From positions 62,001-126,000 of the forward strand of contig NZ_JAALFH010000066.1 in assembly GCF_011058255.1 (NCBI RefSeq): DNA of 64,000 bases, given 5' to 3'. The DNA comes from Thioalkalivibrio sp. XN8 (lineage in GTDB: Bacteria; Pseudomonadota; Gammaproteobacteria; Steroidobacterales; XN24). Every line of letters starts with the position of its first letter. Position 1 is the stretch's first letter. The position numbers and the translations under genes were made by a program. Under the pieces are notes generated by a model. The model was not told the origin of the DNA and searched no databases. It saw only the letters and a list, made by a program, of their open reading frames with translations. Shown piece by piece: positions 1 through 64,000 of this stretch.

Positions 1-80
1 GGGCCGTTTAGCGGCTTGCGTGGCTCCGGCGTAGGCAATTTTGCCGCACATCCCCTGTCTTCCCCCGGGGACCGGCGCCC
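1..80. other. Left window edge upstream of array gene 1
   Basis: No gene can be recognised in these 80 bases. One + frame is open from base 1 to a TGA at 82-84, which overlaps the GTG start of array gene 1 in the same GTGA arrangement used throughout the array. This suggests, weakly, that another coding sequence ends here. Its short peptide does not resemble the C-termini of the array proteins. No convincing -35/-10 pair was seen. Confidence 0.3.
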
Positions 81-2294
81 GTGACGTTGTTCGGGGAGCT
101 GAGGCGCCGCAAGGTTTTCCGCGTCGCCGCCGCGTATGCGGTCGTAGCGTGGCTGGTCCTGCAGGTCGCCGACATCCTCCTCGACAACTTCGGCGCCCCG
201 GAATGGGTGTTCAAGTCCTTTACCGTGCTGCTGGTGCTGGGCTTCCCGCTGGCGGTCGTGATGGCCTGGGTCTTCGACCTGACGCCCGGCGGGCTGCAGC
301 GCACGCCCGATGTCGCGCCCGCGGATCCCGGCGCGCCCGCCGACGGCGGCATGGCGCGCCGCGGGCGGCTGACGAACCGCGTCATTCTCATCGGCGCCCT
401 CCTGATCATCGTGGTCATGGCGACCGAGCGGATCTGGTTTGCCGGCCGCGGCAGCCCCGCCGAAGCGCCGGCGACGGCCCCGGCGGCCACGCCTGCGGAC
501 CCGGCGAATGAGCCGGCCGCGGCCGACCCCGCGCGCTCCATCGCCGTGCTGGCCTTCGAGGACCTGAGCCCCGAAGGCGACCAGGGGTATTTTGCCGAGG
601 GGATTTCCGAGGAGCTGCTGAACCTGCTGGCGCGCAGCGAGGGCTTTCGCGTCGCCGCCCGGACCTCGTCGTTCAAGTTCAAGGGCAGCGATGCTGACAT
701 CGGCGAGATCGGCGCGGCGCTGAACGTGGAGACCGTGCTGGAAGGCTCGGTCCGCAAGGCCGGCGACCAGGTGCGCATCACGGCCCAGCTGATCGAGGTC
801 GGCAGCGGTTTCCACATCTGGTCGGACACCTACGACCGCCGCCTCGAGAACATCTTCGCGGTCCAGGACGAGATCGCCTCGGCCATCGTCCGCGCCCTGC
901 AACTCGAGCTGGACGTCGGCGTCGAGACGGCCGGCCGCACGCAAAACGTGCAGGCCTATGACTTGTACCTGCGGGGCCGCCAGCTGGCCCGCGAGCCTAC
1001 CCGCGCCGGCCTGCTGCAGGCCATCGAGATGTACGAGGAGGCCCTCACGCTCGACCCGCGCTTCGCCGGCGCCTACAGCGGGATCGCCGAAGCCTGGACC
1101 TGGCTCGAGGACTACGGCGGCATCCCTTCGGCCGAGGCCTTCCCGCAGGCCGAGCAGGCGGCACGGCGCGCGCTGGCGCTGGATCCCCAGTCGGCCGAGG
1201 CGCATGCCGCGATGGCTTTCGTGCGCGACCGGTACTACAGCGACGCGGTCGGCGCCAGCCGCTATTTCGAGCGCACGCTGGAGCTGAACCCGAACTACGT
1301 CACCGCCTACAACATCTACGGCGATGTCCTGCGCGACATCGGGAACCTGGAGCGCATGATCGAGGTGCACCGCAAGGCGGTCGAACTCGATCCGCTCTCG
1401 GTATTCATGCGCACGCGCCTCGCCTCGAAGTTGCTGGATGTCGGCAAGTACGAGGAATCGCGCGCCTTGCTGGACGAAGTCCTGTCGGAGTACCCCGACA
1501 ACGACTATGCGAAAGAAGAGCTCGGTAACCTGGCGCGCCAGCAGGGCCGCTTCGCCGATGCGATCAGCGAGTTTCGCTTCGTGCATTTCGCCAGGCCGGG
1601 CGACCCCTATTCGGCGGCACAGATCGCGATGGTCGCAGTCCATCTCGATGACCGCGCGCTCGCCGAGGCCTGGATCGAAGCGGCGCGCCGGAGAGGCGAG
1701 AACAACCGCTGGGAACTCTTCGCACGGGACAGGCTGGCAGTGGCCGAGGGGGACTGGGCGCAGCTAGCTGAAACCGGCGCTGTGAGAGGTGGCCCGGCGG
1801 GCGCTTACCTGCGCGGGGTTGCCGCCGCGCGGGCCGGCGCGTGGCATGAGGCGCGGCGCTTGCTGCTCGAGTCGCTGCAGCTCTCCAGCTACGATGCCGT
1901 GCAGGGCGCGCGCCTCATACACATGGGCGCACTGCTGGAGCTTGCCTGGGTGGAACGACAGCTCGGCCTGGAAGGCTGGGACGGGCGCGCCGCCAGTGTC
2001 GAGAAGCTGATCGCTGAACTGCGTGCTCAGGGCGGTGCGTATATCAACTGGGGCGCCACGACGCTCGCCTATGACGCCGCCCGGGTGGCTGCGATTCGGG
2101 GTGATCGCGACACGGCGCTGCTGGAATTGCAGATCGCCGAGGCCAACCGCTGGCTGCCGCCCTGGTTCCTGGAGCACGACGCCGTCTTCGCCACCTGGCG
2201 CGAGGATCGGGAGTTCATCGCGCTGGTGGCTGCCGTGAAAGAACACTCGGCATCCGAGCGCGCCAGGCTGGCAGGCCTGGAGGTCCGCCCGTGA
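81..2294 (+). CDS. Array gene 1: membrane-anchored FlgO-like/TPR protein
   Basis: 737 aa, function unknown. The chosen GTG start puts the shared GELRRRKVFRV box at the N-terminus, as in all relatives. Hydrophobic helices lie at about 13-33, 44-66 and 101-115. An Ala/Pro-rich linker (121-150) leads to the FlgO-like domain (about 152-272) with SIAVLAF at 153, GISEELLN at 174-181, LEGSVRKAG and HIWSDTYDRR. TPR-like units start near 293; helices ending in ALTLDP, ALALDP, TLELNP and AVELDP can be read to about 440, and more degenerate repeats follow. The protein ends in EVRP and lacks the two-Cys tail found in half of its paralogues. It is the second longest of the array. The stop overlaps the start of array gene 2 (GTGA). 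Family membership is clear; topology is inferred from charge distribution. Confidence 0.85.
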   Translation: MTLFGELRRRKVFRVAAAYAVVAWLVLQVADILLDNFGAPEWVFKSFTVLLVLGFPLAVVMAWVFDLTPGGLQRTPDVAPADPGAPADGGMARRGRLTNRVILIGALLIIVVMATERIWFAGRGSPAEAPATAPAATPADPANEPAAADPARSIAVLAFEDLSPEGDQGYFAEGISEELLNLLARSEGFRVAARTSSFKFKGSDADIGEIGAALNVETVLEGSVRKAGDQVRITAQLIEVGSGFHIWSDTYDRRLENIFAVQDEIASAIVRALQLELDVGVETAGRTQNVQAYDLYLRGRQLAREPTRAGLLQAIEMYEEALTLDPRFAGAYSGIAEAWTWLEDYGGIPSAEAFPQAEQAARRALALDPQSAEAHAAMAFVRDRYYSDAVGASRYFERTLELNPNYVTAYNIYGDVLRDIGNLERMIEVHRKAVELDPLSVFMRTRLASKLLDVGKYEESRALLDEVLSEYPDNDYAKEELGNLARQQGRFADAISEFRFVHFARPGDPYSAAQIAMVAVHLDDRALAEAWIEAARRRGENNRWELFARDRLAVAEGDWAQLAETGAVRGGPAGAYLRGVAAARAGAWHEARRLLLESLQLSSYDAVQGARLIHMGALLELAWVERQLGLEGWDGRAASVEKLIAELRAQGGAYINWGATTLAYDAARVAAIRGDRDTALLELQIAEANRWLPPWFLEHDAVFATWREDREFIALVAAVKEHSASERARLAGLEVRP

Positions 2295-4177
2295 CGTCCG
2301 CCGGCATGCTGGCCGAGTTCAAGCGGCGCAATGTCTGGCGCGCCGGGCTCGCCTGGCTGGCGCTGTCCTGGTTCCTGATCGCGCTGGCTGACCTGCTGCT
2401 GCCCCTGCTCGGCTTCGGCGACGTGGTGATCCGCTGGCTGATCATCGTGCTCGGCCTGCTGCTGGTGCCGGTGATGTGCTTCGCCTGGTTGGTGGAGATG
2501 ACGCCCGAGGGCCTCCGGCTCGACCCGGGGCCGGGCAGCATCAACCCGGAGAACGAGCACACGGCGCGGCGGATCGACCAGGTCACCATCGTGCTGCTGT
2601 TGATGGCCATCGCCCTGTCGGGTTTTCGGCAGTTCGTCCTGCCGGAGCGGGTCGAAGCGCCGGCGGAGAGTGGCGCCCAGGCGGAGCAGCCGCAACCTGC
2701 CGAGACCGTCGCGCCGGCGCCCCTGGCGGCGGTCGATCCACGCTCTATCGCGGTGCTGCCTTTCGCCAACCTCAGCCCGGACCCGGAGAACGCCTACCTG
2801 GCCGACGGGATGGCGGAGGAGATCCTGAACGTGCTCGCGCGGGTCGAGGGGTTGCGGGTCGCCTCGCGGACCTCGTCGTTCGGCCTGCGGGACCAGCGGC
2901 TGGGCGTGCGCGAGATCGGCCAGGAACTCGGCGTCGCCCATGTCCTCGACGGCTCGGTGCGGCGCCAGGGGGACGAGCTGCGCATCACGGCCCAGCTGGT
3001 CGAGGCCGCCTCGGATCGCCAGCTCTGGTCGGGCAGCTTCGATCGCCGCCTCACCGACATCTTCACGCTGCAGGAGGAGATCGCCCAGGCCATCACGGAC
3101 GCGCTGGCCGACACCCTGGGCGTGCGCGAGGTCCGGGTGCGCCAGCCGACCGGCGACTTGCAGGCCTACGAGCTCTACCTGCGCGGCCGGCAATTGTTCG
3201 CCCAGCGCGGCGCCAACCTGCCGCCGGCGCGCGGGCTGCTGGAGCAGGCCGTCGACCGCGACCCGCGCTTCGCCGAGGCCTGGGCGGCACTGGGCGGCGT
3301 GCTGCTGGTGATGCCGTCCTACTTTGCCGACGTGCCCTCCGACGAGGCGGCCGAGCAGGCACGCTCCGCGGCGAGCCGGGCGCTGGCGCTGGTGCCGGAC
3401 CTGCCCGAGGCGCTGGCGGTCAGCGCCCGCCTGGCGGCCGAGCGGGGCGAGCGCCTTGCCGCCGTCCAGCTGGTGGAGCGCGCCCTGGCGCGGGACCCGA
3501 ACAACGCCAACAGCTGGATGTGGCACGGCCTGAACCTGCTGGAAGCCGGGCATGTGCAGGCGGCGCGCGCAGCATTCGAGCAGGCCAACCGGCTCGACCC
3601 CCTGAGCGGCATCCACTTCGGCTGGATCGGCGCCACGCAGGTGATCGAAGGCGAGGCCGAGGCGGCGGAGACCAGCCTGCGGCGCGCCCATGAACTCGGC
3701 TGGCGCGGCTCCGCGAGCGCCTGGCTCCTGAAGCTGGCGCTGGCGGACGGTCACGGCCCCGAGGCGGAGCGGCGCTTCCGCCAGTGGCTGCAGGATGACG
3801 GGCGCATCGCGCCGGAACACCGCTCCGTTTATGAAGAGATTGCGCCGGCGATGGCGGATCCGGCGCTGCGGCCCGCCGCTGGCGCCGCGGTGGCCGCGGC
3901 GATCGAGACCTGGCCGGAGCGCGAATGGAGCCAGCTCTACCTGATGCTGGGACTGCCCGACGAGGCCATTCGCGAGGCGCTGCGCAGCAAGCCGGATGCC
4001 GGGCAGATCCTCCTGCTGATGACCTGGTCGGGGGTGGATCGCGCTTTCCGTGAGCATCCGCGCTTCGCCGAGCTGGCCCAGCGCGACGGCCTGCTGGAGT
4101 TCTGGGACCGCTACGGCGACCCGGACTATTGCCGCCGGATCGGCGTGGCGCCGGTGCGCCTGGAGTGCGAGCGATGA
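2291..4177 (+). CDS. Array gene 2: divergent FlgO-like/TPR membrane protein
   Basis: 628 aa, GTG start inside the stop of gene 1. The N-terminal membrane domain is the most divergent of the array: FKRRNVWRAGLAWLALSW replaces the usual AAYVVVAW helix, the hinge is GFGD, and the second helix ends in VEMTPEG. A third helix spans about 98-110. The FlgO-like domain (about 152-272) is standard, with SIAVLPFANLSPDPE, GMAEEILN, LDGSVRRQG (Asp for the usual Glu) and LWSGSFDRRL. TPR units include ALVPDLPEA, ALARDPNNA and ANRLDPLSG. The C-terminus carries the FWDRYGDPDYCRR tail with Cys614 and Cys626, a spacing of 12. The domain order is certain; function is unknown. Confidence 0.84.
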   Translation: MTSAGMLAEFKRRNVWRAGLAWLALSWFLIALADLLLPLLGFGDVVIRWLIIVLGLLLVPVMCFAWLVEMTPEGLRLDPGPGSINPENEHTARRIDQVTIVLLLMAIALSGFRQFVLPERVEAPAESGAQAEQPQPAETVAPAPLAAVDPRSIAVLPFANLSPDPENAYLADGMAEEILNVLARVEGLRVASRTSSFGLRDQRLGVREIGQELGVAHVLDGSVRRQGDELRITAQLVEAASDRQLWSGSFDRRLTDIFTLQEEIAQAITDALADTLGVREVRVRQPTGDLQAYELYLRGRQLFAQRGANLPPARGLLEQAVDRDPRFAEAWAALGGVLLVMPSYFADVPSDEAAEQARSAASRALALVPDLPEALAVSARLAAERGERLAAVQLVERALARDPNNANSWMWHGLNLLEAGHVQAARAAFEQANRLDPLSGIHFGWIGATQVIEGEAEAAETSLRRAHELGWRGSASAWLLKLALADGHGPEAERRFRQWLQDDGRIAPEHRSVYEEIAPAMADPALRPAAGAAVAAAIETWPEREWSQLYLMLGLPDEAIREALRSKPDAGQILLLMTWSGVDRAFREHPRFAELAQRDGLLEFWDRYGDPDYCRRIGVAPVRLECER

Positions 4178-6297
4178 GCCTTTACAACGAACTCAAGCGC
4201 CGCAACATCTTCCGCGTGGCCGCGGCCTATATCGTCGTCGGCTGGTTGATTCTCCAGGTGGCCGAGATCGTGCTCGGTTTCATCGGCGCGCCCGACTGGG
4301 TGGGCAAGGCGCTGATTGCGCTGCTGCTGCTGGGCTTCGTGCCGGTGCTGGCTATTGCCTGGGTGTTCGAGGTGAGCCCGGAGGGCATCCGCCGCGACGA
4401 CGGCAGGAATGCCCGCGACGCCAGCCCGCAGGCCCGGCGGCTGGACGTGATCACGCTTTCGGCCGTAGTGCTGGTGGTGATCCTGCTGGCCTGGCAGCAC
4501 CTCGGCTCGGCGCTGCAGGGGCCGCAGCCGCAGGCTAACAGCGCAGGTGATGCGCCTCCCGCGGCGGCCGTGCCGGCGCAACCCGCGCCTGAGCAGGCGA
4601 GGCGGCCGCGCCTGGAGCCGCCGCCCTTCGAGCCGCTGCCGGGCTCGATCGCAGTCTTGCCCTTCACCAACCGCAGCGCCGAGCCGGACACCGCCTATTT
4701 CGTCGACGGCGTGCATGACGACCTGCTCACGCAGCTGGCGCGCAATGGTGACCTGAGGGTCATCTCGCGCACCTCGATGATGGAGTACCGCGACACGACC
4801 AAGAACGTGCGCCAGATCGGCGAGGAGCTCGGCGTCGCCACCATTCTCGAGGGGGCGGTGCAGCGCGCGGGACAGCGCGTGCGCATCAACGCGCAGCTGA
4901 TCGACACGCAGACCGACGCGCACCTGTGGGCGGAAACGTTCGACCGGGAGCTGACGCCGGAGAACGTGTTCGAGATCCAGTCCGACATCGCCGCGGCCAT
5001 CGCGGCGGCGCTGGGGAGCGCGCTGGGGGTGGGAGCGCCTAGCGCCGCGCCGTCCGTCCCCACCTCCGATGGTGAAGCCTACGACTTGTTCCTCAAGGCG
5101 CGCGCTAACCGGGACGTGGCGACCGAGGCCCAGATTCGGGACCGGATCCTGCTTTACCAGCAGGCACTGGCCCGCGACGAGCAGTTCGCCTTGGCAATGG
5201 CGGAACTGGGTCGCGAGTACACCAATCTTTTCTGGTTCATCAGCCGCCGGGACGAGGACCGTGAGGAAGGCGGACGCTGGATCGGGCGCGCCCTGGCGCT
5301 GGAACCCGAAAATCCCAGCATCCGGCTGGCGCATGCCGAGTTCCTGTATCGCGCGCACCTCGATTACGACGCTGCGCTCGAGGAGCTGGACCGCGCGGCC
5401 CAGGGCCTGCCGGGCAGCGCCGAAACCGTCGAACTGCGCGGCTACATCCTGCGCCGCGCAGGCCGCGCGCGGGAGATGGCCGAAGCGATAAGGTCCGCGA
5501 TACTGTTGGCACCCCGTTATTTCCCGCTGCTGCAGGTCGCGGTAGAGAACGCCTGGCTGGTCGGTGATATCGAGGATGCGCAGAGCTGGTACCGACGCCT
5601 CGAGGCCCTGCCTGATGTGCCGCCAATTGCGCTGAGCAACTACCCGGAGGCACGGATGCGAGTCCTTGGCGATGCTGAAGCCTTGTCGGCATTCCTGCAG
5701 CGCCAGTTCGGTGCGGCCGTCGACGCCAGGACCGGGTCTGCGGCAGCAGGCTTCAATGCGCTCTACCTGGCCGGAAAGTTTCCGACGTTGGCGCAGAAAC
5801 TCGATGAGGCATCGGCTGAGATTGTCGAGGACCAGTTCGAGTTGCTCCCGATCGAATTGCTGCGCGCCCGGGTGGCCTGGGCGCAGGACGACTTAGCGAA
5901 AGTGGAACTCCACGCGCGTGCCGCGCTCGCGCTCGTCGATGAGTTTCTGGCGCAGTATCCAGCGGATTACCGGGCGTTGACCTCGCGGGCCGAGTCGCTG
6001 GCTCTTCTCGGCGAGACGGAGGCCGCGCGGGAAGCACTCGACCAGGCCTTCGCGCAGCACGTGCCGAGTCGCGACGTGATCATACGTTCCGAGCTGCTCG
6101 CCAGGAAATTGCTTGTACAGGCATTGATCGATCCGCCGGAGCACGTCGCCACTGCGATGGACGAGTACCTCCAGCTCGAAATGAAGTACTGGTATTTCGA
6201 CGGGCTGATGCTGCATCCCGTGCTCAAGCGTCACCGCGATCATCCGGCCTTCCAGGCGCTGGCGGCGAAGTACTCGCGCAAGGGATCGGGGTCATGA
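4174..6297 (+). CDS. Array gene 3: FlgO-like/TPR membrane protein, VISRTS class
   Basis: 707 aa. The ATG at 4174 is preferred over one 45 bases upstream because it places MSLYNELKRR at the terminus and gives the ATGA overlap with gene 2. Helices lie at about 13-34, 46-66 and 92-107. A Pro-rich linker leads to the FlgO-like domain at about 158-285. It belongs to the variant class with GVHDDLLTQL and LRVISRTSM in place of GISEELLN and VASRTS, and has LEGAVQRAG and HLWAETFDREL. An extra TPEN insert precedes the final VFEIQSDIA helix, as in array gene 14. The TPR part is long (about 295-690) and degenerate, with ALALEPENP the clearest unit. There is no two-Cys tail; the end is KYSRKGSGS. Confidence 0.85.
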   Translation: MSLYNELKRRNIFRVAAAYIVVGWLILQVAEIVLGFIGAPDWVGKALIALLLLGFVPVLAIAWVFEVSPEGIRRDDGRNARDASPQARRLDVITLSAVVLVVILLAWQHLGSALQGPQPQANSAGDAPPAAAVPAQPAPEQARRPRLEPPPFEPLPGSIAVLPFTNRSAEPDTAYFVDGVHDDLLTQLARNGDLRVISRTSMMEYRDTTKNVRQIGEELGVATILEGAVQRAGQRVRINAQLIDTQTDAHLWAETFDRELTPENVFEIQSDIAAAIAAALGSALGVGAPSAAPSVPTSDGEAYDLFLKARANRDVATEAQIRDRILLYQQALARDEQFALAMAELGREYTNLFWFISRRDEDREEGGRWIGRALALEPENPSIRLAHAEFLYRAHLDYDAALEELDRAAQGLPGSAETVELRGYILRRAGRAREMAEAIRSAILLAPRYFPLLQVAVENAWLVGDIEDAQSWYRRLEALPDVPPIALSNYPEARMRVLGDAEALSAFLQRQFGAAVDARTGSAAAGFNALYLAGKFPTLAQKLDEASAEIVEDQFELLPIELLRARVAWAQDDLAKVELHARAALALVDEFLAQYPADYRALTSRAESLALLGETEAAREALDQAFAQHVPSRDVIIRSELLARKLLVQALIDPPEHVATAMDEYLQLEMKYWYFDGLMLHPVLKRHRDHPAFQALAAKYSRKGSGS

Positions 6298-8213
6298 GCC
6301 TCTGGGCCGAGCTCAAGCGCCGCAAGGTGGTGCGGGTTGCGGTGGTGTATGCCGCGACGTCCTTCGCGCTGCTGGAGGCGGCGGACCTGATGCTGCCGCG
6401 CCTCGGCGTGCCGGACTGGTCGATGAACCTGATCGTGGGCCTGGTGATACTCGGCTTCCCGATCGCGCTCATCATGGGCTGGGCACTGGAGCTTACGCCG
6501 GAGGGCGTGAAGCGGACGGATGAGCTGCCGGAGCCGACGGCGCCCGAGGCAGCGCCGGCGCTGCTGGGCAAGCGCACCGTGTTCCTTGCGGCCTTGCTGG
6601 TGGCCGTTGGCGTCGGGTTGGGCGCCGGCTGGTTCCTGAAGCCGGCCGGGGAGGAGCCGGGCGAGGCGCCGTTCCCGACTGCCGCCACGACCGCGGCTGA
6701 CGACGCGGCGCCACCGGCCACGACGACAGCAGCGGCAGACAAGGCGGACCAGCCGGACAAGAACACCATCGCGGTGCTGCCGTTCGTGAACATGAGCGCC
6801 AACCCGGAGAACGTGTTCTTCGCCGAAGGCATTGCGGAAGAGTTGCTGAACATCCTCGCCGGCGTGGACGGGCTCAAGGTCGCTTCGCGTACCTCGGCCT
6901 TCTCGTTCCGCGGCAAGGACACACCGATCCCGGAAATCGCCCGCGAACTGGGCGTCCGCCATATCCTCGAGGGTTCGGTGCGCCGCCAGGGCGATCGCGT
7001 GCGGATCACCGCCCAGCTCATCGAAACGGACAGCGACACGCATCTCTGGTCGGAGACTTTCGAGCGCGACCTGGTGGATATCTTCCGCGTGCAGGAGGAA
7101 ATCGCCCAGGCGATCACCCTGGCGCTGAAAGACGTGCTCGGGGTGCGCCAGGTTTCTGTGGCTGCGACGACGACCGACCTCACGGCATACGAGCTTTTCC
7201 TGCGCGGCCGCACGCGTTTCTACCAGCGTTTCGGCCTGGATGAGGCCATTGCCGACCTGCAGTCCGCGGTCGAGCGCGACCCGGATTTCGCGGAGGCCTG
7301 GGCGTTTCTCGGTGCGGCCAGCTTCGTGGTCGGCAACGGCGGTTATCCCACCGAGCTCGATCGCGCGCGCCTCATGGACGAGGCCCGGCTCGCTGTGGAG
7401 CGCGCCCTTGTCCTGGATCCGGAGCTCGCCACCGCAATGGCGGTCAAGGGCCAGCTGCTGACGCTTAACAGGGACCCGGCCCAAATCGTGGAAGGCTTGC
7501 AGCTGCTTGAGCGCGCTGCCAGTCGGGTGACCGCCGATTCCTCTGCGCCGCTCTGGCTCGGCTTGTCCCTGCTGGAGCTCGGGCGTGTCGATCGCGCCCT
7601 GCCGCATCTCGAGAAGGCCAACGCGCTGGACCCGCTGGTGGGGATCAACCAGGGCTATCTTGGCATTGCCTATGTCACCGCTGGGCGAGCCGAGGAAGCG
7701 ATTCTTCTCGGCCTGCGCTCCCAGGAACTCACCGGCAGTGTTTTCTGGTCTTTCCAGATGCTCATCGAGCTGGTGAACTCCGGTGCCGAGGCGCGTGCTT
7801 ACGAGTTGCTCGGCGCCATGCTGGCCGCTGACGACCTCAACCCTGTTGACCGGCAGTTCTTTACCGAGCTGCAGCTCGCAATCTCAGATCCCGCGCAGCG
7901 CGACTCGGTGTTTGTGTCCGGCGAGCCTGGCGCAGACGGGGTCGACCGTTTCCGGGCCGTGGTCAAGGACCTCATGTTCCGTAATGGTGCGCGTGCTATC
8001 AGCATGGGGGACTTGAGAGTCAGCCAGCTGATGCTGACGATCGGCGCGTGGTTGCCATCGCTGGGGTGGCTGCGGGAGGACCCCGCCCTTTATGCGTACA
8101 TGGACCGCATCGGCACCGTGGGTTTCTGGGAGCTGGACGGTTTCCCGCCTGGCTGCCGGCCGGTCGATGACCCAGCCGGCCGCCGGCTGGATTGCAGCGG
8201 GTACGGCCCATGA
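6294..8213 (+). CDS. Array gene 4: FlgO-like/TPR membrane protein, GKRT type
   Basis: 639 aa, ATGA overlap with gene 3. N-terminal GKRT type: LKRRKVVRVAVVYAATSF, ELTPEGVKRT, then LLGKRT before the third helix at about 95-113. A Thr/Ala-rich linker precedes the FlgO-like domain (about 158-278) with TIAVLPFVNMSANPEN, GIAEELLN, VASRTSAFSFRGKDTPI, LEGSVRRQG and HLWSETFERDL. This domain is very close to those of array genes 7, 10 and 15. TPR units include AVERDPDFAEAWAFL and ANALDPLVGINQGYL. The C-terminus has the WLPSLGWLRED box and then the two-Cys tail with Cys621 and Cys634. The last codons resemble the 3' end of remnant A downstream, which suggests a close relative was lost next to it. Confidence 0.86.
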   Translation: MSLWAELKRRKVVRVAVVYAATSFALLEAADLMLPRLGVPDWSMNLIVGLVILGFPIALIMGWALELTPEGVKRTDELPEPTAPEAAPALLGKRTVFLAALLVAVGVGLGAGWFLKPAGEEPGEAPFPTAATTAADDAAPPATTTAAADKADQPDKNTIAVLPFVNMSANPENVFFAEGIAEELLNILAGVDGLKVASRTSAFSFRGKDTPIPEIARELGVRHILEGSVRRQGDRVRITAQLIETDSDTHLWSETFERDLVDIFRVQEEIAQAITLALKDVLGVRQVSVAATTTDLTAYELFLRGRTRFYQRFGLDEAIADLQSAVERDPDFAEAWAFLGAASFVVGNGGYPTELDRARLMDEARLAVERALVLDPELATAMAVKGQLLTLNRDPAQIVEGLQLLERAASRVTADSSAPLWLGLSLLELGRVDRALPHLEKANALDPLVGINQGYLGIAYVTAGRAEEAILLGLRSQELTGSVFWSFQMLIELVNSGAEARAYELLGAMLAADDLNPVDRQFFTELQLAISDPAQRDSVFVSGEPGADGVDRFRAVVKDLMFRNGARAISMGDLRVSQLMLTIGAWLPSLGWLREDPALYAYMDRIGTVGFWELDGFPPGCRPVDDPAGRRLDCSGYGP

Positions 8214-10114
8214 GCTTCTTCGAGGAGCTGAAGCGCCGCAAGGTGATCCGCGTGGCCGCCGCCTACCTGGTGGTGGGCTGGGTCGTGATCGAGGTGGCCA
8301 GCACGGTCGCCCCGAACCTGAACCTGCCCGAGTGGACCGCGCGCATGGTGACGCTGCTGGTGATCCTGGGCTTCCCGCTGGCGTTGATCCTGGCCTGGAT
8401 CTTCGAGGTCACGCCCGAGGGCATGCACGTCACCGAAGGCCGCACGGGCAGCAAGCGGTTCTATGCCATCGTTGCGCTGATCACGGCGGGTGCGCTGGCC
8501 TGGACCTTGTGGCCGGCGACGCCGACCGAGCAATCGCCGGCCCAGGCCGCTGGGAATCCCGCAGCATCGCCGCCGGCCGCGGCGATTACTCCGCCGGGCG
8601 TCGCGAACACACCAGCGGCCGCCGCGAATAATGCGCGGGGTGCCCCCAGCGCCCCGCCGTCCGCGGCCGAGTCTTCTGCATCGTCTACCCGCTTGGCGGA
8701 AGCTCGTGCCGGCAAATCCATTGCGGTGCTGCCTTTCGTCAACATGAGCGCCGACCCGGAAAACGCGTTTTTCGCCGACGGCATCTCGGAAGAATTGCTC
8801 AACGTGCTGGTCAAGGTCGACGACATCGGCGTGGCCTCGCGCACTTCGTCGTTCGCCTACAAGGGTCGCGAGCTCGGCGCCGCGGTCATCGCCGACCAGC
8901 TGAACGTCAACCACATCCTCGAGGGCAGCGTGCGCAAGTCGGGCAACCGCGTGCGCATCACGGCGCAGCTGATCGACGCGGTGAACGACCGCCACCTCTG
9001 GTCGGAGACCTACGATCGCGAGCTGACGGACATCTTTGCGATCCAGGACGAGATCGCCAACGCCATCGTGGCGGCGTTGCGCGGTACGCTGGGCACGGGC
9101 GAGGCCGAGCGCGCGGTGACCGTGCGCGCGGACACCGGCAACCTCGACGCGTACCAGCTTTACCTCAAGGCGCGTGAGTTGTTCCTGACGCGCACCGAGC
9201 TCGACGAGTCGGTGCGCTTGTTCGAGGAAGTGGTGGCGCTCGATCCCGGCTTCGCGCGCGGCTGGGAGGGTCTCGCAGCGACCGCCGCGGTGATCATCGA
9301 CTGGGAGGCGGTGTACCCGGATACGGATGTCGCGGCGATGGATGCCCGGGCGCTCATGGCCGCAGAGCGGGCATTGGCCCTCGATTCGACGCTCGCCATG
9401 CCCTGGGCCGTGCGCGCACTGCTGATGCAGTACCGCTTGCCGATTCCCTTTGCCGAGACCCTGGCGCTGTTCGACCGGGCGCTCAATGCAGACCCGATGC
9501 TGGCCTCGGTCTATCTCTGGCGCGCCATCACCTGGGTCAATCTCGGCTTCATGGATCGGGCGCTTGCCGACCTCGAGGCCTGCCTGGCCATCGATCCCGC
9601 CTACGGCAACTGCGTGCGCTGGAAGGCGCTTGCGCTCGCCTTTGCTGGTGACGACGACCAAGCCCTGGCGCTGTACGAGCAGGGCGTGCTGGCGGGCTTC
9701 ACGCACAATCGTGGCGATACCTTCCTGTTCCGGCTCGTGGCGCGCGGGGGTCGACTGCCGGCCCTGCTGATGATGCGCGACCTGGGCATGTCGCTGGAGC
9801 TGCAGCACGCGGTCCTCGCAGCGGTCGAGCAGGGGGAGACTCCCGCGGACATGGACGGGCTGATGGCGCGCAATCCGCGCTTCGATACGCCCAACTGGCA
9901 CTTCGTCCTGCACGACTACGATCGCGCCGCTGAATCCTCTGCGCGGCTCACCACCATGGTCGCGCAGTGGGATCCGCTGCACGCGGCGTTCCGTGATTCT
10001 CCAGCCTTCCGTAGCATCATCGAGCGGCAGGGCACCCCCGACTACTGGCGCGAGCACGGCTACCCGCCGCAGTGCCGGCCGGTGGGCGAAGACGGTTACG
10101 AGTGCGCGCCGTGA
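8210..10114 (+). CDS. Array gene 5: FlgO-like/TPR membrane protein
   Basis: 634 aa. The ATG at 8210 overlaps the gene 4 stop and yields MSFFEELKRR. Helices at about 13-31, 44-66 and 84-101; the third is reached without the usual long cytoplasmic loop. The periplasmic linker is unusually long and rich in Ala, Pro and Ser (about 102-168). The FlgO-like domain (about 170-292) has SIAVLPFVNMSADPEN, GISEELLN, VASRTSSFAYKG, LEGSVRKSG and HLWSETYDREL. TPR units include VALDPGFARGWEGL and ALALDSTLAM. The end is the two-Cys tail YWREHGYPPQCRP with Cys622 and Cys632 (spacing 10), nearly the same tail as array gene 14 and remnant B. The stop overlaps the GTG of remnant A. Confidence 0.86.
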   Translation: MSFFEELKRRKVIRVAAAYLVVGWVVIEVASTVAPNLNLPEWTARMVTLLVILGFPLALILAWIFEVTPEGMHVTEGRTGSKRFYAIVALITAGALAWTLWPATPTEQSPAQAAGNPAASPPAAAITPPGVANTPAAAANNARGAPSAPPSAAESSASSTRLAEARAGKSIAVLPFVNMSADPENAFFADGISEELLNVLVKVDDIGVASRTSSFAYKGRELGAAVIADQLNVNHILEGSVRKSGNRVRITAQLIDAVNDRHLWSETYDRELTDIFAIQDEIANAIVAALRGTLGTGEAERAVTVRADTGNLDAYQLYLKARELFLTRTELDESVRLFEEVVALDPGFARGWEGLAATAAVIIDWEAVYPDTDVAAMDARALMAAERALALDSTLAMPWAVRALLMQYRLPIPFAETLALFDRALNADPMLASVYLWRAITWVNLGFMDRALADLEACLAIDPAYGNCVRWKALALAFAGDDDQALALYEQGVLAGFTHNRGDTFLFRLVARGGRLPALLMMRDLGMSLELQHAVLAAVEQGETPADMDGLMARNPRFDTPNWHFVLHDYDRAAESSARLTTMVAQWDPLHAAFRDSPAFRSIIERQGTPDYWREHGYPPQCRPVGEDGYECAP

Positions 10115-10170
10115 GCCTCTGGAACGAACCGGCGGGCCGGCGGCTGGATTGCAGGGCGCGGCAACCATGA
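10111..10170 (+). pseudogene. Remnant A: array gene reduced to its two ends
   Basis: Twenty codons, GTG at 10111 to TGA at 10170. The first six read MSLWNE, matching the start of array genes (gene 4 begins MSLWAE). They continue in frame into PAGRRLDC, the last residues of the two-Cys tail seen in array genes 4, 7 and 10. About 600 codons between these ends are missing. The start keeps the GTGA overlap with gene 5, and the stop lies in an ATGA. The simplest reading is an internal deletion that joined the extreme 5' and 3' ends of a former paralogue and kept frame and junctions. It is unlikely to make a working product. Confidence 0.72.
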
Positions 10171-10211
10171 GATTCATCGCGAAAGCCAGCACCGGAACCC
10201 CGTGCGACACT

Positions 10212-10232
10212 GATCCCGTATTACACGGGATC
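10212..10232. promoter_or_regulatory. Perfect inverted repeat before antitoxin gene 1
   Basis: Two 8-base arms, GATCCCGT and ACGGGATC, flank a 5-base spacer (ATTAC), 17 bases before the antitoxin ATG. A ribosome binding site GGAGAG lies at 10240-10245. Ribbon-helix-helix antitoxins commonly repress their own promoter through such palindromes, so an operator is the likely role. It could also form an RNA hairpin, but no T-run follows, so a terminator is unlikely. This is the only spacer of this kind between array gene 5 and the cassette. Confidence 0.5.
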
Positions 10233-10249
10233 CGCGACCGGAGAGAACC

Positions 10250-10486
10250 ATGGCCAATCTGACCCTGAGCCTGGACGACGAGTTGCTGCAGAAGGCGCGC
10301 GAGGCCGCGCTGCGTGATCACACCTCAGTCAATGTACTGGTAAGGGAATACCTGGAACGGTATGTCGATGCCCGCAGCCGGCGCATGGAAGCGCTCGATG
10401 CGCTCGATGCGCTCACTGACCGCACAGGCTCTGCCAGTCGCGGGTCCTGGTCGCGCGATTCGCTGCATAAGCGTGGAGCGGGTTGA
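10250..10486 (+). CDS. Ribbon-helix-helix-type antitoxin (cassette 1)
   Basis: 78 aa. The N-terminal LTLSLDDELLQKAREA strand-helix followed by HTSVNVLVREYLERY is the ribbon-helix-helix pattern of CopG-like or DUF6364-like antitoxins paired with PIN toxins. The C-terminal half (about 45-78) is polar and would wrap the toxin. A good ribosome binding site (GGAGAG, spacing 4-5) fixes the start. Three bases separate its stop from the ATG of the broken toxin. It sits between remnant A and array gene 6, so this cassette occupies the site of a lost paralogue. With the toxin disabled, the protein may now serve only as a repressor of this small operon. Confidence 0.72.
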   Translation: MANLTLSLDDELLQKAREAALRDHTSVNVLVREYLERYVDARSRRMEALDALDALTDRTGSASRGSWSRDSLHKRGAG

Positions 10487-10489
10487 GTG

Positions 10490-10786
10490 ATGCGCGTATT
10501 TGTCGACATGAATCATTGGGCGTACCGGCTGGACCGGCGCGACCCTGATAAGTCGGCGTTCATCCGAGACTGGTTGCGTAGCGTGGCCGAAGGGGACGAG
10601 ATCGTGATCAGCACGCACGCGCTTGCGGAGCGCGAGCAGCTGTCCTGGTTTGATGCGCTGATCGCGGAGGCCGCGGTCCGCAGCCGTTGCGACGTGCTCT
10701 ACAGCGAGGATTTCAGCCATGGCCGGAGCATTGCCGGGCTCAGGGTCCGCAATCCTTTTCTTCAGTCGCTTGGGACCGAAACATGA
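10490..10786 (+). pseudogene. PIN-domain toxin with internal in-frame deletion (cassette 1)
   Basis: 98 aa; PIN toxins of this type usually have about 130-140. The N-terminal MRVFVDMNHWAYRLDRR and the C-terminal EQLSWFDAL, LYSEDFSHGR and GLRVRNPF are typical. The middle, from just after VIST (residue 42) to HALAEREQ, is missing roughly 40 residues. That segment normally carries the second catalytic acid (Glu in a VLxE helix). Asp6, Asp55 and Asp74 remain, and the usual VDTN reads VDMN. Nuclease activity is therefore probably lost. The frame is kept, and the TGA overlaps the ATG of array gene 6 (ATGA). ATG 10490 is preferred to the GTG just before it because it begins the family-typical MRVFVD. 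Confidence 0.7.
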
Positions 10787-13008
10787 GCAACGCGCCCGGT
10801 CTGATCGCCGAGCTCAAGCGCCGCAAGGTCGTCCGCGTCGCCGTGGTCTACGCCGCGACCGCCTTCGCCGTGCTGCAGGGCGCGGACATCATGCTGCCGC
10901 GCATGGGCGTGCCGGACTGGGGCATGAACCTGGTCGTGGCGCTGATCGTGCTGGGCTTCCCGATCGCACTGGTGCTCGGCTGGGCGCTGGAGCTGACGCC
11001 GGACGGACTCAAGCGCACCGAGGCGATTCCGTCCGAGACGGCCGATCCGAATATGCCTGCCCTGCTGGGCAAGCGCACGGTGTTTGCCAGCGCACTGCTC
11101 GTGGTGCTGGGTCTCGGCATCGGCGCCGGCTGGTTCCTGCGGCCCGTGAGCGATCCTGGCGCGGCGTCGGCCGAGGCGCCGGCTGAGGCGCTGGCTGAGG
11201 AATCGGTCGCCCAAATTGCGCGGGAAAGATCCATCGCCGTGCTGCCGTTCGCGGACATGAGCCCGAACAGCGACCAGGAGTATTTCTCCGACGGCCTGTC
11301 CGAAGAAATCCTCAACCTGCTGGCGCAGATCCGCGACCTGAAGGTGATCGGTCGCACGTCCTCGTTCGCCTTCAAGGGGCGTAACGAGGACCTGCGCACC
11401 ATCGGCAGCACCCTGGGCGTGGCTTACCTGCTGGAAGGCAGCGTGCGCAAGGCCGGTGACGACCTGCGGATCACCGCACAGCTGATCCAGGCCGACGATG
11501 GCTCGCACCTGTGGTCGCAAAGCTACGACCGGCGGCTGGAGAACGTGTTTGCCATCCAGACCGAGATTGCCGGCGCCATTGCCGAGGCACTGCGCGTGAG
11601 CCTGGCGGGACCGGAGCAGGCCGCGCCGGTGGCCCAGGCGGCCGCTTCGCTGCCGGCCTACGATCTGTACCTCCAGGCCCGGCGGCTGATCCAGGGCCGT
11701 ACGCGCAGCGGCCTGGGGGCTGCACGCGAATTGCTCGACGAGGCGCTCGCGCTGGATCCCGACTATGCCCCGGCGCAGGCGGCGGCGGCGCAGGTGTTGC
11801 TGCTCCTGAACAATGAAGTGTGGCGCGGTTACGGCGACATCCCGTTGGACGAGGCAATGGCCCTCGCGCAACCGCTGTTGGACCGGGCGCTGGCGCTCGA
11901 TCCCGACCTCGCCGAGGCGCATGCGGTGCAGGGTTTGCTGTTCCTTATGCAGCGGGACCCTGCGCGTGCTGAACCGGCGCTGGCGCGGGCGCTGGCGCTG
12001 AACCCCGGCCAGTCGGATGTGCTGCACTGGCAGGCGGAACTCCTTGGCGGCGCTGGGCGCCTGCGCGAGCAGCTGGCCGCCCAGCGCCGCCTGGCCGATC
12101 TCGACCCGCTGTACGTGGCCAATCTGGCCACTATGTCCGGGGCCCTGCTGGCTAGCGGCGAGCTGGCTGAAGCACAGGCGACGGCGGTGCGCATGCAGCG
12201 CGCCTTTCCGGACAATCCGCAGGGCTTCACGCGCGAAGCCGTGGTGCTATATGCCTCGGGCAGCCTGGCGGAGGCCCAGGCGGCCGTGGCGCGGGCGCTG
12301 GAGCTGGCGTCGAAAGACGCCTTCGCGCAGAGGATGAACGCCTGGCTCTACATCACACTCGGCGATCTGGAACGGGTCCTGTCACTGCCGGATACGGGTT
12401 TGCACGCGCGGGCACTGGTGGCAAAGGGCCTGGATGGCGAGGCCGTGGCCTTGGCCCGCGGCCGCGCGGCGGCGGCACCGGGTGATCACGTTACTACCAC
12501 AGACCTGTTGTACACCTTGTCGCAGACCGGTCGGCATGAAGAGGCGCTGGCCTTGTATCGCGAGCGCTGGGGTGACCTCGACGGGATAGACGCGGGTTTC
12601 GGCGGCACGGGAGTGTTGCAACTGCTGGCGCCGATCGCCGCCGCGCAGCATGCGCTGGGCCGGCATGAGGCGCTGGCCGAGACGCTGGCACGATGGGGCG
12701 AGCACTTGGATTTTCTGCGTGGACAAGGCTTTGCAAGTGCCAGCTTCCTGATCACCGAAGCCCGCTACCTGGCGCTGGCCGGCGAACGCGCCGCGGCGCT
12801 CGCGGCGCTGGCCGTGGCCATCGACCGGGGCACCCGCAATCCGCTGCTGGGCCGGGACCCGGCGTTTGTGCAGTTGCACGACGATCCGGCCTTCCAGGCA
12901 CAGGTCAGCCGCATGATCGACCTTATCAACATCGAGCGCGACAAGCTCGGCATGGGACCGCTCCCCGCACCGGTTTACCACAGCTCGGTCATAGGCGGTG
13001 CATCATGA
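10783..13008 (+). CDS. Array gene 6: FlgO-like/TPR membrane protein, GKRT type
   Basis: 741 aa, the longest of the array. The ATG at 10783 overlaps the stop of the broken PIN toxin. A seven-residue extension (MSNAPGL) precedes IAELKRRKVV. GKRT-type membrane domain: helices at about 18-37, 49-70 and 98-118. FlgO-like domain about 150-272 with SIAVLPFADMSPNSDQEYF, GLSEEILN, VIGRTSSFAFKGRNEDLRTI, LEGSVRKAG and HLWSQSYDRRL. Its RNEDLRTIG block is shared with array gene 13, although their membrane domains are of different types. TPR units with LALDPDYAPA, LALDPDLAEA and LALNPGQSD are unusually regular to about residue 410. There is no two-Cys tail; the end is a Pro-rich stretch. Confidence 0.86.
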   Translation: MSNAPGLIAELKRRKVVRVAVVYAATAFAVLQGADIMLPRMGVPDWGMNLVVALIVLGFPIALVLGWALELTPDGLKRTEAIPSETADPNMPALLGKRTVFASALLVVLGLGIGAGWFLRPVSDPGAASAEAPAEALAEESVAQIARERSIAVLPFADMSPNSDQEYFSDGLSEEILNLLAQIRDLKVIGRTSSFAFKGRNEDLRTIGSTLGVAYLLEGSVRKAGDDLRITAQLIQADDGSHLWSQSYDRRLENVFAIQTEIAGAIAEALRVSLAGPEQAAPVAQAAASLPAYDLYLQARRLIQGRTRSGLGAARELLDEALALDPDYAPAQAAAAQVLLLLNNEVWRGYGDIPLDEAMALAQPLLDRALALDPDLAEAHAVQGLLFLMQRDPARAEPALARALALNPGQSDVLHWQAELLGGAGRLREQLAAQRRLADLDPLYVANLATMSGALLASGELAEAQATAVRMQRAFPDNPQGFTREAVVLYASGSLAEAQAAVARALELASKDAFAQRMNAWLYITLGDLERVLSLPDTGLHARALVAKGLDGEAVALARGRAAAAPGDHVTTTDLLYTLSQTGRHEEALALYRERWGDLDGIDAGFGGTGVLQLLAPIAAAQHALGRHEALAETLARWGEHLDFLRGQGFASASFLITEARYLALAGERAAALAALAVAIDRGTRNPLLGRDPAFVQLHDDPAFQAQVSRMIDLINIERDKLGMGPLPAPVYHSSVIGGAS

Positions 13009-14975
13009 GTTCGGCGCCGGGATTGTTCGACGAACTCAAGCGCCGCAACGTGTTTCGCGTGGGCGCGGCCTACCTGGTGGTGGCCTGGCTGCTGGTGGAG
13101 ATCAGCGACACGATTTTCCCGCGCCTCGGCCTGCCCGAATGGACGGTGACTTTCGTCATCGCCTTGCTGCTGATCGGCCTGCCGCTGGCGCTGTTTCTCG
13201 CCTGGGCTTTCGAGCTGACGCCGGAAGGGGTGAAGCGGACCGAGGAGGTCGAGCAAGATGCCTCGGTGACGCCGCAGACTGGTCGGGCTATCGACAAGCT
13301 GATCCTCGTCGGCATGGTGGTGGTGGTGGCCGTGATCGTGGCGGACCGCTTCCTGTTCAAGGAGAGCGGGCAGGGCGCGCGTGACCTGCCTGTCGAGACG
13401 GCAGGCGTGGCCGAGCGGGAAGACACGACACCAGTATCGGCGGGAGCGGCTGGTGAGGCTGGCGCGCAAAGCCCATCGCTTGACGATGCTTCAGGCGGGC
13501 AGCCGGTCGGCGCCCTCTCCGTTGCCGCGGAACAGCCGGAAGCCAGCGGCATCGCCGTGTTGCCCTTCGTCAACATGAGTCCGGATCCCGAGAACGCCTA
13601 TTTCGCCGACGGCATCTCGGAGGAGCTGCTGAACATTCTCGCCGGCATCGAGGGACTGAAGGTCGCCTCGCGCACCTCGGCGTTTTCTTTCAAGGGCAAG
13701 GACACGCCGATCACCGAGATCGCCCGCCTGCTGGACGTGCAACACGTACTCGAGGGCTCGGTGCGCAAGCAGGGGCAGCGCGTGCGCATCACCGCCCAGC
13801 TGATCGATGCCGGCAGCGATGCCCACCTGTGGTCGGAGACCTACGAGCGCGAGCTGGTGGATATCTTTCGCGTGCAGGAGGAGATCGCGCTGGCGATCAC
13901 GGCCGCGCTCGAGGACATCCTCGGCACGCCGGAGGTTTCGGTCGATACGCCCACCCGCGACCTCGACGCCTACCAGGACTTCCTGCGTGGCCGCTCACGC
14001 TTTTACCAGCGCTTCGAGTTGGACCAGGCGATCGAGGACCTGCAGGCCGCCGTCGATCGTGATCCGCAATTCGCCGAGGCCTGGGCATTCCTTGCCGCGG
14101 CCACCGGTGTCGTAGCCGGCGGCGGTTATCCGACGGAGCTGGACGCCGCGGATCTCAACGAGCGCAGCGACGAAGCCCAGGCACGGGCGCTGGCGCTGGA
14201 TCCCGACATTCCCATCCTGCTGGCCGGGATGGGCATGAGCCTGGTGGCACAAGGCAACGTGGTGGAAGGCCTTGCCAAGCTCGAGGAAGCCGCCCGCCAG
14301 GTCGACCCGGACACCTCTCCTCGGCTCTGGCTAGGTCTTTCGCTTTCGGAGGTCGGGCGCGTGGATCTTGCGCTGCCCTGGTTCCAGAGCGCGCATGCCC
14401 AGGACCCGCTGGTGCCGATCAATCACGGTTATCTCGGTTACGCCCATGCCGTTTTCGGCCGCGAAGAGGAGGCCGCGCAGCTCGTCCAGCGGGGCCTGGA
14501 GTTGAATCCAAACTCCCCGTACTGGACGCAGCTGCTGGCCTTCGAGGCCGTTCACCAAGGCGATACGGCGCGGTTTGCTGAGCTCTGGCGAATGCTGGAT
14601 GACGGTGAAATCGATCGGGCGGTACTGGCCGCCCTGGCCGACCCCGGCCAACAGGCCGCGGCGTTTGCGGCGCTGCCGCCTGACGCGTCACCAAGATTCT
14701 TGAACGGGGCCCGGGTCGTCCTGTCACTGGTGTTTCGCGATACCAACCGGTTGTTCGACGCGGTCGCGGCCGCCGACCGCAGTGGCCAGAATTACATGCG
14801 CTTCGCCGCCTGGCTGCCGTCGCTCGGCTGGCTCAGGGAGGATCCGCGTTTCTACGAGTTCATGGCTGACAGTGGCGCGGTGGCTTACTGGGAAGCCGAG
14901 GGTTACCCGGGCGGCTGTCGCCCGGTGGATGATCCGGAGGGTCGACGGCTCGATTGCAGCGAGTACGCGCCATGA
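13005..14975 (+). CDS. Array gene 7: FlgO-like/TPR membrane protein
   Basis: 656 aa. The ATG at 13005 overlaps the gene 6 stop; the N-terminus MSSAPGLFDELKRRN parallels that of gene 6, but the membrane domain is of the AAYLVVAW type. Helices at about 19-38, 50-70 and 98-113. The linker (about 120-180) is the longest in the array. The FlgO-like domain at about 182-302 has GIAVLPFVNMSPDPEN, GISEELLN, VASRTSAFSFKGKDTPI, LEGSVRKQG and HLWSETYEREL, nearly the same as in genes 4 and 10. TPR units include AVDRDPQFAEAWAFL and ALALDPDIPI. The end has WLPSLGWLREDPRF and the two-Cys tail (Cys638, Cys651). Confidence 0.86.
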   Translation: MSSAPGLFDELKRRNVFRVGAAYLVVAWLLVEISDTIFPRLGLPEWTVTFVIALLLIGLPLALFLAWAFELTPEGVKRTEEVEQDASVTPQTGRAIDKLILVGMVVVVAVIVADRFLFKESGQGARDLPVETAGVAEREDTTPVSAGAAGEAGAQSPSLDDASGGQPVGALSVAAEQPEASGIAVLPFVNMSPDPENAYFADGISEELLNILAGIEGLKVASRTSAFSFKGKDTPITEIARLLDVQHVLEGSVRKQGQRVRITAQLIDAGSDAHLWSETYERELVDIFRVQEEIALAITAALEDILGTPEVSVDTPTRDLDAYQDFLRGRSRFYQRFELDQAIEDLQAAVDRDPQFAEAWAFLAAATGVVAGGGYPTELDAADLNERSDEAQARALALDPDIPILLAGMGMSLVAQGNVVEGLAKLEEAARQVDPDTSPRLWLGLSLSEVGRVDLALPWFQSAHAQDPLVPINHGYLGYAHAVFGREEEAAQLVQRGLELNPNSPYWTQLLAFEAVHQGDTARFAELWRMLDDGEIDRAVLAALADPGQQAAAFAALPPDASPRFLNGARVVLSLVFRDTNRLFDAVAAADRSGQNYMRFAAWLPSLGWLREDPRFYEFMADSGAVAYWEAEGYPGGCRPVDDPEGRRLDCSEYAP

Positions 14976-17104
14976 GCCTCATCGCCGAGCTCAAGCGCCG
15001 CAAGGTCGTGCGGGTCGCGGTGGTGTATGCAGCGACGGCGTTCGCCGTGCTGCAGGGCGCGGATATCATGCTGCCGCGCATGGGCGTGCCGGACTGGGGC
15101 ATGAACCTGGTGGTCGCGTTGACCGTGCTGGGTTTCCCAATCGCGCTAGTCCTGGCATGGGCCTTGGAGCTTACGCCGGAGGGCCTGCGCGTGACGCCGA
15201 CCGCCGCGCCTGAAGCGTCGGCCGACAGCGCATCCACGCCGGCGCTGCTGGGCAAGCGCACCCTGGCGGTGGCGGCAGGCCTGCTGCTGCTGGGCATCGG
15301 CCTGGGCGCCGGCTGGTTCCTGAGACCGCCCGTGCCGCCGGCCGACCCGCCGTCAGACCCGCCGGCGGTGGCGGAGCGCGCGGCGCCCGCGCGGGCAACC
15401 GTACCCCAGGCAGAAAACGCAGCCGCGACGGAAAACCAACCCGTGCCGGAGCTCGCGGCCGAGCCGCTGGCACGCGGCGTCGCGGTGCTGCCCTTCGAGA
15501 ACCTGTCGGAGGATCCGGCCAATGCCTTTTTCGCCGGCGGCGTCCACGAGGAAGTGCTGACCAGCCTGTCGCTGATCGCCGACCTGCGCGTGATCTCGCG
15601 CACCTCGATGCTGCGCATCGCCGAAAGCCAGCTGGACGTGCCGGCCATGGCGCAGCGCCTCGGCGTTTCGCATGTGCTGGAGGGCAGCGTGCGGCGCGCG
15701 GGCAACCGCGTGCGGGTCACCGTGCAGCTGATCGATGCGGCGCGCGACGAACACCTGTGGGCCGAGAACTACGACCGGGAGCTCGATGACATCTTCGCCA
15801 TCCAGAGCGACATCGCCCGCGCCATCGCCGAGCAGCTGCGCATCGAGCTGAGCCCGCGCGAGGCCGAGGCGCTGGCTGAGCGGCCGACGGAGAATTCCCA
15901 GGCTCACGACCTGTACTTGCGCGCACTCGATCGCAGACGGGGTTTCGACGATTGGCGTGCGCAGATTGCCCTGTTGGAGCAGGCGCTTGTCCTCGATCCG
16001 GATTTCCTGCAGGCGCGGCTGATGCTGGCCGAGGCCCATGGCCGTATCTTCTGGGACGGCGAGGATACGGCGGGCTCGCACGTCGCGCGCACGCGCGAAC
16101 TGGTCGAGGAGATTTCGCGCCGCTGGCCCGATCGGCCAGAGGCTCGGCTGGCACAGGCGATATATCTCTACCTGGTCGAAAGCGACTATGCCGCGGCACT
16201 CGAAGTTTGCCAGGACGTGTTGTCACTGCGACCCAACGACGCCTGGGTCCATTCCTGTATCGCTGCCAGCCACAAGCGACTGAACCAACGTGAGGAGAAC
16301 CTGGTCGCCGCGCGGCGCTGGGTCGAGATCGATCCGGAGAACGGCGGCGCCTGGTTCGAGGTTTCGAATGCGCTGGCGCAGCTCGGACGCGGTGAGGAAG
16401 CGATCGAAGCGGTCGAGCGCGCCCGCGCACTGTTTCCCGAGCAACCGTTCTTCGATTTCTGGCGGGCGTTCTATGTCTTGGCGTTTCGTGGCGACATTCA
16501 ATCGATCCTGGCTTTGGCCGGTCGAGCTAATGAAATTACGAATTCTTTTATTGCCGAAGTCTTGTTCGCCAGCGGCGATGTCGAGCGGGCGCTCACGGTG
16601 CTGGCGCCCGCGGCGGGCGGTTACGATCTCGAGGCCGTTCACGATGACCTGTTGCGTGCCGAGCTCCTGATTTACGCAGAGCGTGGCGAAGAGGCCCGGT
16701 CTCACGCGCGTCGCGCCTACGACTACCTCGAGGATCGCGGGGAAACCGAGTTCGCCGCGCTGCCGCCGCGCGGGCGCGGGGCGGCCTATGCCCTGGCCGC
16801 TGCCGTGGCTGCTGCCGCCGGCGAGCGTCAGTCGGCCGCCGAATGGTCGCGGCGCGCGCAGTCCGAGCCAAGGCTGGACACGACTGAGGACCGTAGCCGG
16901 CTGGCTGAGCTGGCTCGCGCCGCAAGCCTTCTCGGCGATCATGACGCTGCCTGGGCACACTACACCGACGCCGGAAAGTTCCACGTAATGATGATGACGC
17001 CGGGCCTGCTGCGCGCCCTTCGGCCCCTGCACGAGGCACGATTCGGCCAGTCCGCGGCCTACCAGGCGCACATGGCTGGACTCGACTCGGAGGATGGGAC
17101 GTGA
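14972..17104 (+). CDS. Array gene 8: FlgO-like/TPR membrane protein, VISRTS class
   Basis: 710 aa; ATG at 14972 within the gene 7 stop. GKRT-type membrane domain, close to gene 6 over its first 70 residues (LQGADIMLPRMGVPDWGMNL is shared). A Pro-rich linker follows the third helix (about 97-116). The FlgO-like domain (about 169-290) is of the variant class, with GVHEEVLTSL and LRVISRTSML, LEGSVRRAG and HLWAENYDREL. The TPR region is long, with ALVLDPDFLQARLML and VEIDPENGGAWFEV. A short AT-rich patch at about 16527-16562 stands out from its surroundings. There is no two-Cys tail; the protein ends GLDSEDGT. The stop overlaps the GTG of gene 9. Confidence 0.85.
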   Translation: MSLIAELKRRKVVRVAVVYAATAFAVLQGADIMLPRMGVPDWGMNLVVALTVLGFPIALVLAWALELTPEGLRVTPTAAPEASADSASTPALLGKRTLAVAAGLLLLGIGLGAGWFLRPPVPPADPPSDPPAVAERAAPARATVPQAENAAATENQPVPELAAEPLARGVAVLPFENLSEDPANAFFAGGVHEEVLTSLSLIADLRVISRTSMLRIAESQLDVPAMAQRLGVSHVLEGSVRRAGNRVRVTVQLIDAARDEHLWAENYDRELDDIFAIQSDIARAIAEQLRIELSPREAEALAERPTENSQAHDLYLRALDRRRGFDDWRAQIALLEQALVLDPDFLQARLMLAEAHGRIFWDGEDTAGSHVARTRELVEEISRRWPDRPEARLAQAIYLYLVESDYAAALEVCQDVLSLRPNDAWVHSCIAASHKRLNQREENLVAARRWVEIDPENGGAWFEVSNALAQLGRGEEAIEAVERARALFPEQPFFDFWRAFYVLAFRGDIQSILALAGRANEITNSFIAEVLFASGDVERALTVLAPAAGGYDLEAVHDDLLRAELLIYAERGEEARSHARRAYDYLEDRGETEFAALPPRGRGAAYALAAAVAAAAGERQSAAEWSRRAQSEPRLDTTEDRSRLAELARAASLLGDHDAAWAHYTDAGKFHVMMMTPGLLRALRPLHEARFGQSAAYQAHMAGLDSEDGT

Positions 17105-19194
17105 GCCTCATCGCCGAGCTCAAGCGACGTAAGGTCATCCGCGTTGCCGTGGTCTATGCCGCGACTGCATTTGCCGTGCTGCAGGCGGCGGACATCATGC
17201 TGCCGCAGATGGGTGTGCCGGAGTGGGGCCTGAGCCTGGTGGTGGCGCTCATCGTGCTGGGGTTCCCCATTGCGCTGGTGCTGGGCTGGGCGCTGGAGCT
17301 GACCCCGGAAGGCATCAAGCGTACGGAGGCCGCGCACGCAGATACGAGCGATCAACGCGCACCGGCGCTGCTGGGCAAGCGCACGATGGTCGTGGCGGGG
17401 CTCCTGCTGGTGCTCGGCATTGGCCTCTCCGCCGGCTGGCTGTTGAAGCCCGGCGCTCCGGAGCGGGAACAGGCAGCGACGAGCACGGGACTCGGAAGCC
17501 CCGATGTTGCCGGCGTCGCCGCGACTGCTGAGCCGGCCCCCGCACGTGGTGTGGGCGTGCTGCCGTTCACGAATCTCAGCCCCGACCCGGACAATGCCTT
17601 CTTCGCCAGTGGCGTGCACGAGGAAGTGCTCACCCGGTTGTCACTGATCCCGGAACTCCGGGTCATCTCGCGCACTTCGATGGAAACGATCGCCGGCGAT
17701 GGGCTGGAGGTGTCGGAGATCGGCCGGCGGCTCGGCGTCAGCCACGTGCTCGAGGGCAGTGTGCGACGCTCTGGCGAGCGGGTCCGCGTGACCGTGCAGC
17801 TGATCGAGGCCGCCAGCGACCAGCACATCTGGGCCGAAAACTTCGACCGCACCATCGACGACACCTTTACCATCCAGTCCGAGATCGCGCTGGCGATCGC
17901 GGCGCAACTCCAGGCGAGCCTGGATCCGAAGCTGCGCGCCAGCATCGAGGCACGGCCGACGGACAACCCGGCCGCTTACGACCTTTATCTCCGCGCGCGC
18001 GAGAAGCTAAGAGTCTGGCGCGCCGCCGAGGGTTTTCGCGATGCAGCCCCGTTGCTCGAACAGGCGATCGAGCGGGATCCGGATTTCCTGGCCGCGAAAG
18101 CTCAGCTCACCTATGCGTACGGCCAGCTGTATCGCCTGGGGGCCGAACTCGACGGCAATTATGAGCGCAAGGCGCTGGCGCTGGTTACGGAACTGCGCCG
18201 GCGGTGGCCGGAGCGGGCCGAGAGCCGTATCGCGTTGGCGCACTACCATCGTCTCATCGAGCGTAACTTCGAGCTGGCGCTGGCCGAGTTCCAGGCGTTG
18301 CTGGCGGAGCAGCCCAACGACATCGAGCTGATGCGCAATGTGAGGACGGCGCTGAAGTGGCTTGGCCGCCGCGAAGAGTTTCTTGAGATGGCCCGGCGGG
18401 TGCGGGCGCTGGACCCGGAGAACAGTTCTGACTGGAGCGAGATGCTGATTGCGCTGTTGCAGAACGGCCATGGGGAGGAGGCGATCGCCATGGCCGAACA
18501 GGCGATGACGCAGTTCCCGGATGATCCCAACTATCCATGGGTGCTCGCGTACAGCAAGCTCTCGTTCAAGGCGGACCGGGGGGCCATGCTGGACTACGGC
18601 CGCACGCATGGCCTGGGCTTTTCGACAATATGGCCAGACACTCTCGAGCGGACCCGCTTTGCCGAGGGCGACCTGGATGGGGCGCTCGAGATGGTCGCCC
18701 AGCGGCGTGGCCGGGCCAGCGGACTCGAGATCGCGGTGCTCGACGCGACCGAGGCCGAATACCTGCGGCTGGCGGGACGTGATGCTGAAGCCGAAGCTCC
18801 TGCGCGGCGCGCCTTCGAGGCCATGGAAGCGTGGCTCGAAAGCCGCCGCCCGCTGCCCGGTGGCTACGACGCCGCATGGCTGGCCTCGGCATCCTGGATG
18901 GCGGCCCTCGCTGGCGAGCGTGAAGCGGCCCTGCGCTGGGAGGTCCGGGCCCTGGACATGGCGGAACTCGTCGTGTTCGAACGCGTGCAACGGGATTTTA
19001 CGCTTGCCGACAGCCGGCGCTGGCGGGGTGATCCGGATGCTGCCTGGACGTTGCTGGAGCCTTACCTGGGGGACCCTTTTTGGCTTCCGGACGGTCTCCT
19101 GCTCGGCCTGGAGCCTTATTACGATGCGTTGTACGGCGACGCGGCCGCGTATCGCGACTACATGGCGCGGCTGCGGGCGGAGTGGGGTCGATGA
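17101..19194 (+). CDS. Array gene 9: FlgO-like/TPR membrane protein, VISRTS class
   Basis: 697 aa, GTG start overlapping the gene 8 stop. The first 80 residues are of the GKRT type (LQAADIMLPQMGVPEWG, ELTPEGIKRTEA, LLGKRT). The FlgO-like domain at about 150-272 has GVGVLPFTNLSPDPDN, GVHEEVLTRL, LRVISRTSM, LEGSVRRSG and HIWAENFDRTI, so its nearest relative here is gene 8. TPR units include AIERDPDFLAAKAQL; a helix pair around RVRALDPENSSDWSEML is also clear. The C-terminal LEPYYDALYGD matches LRPLHEARFGQ of gene 8 in layout. There is no two-Cys tail. Bases 17251-17300 are identical to bases 21263-21312 in gene 11, although the rest of the two genes is clearly different. Confidence 0.85.
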   Translation: MSLIAELKRRKVIRVAVVYAATAFAVLQAADIMLPQMGVPEWGLSLVVALIVLGFPIALVLGWALELTPEGIKRTEAAHADTSDQRAPALLGKRTMVVAGLLLVLGIGLSAGWLLKPGAPEREQAATSTGLGSPDVAGVAATAEPAPARGVGVLPFTNLSPDPDNAFFASGVHEEVLTRLSLIPELRVISRTSMETIAGDGLEVSEIGRRLGVSHVLEGSVRRSGERVRVTVQLIEAASDQHIWAENFDRTIDDTFTIQSEIALAIAAQLQASLDPKLRASIEARPTDNPAAYDLYLRAREKLRVWRAAEGFRDAAPLLEQAIERDPDFLAAKAQLTYAYGQLYRLGAELDGNYERKALALVTELRRRWPERAESRIALAHYHRLIERNFELALAEFQALLAEQPNDIELMRNVRTALKWLGRREEFLEMARRVRALDPENSSDWSEMLIALLQNGHGEEAIAMAEQAMTQFPDDPNYPWVLAYSKLSFKADRGAMLDYGRTHGLGFSTIWPDTLERTRFAEGDLDGALEMVAQRRGRASGLEIAVLDATEAEYLRLAGRDAEAEAPARRAFEAMEAWLESRRPLPGGYDAAWLASASWMAALAGEREAALRWEVRALDMAELVVFERVQRDFTLADSRRWRGDPDAAWTLLEPYLGDPFWLPDGLLLGLEPYYDALYGDAAAYRDYMARLRAEWGR
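17251..17300 (+). repeat. 50-base block identical to 21263-21312
   Basis: Within the second membrane helix of array gene 9, 50 consecutive bases (starting ATCGTGCTGGGG, ending GCGCTGGAGCT) are identical to a block in array gene 11. The bases on both sides differ. Codon choice, not only the encoded helix, is the same, while the neighbouring gene 10 differs inside the block. This is consistent with recent gene conversion or recombination between members of the array. It was read by eye; other shared tracts were not mapped systematically. Confidence 0.7.
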
Positions 19195-21116
19195 GTTTCT
19201 TCGCCGAGCTCAAGCGCCGCAAGGTGGTGCGCGTCGCGGTCGTGTACGCGGCCACGGGTTTCGCCGTGCTGGAGGCGGCCGACCTGCTGTTGCCGCGCAT
19301 GGGCCTGCCGGACTGGGTGATGAACCTGGTCGTAGCGATGATCGTGCTCGGCTTCCCGATTGCGCTGGTGCTGGGCTGGGCGCTGGAGCTCACGCCGGAC
19401 GGGATCAGGCGCACCGAGGCGGCGCCGGAGCACGTTGAGCCGGGCACGACACCACCGCTGCTCGGTAAGCGCACGGTCCTCGCCAGCGCCTTGCTGGTGG
19501 CCGTCGGGATCGGCCTGTCGGCCGGCTGGTTGCTCAAGTCCAATACCCAGGAGCGGGTCGAACCCGCTGAGGTGGCAGGGTCGGGCGACGTCGGGGTGCC
19601 TGCCCAGGCCGATGCTCAGCAGCCGCCCGAGACGAGGAATCCGGCTGAAATCGAATCAATCGCCGTGTTGCCCTTCGTCAACATGAGCCCCGACCCCGAA
19701 AACGCCTACTTCGCGGACGGAATTTCGGAAGAGCTGTTGAACATCCTGGCCGGCATCGAGGGGCTGAAGGTCGCGTCGCGCACCTCGGCCTTCTCGTTCA
19801 AGGGCAGCAACAGGCCGATCCCCGAGATCGCGCGGCAGCTCGGCGTCCGCCACGTGCTCGAGGGCTCGGTGCGCAAGCAGGGCAACCGGGTGCGCATCAC
19901 GGCACAGCTGATCGAAGCCGGCGACGACGCCCACCTGTGGTCGGAGCGCTACGATCGCGACCTCGACGATATTTTCCAGGTCCAGGAAGACATCGCGCAG
20001 GCAATCACAGTGGCGCTGGAGGATATCCTCGGTACACGCCGGGTCGCCGTCGAGGCGCCGACCAGGAACCTTAATGCGTACCAGCGCTATCTGCATGGCC
20101 GCTCGCGTTTCTATCAGCGTGCCGAGCTGGACCAGGCGATCGAGGATTTTCGTTTCGCGGTCGATCGCGATCCGGACTTCGCCGAAGCCTGGGCTTTCCT
20201 GGCCGCCACCTACTGGATGCAGGGTAGCGCCGGTTATCCGACCGACAACGACCGAGCAGAGATGGCTCGGCTGGCCGGCCTGGCAGCCGACCGTGCGATG
20301 GCGCTGAACGCCGGGATTCCGATCGGCGTGGCGGTGAAAGGCCAGATCGTCACCGACTCGGGGACCCCCGGGGCCGTCGCCGAAGGCATTCGACTGCTCG
20401 AGCGTGCAGCGGCCCTGCCCGCACCAGACACCACGCCGCGGTTGTGGCTGGCGCTGCTCTGGCTGGAGCTCGGGTACGCAGAGCGCGCGCTGCCCTTGCT
20501 GCAGAGTGCCCGGCAATCTGATCCGCTGGTCGGCATCAACAGCGGTGTGCTCGGGATCGCCCACGCCATCGAGGGTCGGCGCGCCGAAGGCGAGCGACTG
20601 GCCCTGGAAGCAGTGGCGCTCGACGGCCTCGACTTCTGGGGCAACTTGCTGGCGACAGACCGACTCCATGACGGGGACCTCGCCGGCGCCACTGAACTGG
20701 TCGCGGCCATGCTGAGCCGGTTGGAAGACGGATTCGAGTCCGAATCACACGTCGCAGCGGCGCTCCTGCAGGCACTGCAGGATCCATCGGTCCGCATGGC
20801 CCACCTTCATTCAATGGAAACCCGGAACTGGGACGGAGAGGGAGAGGACGGGGACTTTTTCGCTGCGTCATTGATGTTTGAGCGTGGCGAGCGCGCGTTC
20901 GGGGTAGCGCAGACCCAGGTGAACAGGCCGTGGGCAATCCTGATGTCGGCATGGCTGCCCGCGATGCAATGGCTGCGCGAGGACCCGCGCTATTTCGAGT
21001 CGATGGAGAGGCGCGGTCGGGTGGAGTACTGGGACAACTACGGCTACCCGCGCGGTTGTCGGCCGATCGATGACTCGGCGGGGCGCCGTCTCGATTGCGA
21101 GGAGATGGCGCAGTGA
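19191..21116 (+). CDS. Array gene 10: FlgO-like/TPR membrane protein, GKRT type
   Basis: 641 aa; ATG at 19191 gives MSFFAELKRRKVVRV and the ATGA overlap with gene 9. Membrane helices at about 13-34, 46-66 and 96-116; its first 80 residues are nearly those of gene 11. The FlgO-like domain (about 156-276) has SIAVLPFVNMSPDPEN, GISEELLN, VASRTSAFSFKGSNRPI, LEGSVRKQG and HLWSERYDRDL, the same group as genes 4, 7 and 15. TPR region about 292-600, with AVDRDPDFAEAWAFLA and SARQSDPLVGIN. The C-terminus has WLPAMQWLREDPRYF and the two-Cys tail with Cys623 and Cys636. So genes 10 and 11 share a membrane domain but differ in the FlgO-like and TPR parts. Confidence 0.86.
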   Translation: MSFFAELKRRKVVRVAVVYAATGFAVLEAADLLLPRMGLPDWVMNLVVAMIVLGFPIALVLGWALELTPDGIRRTEAAPEHVEPGTTPPLLGKRTVLASALLVAVGIGLSAGWLLKSNTQERVEPAEVAGSGDVGVPAQADAQQPPETRNPAEIESIAVLPFVNMSPDPENAYFADGISEELLNILAGIEGLKVASRTSAFSFKGSNRPIPEIARQLGVRHVLEGSVRKQGNRVRITAQLIEAGDDAHLWSERYDRDLDDIFQVQEDIAQAITVALEDILGTRRVAVEAPTRNLNAYQRYLHGRSRFYQRAELDQAIEDFRFAVDRDPDFAEAWAFLAATYWMQGSAGYPTDNDRAEMARLAGLAADRAMALNAGIPIGVAVKGQIVTDSGTPGAVAEGIRLLERAAALPAPDTTPRLWLALLWLELGYAERALPLLQSARQSDPLVGINSGVLGIAHAIEGRRAEGERLALEAVALDGLDFWGNLLATDRLHDGDLAGATELVAAMLSRLEDGFESESHVAAALLQALQDPSVRMAHLHSMETRNWDGEGEDGDFFAASLMFERGERAFGVAQTQVNRPWAILMSAWLPAMQWLREDPRYFESMERRGRVEYWDNYGYPRGCRPIDDSAGRRLDCEEMAQ

Positions 21117-22990
21117 GTCTGTTCGCCGAACTCAAGCGCCGCAAGGTGGTGCGCGTCGCGGTGGTCTATGCCGCCACGGCGTTCGCGGTGCTGGAGGCGG
21201 CCGACCTGCTGTTGCCGCGGATGGGCGTGCCGGACTGGGTGATGAATCTGGTCGTGGCGATGATCGTGCTGGGGTTCCCCATTGCGCTGGTGCTGGGCTG
21301 GGCGCTGGAGCTCACGCCGGACGGCATCCGGCGCACCGAGGCCGTTGCGGAACTCGAACCTGAACAGGGCGATGCCGCTGGCGCCACGCCCGCATTGCTC
21401 GGCAAGCGCACTGTTCTGGTCGCCGGACTGCTGGTTGTCCTCGGCATCGGGCTGGGTGCCGGCTGGTTCCTGCGTCCATTGGGCGCCCCCGAAGGTGCGC
21501 CGGCAAGGGATTCAGCCGCTGAGTCCGATGCGACCGGGCCGGCCGTCACCGACAAGACCATCGCCGTGCTGCCATTCGCCGATTTCAGCCCCGCGAGCGA
21601 CCACGAGTGGTTTGCCGACGGTCTGACCGAGGAGATCCTCAACGCACTGGCGCGGACTCCGGATCTGCTGGTGACGGCGCGCACCTCGTCGTTCCGCTAC
21701 AAGGGGAGCACACTGGACATTCCGCAGATCGCGGCGGAGCTGGGCGTGTCACATGTGCTGGAAGGCTCGATTCGCAGCACGCCGCAGCGTATCCGGGTCA
21801 CGGCGCAACTGATCCGTGCCGCGGATGGTTTTCATGTCTGGTCGCAGACTTATGATCGCGACCCGGCCGATATGATCGAGATCCAGGAAGACCTCGCCCG
21901 CAACATCGCCCTCGCCATGGAAACCACCATGGATCCGGAAGCCTTGTCCGATATGGCGAACGTCGGAACCCGTTCCGTGGAGGCTTATCAAGCCTATATC
22001 AGGGGCATAGCCACCTGGTCTGGCGGCAGGGGATCTGGCGGATCGATCCGGGAAGCCTACGAACTCTTCGAGCACGCGCGTACTCTCGATCCCAGCTTTG
22101 CGGCAGCGCATGCGCACGCTGCGCAAGTCTGGCTATCGGAACTCAACATCAACAGGGCAAACACCGGAACTTTCGATCTCCCGCCGGCGCAGATCGAAGC
22201 CGAGTTCAAGCGGCGGATTCGGCGGGCTATCGAGACTGCCACCACCGCCGCGGAGCGCGCAGGCTATGAGGCGAGCGAGGCCGTGCTGGAGTCGCGCTGG
22301 CGCCGGGCCATCGAGCTCTACCAGGCCTACCTGGCAGAGCGGCCAGGCGATGCGCTTGCAATAGGAGAGCTTCTTAGCGTCGCCATGCGCGCCGGTAGGA
22401 AGGAATTGCTGGAGCGCACGCTCGAGGTCACCTGGGCGGAGTCACAGCTGCGCTACGAAGTGGCGCTTTGGCATATCAACTATGCGTATCGTTCAGGTGA
22501 TTACGCACGTGCTGCGGATCAGTCTCTCGTCCTGCTGGAGCGGTGGCCGGACGGTTTCAACATTCTTTACCAGGCGCATCGGACCCTGCTATGGGACGAG
22601 CGCGTGGCCGCCGCAGGGGAGTTGCTGGAACGCATGACACGCGTCGCCCAGGGGGATGAGCCCTGGGCAATCGTGCCACTGGCGCGCCAGGCCTGCGCTG
22701 AGGGCCGGCGCGCCGACGCCGAGCAGCATCTCGCCAGCCTCGATCCTGAAAACGTGTCACTGCGCTGGCAAATATTGATGGTGCTTGGCGAAATGGAAGC
22801 TGCCACCGAGTTGTTGATGGAACTCGAGCGTGAAGGGCGGACCTATGCGCTGGCTAGCTTCCTGACATATCCGCATTTCGATCCGAGCCCATTCCCCTCG
22901 CTGATGCGCATCCTCGAGCGCGAGCAGGTACAGCGCCCGCCGTTGGTGCCCTTACCCTTTGCCTGCCCGCCGCGGGATCCGGAGGCATGA
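21113..22990 (+). CDS. Array gene 11: FlgO-like/TPR membrane protein, GKRT type
   Basis: 625 aa, GTG start overlapping the gene 10 stop. The N-terminal 75 residues are nearly identical to gene 10; the third helix (about 100-118) follows LLGKRT. FlgO-like domain about 150-270: TIAVLPFADFSPASDHEWF, GLTEEILN, LVTARTSSFRYKG, LEGSIRSTP and HVWSQTYDRD, a rather divergent version. A Gly/Ser-rich loop (WSGGRGSGGS, about 303-312) precedes the first TPR helix pair. The TPR region is poorly conserved, and its codon use looks less GC-biased than the 5' end. There is no two-Cys tail, although a single Cys lies near the end (FACPPRDPEA). The stop overlaps the ATG of gene 12. Confidence 0.85.
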   Translation: MSLFAELKRRKVVRVAVVYAATAFAVLEAADLLLPRMGVPDWVMNLVVAMIVLGFPIALVLGWALELTPDGIRRTEAVAELEPEQGDAAGATPALLGKRTVLVAGLLVVLGIGLGAGWFLRPLGAPEGAPARDSAAESDATGPAVTDKTIAVLPFADFSPASDHEWFADGLTEEILNALARTPDLLVTARTSSFRYKGSTLDIPQIAAELGVSHVLEGSIRSTPQRIRVTAQLIRAADGFHVWSQTYDRDPADMIEIQEDLARNIALAMETTMDPEALSDMANVGTRSVEAYQAYIRGIATWSGGRGSGGSIREAYELFEHARTLDPSFAAAHAHAAQVWLSELNINRANTGTFDLPPAQIEAEFKRRIRRAIETATTAAERAGYEASEAVLESRWRRAIELYQAYLAERPGDALAIGELLSVAMRAGRKELLERTLEVTWAESQLRYEVALWHINYAYRSGDYARAADQSLVLLERWPDGFNILYQAHRTLLWDERVAAAGELLERMTRVAQGDEPWAIVPLARQACAEGRRADAEQHLASLDPENVSLRWQILMVLGEMEAATELLMELEREGRTYALASFLTYPHFDPSPFPSLMRILEREQVQRPPLVPLPFACPPRDPEA

Positions 22991-25032
22991 GCCTGCTTGC
23001 CGAACTCAAGCGCCGCAACGTGTTCCGCGTGGGCGCGGCCTACGTGGTGGTGGCGTGGCTCCTGATACAGGTCTGCGACATACTGCTCGGCAATTTTGGC
23101 GCGCCGGAGTGGGTGTTCAAGTCTTTCGTGGCGCTGCTGGTGCTTGGCTTCCCGCTGGCGTTGCTTCTCTCCTGGGCCTATGAGCTGACCCCCGTGGGCG
23201 TGAAGCGCGCCGCGGACGTTGCCGCGGCAACGTCTGGATCGCAGGCGGGTAAGCCGATCGACTGGCTGATACTCGCCGGCATCGCGGTGGTGATCGTGGT
23301 GATGGTCGCGGATCGCGTCTGGGCGCCGGCCACCACGGAACTGGGCGACGCCCCGGCGAAGATCTCGGAGACGGCCCCGCAGCCCGGAACAGCCCCGCAG
23401 GCCCAGCGTGCAGCCGAGGAGGGCGTGTTCATCGCCGTGCTGCCGTTCGACAACTATTCACCTGATCCCGCCGATGCCTATTTTGCCAGCGGCATGACTG
23501 AGGAGATCACCAGCCAGCTGTCGCGCGTCTCGGCGCTGCACGTGATCAGCCGTACGGCGGTCAGCCGCGCGCTCGAAAGCCGGCTTTCCTTGGCGGAGAT
23601 TGCCGCGACGCTGGGCGTCGGCGCGGTGCTCGAGGGCAGCGTGCGCAAGTCCGGCGACATGGTCCGGATCACCACGCAGCTGGTGGACGCGACGAGCGGC
23701 CAGCATCTCTGGAGCACCGACTTCGACCGGGAGCTGGCCGACGTGTTCGGGATCCAGCGCGATGTGGCGCTGGCGATCGCCGCGGCGCTGCAGGCGGAAC
23801 TCAGTCCGGGCGAGCAGGCGCGCATCGAAACCCCGCCCACGGACAATGTCGCGGCCTACCAGCTCTACCTGCGCAGCCGGGAGTTCTCGTCCGTGGGCAT
23901 TGCGACCAATCGCACGGGCATCGAGCTGCTGCGCCAGGCCGTCGCGCTGGATCCGGGCTTCAGCGACGCCTGGGCGCGCCTCTCGTGGCGCTACACCTGG
24001 GCGGCCCGGCTCGGCGACCTCGATGCCGTCGAGGAGGCCTTCACGACGGCCCGGCGGGCACTGGACGTCGATCCCGAGTCGCCCTTCGCCCACTTCGCTC
24101 TCGGCAGTGCCTACAGCGTCTCCGAAGAGATCGAGGAGAATATCGCGTCTTTCGAGCAAGCTATCGCGCTGGACCCGGACCACTTCACGCTAACGGACCT
24201 GAGCTACAACAATGCGCTGACCGGCAGGTCGGCGGTCGCGCTGGCGCAGATCACTCGCGCCGTGCGCCTGTCCCGGAACGTGCCCAACACGCGCTGGCAT
24301 GCTGCGAATGTCCTAATGAGGCTGGGCGACGAGCAGCGACTGGAGAACTGGCTCGACCTGGCCGCCGCCGAAGGCCTGGAGCTGGGTCGGCTGGACATGG
24401 AGCGTGCCTGGCTGCTGGCGCGGCAGGGGCGCTCGGGGGAGGCCCTCGAACTCCTGCGCGCGGGCCGCGAACGCTGGGACGGCAACGAGGAATTCGAGCG
24501 CTTGTCCGCCGCCATACAGGTCTTCCTCGGGGATTACCAGGACGTGCGCAGCTTCATCGAGCGCCAGGCCGAGATCGCGCCGGCAGCGCGCTTGTATGTT
24601 TTCGGGGCCCCGCGCAGCGTGTTCGCCCAGGTGCTGCTGGACGAGGGGGAGGTCGCGCGCGCCACCGCCCTGTTCGAGGAAACCCTGCGGATACATGAGG
24701 AGATGTTCGACGAGGGTCGCGGCTGGCCGGATCGCTGGCTGCAGTCTGCCGCGATCCACGCGCTGCTTGGGCGGCCCGAGGAGTCGCTGCAATGGCTGCA
24801 GCGCAGTTTCGATGCGGGCTTTTATGTCCCCGACCTGCTTGCCGTTGACCGGCGCTTCGCCACGCTGCGCGATGATCCCCGCTTCCAGGACATCGTTGCG
24901 CAAATGGCTGACGCCCAGGCGGTCCAGCGTGCCCGGGTCGAAGCCGAGGGCATCGCCGCGGAAATGAATGCGATGATTGCGGCTGGGCTGGGGCGGTCTG
25001 CCTCGGCCGGTACCGCGGAGGCGGGGCAGTGA
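22987..25032 (+). CDS. Array gene 12: FlgO-like/TPR membrane protein, VISRT class
   Basis: 681 aa; a GGAGG lies directly before the ATG at 22987 but is too close to be a standard ribosome binding site, so coupling from gene 11 is likely. The membrane domain matches gene 1 (NFGAPEWVFKSF, LLVLGFPLA). Third helix about 93-108. FlgO-like domain about 148-270: FIAVLPFDNYSPDPAD, GMTEEITSQLSR, HVISRTAVSRAL, LEGSVRKSG and HLWSTDFDREL. TPR units include AVALDPGFSDAWARLSW, ALDVDPESPFAHFAL and AIALDPDHF. The C-terminal AVDRRFATLRDDPRFQ box is followed by a roughly 40-residue tail rich in Ala, Glu and Gln that could form a helix. There is no two-Cys tail. Confidence 0.85.
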   Translation: MSLLAELKRRNVFRVGAAYVVVAWLLIQVCDILLGNFGAPEWVFKSFVALLVLGFPLALLLSWAYELTPVGVKRAADVAAATSGSQAGKPIDWLILAGIAVVIVVMVADRVWAPATTELGDAPAKISETAPQPGTAPQAQRAAEEGVFIAVLPFDNYSPDPADAYFASGMTEEITSQLSRVSALHVISRTAVSRALESRLSLAEIAATLGVGAVLEGSVRKSGDMVRITTQLVDATSGQHLWSTDFDRELADVFGIQRDVALAIAAALQAELSPGEQARIETPPTDNVAAYQLYLRSREFSSVGIATNRTGIELLRQAVALDPGFSDAWARLSWRYTWAARLGDLDAVEEAFTTARRALDVDPESPFAHFALGSAYSVSEEIEENIASFEQAIALDPDHFTLTDLSYNNALTGRSAVALAQITRAVRLSRNVPNTRWHAANVLMRLGDEQRLENWLDLAAAEGLELGRLDMERAWLLARQGRSGEALELLRAGRERWDGNEEFERLSAAIQVFLGDYQDVRSFIERQAEIAPAARLYVFGAPRSVFAQVLLDEGEVARATALFEETLRIHEEMFDEGRGWPDRWLQSAAIHALLGRPEESLQWLQRSFDAGFYVPDLLAVDRRFATLRDDPRFQDIVAQMADAQAVQRARVEAEGIAAEMNAMIAAGLGRSASAGTAEAGQ

Positions 25033-26888
25033 GCGCAAAGCAATCCTTATGGGCGGAACTCAAGCGCCGCAACGTCATCCGCGTGGCGTTGTTTTACGTT
25101 GTTTCCGCGTGGGTCCTGTTGCAGGTCGCGGAGACGGTGCTGCCGCTGTTCGACGTGCCTGACGGCGTGTTGCGCGGATTAGTCATCCTGCTCGCTCTGG
25201 GTTTCGTGCCAGTAATGGTGTCTGCCTGGATCTACGAGCTCACGCCCCAAGGGCTCAAGCGCGAGAGCGATCCGGCCCTGTCCGACGCATTGCGCGAACA
25301 AGGAGCGCGGCGGCTGAACATTGCGGTGATCGCGCTGCTGCTGCTGGCGATTTCGTTGTTCGCTTATGAGCGGCTGCTTGGCATCTCAACGTCGCCGGCG
25401 GCGCAAGTCACCGAAGATACCGCGCCGGTGGCTTCCGCTGAGTCGCAATCGATTGCAGTGCTGGCGTTTGCCGACCTCAGTCCGGCCGGAGACCAGGAGT
25501 ACTTCGGTGACGGCATCGCCGAGGAAATCCTGAATGCGCTGGTGCGCCTGCCTGGGCTGCGTGTGGCCGGGCGCACCTCGTCCTTCCACTTCAAGGGCCG
25601 CAACGAGGACCTGCGCACTATCGGTGCGACGCTGGGCGTGGCCCACATCCTGGAGGGCTCCGTGCGCAAGCAGGGCGAGCGGTTGCGCATCACGGCGCAG
25701 CTGGTCCGCAGCGAGGACGGTTTCCACCTGTGGTCGGAGACCTACGACGGCACGGACGCCGACATTTTTGCCCTGCAGGAGCGCATCGCGCGCGAGGTCA
25801 CTCGCGAGCTGAAGGTGGCCTTGGGCGCCGGCGAGGACCAGCGGCTGGTCAACGCGGGTACCACGAATCCCGATGCCTATGCACAGTATCTGCGTGCGAC
25901 CGAGGTGTTCAACCGTCGCGAAACGGGGCGCTACGAAGAGGGCATCGCGTCGGCCCAGCAGGCGCTACGTCTCGATCCCGGCTATGCTCGCGCACATTCG
26001 CGCCTCGCCACGCTCTACTTCTTGTGGGCCAATATCGTTGCGTCGGACCGCTTCGACTCCTTGATGGCCGAGGCAAGCAGCCACGCGAGATCCGCCCTGG
26101 ACCTGGATCCCGGGCTGGCCGAGCCGCACGCCGCGTTGGCGGTGCTTCATTGGGCGAACCGGCGCTTTGTTGACGCCACCGAGGCCATCCAGCGTGCGCT
26201 AGCGGCCGATCCTAATGATTCGACTGCTGTGTTCTGGGCCGCAATTCGTCAATGCATGGTCGGCGCGATCGGCCTTTGCGAGCGTGAACTCGACGACGTC
26301 CTGGCGCTCGACCCGCTGATGCCCAATGCACTGGGCTGGCGCGCCCGCCTGTACGCTTCCTCTGGCGATCTGGCGACGGCGCAGGAGATGGTCGATCGCG
26401 CCCGTGGAGCAGGGCTGAGCTGGGCGGAGATCGCCTGGGCGTACGTTGCGCTCGAACGAGGGGATCGCGAGGCGGCGCAGGCCTACTTCGAGGAGTTCTA
26501 CCGCATCTTCGGTTCCGACCTCACGCCCGAGGCGCCGGCAGCCTTTGCGGCAGTGCGCGTCGGAGATCAACAAGCAAGAGCGCGTGCGCTCGCCATTATC
26601 GATGACTATCTCGCCGCATCGCCGATGCGTATCAATTCGCTGGTTCCCGTGATCCTGGTGGCCATGGGCGAGGCCGAGCGTGGACTCGAAGTGTTTGCGG
26701 ACTACCCGTCGAACAACGACTCCATGTTCCTGGGCGAAGTGCTGGGCACCCACTTTTACCCGAATGCCTGGGCTTCGCCGGCGTTCCCGGCGTTCCTGCG
26801 CAAGACCGGCATCGCCGATTACTGGGATCGCTTCGGCGCGCCGGAGCGATGCCGCAAGGACGCCGATGGCGACTATCGCTGCGGATAG
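25029..26888 (+). CDS. Array gene 13: FlgO-like/TPR membrane protein, VAETVLP type
   Basis: 619 aa; GTG at 25029 overlaps the gene 12 stop and gives MSAKQSLWAELKRRN. The membrane domain (LQVAETVLPLFDVPDGVLRG) groups with genes 14 and 16; third helix about 96-113. FlgO-like domain about 141-262: SIAVLAFADLSPAGDQEYF, GIAEEILN, VAGRTSSFHFKGRNEDLRTI (this block as in gene 6), LEGSVRKQG and HLWSETYDGTD. TPR units: ALRLDPGYARAHSRLA, ALDLDPGLAEPHAAL and VLALDPLMPN. The end is DYWDRFGAPERCRK with Cys608 and Cys618. Its stop is not overlapped by another gene; remnant B follows 9 bases later. Confidence 0.86.
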   Translation: MSAKQSLWAELKRRNVIRVALFYVVSAWVLLQVAETVLPLFDVPDGVLRGLVILLALGFVPVMVSAWIYELTPQGLKRESDPALSDALREQGARRLNIAVIALLLLAISLFAYERLLGISTSPAAQVTEDTAPVASAESQSIAVLAFADLSPAGDQEYFGDGIAEEILNALVRLPGLRVAGRTSSFHFKGRNEDLRTIGATLGVAHILEGSVRKQGERLRITAQLVRSEDGFHLWSETYDGTDADIFALQERIAREVTRELKVALGAGEDQRLVNAGTTNPDAYAQYLRATEVFNRRETGRYEEGIASAQQALRLDPGYARAHSRLATLYFLWANIVASDRFDSLMAEASSHARSALDLDPGLAEPHAALAVLHWANRRFVDATEAIQRALAADPNDSTAVFWAAIRQCMVGAIGLCERELDDVLALDPLMPNALGWRARLYASSGDLATAQEMVDRARGAGLSWAEIAWAYVALERGDREAAQAYFEEFYRIFGSDLTPEAPAAFAAVRVGDQQARARALAIIDDYLAASPMRINSLVPVILVAMGEAERGLEVFADYPSNNDSMFLGEVLGTHFYPNAWASPAFPAFLRKTGIADYWDRFGAPERCRKDADGDYRCG

Positions 26889-26897
26889 GCACCGTAG

Positions 26898-27011
26898 ACG
26901 GAAACGTTCAAGCAGATCATCCGCGACGCCGGGGTGTTGGCGTACTGGCGCGAGCATCGCTTCCCGCCGCTGTGCCGACCGGTGGGGGCGGAGGACTTTG
27001 TATGTGATTGA
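26898..27011 (+). pseudogene. Remnant B: C-terminal end of a lost array gene
   Basis: An open stretch without a start codon encodes TFKQIIRDAGVLAYW, then REHRFPPLCRPVGAEDFVCD and a TGA at 27009-27011. This matches the C-terminal tails of array gene 5 (YWREHGYPPQCRP) and gene 14 (GVFDYWREHGFPPQC), including both cysteines 10 residues apart. A stop lies in frame just upstream (26895), 7 bases after the end of gene 13. The remainder of the gene is gone. The TTGACA of the next cassette's likely promoter overlaps its stop codon. Confidence 0.75.
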
Positions 27012-27050
27012 CATGGTAACATGTAGCACACATGAAACGAGGATGACGGC
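27008..27050 (+). promoter_or_regulatory. Likely promoter/operator of toxin-antitoxin cassette 2
   Basis: A consensus TTGACA lies at 27008-27013. No strong -10 box was found at the expected distance; CATGAA at 27031-27036 is the best placed. The stretch contains short inverted repeats (CATG-GTAA-CATG and ATGT-AGCAC-ACAT) that could bind the antitoxin. GAGGA at 27039-27043 is a good ribosome binding site for the ATG at 27051. The tract is AT-richer than its surroundings. Confidence 0.42.
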
Positions 27051-27281
27051 ATGTCAAGCATGATTCAAATCCGGAATGTCCCGGTGGAAGTGCACCGGGC
27101 GCTGAAGGCGCGCGCGGCGCTGGCCGGCAAGAGCATGAGCGAAATGATCCTGGAGGAGCTGCAGGCGATGCTGGCGCTGCCCTCCGAACAGGAACTGCAT
27201 GAACGACTGGAGCAGGCCGAGCCTTTCGCCATGAAGAAGTCGTCCGCTGCGCTGATTCGCCGGGAGCGTGACGCCGCATGA
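27051..27281 (+). CDS. FitA/VapB-like antitoxin (cassette 2)
   Basis: 76 aa. IQIRNVPVEVHRALKARAA followed by LAGKSMSEMILEEL is the ribbon-helix-helix pattern of FitA/VapB antitoxins that pair with PIN toxins. The polar C-terminal half (about 44-76) would bind the toxin groove. Start at ATG 27051 is backed by GAGGA 7 bases upstream; an in-frame ATG at 27060 is possible. Its stop overlaps the toxin start (ATGA), the usual layout of these operons. Confidence 0.8.
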   Translation: MSSMIQIRNVPVEVHRALKARAALAGKSMSEMILEELQAMLALPSEQELHERLEQAEPFAMKKSSAALIRRERDAA

Positions 27282-27673
27282 GCCGAGTCCTGGTCGTCGA
27301 TGCCTCGGTCGTGGTCGACCTGATCGGGCGGTTCCGGCCGCAGCCGATCGAAGCGTTGCTGTGGGCAAAGGACAGCGTCCTGGCCGCGCCTGAGCTGCTC
27401 GATGTCGAGGTGCTGCAGATCCTGCGCCGGCTGGACAAAGACGGGGCCATTCCGCCGAGCCGTGCGGACGTGGTCGAGCTGTTGCGGGCACTGCGCATCC
27501 GCCGCTACCGGCACTCCAGTCTGCGCGACGCCATCTGGTCCTTGCGCAAGAACATGACCGCATACGACGCGGCATACGTGGCACTCGCGAGCCTGCTGGA
27601 CGCCACCCTGGTCACGCGCGACGCGAAACTGGCCCGCGCGCCCGGTCTCGATATCCAGGTGGTGGTGCCGTGA
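27278..27673 (+). CDS. VapC-like PIN-domain toxin (cassette 2)
   Basis: 131 aa, normal length. PIN ribonuclease fold with all four expected acidic residues: Asp8 (LVVDAS), Glu44 (LLDVEVL), Asp97 (AYDAAYVALA) and Asp115 (LVTRDAKLA). VapC toxins cut RNA, often tRNA or rRNA, and are held inactive by the paired antitoxin; this role is inferred from the family. In contrast to the toxin of cassette 1 it looks intact. Its stop overlaps the GTG of array gene 14 (GTGA), so transcripts of the cassette should continue into the array and translation may be coupled to it. Confidence 0.84.
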   Translation: MSRVLVVDASVVVDLIGRFRPQPIEALLWAKDSVLAAPELLDVEVLQILRRLDKDGAIPPSRADVVELLRALRIRRYRHSSLRDAIWSLRKNMTAYDAAYVALASLLDATLVTRDAKLARAPGLDIQVVVP

Positions 27674-29535
27674 GCGAGCGGCCGGGCCTGTTCGCCGAAC
27701 TCAAGCGCCGCAACGTCTTCCGCGTGGCCATCTTCTACGTGGTCACCGCGTGGCTGGTGATCGAAGTGGCCGAGACCGTGCTGCCGATCTTCGATGTGCC
27801 GGACGGCGTGCTGCGCGGCCTGGTGGTGCTGCTGGTGATCGGGCTGGTCCCGGCGCTGGGGCTGTCGTGGATCTACGAACTCACACCGGAAGGGATCAAG
27901 CGAGACGCCGGCGCGTCCCCGGAGCCGGCGGCCGCCACGAGCCACAAGCTCAACTGGGCCACCCTGGTTGTCGCGGTCGCGGCGATCGGGCTGCTCGTCT
28001 ACGACCGGCTGACGCCCGAGGCGCCGGTTACAACGGTCGAAGCGGAGGCGATTGGCGCAGCCGCGGAGCAGGAGGCAGCGCCCGCTGCGACTCGGCAGGC
28101 CTCCGCGGCCAAGGATGCCTCGATCGCGGTGCTGCCCTTCGCCGACCTCTCGCCGGGCGGCGACCAGGAATATTTTGCCGACGGGATGTCCGAGGAAATC
28201 CTCAACGCGCTGGTGCGGGTGCAGGGCCTGGAGGTGGCATCGCGCACCTCTTCGTTTGGTTTCAAGGGCCAGGAGAGCCTCGGTTTGCCAGTGATCGCCG
28301 AGCGGCTTTCGGTGCGTCACGTGCTGGAAGGCAGCGTGCGCCGTGCCGGCGACAACCTGCGCATCACCGCGCAGCTGATCGACGCCCAGGTGGACCGGCA
28401 CCTGTGGTCGGATACCTTCGATCGCCCGCTCACCGCGGAGAACGTCTTTGCCATCCAGGAAGAGATTGCCTCGGCCATCGTGGTCGCCTTGGTCGATTCG
28501 CTGGGTATCGAGATTGAGGACGAGGTGCGGCTGGCCCACGCCACAGAGAACCTCACCGCTTACGATATGTACCTGCGGGCCCGTGCGCTGTTCCAGGGCC
28601 GCACCGGCCTGGACGAGGCCGACGAACTCTTGCGCCAGGCCCTGGAGCAGGACCCCAATTTCGTCAGTGCCTGGGAGCTGCGCGCGGCGGTGCAGACTGT
28701 GATCGTCGAGTACGGTTATTCGGACCTGCCCACGGAGGAGCATAGGCGGCGTGGCGTTGAGTTCGCCGAACGGGCGCTGGCCCTGGAACCGGACAGCGCC
28801 ATGGCCCTGGCGACACTGGCGAACATGAGGATCACGGCAACGGCGACCTTGGTGGAGCGGCATGACTTCGATGGCATCATCCGCGACCTCGAGCGGGCCA
28901 TCGAGCTCGATCCGCATAACAGCTCGGCGCTTAACTGGCTGGGCATGACGTTCGCCTTCGTCGGTCGATCCGAGGATGCGCTGCGAACTCTCGCCCGCTG
29001 TATCGAGGTGGCGCCCCGGTTTGGTCCCTGTCGCGAGAATCACTACGACAGCTTGTGGGCAGCAGGCCAACCAGAGGAGGCGTACGCCGCAATGCAGGCA
29101 GCGCTGGATGCCGGCGCGGTGGTGTCGGAATACGCCAATTTCGCCCTGTTGGCCCACTTCGAGGAAAAGACGGCCTTCATGCTGCTGGCCAACCAGTCCA
29201 AGTGGCTGCCGGGCTGGCATCGCCACGAGGACCTGTACGAAGCCTTCCGAAACCTGGAGGCCGGCCACACCGAACTGCTGGCGGAGTTGAAGGCGTTCAT
29301 GGGCGCCAGGCCGCCGGATCCGTCTTCTTACGCCGTGGCCCTGTTGGTGCCGCTCGGGGATCATGACGCGATGCCGCTCTTTTTCCTGGCCTGGAACCCG
29401 GAATACGCACGCTACCGTCGTTCGCCGCAGTTCCAGGAATACGTACGCCAGACCGGCGTGTTCGACTACTGGCGCGAGCATGGTTTTCCGCCGCAGTGCC
29501 GGCCGCTGGACGGCGACGAGTTCGCCTGCGATTGA
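27670..29535 (+). CDS. Array gene 14: FlgO-like/TPR membrane protein, VAETVLP type
   Basis: 621 aa; the GTG at 27670 lies in the toxin stop. N-terminus MSERPGLFAELKRRN; helices about 18-36, 46-70 and 96-111. FlgO-like domain about 151-275: SIAVLPFADLSPGGDQEYF, GMSEEILN, VASRTSSFGFKGQESLG, LEGSVRRAG and HLWSDTFDRPL, with the TPEN-like insert TAEN before VFAIQEEIA. TPR units: ALEQDPNFVSAWEL, ALALEPDSAMALATLA and AIELDPHNSSALNWL. The end is the two-Cys tail (Cys610, Cys620) with EYVRQTGVFDYWREHG before it. A 10-base gap with GAGGA separates it from the dioxygenase gene. Confidence 0.86.
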   Translation: MSERPGLFAELKRRNVFRVAIFYVVTAWLVIEVAETVLPIFDVPDGVLRGLVVLLVIGLVPALGLSWIYELTPEGIKRDAGASPEPAAATSHKLNWATLVVAVAAIGLLVYDRLTPEAPVTTVEAEAIGAAAEQEAAPAATRQASAAKDASIAVLPFADLSPGGDQEYFADGMSEEILNALVRVQGLEVASRTSSFGFKGQESLGLPVIAERLSVRHVLEGSVRRAGDNLRITAQLIDAQVDRHLWSDTFDRPLTAENVFAIQEEIASAIVVALVDSLGIEIEDEVRLAHATENLTAYDMYLRARALFQGRTGLDEADELLRQALEQDPNFVSAWELRAAVQTVIVEYGYSDLPTEEHRRRGVEFAERALALEPDSAMALATLANMRITATATLVERHDFDGIIRDLERAIELDPHNSSALNWLGMTFAFVGRSEDALRTLARCIEVAPRFGPCRENHYDSLWAAGQPEEAYAAMQAALDAGAVVSEYANFALLAHFEEKTAFMLLANQSKWLPGWHRHEDLYEAFRNLEAGHTELLAELKAFMGARPPDPSSYAVALLVPLGDHDAMPLFFLAWNPEYARYRRSPQFQEYVRQTGVFDYWREHGFPPQCRPLDGDEFACD

Positions 29536-29545
29536 GGAGTCATAC

Positions 29546-30193
29546 GTGAGCGATACGACCAACGAAACCCGCCGCAGGCTCTTGCGTGGCTCCTTCGGAA
29601 CCGCCGCCTTGGCGGCCAGCGCGCCGCTGGTTGCAGCCACCACGCCGAGACAGTCAGAAGGCCCGTTCTATCCGGTACATGAGCAGCGCGACACTGACGC
29701 CGACATGACGCACATCGAGGGGCATGCCGCGCGAGCCGTGGGCGAGGTCGTCGAAGTGTCGGGGCGCGTGCTGGACGAGGAAGGGAATCCCATAGCGGAC
29801 GCGCTGGTCGATGTCTGGCAGGCCAATTCCCATGGCCGCTACGCCCACGAGCGCGATCGCAACCCGGCGCCGCTGGACGAGCACTTCCAGGGCTGGGCGC
29901 GGCTGATGACCGACGCGGAAGGCCGCTATCGCATCCATACCATCAAGCCGGGCGCGTATCCGGTACGGCCTGACTGGAGCCGTCCGCCGCACATCCACTT
30001 CAAGGTGGCGCGGCGCGGTTATCACGAGCTGACCACGCAGATGTATTTCGCCGGCGACCCGCTCAACGAGCGCGACCTGCTGCTGCAGTCGCTGTCGGAG
30101 TCGGGCCGCGACATGCTCGTCGTGGAGTTTAGTTCGACGGCCTCTGGCGATGCGCAGCAAGGGAAGTTTGATATCGTGCTGAGCCGTGTCTGA
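29546..30193 (+). CDS. Tat-exported intradiol ring-cleavage dioxygenase
   Basis: 215 aa. Intradiol dioxygenases use non-haem Fe(III) to split catechol-type rings between the two hydroxyls. The four iron ligands of the protocatechuate/catechol family can be placed: Tyr99 (SHGRYAH), Tyr128 (EGRYRIHTIKPGAYP), His149 and His151 (PPHIHFKV). VDVWQANSHGRY and QSEGPFYP are family boxes. The N-terminus ETRRRLLRGSFGTAAL is a twin-arginine-like signal, so export of the folded enzyme is likely. The GTG start has GAGGA 7-8 bases upstream. The gene overlaps array gene 15 by 8 bases and is the only enzyme gene in the array. Substrate cannot be told; many exported members of this family are uncharacterised. 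Confidence 0.82.
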   Translation: MSDTTNETRRRLLRGSFGTAALAASAPLVAATTPRQSEGPFYPVHEQRDTDADMTHIEGHAARAVGEVVEVSGRVLDEEGNPIADALVDVWQANSHGRYAHERDRNPAPLDEHFQGWARLMTDAEGRYRIHTIKPGAYPVRPDWSRPPHIHFKVARRGYHELTTQMYFAGDPLNERDLLLQSLSESGRDMLVVEFSSTASGDAQQGKFDIVLSRV

Positions 30194-32036
30194 CCGCAAT
30201 CGCCCCGGCCTGTTCAGCGAGCTCAAGCGCCGCAACGTGTTCCGCGTGGCTGCGGCCTACGTGGTCGTGGCGTGGCTCGTGCTGCAGGTGGGCGACCTGG
30301 CCGCCGATAACCTCGGCTTCCCGGGCTGGTTCATGCCGATGCTGTTCGTGCTGCTGGGGCTGGGCTTCCCGCTGGCTATCGTCCTGTCCTGGGCCTTCGA
30401 GCTGACCCCGGAGGGAGTGCAGCGTACGGTCAGTGTCGATGACGTTCCCCAGCGGCGGCCGGGCGCGGGGCCGCTGGACTGGGTCATTGCGCTCGGCATC
30501 CTCGTGGTGATCGGCATCTTCGTGGTCGATCGCTTTGGCGTGGGGCCTGCAGATCGGGGACCGGAGACGACGGTGGCTGCCCCGACCGATGCTCCTGAAG
30601 ATCGGGATGCCAGCTCGATCGCCGTGCTGGCCTTCGAGAACATGAGTCCCGATCCTGAGAACGCCTATTTCGCGGAGGGTATTTCCGAGGAGATCCTCAA
30701 CATCCTCGCCGACATCGACGGGCTGCACGTCGCCTCGCGCACGTCGGCCTTCTCCTTCCGCGGCACCAAGACCCCGATTCCGGACATCGCCCAGGCCCTG
30801 GATGTCGCACACGTGCTGGAGGGCTCGGTGCGCAAGCAGGGCAACCGCGTGCGGATCACTGCGCAGCTGATCCGCGCCGATACGGACGGCCATGTCTGGT
30901 CGGATACTTTCGACCGCGAGCTGGTGGACATCTTCGATGTGCAGGAGGAGATCGCGCAGTCCATTACCGATGCGCTGGGCGAGGTGCTCGGCACGCGCCA
31001 GGTCTCCGTGACGGCATCGACCTCGGACCTCGACGCCTACGAGCGCTTCCTCCGTGGCCGGGCGCGATTCCACCAGCGTCGGGAGTTTGCCGAGGCCATC
31101 GCGGACCTCGAGTTGGCCGTCGCGCAGGATCCCTCGTTCGGCGAGGCGTGGATCTACCTCGCAGCGGCAAACTCCGTCGCACCGGGCTATTACGAAGACG
31201 GCGCTTTCGATCCCGCCAAGATGCTCCCGGCCGCCCGTCGCGCGATCGAGCGCGCCCGTACTCTGCGGCCGGAAGACCCGATGGTCCTCGCCATCGATGC
31301 GATGTTGCGCGCCGAAGAGGGTGACCAGGTCACGGCTTTGGACCTGGTGCGCCAGGCCTCAGGAATGCGGTCGCAGGACTCGACCCCGGAGCTCTGGTTG
31401 GGCCTGACCTTGTACGTTGCCGGCTATGTAGAAGAATCCGTAGGTGCCTTCGAGCGCGCGGTCGAGATGGACCCGCTGGTCGGGATCAACCACGGTTACC
31501 TGGCTATCGTGTACCTCGCGACCGGGCGCGAGCAGGCGGCCGTATCATTGGCGCGACGTGCCGCGGAGCTCGGCTGGGGAGCCGCGATGTGGGTCTACGC
31601 TATTGAACTGGCGGCGCGCGGTGAGCGCGACCAGGCCCTCGCGGTGCTGCGCGGACTGTCCGATGGTGCCAGCCAGTTCGAGCCTTTCAGGGTCGCCCTG
31701 ATTGCCGCCATCGCTAATCCGAGTGCAGCCGGTGCCAAGCTACAGGTAGATTCCGCGCGACCTCCGGAGGAACTGCTGGCCATCGAGCGCACGGGCGAGT
31801 ATCTCGACCTGCTGGCCGCTACCGCCGCTGCCGGGCCCGTGTCGAACCAGACCGGCTGGTTGCGCATGGCGTGGATACCGACATTCAAGGCAGTACGCGA
31901 GGACCCGCGGTTCTTCAGGGCGGCGGGTGACATGGGCCTGGTCGAGCTGTGGGAGGCGCGCGGCTATCCTGACGGCTGCGCGAGGATGAGCGACGCCGAC
32001 GGCGATCGGCTGGATTGCACGGGGAGCAACGAGTGA
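30186..32036 (+). CDS. Array gene 15: FlgO-like/TPR membrane protein
   Basis: 616 aa, the shortest complete member; the GTG at 30186 overlaps the dioxygenase end by 8 bases, the only such junction. N-terminus MSDRNRPGLFSELKRRN; helices about 20-40, 50-71 and 98-115. FlgO-like domain about 144-264: SIAVLAFENMSPDPEN, GISEEILN, VASRTSAFSFRGTKTPI, LEGSVRKQG and HVWSDTFDREL, the group of genes 4, 7 and 10. TPR units: AVAQDPSFGEAWIYLA and AVEMDPLVGINHGYLA. The end has WIPTFKAVREDPRFF and a variant two-Cys tail in which CARMSDADGDRLDC replaces CRPVDD (Cys598, Cys611). Confidence 0.86.
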   Translation: MSDRNRPGLFSELKRRNVFRVAAAYVVVAWLVLQVGDLAADNLGFPGWFMPMLFVLLGLGFPLAIVLSWAFELTPEGVQRTVSVDDVPQRRPGAGPLDWVIALGILVVIGIFVVDRFGVGPADRGPETTVAAPTDAPEDRDASSIAVLAFENMSPDPENAYFAEGISEEILNILADIDGLHVASRTSAFSFRGTKTPIPDIAQALDVAHVLEGSVRKQGNRVRITAQLIRADTDGHVWSDTFDRELVDIFDVQEEIAQSITDALGEVLGTRQVSVTASTSDLDAYERFLRGRARFHQRREFAEAIADLELAVAQDPSFGEAWIYLAAANSVAPGYYEDGAFDPAKMLPAARRAIERARTLRPEDPMVLAIDAMLRAEEGDQVTALDLVRQASGMRSQDSTPELWLGLTLYVAGYVEESVGAFERAVEMDPLVGINHGYLAIVYLATGREQAAVSLARRAAELGWGAAMWVYAIELAARGERDQALAVLRGLSDGASQFEPFRVALIAAIANPSAAGAKLQVDSARPPEELLAIERTGEYLDLLAATAAAGPVSNQTGWLRMAWIPTFKAVREDPRFFRAAGDMGLVELWEARGYPDGCARMSDADGDRLDCTGSNE

Positions 32037-34063
32037 ACCTGCTGGGAGAGCTCAAGCGCCGCAACGTCTTCCGCGTTGCCATGCTCTACGTGGTGGCAGC
32101 GTGGCTGGTCATCGAGGTGGCCGAGACCGTGCTGCCGATCTTCGAGGTCCCGGACGGCGTCCTGCGCGGCCTGGTGGTGCTGCTGGTGATCGGCCTGGTG
32201 CCCGCACTGGGCTTCGCCTGGATCTACGAGCTGACGCCGGAAGGTCTGAAGCGCGACACCGGCGTCACGGACAACCCCGAGTATTCCTCGGCCACGGGGC
32301 ACCGGCTGAACTGGGCGACGCTGGTCGTTGCTGTCCTTGCTATCAGCTTCCTGGCCTACGATCGTTTCGCGCCCCGTGAGCCGGGTACGGAGCCATCGGC
32401 TGTGACTACGCCGGTTGCCGCGCCGTCGGTTCCCGCCGCTCCGGTCTCTGCTGGAGAGCCTGTTGCGGTCCGGATTTCCGAGCCCGCCCGCGATCCGCGG
32501 CCTTCGGTCGCCGTGCTGCCGTTTGCCAACCTCTCCACCGACTCGGAGCAGGAGTTCTTCGCCGACGGCATGACGGAGGACATCCTGACGCGGCTCGCCG
32601 GCGTCAGCGGGCTGCGGGTGATCAGCCGTACCTCGGTGATGCGTTACAAGAACACCGAGCTGAGCCTGCCGGAAATTGCCGCACAGCTCGGTGTCAGTCA
32701 TGTGCTGGAGGGTAGCGTAAGACGCGCCGGCGATCGGGTCCGGATTACGGGCCAGCTGATCCGGGCGGCCGACGATGCCCACCTTTGGGCCGACAGTTTC
32801 GACCGGGACCTGGCCGATATCTTCAGCGTGCAGACGGAGATCGCGGGTCGGATCGTCGATCAGCTCGAGCTCCAGCTCACTGAGCGCGATCGGCAGGCGC
32901 TGGCGCGCCAGGGCACGACCAATCCGGAAGCCTATGAGCAGGTGCTGCGTGGGCGCGCCATCGCGCGGGGCTCGTACAGCTCCTTCGATGAAATCCTTGC
33001 GATCATCGACGAGGCCGAGAAGCATTTCCGCGCAGCCATTGCGCTTGATGAAAACTATGCCGACGCCTGGGCCGGGATCGCCGGCGTGAATCGAAGCAAG
33101 GCGAATATCGACGAGGATGAGACAGCCGCCCTGGCGGCCTGGAATGAGGCGACGGAAGCGGCGCGTCGCGCGATCCGCCTGGCGCCGGATTCCGCGGCGG
33201 GTTACGTGGCGTTAGGGCAGGCTTACTGGATGCGCGGGCTGACGGAGGCGGCACTGGAGCAGTTGCAGCTGGCGGCGGAAATCGAGCCGGATTCGCCCCA
33301 GGTATTGTTGGCGCAGGGCAGCCTCCTGGCCGGCCGCGGCCAGCTGGTCGCGGCGCTGGAGCGGGCCGAAAGGGCGACGCAGCTCGAGCCGGAGGATTCC
33401 AATGCCTGGGATGCTGCGGCAGGGTTCTACGAGGAACTCGGTGAATACGAGGCGGCACGCCAGGCCTACCGTATGGCATGGGAGAAACTGACGCCCCACG
33501 AGGCGCGGCTCAACTGCATGCTGATGGGCATCGCCTTGCTGGAGAACAACGTCGAGCGCGCCCGGGCGCACATGGCCCGCTTCCTCGAGCTGGAGTCCCA
33601 TTCACCCTTCGCCAGCAGCTGCGCGCTCAATTTCCACCTGTCCCAACGTGACCTGCCGGCAGCGCGTGAGATCGTCGAGCGCCGCAGCGCATTCTTCCTG
33701 GCGCGTGCGGCGATGCGCGGCGCGGTTGTGACTGCGCTCAATGGAGAGCGAGAGGCGGCAGAAGAATTCCTGCGCGCAGTGGAGGCACAGCTCGAACGCC
33801 CGGTGCCGAGAGGTAGCGAGGGTGGCAGTCTTTTCACCCGGTCACGGATTGCGCTCCTGCGCGGGGAGCCGGAGTCTGCGCTCGACTTGCTCGAGCGCGC
33901 GATCGAGGCCGGCTATTGGCCATCGGTGGCTTCGATGGCACGGCAGCCGGAGTGGGATATCGTGCGGGACGACCCGCGCTTCCAGGAGATCCTGGCGCGC
34001 CTCAACGCCGAGCTGGGACGGATGCGGGTGGAATTTGAGGCGCGGCAGGTCGATAGACGCTAG
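32033..34063 (+). CDS. Array gene 16: FlgO-like/TPR membrane protein, last of array
   Basis: 676 aa; the GTG at 32033 overlaps the gene 15 stop. The membrane domain is nearly that of gene 14 (VIEVAETVLPIFEVPDGVLRG). The linker (about 112-155) is long and rich in Pro, Ala and Val. FlgO-like domain about 158-278: SVAVLPFANLSTDSEQEFF, GMTEDILTRL, LRVISRTSVMRYK, LEGSVRRAG and HLWADSFDRDL, i.e. the VISRTS class on a VAETVLP membrane domain. TPR units: AIALDENYADAWAGIA, AIRLAPDSAAGYVAL, AAEIEPDSPQVLLA and ATQLEPEDSNAWDAAA, among the most regular here. There is no two-Cys tail. Its TAG overlaps the stop of kynU on the other strand by 3 bases, leaving no room for a terminator. Confidence 0.86.
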   Translation: MNLLGELKRRNVFRVAMLYVVAAWLVIEVAETVLPIFEVPDGVLRGLVVLLVIGLVPALGFAWIYELTPEGLKRDTGVTDNPEYSSATGHRLNWATLVVAVLAISFLAYDRFAPREPGTEPSAVTTPVAAPSVPAAPVSAGEPVAVRISEPARDPRPSVAVLPFANLSTDSEQEFFADGMTEDILTRLAGVSGLRVISRTSVMRYKNTELSLPEIAAQLGVSHVLEGSVRRAGDRVRITGQLIRAADDAHLWADSFDRDLADIFSVQTEIAGRIVDQLELQLTERDRQALARQGTTNPEAYEQVLRGRAIARGSYSSFDEILAIIDEAEKHFRAAIALDENYADAWAGIAGVNRSKANIDEDETAALAAWNEATEAARRAIRLAPDSAAGYVALGQAYWMRGLTEAALEQLQLAAEIEPDSPQVLLAQGSLLAGRGQLVAALERAERATQLEPEDSNAWDAAAGFYEELGEYEAARQAYRMAWEKLTPHEARLNCMLMGIALLENNVERARAHMARFLELESHSPFASSCALNFHLSQRDLPAAREIVERRSAFFLARAAMRGAVVTALNGEREAAEEFLRAVEAQLERPVPRGSEGGSLFTRSRIALLRGEPESALDLLERAIEAGYWPSVASMARQPEWDIVRDDPRFQEILARLNAELGRMRVEFEARQVDRR

Positions 34064-35331
34064 GAGAGTGCCTCCCGCGTCGCCGCGTCCAGCGCCTCGA
34101 CCAGCTGCTCCACCTCGCCGAAGGTGTTGTACAGCGGCGCCGGCGCGGCGCGGATGATGTCCGGCTCGCGCCAGTCGCAGACCATGCCCAGCTCGCCGAG
34201 CCGGTCGAACACGGCCCGGCCCGACTCTACCCCGGAGCGCAGCCGCATGGACAGCTGGCAGCCGCGCCGCGCCGGGTCGCGCGGCGTCACGATCTCGATC
34301 CGGCCGGCGACGGTCTCGTCCAGCCGGCGCTCGAGGTAGCCCGTCAGGGCGATCGACTTCGCGCGCAGCCGGTCCAGGCCGGCGTCCATGAAGTCCGCGA
34401 GCGAGGCGCGCAGGGTGCAGGTGCTCAGCACCGGCGAGTTGGAGATGTGCCAGCCTTCGGCCCCGGGCACCGGCTTGAAGTCCGGGCCCATCAGGAAGCG
34501 CGTCGGCTTGTCCTGGCCCCACCAGCCGGCGAAACGGGGCAAGGAGGGGTCGTGGCCGTGGCGGCGGTGGACGAAGGCGCCGGCGGTCGCGCCGGGGCCG
34601 CCGTTGAGGTACTTGTAGCTGCACCAGGCGGCGAAATCGACGTTCCAGTCGTGCAGTTGGAGCGGGATGTTCCCTGCCGCATGCGCCAGGTCCCAGCCGG
34701 CCACCGCGCCGACCGCGTGCGCCTCGGCGGTCAGGCCCTCGATGTCCAGCACTTCGCCGGAGAGGTACTGCACGCCCGGCAGCAGCACCAGCGCAAGGGT
34801 ATCGCCGGCCTCGCGCATGGCCGCCACCAGGTCCTCGCGCCGCAGCAGGTACTCGCCCTCGGGCGGGCCGACCTCGATGAGTGCGTCGGCCGGGTCGAGG
34901 CCGTGATGCTGCAACTGGGACACGATCGCATAGCGGTCGGACGGGAAGGCCGGCCGCTCCATCAGTATCTTGTAGCGCTGCGCGGTGGGACGGTAGAAGC
35001 TGACCATCAGCAGGTGCAGGTTCACGGTGAGCGCGTTCATGCACACCACTTCGTCTTCTTCGGCGCCGACCAGCGCGGCCAGCGGCGGGATGAAGTTCAC
35101 CGCGTAATCCTTCCAGGGCCGCGGACCGATGAAGTGGCCGCCGATGGCATGGGTACGCCAGGTCGCGAGTTCTTCCTCGACGTAGTCGGCCGCTTTCTTC
35201 GGCTGCAGGCCGAGGGAGTTGCCGAGGAAGTAGGCGCACTCGCGGCCGTCGTGCAGCGGCAGGTGATAGCGCTCCCGATGCCCCGCGAGCGGATCCTGGC
35301 GGTCGAGGGCGGCGGCTTGTTCGCGTGACAT
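34060..35331 (-). CDS. kynU: Kynureninase
   Basis: 423 aa, usual length. PLP enzyme that cleaves L-kynurenine or 3-hydroxykynurenine to anthranilate or 3-hydroxyanthranilate plus alanine. YFLGNSLGLQPKK near residues 34-46, GWDLAHAAGN (Asp214) and WCSYKYLNGGPGA with the PLP-binding Lys240 identify it. No other kynurenine-pathway gene (dioxygenase kynA, formamidase, kynurenine 3-monooxygenase) is in the window. It is separated from apaH by only 21 bases and is probably the last gene of the lptD-to-apaH transcript. The start is the ATG at 35331. Confidence 0.94.
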   Translation of the reverse strand: MSREQAAALDRQDPLAGHRERYHLPLHDGRECAYFLGNSLGLQPKKAADYVEEELATWRTHAIGGHFIGPRPWKDYAVNFIPPLAALVGAEEDEVVCMNALTVNLHLLMVSFYRPTAQRYKILMERPAFPSDRYAIVSQLQHHGLDPADALIEVGPPEGEYLLRREDLVAAMREAGDTLALVLLPGVQYLSGEVLDIEGLTAEAHAVGAVAGWDLAHAAGNIPLQLHDWNVDFAAWCSYKYLNGGPGATAGAFVHRRHGHDPSLPRFAGWWGQDKPTRFLMGPDFKPVPGAEGWHISNSPVLSTCTLRASLADFMDAGLDRLRAKSIALTGYLERRLDETVAGRIEIVTPRDPARRGCQLSMRLRSGVESGRAVFDRLGELGMVCDWREPDIIRAAPAPLYNTFGEVEQLVEALDAATREALS

Positions 35332-35352
35332 GGTGATTCCTCGAGAGTCGGA

Positions 35353-36180
35353 TCAGCCGGGTCTCAGCCCCGGGCCGCATTCCACGTGGTGGGGCTCCTC
35401 GCCGTCGAGCTGCAGTGCGGTGAGGCGGCCGCCCCAGACACAGCCGGTGTCGATGCCGAACACGCCGCCCTGGGCATGGTAGCCGAGCGTCGACCAGTGC
35501 CCGAATACGATCCGGGCCCCGGCGCTGCGCCGGCCCGGGAAATCGAACCACGGAACGAGTTCCTCGCCCGCCTTGCTGAGCGGTCCCTGGTTGTCGAAGT
35601 CGAGACTGCCGTCGCGCCGCAGGTAGCGCAGCCGGGTGAGCGCGTTGATGCTGAAGCGCAGCCGCTCGATGCCGGCCAGGGCGGGGTCCCAGCGGTCCGG
35701 CTGGTTGCCGTACATCTGCCGCAGGAAATCGACGAAGCGGTCGCCGCGCAGCACGGTTTCGAGTTCCGCCGCCGCGGCCCGCGCGTCCGCCAGGTCCCAT
35801 TGCGGCGGCAGCCCGGCATGGACCATGGCGAAGTCCAGCGCCGGGTCGTAGTGGAGGAGCGGTTGGCGCCGGAGCCACTCCAGCAGTTCCTCGCGGTCGG
35901 GGGCCTCGAGGATGTCCGCCAGGGTGTCGCGTTTCTTCAGGGGGCGGTTCTCCGCCCAGGCCGCGGCGAGCAGGTGAAGGTCGTGATTGCCCAGCACCGT
36001 CACCGCCTGCGGCCCGAGGTTACGGACGAAACGCAGCGTGGCCAGCGAGGCCGGGCCGCGGTTGACCAGGTCGCCGGTGAACCAGAGCCCGTCGGCCGCG
36101 GGGTCGAAGCGGAGCTTGTCTAGGAGTCGCCTGAGCGGGTCCAGGCAGCCCTGGAGGTCGCCGATGGCGTAAACCGGCAT
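35353..36180 (-). CDS. apaH: Bis(5'-nucleosyl)-tetraphosphatase, symmetrical
   Basis: 275 aa. It hydrolyses Ap4A to two ADP and can also decap Np4-RNA. Metallophosphatase motifs are clear: YAIGDLQG (8-11), WFTGDLVNRGP and VLGNHDLHLL, then the family-specific MVHAGLPPQWD and FGHWSTLGYHA. The start MPVYAIGDLQGC matches the family exactly; the ATG overlaps the apaG stop by one base (TGATG), so the two are translationally coupled. Confidence 0.96.
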   Translation of the reverse strand: MPVYAIGDLQGCLDPLRRLLDKLRFDPAADGLWFTGDLVNRGPASLATLRFVRNLGPQAVTVLGNHDLHLLAAAWAENRPLKKRDTLADILEAPDREELLEWLRRQPLLHYDPALDFAMVHAGLPPQWDLADARAAAAELETVLRGDRFVDFLRQMYGNQPDRWDPALAGIERLRFSINALTRLRYLRRDGSLDFDNQGPLSKAGEELVPWFDFPGRRSAGARIVFGHWSTLGYHAQGGVFGIDTGCVWGGRLTALQLDGEEPHHVECGPGLRPG

Positions 36181-36554
36181 CAGTGCAGGGCGCCGGGCCG
36201 CGCCAGCGTGAAAGCGTCTATGGGCGCCTCGAATTCGTGCCCGGAGGCGTCGATCATGGTGTAGGCGCCCCGCATCGAGCCGACCGGCGTGGGCAGGATC
36301 GCGCCGCTCGTGTACTGGAAGTGCTCGCCCGGGCGGATCAGGGGCTGCTCGCCCACCACGCCCTCGCCGCGGACTTCCTGCACGCCGCCGTCCGCATCCG
36401 TGATGATCCAGTGGCGGGACAGCAGCTTGGCGGCCACGGCGCCCTGGTTCCGAATGGTGATGCTGTAGGCGAAGGCGTAGCGGTCCTCGTCGGGCTCGCT
36501 CTGGTGATCCAGGTAGGCGGTCTCCACCTCGATCCGGATCGGGCAATCGGCCAT
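36180..36554 (-). CDS. apaG: ApaG (DUF525) protein
   Basis: 124 aa, full length. Small beta-sandwich protein found next to apaH; in E. coli it is linked with magnesium and cobalt resistance, and its biochemical role is unsettled. RYAFAYSITIRNQG, LLSRHWIITDADG, GVVGEQP, FQYTSGAILPTPVGSMRGAY and FTLARP are the family boxes. It lies 48 bases after the universal stress protein gene. Confidence 0.95.
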   Translation of the reverse strand: MADCPIRIEVETAYLDHQSEPDEDRYAFAYSITIRNQGAVAAKLLSRHWIITDADGGVQEVRGEGVVGEQPLIRPGEHFQYTSGAILPTPVGSMRGAYTMIDASGHEFEAPIDAFTLARPGALH

Positions 36555-36602
36555 GGGGGCTCTCCGTCCAGGGAAAGCCGGAATTTTACACCAGCCGCAG
36601 GC

Positions 36603-37034
36603 CTAGCCCGGCAGGCGCACCGCCAGCACGTCGCAGGGCGCGGCATGCAGCACCGCGTCCTCGGTCAGGTTAATGATCAGCGCGAGGCCGTGGCGTTCCC
36701 GGCTGCCCAGGACCACGAGGTCGGCCTCCCACTCGTTGGCCTCCCGGAGGACTTCGCTCTTGATGGTGCCCGGGATGACCTGCTGCTCGGCGCCTTCCAG
36801 GCCGGCCTCGCGGGCCAGCTCGGCCAGTCGCTTGCGGGCGCCGGTGACCAGTTCTTCCTCGATGCTGACCGCGGGCAGCAGCGCCTCGCCCATGGGCTCG
36901 ACCGGCACGTACTCGACGACGTGCAGCAGCTTCAGCTCTGCGCCGGTCGCGCCGGCCACGGCCTTCGCCCGTGACGCCACGAGCTTGCTGTGTTCGCCGA
37001 GGTCCATCGCCGCCAGGATGCGCTGGTAATCCAT
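36603..37034 (-). CDS. Universal stress protein (UspA family)
   Basis: 143 aa from the ATG at 37034; an in-frame ATG 48 bases upstream would add 16 untypical residues. MDYQRILAAMDLGEHS is the standard first strand and loop, KLLHVVEYVP the second, and VVLGSRERHG plus a C-terminal CDVLAVR strand form the nucleotide-binding part of ATP-binding Usp proteins. It sits between rsmA and apaG, which are adjacent in the classical order of this operon, so it has probably been inserted there. Confidence 0.9.
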   Translation of the reverse strand: MDYQRILAAMDLGEHSKLVASRAKAVAGATGAELKLLHVVEYVPVEPMGEALLPAVSIEEELVTGARKRLAELAREAGLEGAEQQVIPGTIKSEVLREANEWEADLVVLGSRERHGLALIINLTEDAVLHAAPCDVLAVRLPG

Positions 37035-37085
37035 CTGCCGTCCCTCCGCTGCGCGGGGACAGTCCCCGCCTGCCGTAACCATAGT

Positions 37086-37862
37086 CTAGCAGTGCGCCGC
37101 CGCCAGCCGCGCGAAGGCTGCAGGCGGCAGGGTCTCGGCCCGCGCACCCGGGTCGCAGCCGGCGGCCCGGATCGCGTCCTCGCCGACCAGGCCGGACAGC
37201 GCGTTGCGCAGGGTCTTGCGGCGCTGGCCGAAGGCGCGCCGCACCACTTCGGCGAAGCGGGCCGGGTCCTTGACGGGGAAGGGCGGCGCGGCCCAGGGCT
37301 CGAGCCGGACTACCGAAGACCATACCTTCGGCGGCGGCCGGAAGGCGCCCGGTCCGATGTCGAACAGGGACTCGACCCGGCAGGCCACGGCGAGCATCAC
37401 GCTGAGCCGGCCGTAGGCCTTCGTCCCGGGGCCGGCCGCCATGCGCTCGACCACTTCCCGCTGCAGCATGAAATGCATGTCCCGGATCACCGCCAGCTGC
37501 TGGATGAACCGAAACAGCAGCGGCGTGGAGACGTTGTAGGGCAGGTTGCCGACCAGCCGCAGCCGCTCCCCGGGCGCGGCCAGTTCGGCCAGCTCGATCT
37601 TCAGCGCGTCGGCCTGGACCACGGTCAGCGCCGCGCCGGCCTCCGGGCGGGCCGCCAGCCGCGCCGCCAGGTCGCGGTCCAGCTCGATCACCGTCAGCTT
37701 GGCGCCGCGGGCGAGGAGCGGCAGGGTCAGGGCGCCTTCGCCGGGCCCGATCTCCACCAGCCGCTCGCCGGGCACCGGGCCGATCGCCCGCACGATCCGC
37801 TCGATCACCGTCGGGTCGTGCAGGAAGTGCTGGCCGAAGCGCTTGCGCGGCTGGTGCGCCAT
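37086..37862 (-). CDS. rsmA: 16S rRNA dimethyladenosine transferase RsmA/KsgA
   Basis: 258 aa. It dimethylates the two adjacent adenines near the 3' end of 16S rRNA (A1518, A1519 in E. coli) during small-subunit maturation, using [14 protein letters not shown] at the N-terminus, [11 protein letters not shown] (SAM motif I) and the catalytic [11 protein letters not shown] are present. The ATG overlaps the pdxA stop by one base (TGATG). Confidence 0.97.
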
Positions 37863-38842
37863 CAGTCGCCGGCGCTGCGGGCGGCGATTTCGAGCGCAGC
37901 CTCGATGGCGGCGACCAGGCTGCCGGAATCCGCCTCGCCGGTGCCGGCCAGCTCCAGCGCCGTGCCATGGTCCACCGAGGTGCGCACGATCGGCAGGCCG
38001 AGGGTGATGTTCACGGCGCGGCCGAAACCGGCGTATTTCAGCACCGGCAGGCCCTGGTCGTGGTACATCGCGAGTACGGCATCGGCGCCTGCCAGCCGGC
38101 GCGGCGTGAACAGGGTGTCGGCCGGCAGCGGTCCTGCGAGTTCCAGGCCCTCCCGGCGCAGCCGTCCCAGCGCCGGCTCGATGATGTCGATCTCCTCGCG
38201 GCCCAGGTAACCGCCCTCGCCGGCATGCGGGTTCAGGCCGGCCACCAGGATGCGCGGCTCTGCAATGCCGAAGCGGGTGCGCAGGTCGTGGTCCAGCACG
38301 CGCAGCACGCGCTGCAGGCGCTCGGCGGTGATCGCTCGCGGCACTTCGGCCAGCGGCAGGTGGGTGGTGGCGAGCGCGACCCGGAGCTTGCCGGCCACCA
38401 GCAGCATGACCGGGCTGCCGCCGCTGATCCCGGCCAGGAATTCGGTATGGCCGGAGAAGGCGATGCCGGTCTCGTTGATCACGCCCTTGTGCACCGGCGC
38501 CGTGACCATGGCGTCGAACTCACCGCCCACGCAGCCTTCCGCGGCCCGGCGCAGCATGGCGAGCACCGCCGCGGCATTGGCATGGTCGGGCTGGCCGGGC
38601 GTGACCGGGGCCGCCAGCGGCATGTCGATGACCTGCAGCACCCCTGCCTCGTGAGGCTCCGGGACAAGGACGCGGCGTACGCCCAGGCCGGGATAGAGGC
38701 GCGCGGCGAGCTGCTCGAGGTGAGCAGCAGGACCCACGGCCGCGAGCCGCGCGGGCCAGGGTCGCTGCGCCACGGCCAGGCAGAGCTCCGGCCCGATTCC
38801 GGCCGGCTCGCCGGTGGTGAGGGCGATGGCCGGCAGTGTCAT
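37862..38842 (-). CDS. pdxA: 4-hydroxythreonine-4-phosphate dehydrogenase
   Basis: 326 aa. NAD-dependent oxidation of 4-phosphohydroxy-L-threonine in the DXP-dependent route to pyridoxal phosphate. [13 protein letters not shown] at the N-terminus, [31 protein letters not shown] and [11 protein letters not shown] (metal-binding His and Asp) are family boxes. It is 14 bases downstream of surA and coupled to rsmA. Confidence 0.96.
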
Positions 38843-38856
38843 GCGTGTCCTCCGGC

Positions 38857-40161
38857 CTAGCCGCCGCGGATCTCGACCCAGGCCTCGTCGCGCAGCTTGC
38901 GCAGCCAGAGCTCGGTCTCCTGCTCCAGCTTGCTGGCGCGGATCGCCTGGATCGCCTGCCGGCGCTTGACCTCGTCGGTGGTGTCGCGCTCCTGGCGGTC
39001 TTCCAGCAGGATGATGTGCCAGCCGAAGGGCGACTGGAACGGCTCGCTGAGCTCGCCCGGCTCCAGTTCCGCCAACACCGCCTCGAACTCGGGCACGAAG
39101 GTTCCAGGCGGATTCCAGCCGAGGTCGCCGCCGCGACTGGCCGAGCCGGGGTCTTCGGACTCCAGCATGGCGATGTCCTCGAAAGACTCGCCCGCCTGGA
39201 CGCGGGCCCGGATCTCTTCCAGGCGTCTGCGCACCGTCGCGTCGTCGACCACTTCGTTGGTCGCCATGAGAACGTGCCGGGCGCGCGTCTGGACCTGGAC
39301 CACGCGGTCTTCGCCGCCGCGGGTATCGTTGATGCGGAAAATGTGGAAACCGCTGCTGCTGCGCACCGGCTCGCTGGTCTCGCCGGGCGCCAGCGACTGG
39401 ATGACGTCGGCGAACTGGGGCGGCAGCTGCGAGCCTTTCCGCCAGCCCAGCCGGCCGCCGGAGAGCGCCTGCTGGCCTGCCGATTCGGCGACCGCCAGGG
39501 CGGCGAAGTCGGCGCCCTCGAGCAGCCGGGCGCGGATCTGCCCGGCCCGGCCGGCGGCTGCGGCGACCTGTGCCTCGGTCGCATCGGCCGGCAGCGCAAC
39601 GAGGATCTGGGAGATGTCGTAATCGATCTCCCGGCCCATGTTGGCCTCGTACTGCTCCAGCCAGCGGTCGATTTCGCGTTCCGAGACCGCGATGCGGGCC
39701 ATGACGTCCCGTTGCCGCAGGGCGTCGATCGTCATCTCGCGGCGCAGCTGCGCGCGGAACTCGCCGTAGTCGATGCCGTCGCGGGCGAGCGCCGCCGGCA
39801 GCTCGGCAAAGGGAATGTTATTACCGGCGGCGATCCGGGTCAGCGCCGTATTCAGCTGCTCCTCGCTGATGCGGATGCCCAGCCGTTCGGCGCGCTGCAT
39901 CTGCACTTCCTGCACGATCAGGTTCTCGAGGATCTGTTCGCGCAGCACCTGCTGGGGCGGCATCCGGGTGCCCTGCTGCGCCAGCTGGCGCGTGACCCGC
40001 TCGACCTGGCCCTCCAGCTGCGACTGCAGCACCACGCCGTCGTCTACTACGGCAATGATGCGGTCCAGCAGCTGGCCGGTGTCGCTGAGGGTGGCTTCGG
40101 CGGGCGTAAAGCTCGGCAGGCATGCCAGCGCGAGCGCAATGAGCAGTGATTTCAGTCGCAT
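38857..40161 (-). CDS. surA: Periplasmic chaperone / peptidyl-prolyl isomerase SurA
   Basis: 434 aa. SurA carries unfolded outer-membrane proteins, LptD among them, across the periplasm. A signal peptide (MRLKSLLIALALACLPSF...AEA, about 1-22) precedes the chaperone domain beginning LDRIIAVVDDGVVLQSQL. Two parvulin domains follow; the first has DFAALAVAES and GRLGWRKGSQLPPQF, the second DIAMLESEDPGSASRGGDLGW. The C-terminal helix closes the chaperone module. It begins 10 bases after the lptD stop. Confidence 0.96.
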   Translation of the reverse strand: MRLKSLLIALALACLPSFTPAEATLSDTGQLLDRIIAVVDDGVVLQSQLEGQVERVTRQLAQQGTRMPPQQVLREQILENLIVQEVQMQRAERLGIRISEEQLNTALTRIAAGNNIPFAELPAALARDGIDYGEFRAQLRREMTIDALRQRDVMARIAVSEREIDRWLEQYEANMGREIDYDISQILVALPADATEAQVAAAAGRAGQIRARLLEGADFAALAVAESAGQQALSGGRLGWRKGSQLPPQFADVIQSLAPGETSEPVRSSSGFHIFRINDTRGGEDRVVQVQTRARHVLMATNEVVDDATVRRRLEEIRARVQAGESFEDIAMLESEDPGSASRGGDLGWNPPGTFVPEFEAVLAELEPGELSEPFQSPFGWHIILLEDRQERDTTDEVKRRQAIQAIRASKLEQETELWLRKLRDEAWVEIRGG

Positions 40162-40171
40162 GGGATGGGGG

Positions 40172-42334
40172 TCAGTCGATGGCGGAATAACCTAGGATAT
40201 CACTCTCGTAACGGCGCCTTGCACTCTGTCCGCCCAGGCCCTTGAACTCCACCTGGAGCCTGATGGCCGAGTCCGTGCTGCCGTCACGCCGGCTGACCTG
40301 CTCCGAAGCGGAGAGGCGGATGGCCCAGCAGCAGCTCTCGTACTGGACGCCGAGGACGCTGTCGACCGCGGTCTTGTCGCGGAGCGAGTACTCCAGCGCC
40401 GAGACGAAGCTCCAGCGGTCGGACAAGGGCCAGCCCGCGGAAAACGCCAGGTCCTCGAGCAGGTCCGGCCGGTAGCGGTAGGCGAGGTTGACGACGCGGT
40501 TCGGCGCGGGCTGGTACTGGACCCGGAATTGCGCCAGCCGCGTCGTGTCCGAGACGTTGTCCCACTGGTAGGCGACGTCCGCGTTCCAGTCGTTGAACAG
40601 CTCGAGACCCAGTTCCAGCACGATCGGCGAGCTTTCGGCCGTCTCCAGGCTTTCGCCGGGCAGCGTGACCTGAGGGTCATCGAAGTACCAGGCCTTGCCG
40701 ATGGCGGCGGTGAGGAACTCGCGGCCGGAGGCCGACTCGAGCAGGCGCGTGGTGACGCCGACGCTCAGCTGGTTGGTGTCGCCGAGCCGGTCGGCGCCGA
40801 GGTAGCGATTCGGGCGGAACAGCTGCACGTAGTTGAAGTCGGGGCGGCTGCTGTCGAACAGCGGCAATCCGTCCTGGTCCCGGAAGGGGATATAGGCGTA
40901 GAGCACCCGCGGCTCGAGTGTCTGCACGATGCGCCCGGAGGATGCCGAGCGCTCGAAGCGGAACCCGGAGTCCACGCTCAGGATCGGCGCGGCATAACCG
41001 AGGGATTCGTCCTGGCCGGGGTCGGGGGCGGTGAGGTAGTACTGCACCATCCGCAGCCGCGCCGACGGTCGCAGGAAAAAGCCCGGCGCCTCGAGCGGCA
41101 GGCTCAGTTCCGGCTCGAGCACCGCGCGGGCGCCCTCGGGCCCGACATCGCGGATGAAACTGGCCGCCTCGGTCTGCAGGCGCCAGTCCAGTCCCATCGG
41201 CCCGTCCAGCCAGAGGCCTTCGGCGACGATCTGGGGCAGCCGGGCATACGGCCGTTCCGCCTCGGGGATGTCGAGATCGAGGGTGCGGAAGTTCTGGGCC
41301 CGCGCTGTCACGCGCCAGATTTCGCCGGCATAGTCGGCCTGCACCAGCCGCTCGACATGCGTGCGGCTGGTGACCTGCGGGCTCTGGCCCAGGTCCTGGA
41401 AATAGTCGGTGTCCGAGACGTCCTCGATCTCTGCCCGTAACCGCCAGCCGTTGTCCAGCCGGGTCAGGTGCGAGAGGTGGAACCAGGTACGCGAATCGGA
41501 GGCGGCCGTGGCATTGTCCCGGTGCAGGTAGTCCAGCCGGATCGAGCCGCCGCTCTCGGGGGTGAGATAACGAAACTCGTTGCCGAGCTTGAGGCCCCGG
41601 TCGGACATCAGCGTGGGCGTCAGCAGGTGGTCGTAGTTCGGCGCCAGGTTGAAGTAGTAAGGCGCCCTGATCTCCAGTCCGCTGCGGGTGGACTGGCCGA
41701 ACTCGGGCGTGAGGAAGCCGCTCTTGCGGCGGTCGGACAGCGGGAAGGCGAGATAGGGCAGGTAGATCACCGGGGTGTCGAAGAAGCGCAGCTTGACGCC
41801 GGTCGCTTCGCCGATTTCGTCGCCCGTGTCGACGCGCAGCGTGTCGATCTCCAGCAGCCAGTCGGGTTCGTCCCCGGGACAGGTGGTGTAGGTCACGTCC
41901 TGCATGCGGACCCGGCCGTTGCGGCGCGCCCGGATGGTCTCGGCGCCGCCGCTCGCCGGCTGCGCCGGCAGGCGGTAACGGTTGCCGGTGAGCACCGCCG
42001 TACCTTCCGCCGGCAGGAATTCCAGGCGGTCGCTCTCGATCTCGATGCCGGGCTGGGTGAAACGGGCGCCTTCGACGGCCAGGATGCGGCCCGCTGCCCG
42101 GTCCCAGGTCGCACCTTCGGTCTCGAGGCGCTGGTTGCCACGGCGGAGCACCACGCCGCCCGAGAACACCGAGTCGCCGTCGGCCGTGAGGTCGGCGCGG
42201 TCCGCCGACACCTCGATCGGTCCGCCCTCGTCGAGCGGCTCGAAGTCGACCGGCTCCGGCACCGGGCAGACCGGCGCCGCGCCCAGCGGGGCGGCAGCGA
42301 GCAGGGCGACGATGAGGGCCAGAAGACGGGGCAT
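40172..42334 (-). CDS. lptD: LPS-assembly outer-membrane protein LptD
   Basis: 720 aa from the ATG at 42334, which begins a clear signal peptide (MPRLLALIVALLAAAPLGAA). LptD with LptE places lipopolysaccharide in the outer leaflet. The N-terminal OstA/LptA-like jellyroll (about 40-160) precedes the 26-strand barrel. The cysteines needed for disulfide maturation are present: Cys23, Cys152 (YTTCPGDEPDW) and the pair Cys668-Cys669 (ESCCWAIRLS). ERPYARLPQIV and RNDFNYV-like barrel boxes fit the family. It heads the operon lptD-surA-pdxA-rsmA. Confidence 0.95.
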   Translation of the reverse strand: MPRLLALIVALLAAAPLGAAPVCPVPEPVDFEPLDEGGPIEVSADRADLTADGDSVFSGGVVLRRGNQRLETEGATWDRAAGRILAVEGARFTQPGIEIESDRLEFLPAEGTAVLTGNRYRLPAQPASGGAETIRARRNGRVRMQDVTYTTCPGDEPDWLLEIDTLRVDTGDEIGEATGVKLRFFDTPVIYLPYLAFPLSDRRKSGFLTPEFGQSTRSGLEIRAPYYFNLAPNYDHLLTPTLMSDRGLKLGNEFRYLTPESGGSIRLDYLHRDNATAASDSRTWFHLSHLTRLDNGWRLRAEIEDVSDTDYFQDLGQSPQVTSRTHVERLVQADYAGEIWRVTARAQNFRTLDLDIPEAERPYARLPQIVAEGLWLDGPMGLDWRLQTEAASFIRDVGPEGARAVLEPELSLPLEAPGFFLRPSARLRMVQYYLTAPDPGQDESLGYAAPILSVDSGFRFERSASSGRIVQTLEPRVLYAYIPFRDQDGLPLFDSSRPDFNYVQLFRPNRYLGADRLGDTNQLSVGVTTRLLESASGREFLTAAIGKAWYFDDPQVTLPGESLETAESSPIVLELGLELFNDWNADVAYQWDNVSDTTRLAQFRVQYQPAPNRVVNLAYRYRPDLLEDLAFSAGWPLSDRWSFVSALEYSLRDKTAVDSVLGVQYESCCWAIRLSASEQVSRRDGSTDSAIRLQVEFKGLGGQSARRRYESDILGYSAID

Positions 42335-42410
42335 CAGGCTTTCCGGGAGTGACTCGCTAACATGGCATACTGGCCGCGCAAGCTGCAATTTTGCCGATGG
42401 GGGCTACTTC
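42335..42410. promoter_or_regulatory. Divergent intergenic region lptD / murU
   Basis: These 76 bases must carry the promoters of lptD (-) and murU (+). Nothing matches a strong sigma-70 or envelope-stress sigma-E box on either strand to my eye. GGGGG at 42399-42403 is a likely ribosome binding site for the TTG start of murU. Confidence 0.4.
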
Positions 42411-43076
42411 TTGAAAGCGATGGTGCTGGCGGCCGGGCGCGGCGAGCGCATGCGCCCGCTGACTGACCGCATGCCGAAGCCGCTGCTGCCGGTCGGCGGC
42501 CAGCCGCTCGTCGCTTACCAGTTGCAGATTCTCGCCGCGGCGGGCTGCCGCGACATCGTCATGAATTGTGCGTGGCAGGCCGAGGCGCTGCAGGCCGAAC
42601 TCGGGGACGGAAGCCGCTGGGGCGTCTGCATCCGCTATTCCCCGGAGCCGTGGCCGGCGCTCGAGACTGGCGGCGGCGTCTGCCATGCGCTCCCGTTGCT
42701 CGGGCCGGACCCGTTCCTGCTGGTGAACGGCGACGTGTACTGCGAGTGGTCGCCGGGTGAGCTGGCGCTGGCGTCCGGGATGCTGGCGCAACTCCTGCTG
42801 GTGCCTAACCCACCGCATCATCCGGCGGGTGATTTCGGCCTCGCTGGCGGCCTGGTGCGGCCGGATGCCCCGGAACGCTACACCTACAGCGGCATCGCGC
42901 TGCTGGACCCCGCCCTGTTCGCCGGCTGCCGCCCCGGGCGGTTTCCCCTGGCGCCGCTGCTGGTCGCGGCCGCGCGGCAGGGGAAGGTCGGCGGCGTGCT
43001 GCACAGCGGTACCTGGCTCGACGTCGGGACGCCGGAACGGCTCTACGCGCTGCAGGCCAGGCTGGGAGAAGCCTGA
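42411..43076 (+). CDS. murU: N-acetylmuramate-1-phosphate uridylyltransferase-like nucleotidyltransferase
   Basis: 221 aa from a TTG at 42411; this start gives (M)[18 protein letters not shown], the exact family N-terminus. MurU makes UDP-MurNAc from MurNAc-1-phosphate in the peptidoglycan recycling route of many Gram-negatives. [31 protein letters not shown] and [10 protein letters not shown] are nucleotidyltransferase boxes. In Pseudomonas the kinase gene amgK precedes murU next to lptD; here no kinase gene fits between lptD and murU. A related sugar-1-phosphate transferase cannot be excluded. The 3' end overlaps lipB tail to tail by 34 bases. Confidence 0.85.
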
Positions 43077-43681
43077 GCCAGCTCGTCCAGCAGCGCGCTT
43101 TCGAGGTCCGCGGCCACCGCTGCCAGCGGCCGCTCGACCCCGAGCTCGGCCAGCTGGGTGACCTCGAGGCCGCGGTAGCCGCAGGGATTGATGCGCCCGA
43201 ACGGCTCGAGATCCATGGCCACGTTCAGCGCCAGGCCGTGGTAGGTGCAGTTGCGCCGCACCCGCAGGCCGATGCTGGCCACTTTCCGTCCCTCGACGTA
43301 GACGCCGGGAGCATTCCGGTCGCCGACGGCCTCGATGCCGTAGCTCGCCAGGCAGCGGATGACCGCCCGCTCCAGCACGCAGACCAGGGCCCGGACGCCG
43401 AGCCCGCTGCGACCGAGGTCCAGCAGCGGGTAGACCACGAGTTGGCCCGGCCCGTGGTAAGTCACCTGGCCGCCGCGATCGACCTGCACCACGGGAATGT
43501 CGCCGGGCGCCAGCAGGTGCTCGCGACTGCCGTTCAGGCCCAGGGTAAACACCGGCGGATGCTGCAGGATCCAGATTTCGTCTGCCTGCTCGGGGCCGCG
43601 GTTTTCCGCCAGCGCCTGCATGCGGCGCCAGGTCGGCTCATACTCGACCAGGCCGAGGCGGCGGACCACGGGACCCTGCAT
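43043..43681 (-). CDS. lipB: Octanoyltransferase LipB
   Basis: 212 aa. It moves octanoyl from acyl carrier protein to lipoyl domains, the first step of lipoate synthesis. [57 protein letters not shown] (catalytic Lys) and [17 protein letters not shown] (catalytic Cys) are diagnostic. It follows ybeD immediately: its ATG shares one base with the ybeD stop. Confidence 0.97.
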
Positions 43682-43944
43682 CAGAGCACCATCAGGACGC
43701 GCTCGTGCGCGCTCAGCGTTTCGTAGACGGCGTCGAGCTGGGCCTTGCTCTCGGCGCGCAGCATGACCGTCAGGGCGACGAAATTCCCGTCCCGGCTGAG
43801 CCGCCGGCCGACGCGTTCGGCGGGAACCGGCCCGGTATGCGGGGCCAGCAGCTCGAGCACGAGGGCCTGGAAATCCTCCGCCTCGCGCCCCATCACCTTG
43901 ACGGGAAAGTCGCAGGGGAATTCCAGCAGGGTGTCCTCGCTCAT
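43681..43944 (-). CDS. ybeD: YbeD/DUF493 family protein
   Basis: 87 aa. [20 protein letters not shown] at the N-terminus and the [18 protein letters not shown] strand are typical of this small ACT-like ferredoxin-fold family, which sits between dacA and lipB in many Gammaproteobacteria. Its role is not settled; a link to lipoate metabolism has been proposed from this linkage. ATG at 43944 overlaps the dacA stop (ATGA). Confidence 0.92.
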
Positions 43945-45092
43945 TCGAGCCACAGCTGGATCGAATGGAGGGCGCGCGTCAGCAGGCCGGCTTCGGCCAC
44001 GCTGGCGAGCGGATAGAGCGGGCGCTCGACGAGCGGCTCGCCTTCCAGGCTGAGACGCAGCCGGCCGACGGAGGTCTCCGGCGCCACCGGGGCGAGCAGC
44101 GGGGACTGCAGTTCCAGGGACGCTTCCAGCAGCTCGTAGCGGCCGCGCGGCAGGGTGACCCAGAGATCCTCCGTGAGGCCGAGCCCCAGCTCGTCGAGCT
44201 CGCCCTTCCACAGCCGGGTGGTGGTGACGGGCTGGCCGGCCGCGTAGATGCGGTGGCTTTCGTAGAAGCGGAACCCCCAGTTCAGCAGCGCCTGGGTGGC
44301 GTCCGCGCGGGCCTTGTCGCTGTTGGTGCCCAGCAGGACCGAGATCAGCCGCATGTCGCCGCGCCTGGCCGAGGACACCAGGCAATAGCCCGCGGCATCG
44401 GTCATGCCGGTCTTGATGCCGTCGACCGTGGGGTCCCGCCACAGCATCTTGTTGCGGTTGCGCTGGGTGATCTCGTTGAAGGTGAACTCGCGCTCGGAGT
44501 AGAGCGAATAGAATTCCGGGAACTCGCGGATGATCGCCGCGGCCAGCAGCGCGATGTCGCGCGCGGAGCTGTAGTGATCCTCGGCCGGCAGGCCCGTGGC
44601 GTTGCGGAAGTTGGTGTTCTGCATGCCGAGCCGCCGGGCGTACTCGTTCATCAGCTCGGCAAAGGCGGCCTCTGAACCGGCGGTGAACTCCGCCAGCGCC
44701 ACCGAGGCGTCGTTGCCCGACTGGATGATCATGCCGCGGATCAGGTCGCCGATGCTGACCCGCGTGCCCACCTCGATGAACATGCGGGAGCCGCCGGTGC
44801 GCCAGGCGCGCTCGCTCACCGTCACCATGTCGTCCAGCGCCATCTGGCCCTTGCGCAGCTCCGAGAACACGGCGTACGCCGTCATCAGCTTGGTGATGCT
44901 CGCCGGGTCCAGCCGTGCGTCCGCGTCGTCCTCCGAGAGCACGGCGCCCGAGTTGAAATCGACCAGGATGTGGGCCGCCGCACCCACGGCCGGCGCGGCG
45001 GGCACCGGGGGCAGCGCGGCATCCTGCGCCGCGGCTGGCTGGGAGATCTGGAGGCAGGCAAAGGCGAGACCGAGAGCGATTATCAGGCGCAT
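43941..45092 (-). CDS. dacA: D-alanyl-D-alanine carboxypeptidase (PBP5/6 type)
   Basis: 383 aa. It removes the terminal D-Ala of pentapeptide stems in the periplasm. Signal peptide about 1-22 (ending AAA/QDA), active-site Ser65-x-x-Lys68 in DPASITKLM, Ser125-Gly-Asn127 in QSGNDAS and Lys227-Thr-Gly in [13 protein letters not shown]. The C-terminal beta domain ends in a short amphipathic helix ([13 protein letters not shown]) that should bind the inner membrane. It lies 74 bases downstream of rlpA and is coupled to ybeD. Confidence 0.96.
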
Positions 45093-45118
45093 GGATTCCT
45101 TGGGCGGCGTCGAGCCGG

Positions 45119-45139
45119 CGGGCTGTGGACAACAGCCCG
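45119..45139. other. Hairpin in the rlpA-dacA gap
   Basis: CGGGCTGT and ACAGCCCG are perfect 8-base arms around a 5-base loop (GGACA), in the 74-base gap between rlpA and dacA. No T-run follows on the - strand, so it is not a standard terminator. It could be an RNA processing or stability element between the two parts of this operon. Confidence 0.4.
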
Positions 45140-45166
45140 GAATGTTACACCGTCAGGCGCCGGGGG

Positions 45167-45976
45167 TCAGTCGGCGGCGAGATGGGCGTCGTCGAAGCCG
45201 AGCGCGCGCACCCGGGCCAGCATGCCCTCGATTTCGTCGACGCTGGCCAGCGGGCCGATGCGCACGCGATAGATGGTCTGCAGGCGCCGCCGCTCCTGCC
45301 GGGTCACGACCTCGCCGATCCCGTGCTCGGCCAGCCGGGCCTCGAGGCGCGCCGCGTTGTCGGCGTCGCTGAAGGCCCCGACCTGCAGCCAGACCGGGCC
45401 GGCCACGGCCGTCGCGGTGGCGGCCGGCTTCCCGGCCGGCGCGGTCGCCGCCGTGGTCCCCGGCCCGACGATTTCAACGTCGACCAGCGCCGTGCCTTCC
45501 TCCTGCATCCCGAGCCGCACGGCGGCGGCGTAGGACAGGTCGATGATCCGCTCGCCGATGAAGGGCCCGCGGTCGTTGACCCGCACGATGACGCTGCGCC
45601 CGTTGCCGAGGTGGGTGACCCGCACGTAGCTCGGCAGCGGCAGGGTCTTGTGGGCCGCGGTCATGGCGTACATGTCGTAGGGCTCGCCGCTCGAGGTGAG
45701 GCGGCCGTGGAACTTGGTGCCGTACCAGCTGGCGACGCCCCGCTCGCGGTAGCCGGCGGCGTCGTTCATCACGTAGTAGCGCCGCCCCATGACTTCGTAG
45801 ACCGGCGGGTTGCCGCGCCTGCTGCGGGGCTCCGCCTGCGGCACGGCGTCGGGGATATTGCTCACGTCGCGGGGGCGCGCCGGCGCCGAGTCCTGGTCGC
45901 CGGGCGGCGTGGCGCAGCCCGCGAAGAGGAGTAACGGCGCCAGGGCGAGCAGCCACCGGCGCCGCTCAGGCCCCAT
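45167..45976 (-). CDS. rlpA: RlpA septal lytic transglycosylase, lipoprotein
   Basis: 269 aa. RlpA cuts denuded glycan strands at the septum. Lipobox LLFAGC places the lipidated Cys at 21. The double-psi barrel (about 75-165) has RGVASWYGTKFHGRLTSSGE, MTAAHKTLPLPSYVRV and VRVNDRGPFIGERIIDLS. A C-terminal SPOR domain (about 193-265, VWLQVGAFSDADNA to GFDDAHLA) would target denuded peptidoglycan. The start lies 11 bases inside the 3' end of mltB. Confidence 0.95.
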   Translation of the reverse strand: MGPERRRWLLALAPLLLFAGCATPPGDQDSAPARPRDVSNIPDAVPQAEPRSRRGNPPVYEVMGRRYYVMNDAAGYRERGVASWYGTKFHGRLTSSGEPYDMYAMTAAHKTLPLPSYVRVTHLGNGRSVIVRVNDRGPFIGERIIDLSYAAAVRLGMQEEGTALVDVEIVGPGTTAATAPAGKPAATATAVAGPVWLQVGAFSDADNAARLEARLAEHGIGEVVTRQERRRLQTIYRVRIGPLASVDEIEGMLARVRALGFDDAHLAAD

Positions 45977-46979
45977 CCGCGCCCTCCGCGGCGGCGCGCA
46001 CGGCCTGCCCGAGCTCGTACACTGCGAGGGCGTACATCACGCTGCGGTTGTAACGCGTGATGACGTAGAAATTGTGGAAGCCGGCCCAGTAGGCCGGGCC
46101 GGATTCCTGCTCCAGGGCGAACAGTCCGGCGGGCGCGGCGGGATCGGCCGGCGCCGGGCCGGCCAGGCCGAGGCCTGCCTGCCAGAGTTCGCCGACGGTG
46201 GTCTTCGGCGCCAGGCCCCGGTCGGCGAGGGCGGCGGGGTCGCTGCCGCCCGTCACCACGGGCGCGACCACCGGCTCCCCGGGACGCCAGCCGTGGACGC
46301 GCAGGTAATTGGCGACGCTGGCCAGGATGTCTTCCTTGCTCTCCCACAGGTCGATCCGGCCGTCCGCATCGCCGTCCACGGCATAGGCGCGGTAGCTGGA
46401 GGGGATGAACTGGGGCAGCCCCATGGCCCCGGCATAGGAGCCGACGGGGCCGTCGGTGGCAAAGCCCTGCTCCCCGGCCAGCACCAGGAACTCTTCCAGC
46501 TCGCGGCTGAAGAAGGCGCTGCGCGGCGGGTATTCGAAGGCCAGCGTGGCCAGCGCATCGAGCACCCGGTGGCGGCCGATGATGCGGCCGTAGTAGGTCT
46601 CGACCCCGATGATCCCCAGCATCAGCTCCGCCGGCACCCCGGACTCGGCCGCGATGCGGTCGATCCGCTCGCGGTGTTCTTGCCAGAAGGCGGCGCCGGC
46701 GGCGATGCGCTCCTCCGTCAGGAAGATGCGGCGGTACTCGTACCAGGGCTTGACGCGCTCGGCCGGGCGGCTGATGGCGTCGATGATGGACTGCTGGACG
46801 CGAGCCTCGAGCAGCACGGCCCGGACGTCCTCGGCGGCCAGCCCGTGGCGTTCCTGCACGCCGGCGATGAAAGCGCGCACGTCCTCGCGGTCCGGGTCGA
46901 GCGGGCGGCCGGCGTCGTTGGCCAAGACGGGCGCCGCCGTCAGGCCGATGCAGCAAAGCAGGGGCAGTAAGCGGTTCAC
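45966..46979 (-). CDS. mltB: Membrane-bound lytic murein transglycosylase B
   Basis: 337 aa from a GTG at 46979 that overlaps the rodA stop by two bases and gives a signal peptide (VNRLLPLLCCIGLTAAPVLA). The two Cys at 9-10 lie inside the hydrophobic core and do not form a clear lipobox, so it may be soluble in the periplasm. Catalytic Glu127 is in GIIGVETYYGR; SYAGAMGLPQFIPSSYRAYA and DLWESKEDILASVANYL are SLT family 3 boxes. Confidence 0.94.
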   Translation of the reverse strand: MNRLLPLLCCIGLTAAPVLANDAGRPLDPDREDVRAFIAGVQERHGLAAEDVRAVLLEARVQQSIIDAISRPAERVKPWYEYRRIFLTEERIAAGAAFWQEHRERIDRIAAESGVPAELMLGIIGVETYYGRIIGRHRVLDALATLAFEYPPRSAFFSRELEEFLVLAGEQGFATDGPVGSYAGAMGLPQFIPSSYRAYAVDGDADGRIDLWESKEDILASVANYLRVHGWRPGEPVVAPVVTGGSDPAALADRGLAPKTTVGELWQAGLGLAGPAPADPAAPAGLFALEQESGPAYWAGFHNFYVITRYNRSVMYALAVYELGQAVRAAAEGADGA

Positions 46980-48109
46980 CTGGCGAGCAAGTTCCGATGG
47001 CCGTGAATGGACATGAGCATACCGAAACCCGCCATGAGGGTCACCATCGAGGTGCCGCCGTAGCTGACCAGCGGCAGCGGCACGCCGACCACCGGCAGCA
47101 GGCCCGTGACCATGCCGGTGTTGACGAAGACGTAGACGAAGAAAGTCAGGCTGATGCTGCCCGCCAGCAGCCGGCTGAAGGTGTCCTGGGCCTGCAGGGC
47201 GATGAACAGGCCGCGACCCACCACTACCAGGTAGCCGACCAGCAGCAGGCCAAGGCCGAGCAGCCCGAACTCTTCGCCGAGCACCGCGAAAATGAAGTCG
47301 GTGGAGCGCTCCGGCAGGAACTCCAGCTGCGCCTGGCTGCCGTTGCCCCAGCCCTTGCCGAACAGCCCGCCCGAGCCGATGGCGATCTTCGACTGGATGA
47401 TGTGGTAGCCGGAGCCCAGCGGATCCGATTCCGGCTGCAGGAAAGTCAGCACGCGGCGGCGCTGGTAGTCGTGCATGAAGTGCCAGAGCACCGGTGCCAG
47501 CACCGCGGCGACCGCGCCGAGCAGCAGGATCATGCGGACCCGCAGGCCGCCGAGCAGCACCACCAGGATTCCGGCGCTGGCGACCAGCAGGGCGGTGCCC
47601 AGGTCGGGCTGGCGGGCGATCAGGACGGCGGGCACCGCCACCACTACCACCACCAGCGCCAGTTCGCCCAGCCGCGGCGGCAGGGGCCGGTCGTGCAGGT
47701 ACCAGGCGGCCATCATCGGGACCGCGAGCTTCATCAGCTCCGAGGGCTGGAACCGCACCACGCCGAGGTCGAGCCAGCGCTGCGCCCCCTTGCCGACGTC
47801 GCCGACCAGCAGCACGGCGACCAGCAGGGCCAGGCCGAGCGCGAACAGCCACGGCGACCAGAGGCGCAGCATTTTCGGCGGCACCTGGGCCACCACCAGC
47901 ATCACGCCGAAGGCGACGCCGAGGCGCACCAGCTGGCGTACGAGCAGCCCCGGCTCCTGGCCACCGGCGCTCCATAGCACCACCAGGCCGAAGGCGGCGA
48001 TGGCCGCCAGCCCCAGCAGCAGCGGGGCGTCGAGCTTCAGGGCGGCCAGCAGGCGGGCCCCGAGGCCCAGGCTGTGGCGTTCGCCGAACACCGATGAGGA
48101 CACGGCCAT
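46976..48109 (-). CDS. rodA: Peptidoglycan glycosyltransferase RodA
   Basis: 377 aa SEDS-family membrane protein with about ten hydrophobic segments. It polymerises lipid II in the elongasome together with PBP2. WLDLGVVRFQPSELMKL, QPDLGTALLV, QSKIAIGSGGLFGKGWG (the family's GGL..G loop), LPERSTDFIFAVLGEEFG and the final VPLPLVSYGGTSMVTLMAGFG are conserved boxes. The start is one base after the mrdA stop. Confidence 0.97.
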   Translation of the reverse strand: MAVSSSVFGERHSLGLGARLLAALKLDAPLLLGLAAIAAFGLVVLWSAGGQEPGLLVRQLVRLGVAFGVMLVVAQVPPKMLRLWSPWLFALGLALLVAVLLVGDVGKGAQRWLDLGVVRFQPSELMKLAVPMMAAWYLHDRPLPPRLGELALVVVVVAVPAVLIARQPDLGTALLVASAGILVVLLGGLRVRMILLLGAVAAVLAPVLWHFMHDYQRRRVLTFLQPESDPLGSGYHIIQSKIAIGSGGLFGKGWGNGSQAQLEFLPERSTDFIFAVLGEEFGLLGLGLLLVGYLVVVGRGLFIALQAQDTFSRLLAGSISLTFFVYVFVNTGMVTGLLPVVGVPLPLVSYGGTSMVTLMAGFGMLMSIHGHRNLLAR

Positions 48110-48110
48110 G

Positions 48111-49967
48111 TCAGTCTGCCTCGCGCGCCAGCCAGTTATCGATCAGTGCCCGCGCCACCGGCGCGGCCGCGGCGCTGCCGCTGGCGCCGTTCTCCACCAG
48201 CACCGCGATCGCAATGCGGGGATTCTCCGCCGGTGCGAAGGCGATGAACAGGGCATGGGGACGATGCCGCTCGTCGGTGGTTTCCTCGTCGTACTCCTCG
48301 CCCTGGGCGATCCCGACCACCTGGGCCGTGCCGGTCTTGCCGGCGATGGTCCACGGCGAGTCGAGGCCGATGGCGCGGGCCGTGCCACGTTCGCCATGCA
48401 CCACGGCGACCATGGAATCGATCGCTTCCTCGACCTGGGCGGGATCCAGCGCCAGGGCCGGCAGCGGCCGGGACGCCGCTGGTTCGAGCTGGCCGGTGAC
48501 GGGGTTCTCTACCCCGGCCAGCAGTGTCGGCACGAAACCGCGCCCCCGGTTGGCCAGGATCGCCGTCGCGTGCGCCAGCTGCAGGGGCGTGGCCAGCATG
48601 TAGCCCTGGCCGATGCCGGTGATCACGGTTTCGCCCGGGAACCAGACCTGGTCCTGCGGCCGGCGGAACGCGGTGCGTTTCCAGTCGCGCGAGGGCAACA
48701 GCCCGTCGAGCTCGCCCGGGATGTCGATGCCGGTGGGGGCGCCGAGGCCGAACAGGGCGAGAAAGTCGTGCATCCGGTCGATGCCCAGCGTCACGGCGAG
48801 GCGGTAGAAGTAGACGTCGCAGGACTGGGCCACGGACTGCTCCAGGTCGACCGTGCCATGGCCCTCGCGCTTCCAGTCCCGATAGCGGTGCGAATGGTTC
48901 GGCAGGCTGAACCAGCCCGGACAGTACACGGTGTCCTGCGGCACGGTCACGCCGTAGTGCAGGCCGGCCAGTCCGAGCATCGGCTTGATGGTCGAGCCTG
49001 GCGGGTACTGGCCGCGCAGGGCACGGTTGAACAGCGGCTGGTCCCGGTCCTCCTGCAGCTCGCGGTAGCGCGCGCTGGAGAGGCCCATGCTGAACAGGTT
49101 GGGGTCGAAAGCGGGCATGCTCGCCAGCGCCAGCACCTGGCCGTTGCGCGGGTCCAGCGCCACCACCGACCCCCGCCGCTCACCGAGCTGTGCTTCCGCC
49201 AGGGCCTGCAGTTCCAGGTCCAGCGTGAGATAGACGTTGCGGCCCGGCACCGCATCGTTGCGCTCCAGTTCCTGCAGCGTCCGGCCCTGGGCATTCACCA
49301 GCAGCTGGCGGAAGCCCGTGGTGCCGTGGAGCAGGTCCTCCCACGCGCGCTCGGCGCCGATCTTCCCGGTCTGCGCGGTGCCGGCATAGTTGGCCCCTTC
49401 GAGGCGCTGCAGGTCGGCCTCGCTCACGGCCCCCACATAGCCGATGGCATGGGCCGCCGCCGGCCCCAGCGGGTACTGGCGCGCCAGGCGGGCCTGGATG
49501 TCCACCCCCGGAAAGCGGGGGCGGTGCACGGCGAAGCGGCCGGCTTCCTCGTCGCTCAGGCGGGCGCGCAGCACAGTCGGCTCGAAGCGCCGCTGGCTCC
49601 GGATCTGGCCCTGGATCCGGGGCAGGTCCTCGGCCCGCACCAGGCCGAGCGCCTGCAGGTCGGCCAGCGTTTGCTCCAGGTCCTTGACCTGCTCGGGAAT
49701 CAGCTCGAGCTGGTACACGGGGCGGTTCTCCGCCAGCGCGCGCCCGGCGCGGTCGAACAGCAGGCCGCGCACCGGCGGCACCGGCTCGAGCCGCACGCGG
49801 TTGCCCTGCGACAGCCGGCTGAAGTGCTCGAAATGGACTACCTGCAGGTCGACCAGCCGGTACATCAGCAGCCCGGCCAGCAGGGTCACCACGATCGCCG
49901 CCGCGACGACCCGGCCGAGGAACATGCGCTGCTCGCGCCAGTGGTCCTTCAGCCGGTGGATGCTCAT
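48111..49967 (-). CDS. mrdA: Penicillin-binding protein 2 (elongation transpeptidase)
   Basis: 618 aa from the ATG at 49967. Class B PBP: cytoplasmic start, one membrane helix (about 18-36), dimerisation domain with PVPPVRGLLFDRAGRALAEN, and transpeptidase domain with Ser325-x-x-Lys328 (PPGSTIKPM), Ser382-Cys-Asp384 (AQSCDVYFYRL) and Lys545-Thr-Gly (IAGKTGTAQ). Works with RodA in side-wall synthesis. The start overlaps the mreD stop (ATGA). Confidence 0.97.
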   Translation of the reverse strand: MSIHRLKDHWREQRMFLGRVVAAAIVVTLLAGLLMYRLVDLQVVHFEHFSRLSQGNRVRLEPVPPVRGLLFDRAGRALAENRPVYQLELIPEQVKDLEQTLADLQALGLVRAEDLPRIQGQIRSQRRFEPTVLRARLSDEEAGRFAVHRPRFPGVDIQARLARQYPLGPAAAHAIGYVGAVSEADLQRLEGANYAGTAQTGKIGAERAWEDLLHGTTGFRQLLVNAQGRTLQELERNDAVPGRNVYLTLDLELQALAEAQLGERRGSVVALDPRNGQVLALASMPAFDPNLFSMGLSSARYRELQEDRDQPLFNRALRGQYPPGSTIKPMLGLAGLHYGVTVPQDTVYCPGWFSLPNHSHRYRDWKREGHGTVDLEQSVAQSCDVYFYRLAVTLGIDRMHDFLALFGLGAPTGIDIPGELDGLLPSRDWKRTAFRRPQDQVWFPGETVITGIGQGYMLATPLQLAHATAILANRGRGFVPTLLAGVENPVTGQLEPAASRPLPALALDPAQVEEAIDSMVAVVHGERGTARAIGLDSPWTIAGKTGTAQVVGIAQGEEYDEETTDERHRPHALFIAFAPAENPRIAIAVLVENGASGSAAAAPVARALIDNWLAREAD

Positions 49968-50443
49968 GTCTGCATGCGCAGCCGGACGCGGAGATGGTCG
50001 AGCAGCGCCGCCAGGACCGGCCAGGCCAGGGCCGCCGCGGCCACTGGCGCCAGGCGGCGCCAGTCCAGCGTCGCTGCGCTGGTCACGCCGTCGACCCAGA
50101 AGACGAGGAACTGGTGCACGAAGACCATCCCGACCACGGCCATGGTCTGCTGCCAGGGCGGGAAGACGCGCAACCGCAGGTGGAAATACAGCGCGATCCA
50201 GATGGTGACGGTCATGGCGAGGGCGTGCTGGCCAAGCACGCTGCCCTTGAGCACGTCCAGCACCAGGCCCACCGCCCAGGCCATCGCCAGCCCGTAACGC
50301 CGCGGATAGGACAGGGCCCAGTAGACCGCCACCAGCGCCACCCAGGGCGGCCGCCAGGCGGAGAGTTCGGGCGGCAGCGGCGCCACCTCCAGTGACAGGG
50401 CTGCCAGCAGCGAGACCAGCATCGGCCAGTGGCGGGCGCTCAC
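49964..50443 (-). CDS. mreD: Rod-shape protein MreD
   Basis: 159 aa, small hydrophobic integral membrane protein. SYPRRYGLAMAWAVGLVLDVL and VLGQHALAMTVTIWIAL are MreD boxes. It overlaps mreC upstream and mrdA downstream by 4 bases each. Confidence 0.94.
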   Translation of the reverse strand: MSARHWPMLVSLLAALSLEVAPLPPELSAWRPPWVALVAVYWALSYPRRYGLAMAWAVGLVLDVLKGSVLGQHALAMTVTIWIALYFHLRLRVFPPWQQTMAVVGMVFVHQFLVFWVDGVTSAATLDWRRLAPVAAAALAWPVLAALLDHLRVRLRMQT

Positions 50444-51372
50444 GGGTCCCCTCCCGCGGGTTCATCGGCGGCCTTGCCGCCGCCTGCAGGTGGCTCCGCG
50501 GGGGTCGCCGCCGGCAGCATCTCGGCTTCGCCGCCCTCCCACAGCAACAGGACCTGGCGGCTGCGGTTCAGCGCCGCGGTCGGCTCGGCTTCCACCTGTG
50601 CGAAGGGCTCGCCCGGCCGGCGGTCCACCCGGCTGATGCGAGCGACGGGGTAGCCGTGCGGAAAGGCGTCGCCGAGGCCGGAGGAGACCAACAGGTCGCC
50701 GATCCGCACGTCGGCGCTGTTGGGCAGGAAGGGCAGGTCCATCCGGCTCACGTCGCCGACGCCGATGGCCACCGTCCGCAGCCCGCTGCGGACCACTTCC
50801 ACCGGGGTCGCGTGGCTGGGGTCGCTGATGAGGATCGCCTCGGCCCCGAGCGGATCGACCCGGATGACCTGGCCGACGATGCCGTCGGCGTCCACCAGGG
50901 CCTGGCCCTCGAAGACGCCGGCGTGCGAGCCGCGGTTCAGCGCGATGCGGTGACGGTAGGGGTCCAGGTCGACCGCCAGGATCTCGGCCACCTGGACGCG
51001 GTCCGCCAGCTTGGCGGGCGAGTCCATCAAGGCCCGCAGGCGCGCGTTCTCGGCCTCCAGCACCGCCATCTGCTGCAGGTGGACCTGCTGGCGCAGGCTT
51101 TCGGCGCGCAGGGCCTCGTTCGCGGCCACCAGGCGGGCGCGCTCCGCCAGCGACTCGCGGCCCCACAGGAACACCGCCGAGGGCATGTCCACCAGCACGC
51201 GGATCGGGTAGACGGCGACCGCCAGGCCGCCGCGGACGGCGTCCATGTGGCCCTCGCGATGGTCAAGAAACATCAGGGCAGCCGATAGCACGGCCAGCAG
51301 CACCGCGCGGGTGCCGAGCGAGGGTCCGCGGTCGAACAGCGGCTTGTTGTCGGACGGGTTCAGGGGGCTCAC
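50440..51372 (-). CDS. mreC: Cell-shape protein MreC
   Basis: 310 aa. One membrane helix near 25-40, a coiled coil (about 75-115) and the periplasmic beta-barrel part with LDPYRHRIALNRGSHAGVFE, GIVGQVIRVDPLGAEAILIS and DLLVSSGLGDAFPHGYPVA. It binds and activates PBP2 in the elongasome. The C-terminal 40 residues are Pro/Ala/Gly-rich. A gap of 61 bases separates it from mreB. Confidence 0.96.
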   Translation of the reverse strand: MSPLNPSDNKPLFDRGPSLGTRAVLLAVLSAALMFLDHREGHMDAVRGGLAVAVYPIRVLVDMPSAVFLWGRESLAERARLVAANEALRAESLRQQVHLQQMAVLEAENARLRALMDSPAKLADRVQVAEILAVDLDPYRHRIALNRGSHAGVFEGQALVDADGIVGQVIRVDPLGAEAILISDPSHATPVEVVRSGLRTVAIGVGDVSRMDLPFLPNSADVRIGDLLVSSGLGDAFPHGYPVARISRVDRRPGEPFAQVEAEPTAALNRSRQVLLLWEGGEAEMLPAATPAEPPAGGGKAADEPAGGDP

Positions 51373-51433
51373 GGCAGGCTCTGGGCTAACCGCGGCCTAT
51401 TGTGGACTGGAGCGTGGGCCTCTGGCCAGCGCC

Positions 51434-52645
<1,212 letters not shown>

Positions 52646-52933
52646 ATGAAGTTGACCCGTGACGAGGTCGAGTCTATCGCGCACCTGGCCCGGCTGGGGA
52701 TCTCCGGCGACGAGATTCCGCCGCTGGCTGACAACCTGTCCCGGATCATCGATTTCGTCCAGCAGCTGGAACGGGCCGACACCGAGGGTGTCACGCCGAT
52801 GGCCCACCCGCTCAACATGACCCAGCCCCTGCGCGAGGACCGGGTCACCGAGCCCGACCAGCGCGACCTCTACCAGCAGAACGCCACTGCCGTGGAGGCC
52901 GGGCTGTACCTGGTCCCCCGGGTGATCGAGTAG
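52646..52933 (+). CDS. gatC: Asp-tRNA(Asn)/Glu-tRNA(Gln) amidotransferase subunit C
   Basis: 95 aa. Small subunit that stabilises the GatA-GatB complex. LTRDEVESIAHLARLGIS at the N-terminus and GVTPMAHPLNMTQPLREDRV are family boxes. AGGAGG at an ideal distance fixes the start. First gene of gatCAB. Confidence 0.96.
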   Translation: MKLTRDEVESIAHLARLGISGDEIPPLADNLSRIIDFVQQLERADTEGVTPMAHPLNMTQPLREDRVTEPDQRDLYQQNATAVEAGLYLVPRVIE

Positions 52934-52948
52934 CGGAGGAGCGCGAAC

Positions 52949-54406
52949 ATGCATGCCATGACCCTGGCGCAGATGGCGCGTGGCCTCGCGGCTGGAGAGT
53001 TCAGCAGCGCGGAGCTGGTGCGCCACCTGCTGGACCGTATCGGCCGGCTCGACGGCGAGCTCAACGCCTTCGTCACCGTGACCGGCGACGCTGCGCTGGA
53101 GGCTGCGCAGGCGGCCGACGCCGCCCGTGCCGCGGGCACGATCGGGCCGCTCGCGGGGCTGCCCATCGCCCACAAGGATATTTTCTGCACGGCCGGCGTG
53201 AAGACCAGCTGTGGCTCGCGCATGCTGGACAACTTCGTCTCGCCCTACGACGCCACCGTGGTCGAGCGACTGCGCGCCGCCGGCGTGGTCATGCTCGGCA
53301 AGACCAACATGGACGAGTTCGCCATGGGCTCGTCGAACGAGACGAGTTTCTATGGCCCGGTCCGCAACCCCTGGGATACCTCGCGGGTCCCCGGCGGCTC
53401 GTCGGGCGGCTCCGCCGCGGCGGTGGCGGCGCGGCTGGTGCCGGCCGCGACCGGCACGGACACCGGCGGCTCCATTCGCCAGCCGGCCGCGCTGACCGGA
53501 ATCACCGGCATCAAGCCGACCTACGGGCGGGTGTCGCGCTACGGCATGATCGCTTTCGCCTCCAGCCTGGACCAGGCCGGGCTGCTGACCCAGACGGCCG
53601 AGGACGCGGCCTTGCTGCTCGGCGCCATGGCCGGCCACGACCCGCGTGATTCCACCTCGGTGGACGCGCCGGTGCCGGACTACACCGCCGGGCTCGACGC
53701 GCCCCTCGAGGGGCTGAAAATCGGCCTGGTCGAGCAGTTCATGGACGAGGGGCTGCAGCCCGAGAACGCGGCCGCGATCGAGGCGGCACTGAAGGTGCTC
53801 GAGGGCCTCGGCGCCACGGTGCGCCGGATCAGCCTGCCGAACATCGGGCTGTCCGTGCCGGCCTACTACGTGGTGGCGCCGGCGGAGTGCTCGTCGAACC
53901 TGTCCCGCTTCGACGGCGTGCGCTTCGGCTACCGCACCGCTGAGCCGCGCGACCTGGAGGACCTTTACAAGCGCAGCCGGGGCGAGGGCTTCGGCGCCGA
54001 GGTCAAGCGCCGGATCATGACCGGCACCTATGTGCTGTCGGCCGGCTACTACGACGCCTACTACCTCAAGGCGCAGCGCGTGCGGCAGCTGATCGCCGCC
54101 GATTTCCGGCGCGCCTTCGAGGAGGTCGACGTCATCGTCGGGCCGACCTCGCCGACCCCGGCCTTCGAGCTGGGCGCCAAGGTGGACGACCCCGTCACCA
54201 TGTACCTGAACGACATCTACACCATCGGCGTGAACCTGGCCGGGCTGCCGGGGCTGTCCGCGCCCTGCGGCTTCGTCGACGGGCTGCCGGTCGGCCTGCA
54301 GCTCGTCGGGCGGGCTTTCGACGAGGGACGGATCCTCAATGTCGCCCACCGCTACCAGCAGGCCACCGACTGGCATGCGCAGGCGCCCGGCGGCGCCTTC
54401 GCCTGA
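52949..54406 (+). CDS. gatA: Asp-tRNA(Asn)/Glu-tRNA(Gln) amidotransferase subunit A
   Basis: 485 aa amidase that releases ammonia from glutamine for the transamidation of misacylated tRNA. Catalytic triad Lys76 (IAHKDIF), Ser151 ([11 protein letters not shown]) and Ser175 ([10 protein letters not shown]) is complete. GGAGGA eight bases upstream supports the ATG at 52949; a second in-frame ATG at 52958 is possible. The gatB start is 11 bases after its stop. Confidence 0.97.
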
Positions 54407-54417
54407 GGAACGAGCAC

Positions 54418-55851
54418 ATGGAATGGGAAACCGTCATCGGCCTGGAGATCCACGCCCAGCTCGCGACCCGCAGCAAGATCTTCTCCGGCGCGGCCACCGC
54501 CTACGGCGCGGCGCCCAACAGCCAGGCCTGCCTGGTGGACCTCGGCTACCCGGGCGTCCTGCCGGTGCTCAACGCCGGGGTGGTGCGCATGGCCATCGCC
54601 TTCGGTCTCGCCACCGAGTCGACCGTGGCCGCGCGCTCGGTGTTCGCGCGCAAGAACTACTTCTACCCCGACCTGCCGAAGGGCTACCAGATCAGCCAGT
54701 ACGAGCTGCCGGTGGTGCATGACGGCCGCATCGAGATCCGGCTCGACGACGGCAGCCGCAAGACCGTGGGCATCACCCGTGCCCACCTCGAGGAGGACGC
54801 CGGCAAGTCGTTGCACGAGGACTTCCACGGCCAGTCCGGCATCGACCTGAACCGCGCCGGCACGCCGCTGCTCGAGATCGTGTCCGAGCCGGACCTGCGT
54901 TCGGCGAAGGAAGCTGTGGCTTACATGAAGGCGATCCACCAGCTGGTGCGCTACCTCGGCATCTGCGACGGCAACATGCAGGAAGGCTCCTTCCGCTGCG
55001 ACGCCAATATTTCGGTGCGTCCCGTCGGGCGCCACGAGTTCGGCACCCGCGCGGAGATCAAGAACCTCAACTCCTTCCGCTTCGTGGAGCGCGCCATCCT
55101 GTTCGAGGTCGAGCGGCAGATCGACATCCTCGAGTCGGGCGGCAAGGTGGTGCAGGAGACGCGCCTGTACGACCCGGACAAGGACGAGACGCGGCCGATG
55201 CGCAGCAAGGAAGAGGCTAACGACTATCGTTACTTCCCCGACCCTGACCTGCTGCCGCTGGAAATCGGCCCCGAGCAGGTCGAAGCGGTGCGCGCCGCGC
55301 TGCCGGAGCTGCCGTGGCAGAAGCGCGATCGTTTCATGGCCGAGTACGGACTGTCGGACTACGACGCCGGCGTGCTGAGCTCGGCGCGGGCGGTGGCCGA
55401 TTATTTCGAGACCGTCGCGGCGGGTGTGGCGGACAAGAAGCTGGCCGCCAACTGGGTGATGGGCGAGCTGGCGGGCGCCCTCAACAAGGCCGGCCTGGAC
55501 ATCGCCGCCAGCCCCGTGGACGCGCACGGGCTGCTGGGCCTCCTGCACCGGATCGAGGACCAGACCATCTCGGGCAAGATCGCCAAGGAAGTGTTCGAGG
55601 CAATGTGGGCCGGCGAGGGCGATGCCGACGCCGTGATCGAGGCGCGCGGCCTGAAGCAGATCACCGACACGGGCGCCCTCGAGGACGTGATCCGCGAGGT
55701 CATCGCCGGCAACCCGAACCAGCTCGAGCAGTACCGTGCGGGCAAGGACAAGCTGTTCGGCTTCTTCGTCGGGCAGGTGATGAAGGCGACCGGCGGCAAG
55801 GCCAATCCTGCGCTGGTGAACGAGCTGCTGAAGAAGTTGCTGGCCGGTTGA
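54418..55851 (+). CDS. gatB: Asp-tRNA(Asn)/Glu-tRNA(Gln) amidotransferase subunit B
   Basis: 477 aa. Binds the misacylated tRNA, phosphorylates the side chain and amidates it. [51 protein letters not shown] and KNLNSFRF are diagnostic; the C-terminal YqeY-like helical tail is complete. Whether the organism uses the complex for Asn, Gln or both cannot be told from this window. Confidence 0.97.
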
Positions 55852-56738
55852 TGAGCGGCGCAGACGCGCTGCGGCGCTTCATGTTCGAGGACTTCCCGGT
55901 CCGCGGGCAGCTGGTGCGGCTGGAGCGGAGCTGGCAGGAGATGCTGGCGCGCCAGGACTACCCGCCGGCGGTGCGCAGCCTGTTGGGCGAGGCCATGGCC
56001 GCCTGCGTGCTGCTGGCTTCGACCCTCAAGTTCGACGGCCAGATGACCCTGCAGATCCAGGGCGAAGGCGAGCTCAGCCTGCTGGTGGTCCAGTGCGGCA
56101 GCGACCTGACGGTGCGCGGCCTGGCGAAATGGCGCGGCGACGACCCGCAGGGCACGCTGGCGGAACTCACCGGCCACGGCCGGCTGGCCATCACCATCGA
56201 GCGCAGCAAGGGCCGGGAGCGCTACCAGGGCATCGTGCTGGCCGACACCGACACGCTGGCTGGCTGCCTCGAGGGTTATTTCGCCCGGTCAGAGCAGCTG
56301 CCGACGAGGCTGTGGCTGGCTGCCGACGGCGCCGGGGCTGCGGGGATGTTGTTGCAGCAGCTGCCGGCCGGCGCGACTGAGGCGCAACCCGACGAGGACG
56401 GCTGGCGCCGCGCGGGCCTGCTGGCCGCAACGCTGACGCCGGAGGAGCTGCTGGGTCTCGAGCCGCGGGAGCTGCTGCGCCGGCTGTTCCACGAGGAAGA
56501 CCTGCGCCTGGCCGAGGAACGCGCGGTCAATTTCCATTGCAGCTGCAACCGCGAGCGCGTGGAGTCGGCGCTGCGCCTGCTGGGCCGGAGCGAGCTCGAC
56601 GACCTGCTGGCGGTCGAGGAGCGGATCGAGGTGCGCTGCGAGTTCTGCAACGCGGCCTACGAGCTCGACCGGGTGGACGTGGAGCGGCTGCTGGTGGAAG
56701 AAGGCGCCCGGCCGCCGGAGTCGGACCGGCTGCACTAG
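55851..56738 (+). CDS. hslO: Redox-regulated chaperone Hsp33
   Basis: 295 aa; ATG shares one base with the gatB stop (TGATG), an unusual partner for this gene. Hsp33 is a holdase activated by oxidation through a C-terminal zinc centre; the four ligands are present as Cys230-x-Cys232 (FHCSCNRERV) and Cys263-x-x-Cys266 (RCEFCNAAYEL). The N-terminal LRRFMFEDFPVRGQLVRL is typical. Confidence 0.95.
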   Translation: MSGADALRRFMFEDFPVRGQLVRLERSWQEMLARQDYPPAVRSLLGEAMAACVLLASTLKFDGQMTLQIQGEGELSLLVVQCGSDLTVRGLAKWRGDDPQGTLAELTGHGRLAITIERSKGRERYQGIVLADTDTLAGCLEGYFARSEQLPTRLWLAADGAGAAGMLLQQLPAGATEAQPDEDGWRRAGLLAATLTPEELLGLEPRELLRRLFHEEDLRLAEERAVNFHCSCNRERVESALRLLGRSELDDLLAVEERIEVRCEFCNAAYELDRVDVERLLVEEGARPPESDRLH

Positions 56739-62400
<5,662 letters not shown>

Positions 62401-62412
62401 TTTAATGCGCGC

Positions 62413-63645
62413 ATGACCCCCGAAATCGTCGAGCCCAGCCGGGCGCTCACCGGCGTCAAGTACGAAATCCGCGGCCGCCTCGCCCGCCGCGCGCTCGAGC
62501 TCGAGCGCATGGGCTACGAGATCATCGCCCTCAATATCGGCAACCCGGGCCTGTACGGCTTCCGGACGCCGGAAACGATGCGGCTGGCGATGATCGAGAA
62601 CCTGCAGGGCAGCGAACCCTATTGCCACCAGAAAGGCATCTTCCCGGCGCGCGAGGCCGTGGTGATGCAACAGCAGACCCGCGGCGTCGTCGGCGTCACG
62701 GCCGACGACGTGTTCATCGGCAACGGCGTCAGCGAGCTGATCGACCTGACCCTGCGCGCGCTGGTCAACGACGGCGACGAGGTGCTGGTGCCGAGTCCGG
62801 ATTACCCGCTGTGGACCGCCGCCACGGTGCTCAACGGCGCCCGCGCCGTGCACTATCCCTGCCGGCCGGAGAACGGCTTCCTGCCCGATCCGGAGGAAGT
62901 CGAGCGGCTCGTTACGCCGCGTACCCGGGCGCTGGTGGTGATCAACCCGAACAACCCGACCGGCCGCGTCTACCCGCGCGAGCTGCTCGAGTCGCTGGCG
63001 CGGCTGGCCGAGCGGCACCGCCTGGTGGTCTTCAGCGACGAGATCTACGACTCCATGACCTATGACGGGGCCGAGCATGTCCCCATGGCGACCATCGTCC
63101 AGGACACGCTGTGCGGCACCTTTTCGGGGCTGTCCAAGGTCTATCGTGCCTGCGGTTACCGGGTGGGGTGGGTGGTCTTCTCGGGCTCCCGCGACACCGC
63201 TGACCGCTACCTCGAGTCGGTCGAGCTGCTGTCCGCCCTGCGGCTGTGCGCGAACGTGCCCGGGCAATGGGCGGTGCAGACGGCCATCGGCGGCTACCAG
63301 AGCATCCGGGACCTGGTCAGCCCGGGCGGCCGGCTGTACGAATCACGCCAGGCCGTGATCGACGGCGCGGCCGGCAGCAAGTTCATCGACCTGGTGACGC
63401 CCGAGGGCGCCATGTACGCCTTTCCGCGCGTGCGCACCGACGAGCTGCCGGACTTCGACGACGAGCGCTTCGCCTACGAGCTGCTCGAACACAAGCACGT
63501 GCTGGTGGCGCCCGGCGTCAGTTTCAACACGCCCTACAACGACCACTTCCGCATCACCACGCTGCCCGAGCCGGCGGTCATCGGCGAGGTCTTCGCCCGC
63601 ATCGAGGACCTGCTGCACGACTGGGCCGTGGCGGAAGCGTCCTAG
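62413..63645 (+). CDS. alaA: AlaA-like PLP aminotransferase (class I/II)
   Basis: 410 aa. YEIIALNIGNPGLYGF, SEPYCHQKGIFPARE, FIGNGVSEL, PSPDYPLWTA, VVINPNNPTGRVY and TFSGLSKVYRACGYRVGW with PLP-binding Lys242 identify the AlaA/AlaC type, which makes alanine from pyruvate and glutamate. Substrate assignment is by family. It starts 12 bases after metH and may be read through from it. Its stop codon is part of a strong hairpin. Confidence 0.88.
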   Translation: MTPEIVEPSRALTGVKYEIRGRLARRALELERMGYEIIALNIGNPGLYGFRTPETMRLAMIENLQGSEPYCHQKGIFPAREAVVMQQQTRGVVGVTADDVFIGNGVSELIDLTLRALVNDGDEVLVPSPDYPLWTAATVLNGARAVHYPCRPENGFLPDPEEVERLVTPRTRALVVINPNNPTGRVYPRELLESLARLAERHRLVVFSDEIYDSMTYDGAEHVPMATIVQDTLCGTFSGLSKVYRACGYRVGWVVFSGSRDTADRYLESVELLSALRLCANVPGQWAVQTAIGGYQSIRDLVSPGGRLYESRQAVIDGAAGSKFIDLVTPEGAMYAFPRVRTDELPDFDDERFAYELLEHKHVLVAPGVSFNTPYNDHFRITTLPEPAVIGEVFARIEDLLHDWAVAEAS

Positions 63646-63670
63646 GCGCGCGGCCCTCCGGCCGCGCGCC
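63645..63670. terminator. Bidirectional hairpin between alaA and the S9 peptidase gene
   Basis: Perfect 11-base arms GGCGCGCGGCC and GGCCGCGCGCC enclose a 4-base loop. The stem begins at the last base of the alaA TAG and ends 8 bases before the stop of the convergent peptidase gene. It lacks a T-run on both strands, so termination strength is uncertain, but the position between converging genes fits a shared terminator. Confidence 0.55.
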
Positions 63671-63678
63671 CCGGAAAG

Positions 63679-64000
63679 CTACTCCGCCACCGGCGCCGGC
63701 GCGAGTCGCTCCAGCAGGTAGGCGAACACCAGGGCGTTGAGATAAGCGCTCTGCTTCAGGTTGGCCGCGCCGCCGTGGCCGCCCTCGATGTTCTCGTAGT
63801 AGAGCACCTCGTGCCCCTGGTCGAGCATCTTCGCCACCATCTTGCGGGCGTGGCCCGGATGGACCCGGTCGTCCCGCGTCGAGGTGGCGAAGAAGGCCAC
63901 CGGGTACTCGGCGTCGGCAGACACGTTCTGGTAGGGCGAATACTTGCTGATGTAGGCCCACTGCTCGGGATCGTCGGGGTTGCCGTACTCGGCCATCCAG
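63679..64000 (-). CDS. Prolyl oligopeptidase family (S9) peptidase, C-terminal part
   Basis: Only the last 106 residues are visible; the gene runs off the right edge. EYGNPDDPEQWAYISKYSPY, STRDDRVHPGHARKM (catalytic Asp) and NIEGGHGGAANLKQ (catalytic His) match the alpha/beta-hydrolase end of S9A prolyl endopeptidases. The nucleophile Ser lies outside the window, as does any signal peptide. Confidence 0.88.
   Translation of the reverse strand, partial: WMAEYGNPDDPEQWAYISKYSPYQNVSADAEYPVAFFATSTRDDRVHPGHARKMVAKMLDQGHEVLYYENIEGGHGGAANLKQSAYLNALVFAYLLERLAPAPVAE

Follow-up and report, generated by a model that had tools for sequence, protein, structure and literature searches.

A putative Tat-exported intradiol dioxygenase recurs in and beside arrays of TolB-like/TPR membrane-protein genes

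The window analyzed here is a stretch of 64,000 nucleotides from Thioalkalivibrio sp. XN8. It contains, at 81..34063 on the + strand, an array of 16 genes for TPR membrane proteins together with interspersed genes; neither the 20 kb before the window (L032) nor L033 holds an array-type match. Between array gene 14 (27670..29535, +) and array gene 15 (30186..32036, +), both coding for TPR membrane proteins, we located a gene for an intradiol dioxygenase (29546..30193, +; 215 amino acids, GTG start, stop included). A 10-bp gap separates the gene 14 stop from the GTG, and an AGGAG, which resembles a ribosome-binding site and overlaps that stop (29535..29539, +), lies just upstream. The 3' end of the dioxygenase gene overlaps the start of gene 15 by exactly 8 bp (30186..30193, +), as a preliminary description of this DNA had stated, and the placement within the array that it gave likewise holds. 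The G+C content of the dioxygenase gene, 66%, is that of gene 14.

A toxin-antitoxin pair lies just before gene 14 (27051..27673, +), consisting of a FitA-like RHH antitoxin (27051-27281, +) and a toxin of the PIN nuclease family (27278-27673, +), with the Pfam families PF22513 and PF01850. Each gene overlaps the next by 4 bp, the toxin gene running by this length into the start of gene 14. Because a PIN nuclease-family toxin is embedded in the array, the dioxygenase is not its only enzyme gene, as the preliminary description had maintained. The congener G002 has a 95% identical copy of the toxin. Toxin-antitoxin-like pairs are interspersed in further arrays (L037, L059, L169, L208, L209) and, judged by eye, differ between genomes. 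A short ORF before array gene 6 (10487-10786) matches the C-terminal part of the PIN family only (20.7 bits, cut-off 23.6) and is perhaps a decayed toxin gene. The array end is abutted by a kynureninase gene (TIGR01814; 34060-35331, -), which shares 4 bp with the end of array gene 16. In G002, a second kynureninase gene (L036 1385-2668) follows ∼9 kb after the array has ended.

PF00775 is the sole Pfam family that the dioxygenase matches over cut-off (131.3 bits, cut-off 27.3, E 3.4e-38). The match spans residues 38-213, the catalytic domain (29657..30184, +), and no other gene in the genome of the window (G000; 67 contigs, completeness given as 100) matches this family. Among solved structures, those nearest to the protein are protocatechuate 3,4-dioxygenase beta chains (PcaH; 2pcd_M, E 1e-31). 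PcaH beta chains also head the Foldseek search with our structure model (pLDDT 88.4, residues 1-28 below 50), the best fold match being a PcaH chain with E 4.1e-19. We regard the assignment to the intradiol dioxygenase family as well supported by these profile and fold matches. The gene is under strong constraint, with dN/dS values of 0.153, 0.163, and 0.159 in three congener pairs. That it is the sole PF00775 match in its genome and has dN/dS in the range 0.153-0.163 argues against its presence by chance.

Two tyrosine and two histidine iron ligands are the mark of the intradiol dioxygenase family. We mapped the protein residue by residue onto 2pcd_M, in which we take Tyr408, Tyr447, His460, and His462 to be the iron ligands; the Foldseek entries for the reference PcaH include mutants of Tyr408 and Tyr447 and a title on Tyr447 in catalysis. 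Tyr99 (29840..29842, +) corresponds to Tyr408, Tyr138 (29957..29959, +) to Tyr447, and His149 and His151 of the sequence HIH (29990..29998, +) to His460 and His462, and the position of Arg457 is matched as well. The four ligand positions, Arg146, and Gln165 are each invariant in the 28 aligned homologues. By this alignment the ligand set is complete, as the preliminary description had claimed, and three of the residues it named (Tyr99, His149, and His151) are retained. Its fourth, Tyr128, aligns with Tyr437 and not with Tyr447, and is kept in 23/28 homologues, the other five having Phe or Trp at this position (among them the array-linked L057 and L059), whereas Tyr138 is invariant. We thus reject Tyr128 as an iron ligand and replace it by Tyr138.

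The N terminus has the features of a Tat-type signal peptide (residues 1-31; 29546..29638, +), namely twin arginines at positions 9-10 and a hydrophobic stretch, with a cleavage site that we place by eye after VAA. The twin-arginine sequence reads TRRRLLRG (arginine codons 9-11, 29570..29578, +). The RR pair is present in 20/20 alignment rows that reach this position and in all ten members of the dioxygenase clade described below whose N termini were compared, and a hydrophobic stretch comes after it in 69/88 homologues with enough N-terminal sequence; the alignment and tree rows begin at the aligned part of the ORFs, and the start codons of relatives were inspected in one comparison only. The genome encodes TatC (PF00902, 225 bits). 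The twin-arginine-like signal of the preliminary description is borne out by these features, and we consider a Tat-type signal well supported by sequence. Turning to the array proteins, three hydrophobic segments are found near the N terminus in 15/16 and two in the remaining one. Three such segments with a basic N terminus inside would probably place the TolB-like/TPR parts in the periplasm, and an exported dioxygenase would therefore share their compartment.

The description of the neighboring proteins as FlgO-like receives weak backing. In a loose-threshold scan of eight array proteins, PF17680 (FlgO) scores 14.1-16.3 bits (cut-off 22.6) in four and is absent from the listing for the other four, and genes 14-16 have no match at E 0.001; the cut-off for FlgO family membership is thus not reached by the proteins scanned. 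Pfam detects no DNA-binding domain in the 11/16 array proteins scanned. A likeness to HilA/CadC-type TolB-like/TPR proteins is seen in genes 14 and 15, which match the CadC and HilA/EilA models far under the cut-offs (19.4 and 26.1 bits); the array proteins differ from that type by their three N-terminal hydrophobic segments and by standing in tandem, with up to 19 genes in one array (G002). In the taxonomic family of the window genome, TPR genes of this type have multiplied greatly: gene 15 has 21-63 matches per genome in all seven genomes (G000-G006).

We find the dioxygenase inside the corresponding array in both congeners. In G001 it is flanked by the orthologs of genes 14 and 15; in G002 it lies between a gene of the gene-11 group and the ortholog of gene 16, with an antitoxin-like ORF (by eye) before the latter. 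The conserved array loci that we compared are 81-34063 of the window, G001, G002, L162-L163, L164, L203-L204, and L207-L208. A dioxygenase scan beyond the genus returned 77 loci. TPR genes of the same type precede the dioxygenase in Lysobacterales SP244 (L055), Lysobacter sp. CAU 1642 (L057), an Arenimonas MAG (L058), and a Lysobacterales MAG (L059), all four of which belong to the Lysobacterales. In Lysobacter sp. CAU 1642 the array has the dioxygenase as its last gene. In G399 it follows 53 bp behind the last of 11 TPR genes, a series interrupted by DUF6090-like and other genes; in G397, array genes 1-2-3-14 are followed by two other genes and then the dioxygenase, and in G400 an opposite-strand ORF stands between the TPR genes and the dioxygenase. 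Besides the window, 18 of 32 neighborhoods were examined in one search and 14 more of 30 in another.

A second search, in which array gene 2 and the dioxygenase were sought separately, covered 249 genomes around G399, G399 included. Relatives of gene 2 (E 1e-120 or better) occur in seven of them, including G399 and G401, and dioxygenases (E 1e-40 or better) in 22. The dioxygenase is at least 60% identical in five of these 22: three that the first scan had already yielded (G399, G398, and G402) and the new G605 and G405. Both new genomes have gene-2 orthologs (59%) and a dioxygenase that follows TPR genes in the same orientation. The distance from a TPR gene is 122 bp in G405, which does not count independently of G399 because the two are close relatives in the dioxygenase tree. 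In G605, 8-9 kb separate the last TPR gene from the dioxygenase, an interval that codes for two DUF6090-like proteins, a serine hydrolase, an amidohydrolase, and a protein of the glyoxalase fold. In G612 (dioxygenase ∼54% identical) the gene lies between TPR genes, and three of the six new genomes examined (G572, G628, and G598) have a dioxygenase without array linkage. The loci covered are thus those of 10 of the 22 genomes, four known and six new; the other 12 all have at most 53% identity.

The preliminary description had raised the question of whether the gene stands beside TPR genes elsewhere, and it does so both in the congeners and in Lysobacterales genomes; far from being absent from the array in all relatives, it is linked to the array in G001, G002, and other genomes. 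A chance insertion, one of the two options it had offered, is disfavored as a recent event because the same partnership recurs in other bacteria, and we reject it in this form.

The arrays themselves have a common history. In a tree of 76 array proteins, the groups of window genes 1, 2, 3, 5, 6, 11, 13, and 14 recur elsewhere, and for each of these eight genes at least one of G397, G399, G400, and G401 has an ortholog, so that these distant arrays are related as arrays and not by family alone. Genes 2-3 are located at or near the 5' end of the array in G397, G399, and G400. The array begins with relatives of genes 1-2-3, in this order, in G001, G002, G397, and G605, and with relatives of genes 2-3 in G399, G400, and G637; the remaining array order is scrambled. 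In G000, G001, G397, and G399, the TPR gene that most closely precedes the dioxygenase is a member of the gene-14 ortholog group (7/76 rows, SH-aLRT 99). The corresponding TPR gene is of the gene-13 group in G400 and G401, whereas G002 has one of the gene-11 group. We therefore reject the gene-14 group as a fixed upstream partner, this being true of 4/7 loci in the tree; shuffling of the gene-14-group label on the array-protein tree gave an uninformative 144/500. A serine-hydrolase-type protein (PF00144) is encoded between the array and the dioxygenase in G397 and G605 (69% identical to each other), and in G002 a 73% identical PF00144 protein is encoded one ORF past the end of the array.

In a tree of 57 dioxygenase homologues, all ten array-linked proteins fall into one clade of 13 rows (SH-aLRT 95; ultrafast bootstrap 91, which is under the tool's mark of 95). 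Array linkage, defined as a position in or downstream of the array on the same strand, is found in 10/13 rows inside the clade versus 0/44 outside, a zero that is partly a contig limit because several outside loci have flanks shorter than 3 kb (array-type genes were sought within flanks of 10 kb or shorter). The linkage label requires 4 changes on this tree, compared with a mean of 9.4 when shuffled, and none of 500 shuffles is as low. Fisher's test gives P 4e-10 on the automatic count of 11/13, with kinship not accounted for; we lowered this count to 10 since the L080 match covers a TolB-like/TPR end with a different N terminus by eye. In this tree, the genus of the window is nearer to Lysobacter-type sequences than to its family-mate G003. 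An earlier tree comprised 83 of 117 homologues (those with less than 41% identity or fewer than 150 aligned residues were dropped), and there the seven array rows then known need 3 changes, again with 0/500 shuffles as low.

The 57 rows are the homologues with at least 43.5% identity, minus 18 removed by hand as near-copies or remote (L013, L074, L077, L084, L085, L087, L093-L098, L104, L105, L111, L125, L126, and L141) plus six new ones. We detected no array-type gene in the 16 removed rows examined; L013 is covered over 1.9 kb only, and L141 is identical to L103 of the 83-row tree, its surroundings (L155) being without an array-type gene. TPR matches that are single genes or partial occur near dioxygenases outside the clade in L042, L049, L052, L116, L151, and L156, of which the three with matches longer than 400 residues (L049, L052, and L116) are absent from the 57-row tree. 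The three unlinked rows of the clade are L054, L056, and L080. One origin of array linkage followed by three losses would be one economical history, and one of these losses would be only apparent if the missing flank of L054 held an array: its stretch ends at a contig end 1.7 kb upstream of the dioxygenase, with a row of DUF6090-like genes downstream.

Dioxygenase and array also occur apart. L080 and G397 share the flanking genes on both sides at 73-90% identity and a dioxygenase at 88%, yet the stretch between the left-hand ORF that both have and the dioxygenase measures 2.3 kb in L080 versus 12.8 kb in G397. Compared with L164 and G397, L080 is without ∼10.5 kb beside the dioxygenase, in which four TPR genes lie together with genes for a DUF4440 protein and a serine hydrolase, and it has ∼2.8 kb extra on the other side of the dioxygenase. 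L056 has the dioxygenase and no array-type gene in flanks of ∼9-10 kb. Conversely, G558, G606, and G637 contain arrays with relatives of gene 2 (48-63%) but lack a dioxygenase match at E 1e-40 or better. G003, from the family of the window, has a dioxygenase (58-60%) and 35 gene-15 matches (E 0.001 or better), none of them on the 15.8-kb contig of the dioxygenase. Gene 2 is matched at E 1e-80 in 40/396 genomes of the order of the window, and clear orthologs (at least 67%) are found, among the matches listed, only in three genomes of its genus. In relatives without an array, no conserved neighbor of the dioxygenase is shared beyond close relatives (by eye). Array and dioxygenase are thus often together yet separable, as L080, G637, G558, G606, and G003 show them apart, and the link is not obligatory.

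We consider it fairly probable that the gene encodes a Tat-exported, single-chain periplasmic dioxygenase that cleaves catechols and is a long-standing accessory of the TPR array. The protein would probably fold with Fe(III) in the cytoplasm before export, would be cut after about residue 31, and would be active in the periplasm, where O2-dependent opening of an ortho-dihydroxylated ring would yield a dicarboxylic acid. Its clade may represent an old accessory of operon-like arrays for inner-membrane TolB-like/TPR proteins, with a position that is often 3'-terminal or nearly so. In the genus of the window, a single message probably serves for the translation of the enzyme and its neighbors, with coupling to genes 14 and 15. 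Its most likely role would be the removal of catechol-type compounds from the envelope, beside whatever the TPR proteins bind or sense. The computations themselves show the family, the complete ligand set, constraint, the Tat-type signal, and the recurrent linkage; we infer export, iron, activity, the shared message, membrane topology, and substrate class, and we regard a joint function of the dioxygenase and the TPR array as plausible.

Alternatively, the array could be a recombining gene row that collects genes, in which the dioxygenase is kept for its own sake and has no functional tie to the TPR proteins. Such a row would account for the interspersed toxin-antitoxin-like pairs and DUF6090-like genes, which vary between genomes, for dioxygenase neighbors in G002 that are unlike those in the window, and for the occurrence of dioxygenase and array apart. 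It fits poorly with a single dioxygenase clade that is array-linked in ten genomes despite the variation (by eye) of the toxin-antitoxin-like genes, with an orientation that is always the same (10/10 array-linked dioxygenases lie on the strand of, and downstream of, a TPR gene), and with the gene-14 group upstream in four of the seven loci. We judge a mere passenger unlikely, though a possibility to be taken seriously.

It is very improbable that the enzyme is an ordinary PcaH beta subunit or a catechol 1,2-dioxygenase of the beta-ketoadipate pathway, even though PcaH chains are its best matches in profile and structure searches (TIGR02422, 176.8 bits; 2pcd_M). The TIGR02422 score stays under the equivalog cut-off of 296.4 bits, and TIGR02439 is matched with 86.8 bits against a cut-off of 392, from profile position 92 of 285; by these NCBIfam cut-offs we reject either identity. 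The genome has no second PF00775 match that could be the alpha-subunit gene for PcaGH. The enzyme shares with PcaH (PDB 2pcd, 1eo2) the fold, the four ligand positions, and the Arg457 position, but it has a Tat-type signal, is without an alpha gene, and has Val140 in place of Trp449. Neither PcaD nor a muconate cycloisomerase is found over cut-off in the genome (the best scores are 108 versus 255.85 bits for TIGR02427 and 65.4 versus 334.95 bits for TIGR02534), and for this reason protection from, or signaling by, catechols seems likelier than growth on them. The other option of the preliminary description, that the array serves a process involving aromatic compounds, may hold, but the enzyme and the array also occur apart, and these two pathway enzymes are missing over cut-off. 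That the protein merely binds ligands on a dioxygenase fold is hardly credible, as nothing direct speaks for it beyond a PF13620 match just under cut-off (30.3 versus 32.3 bits, residues 71-141), whereas the ligand positions, Arg146, and Gln165 are invariant in 28/28 homologues and dN/dS is ∼0.16.

Fungal and spider mite intradiol dioxygenases leave the cell by Sec-type secretion. PMC9167512 lists secreted intradiol dioxygenases from fungi, Streptomyces, and spider mites, and in spider mites ring cleavage by the secreted enzymes is proposed there to detoxify plant phenolics. The fungal and mite enzymes, as this source presents them, resemble our reading of the window enzyme in secreted ring cleavage and differ in being eukaryotic; a spider mite structure (PDB 6bdj, Tetur07g02040) is a remote match to it (E 1.2e-11). 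The secreted SACTE_2871 of a cellulolytic Streptomyces (PDB 4ilt, 4ilv) matches the domain fold with a target TM-score of 0.84-0.87 and is, according to the titles of its records, a fusion with a binding domain, whereas the window enzyme contains only PF00775 over cut-off and sits in a TPR array. An exported dioxygenase is thus not new in kind, because secreted intradiol dioxygenases are already known. In the literature searched, mostly without subscription papers, we found no paper on a linkage between dioxygenase and TPR array, nor did we find a role assigned to large TolB-like/TPR membrane-protein arrays. The recurrent place of the dioxygenase in TPR arrays appears to be the new part.

A recurrent enzyme in the array offers a first biochemical handle on TolB-like/TPR arrays, and if the joint function is true, this would suggest catechol chemistry in the cell envelope as one job of these arrays. 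More speculatively, and with considerable doubt on our side, there might be an as yet undescribed envelope system of Lysobacterales type, in which a bank of paralogous, periplasm-facing TPR proteins and the exported dioxygenase, in some genomes with the serine hydrolase, recognize and destroy catechols; candidate targets would be compounds outside the cytoplasm such as phenolics, quinone precursors, or catecholate signals. G397 and L080 form a natural pair with the same flanks, with and without the array, and together with Lysobacter sp. CAU 1642 they make the linkage directly testable.

A second repeated membrane-protein family, PF19578 (DUF6090; one member scanned, 25 bits versus a cut-off of 23.5), either alternates with the TPR genes or forms rows of its own beside the dioxygenase. 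The loci concerned, of either arrangement, are L057 38-8007, L054 2366-6876, and L171 5314-10770, and also in L167 and L209; we found no paper that names DUF6090 in the literature searched (again mostly without subscription papers). Acetyltransferase-like ORFs adjoin the dioxygenase in L038 and L041.
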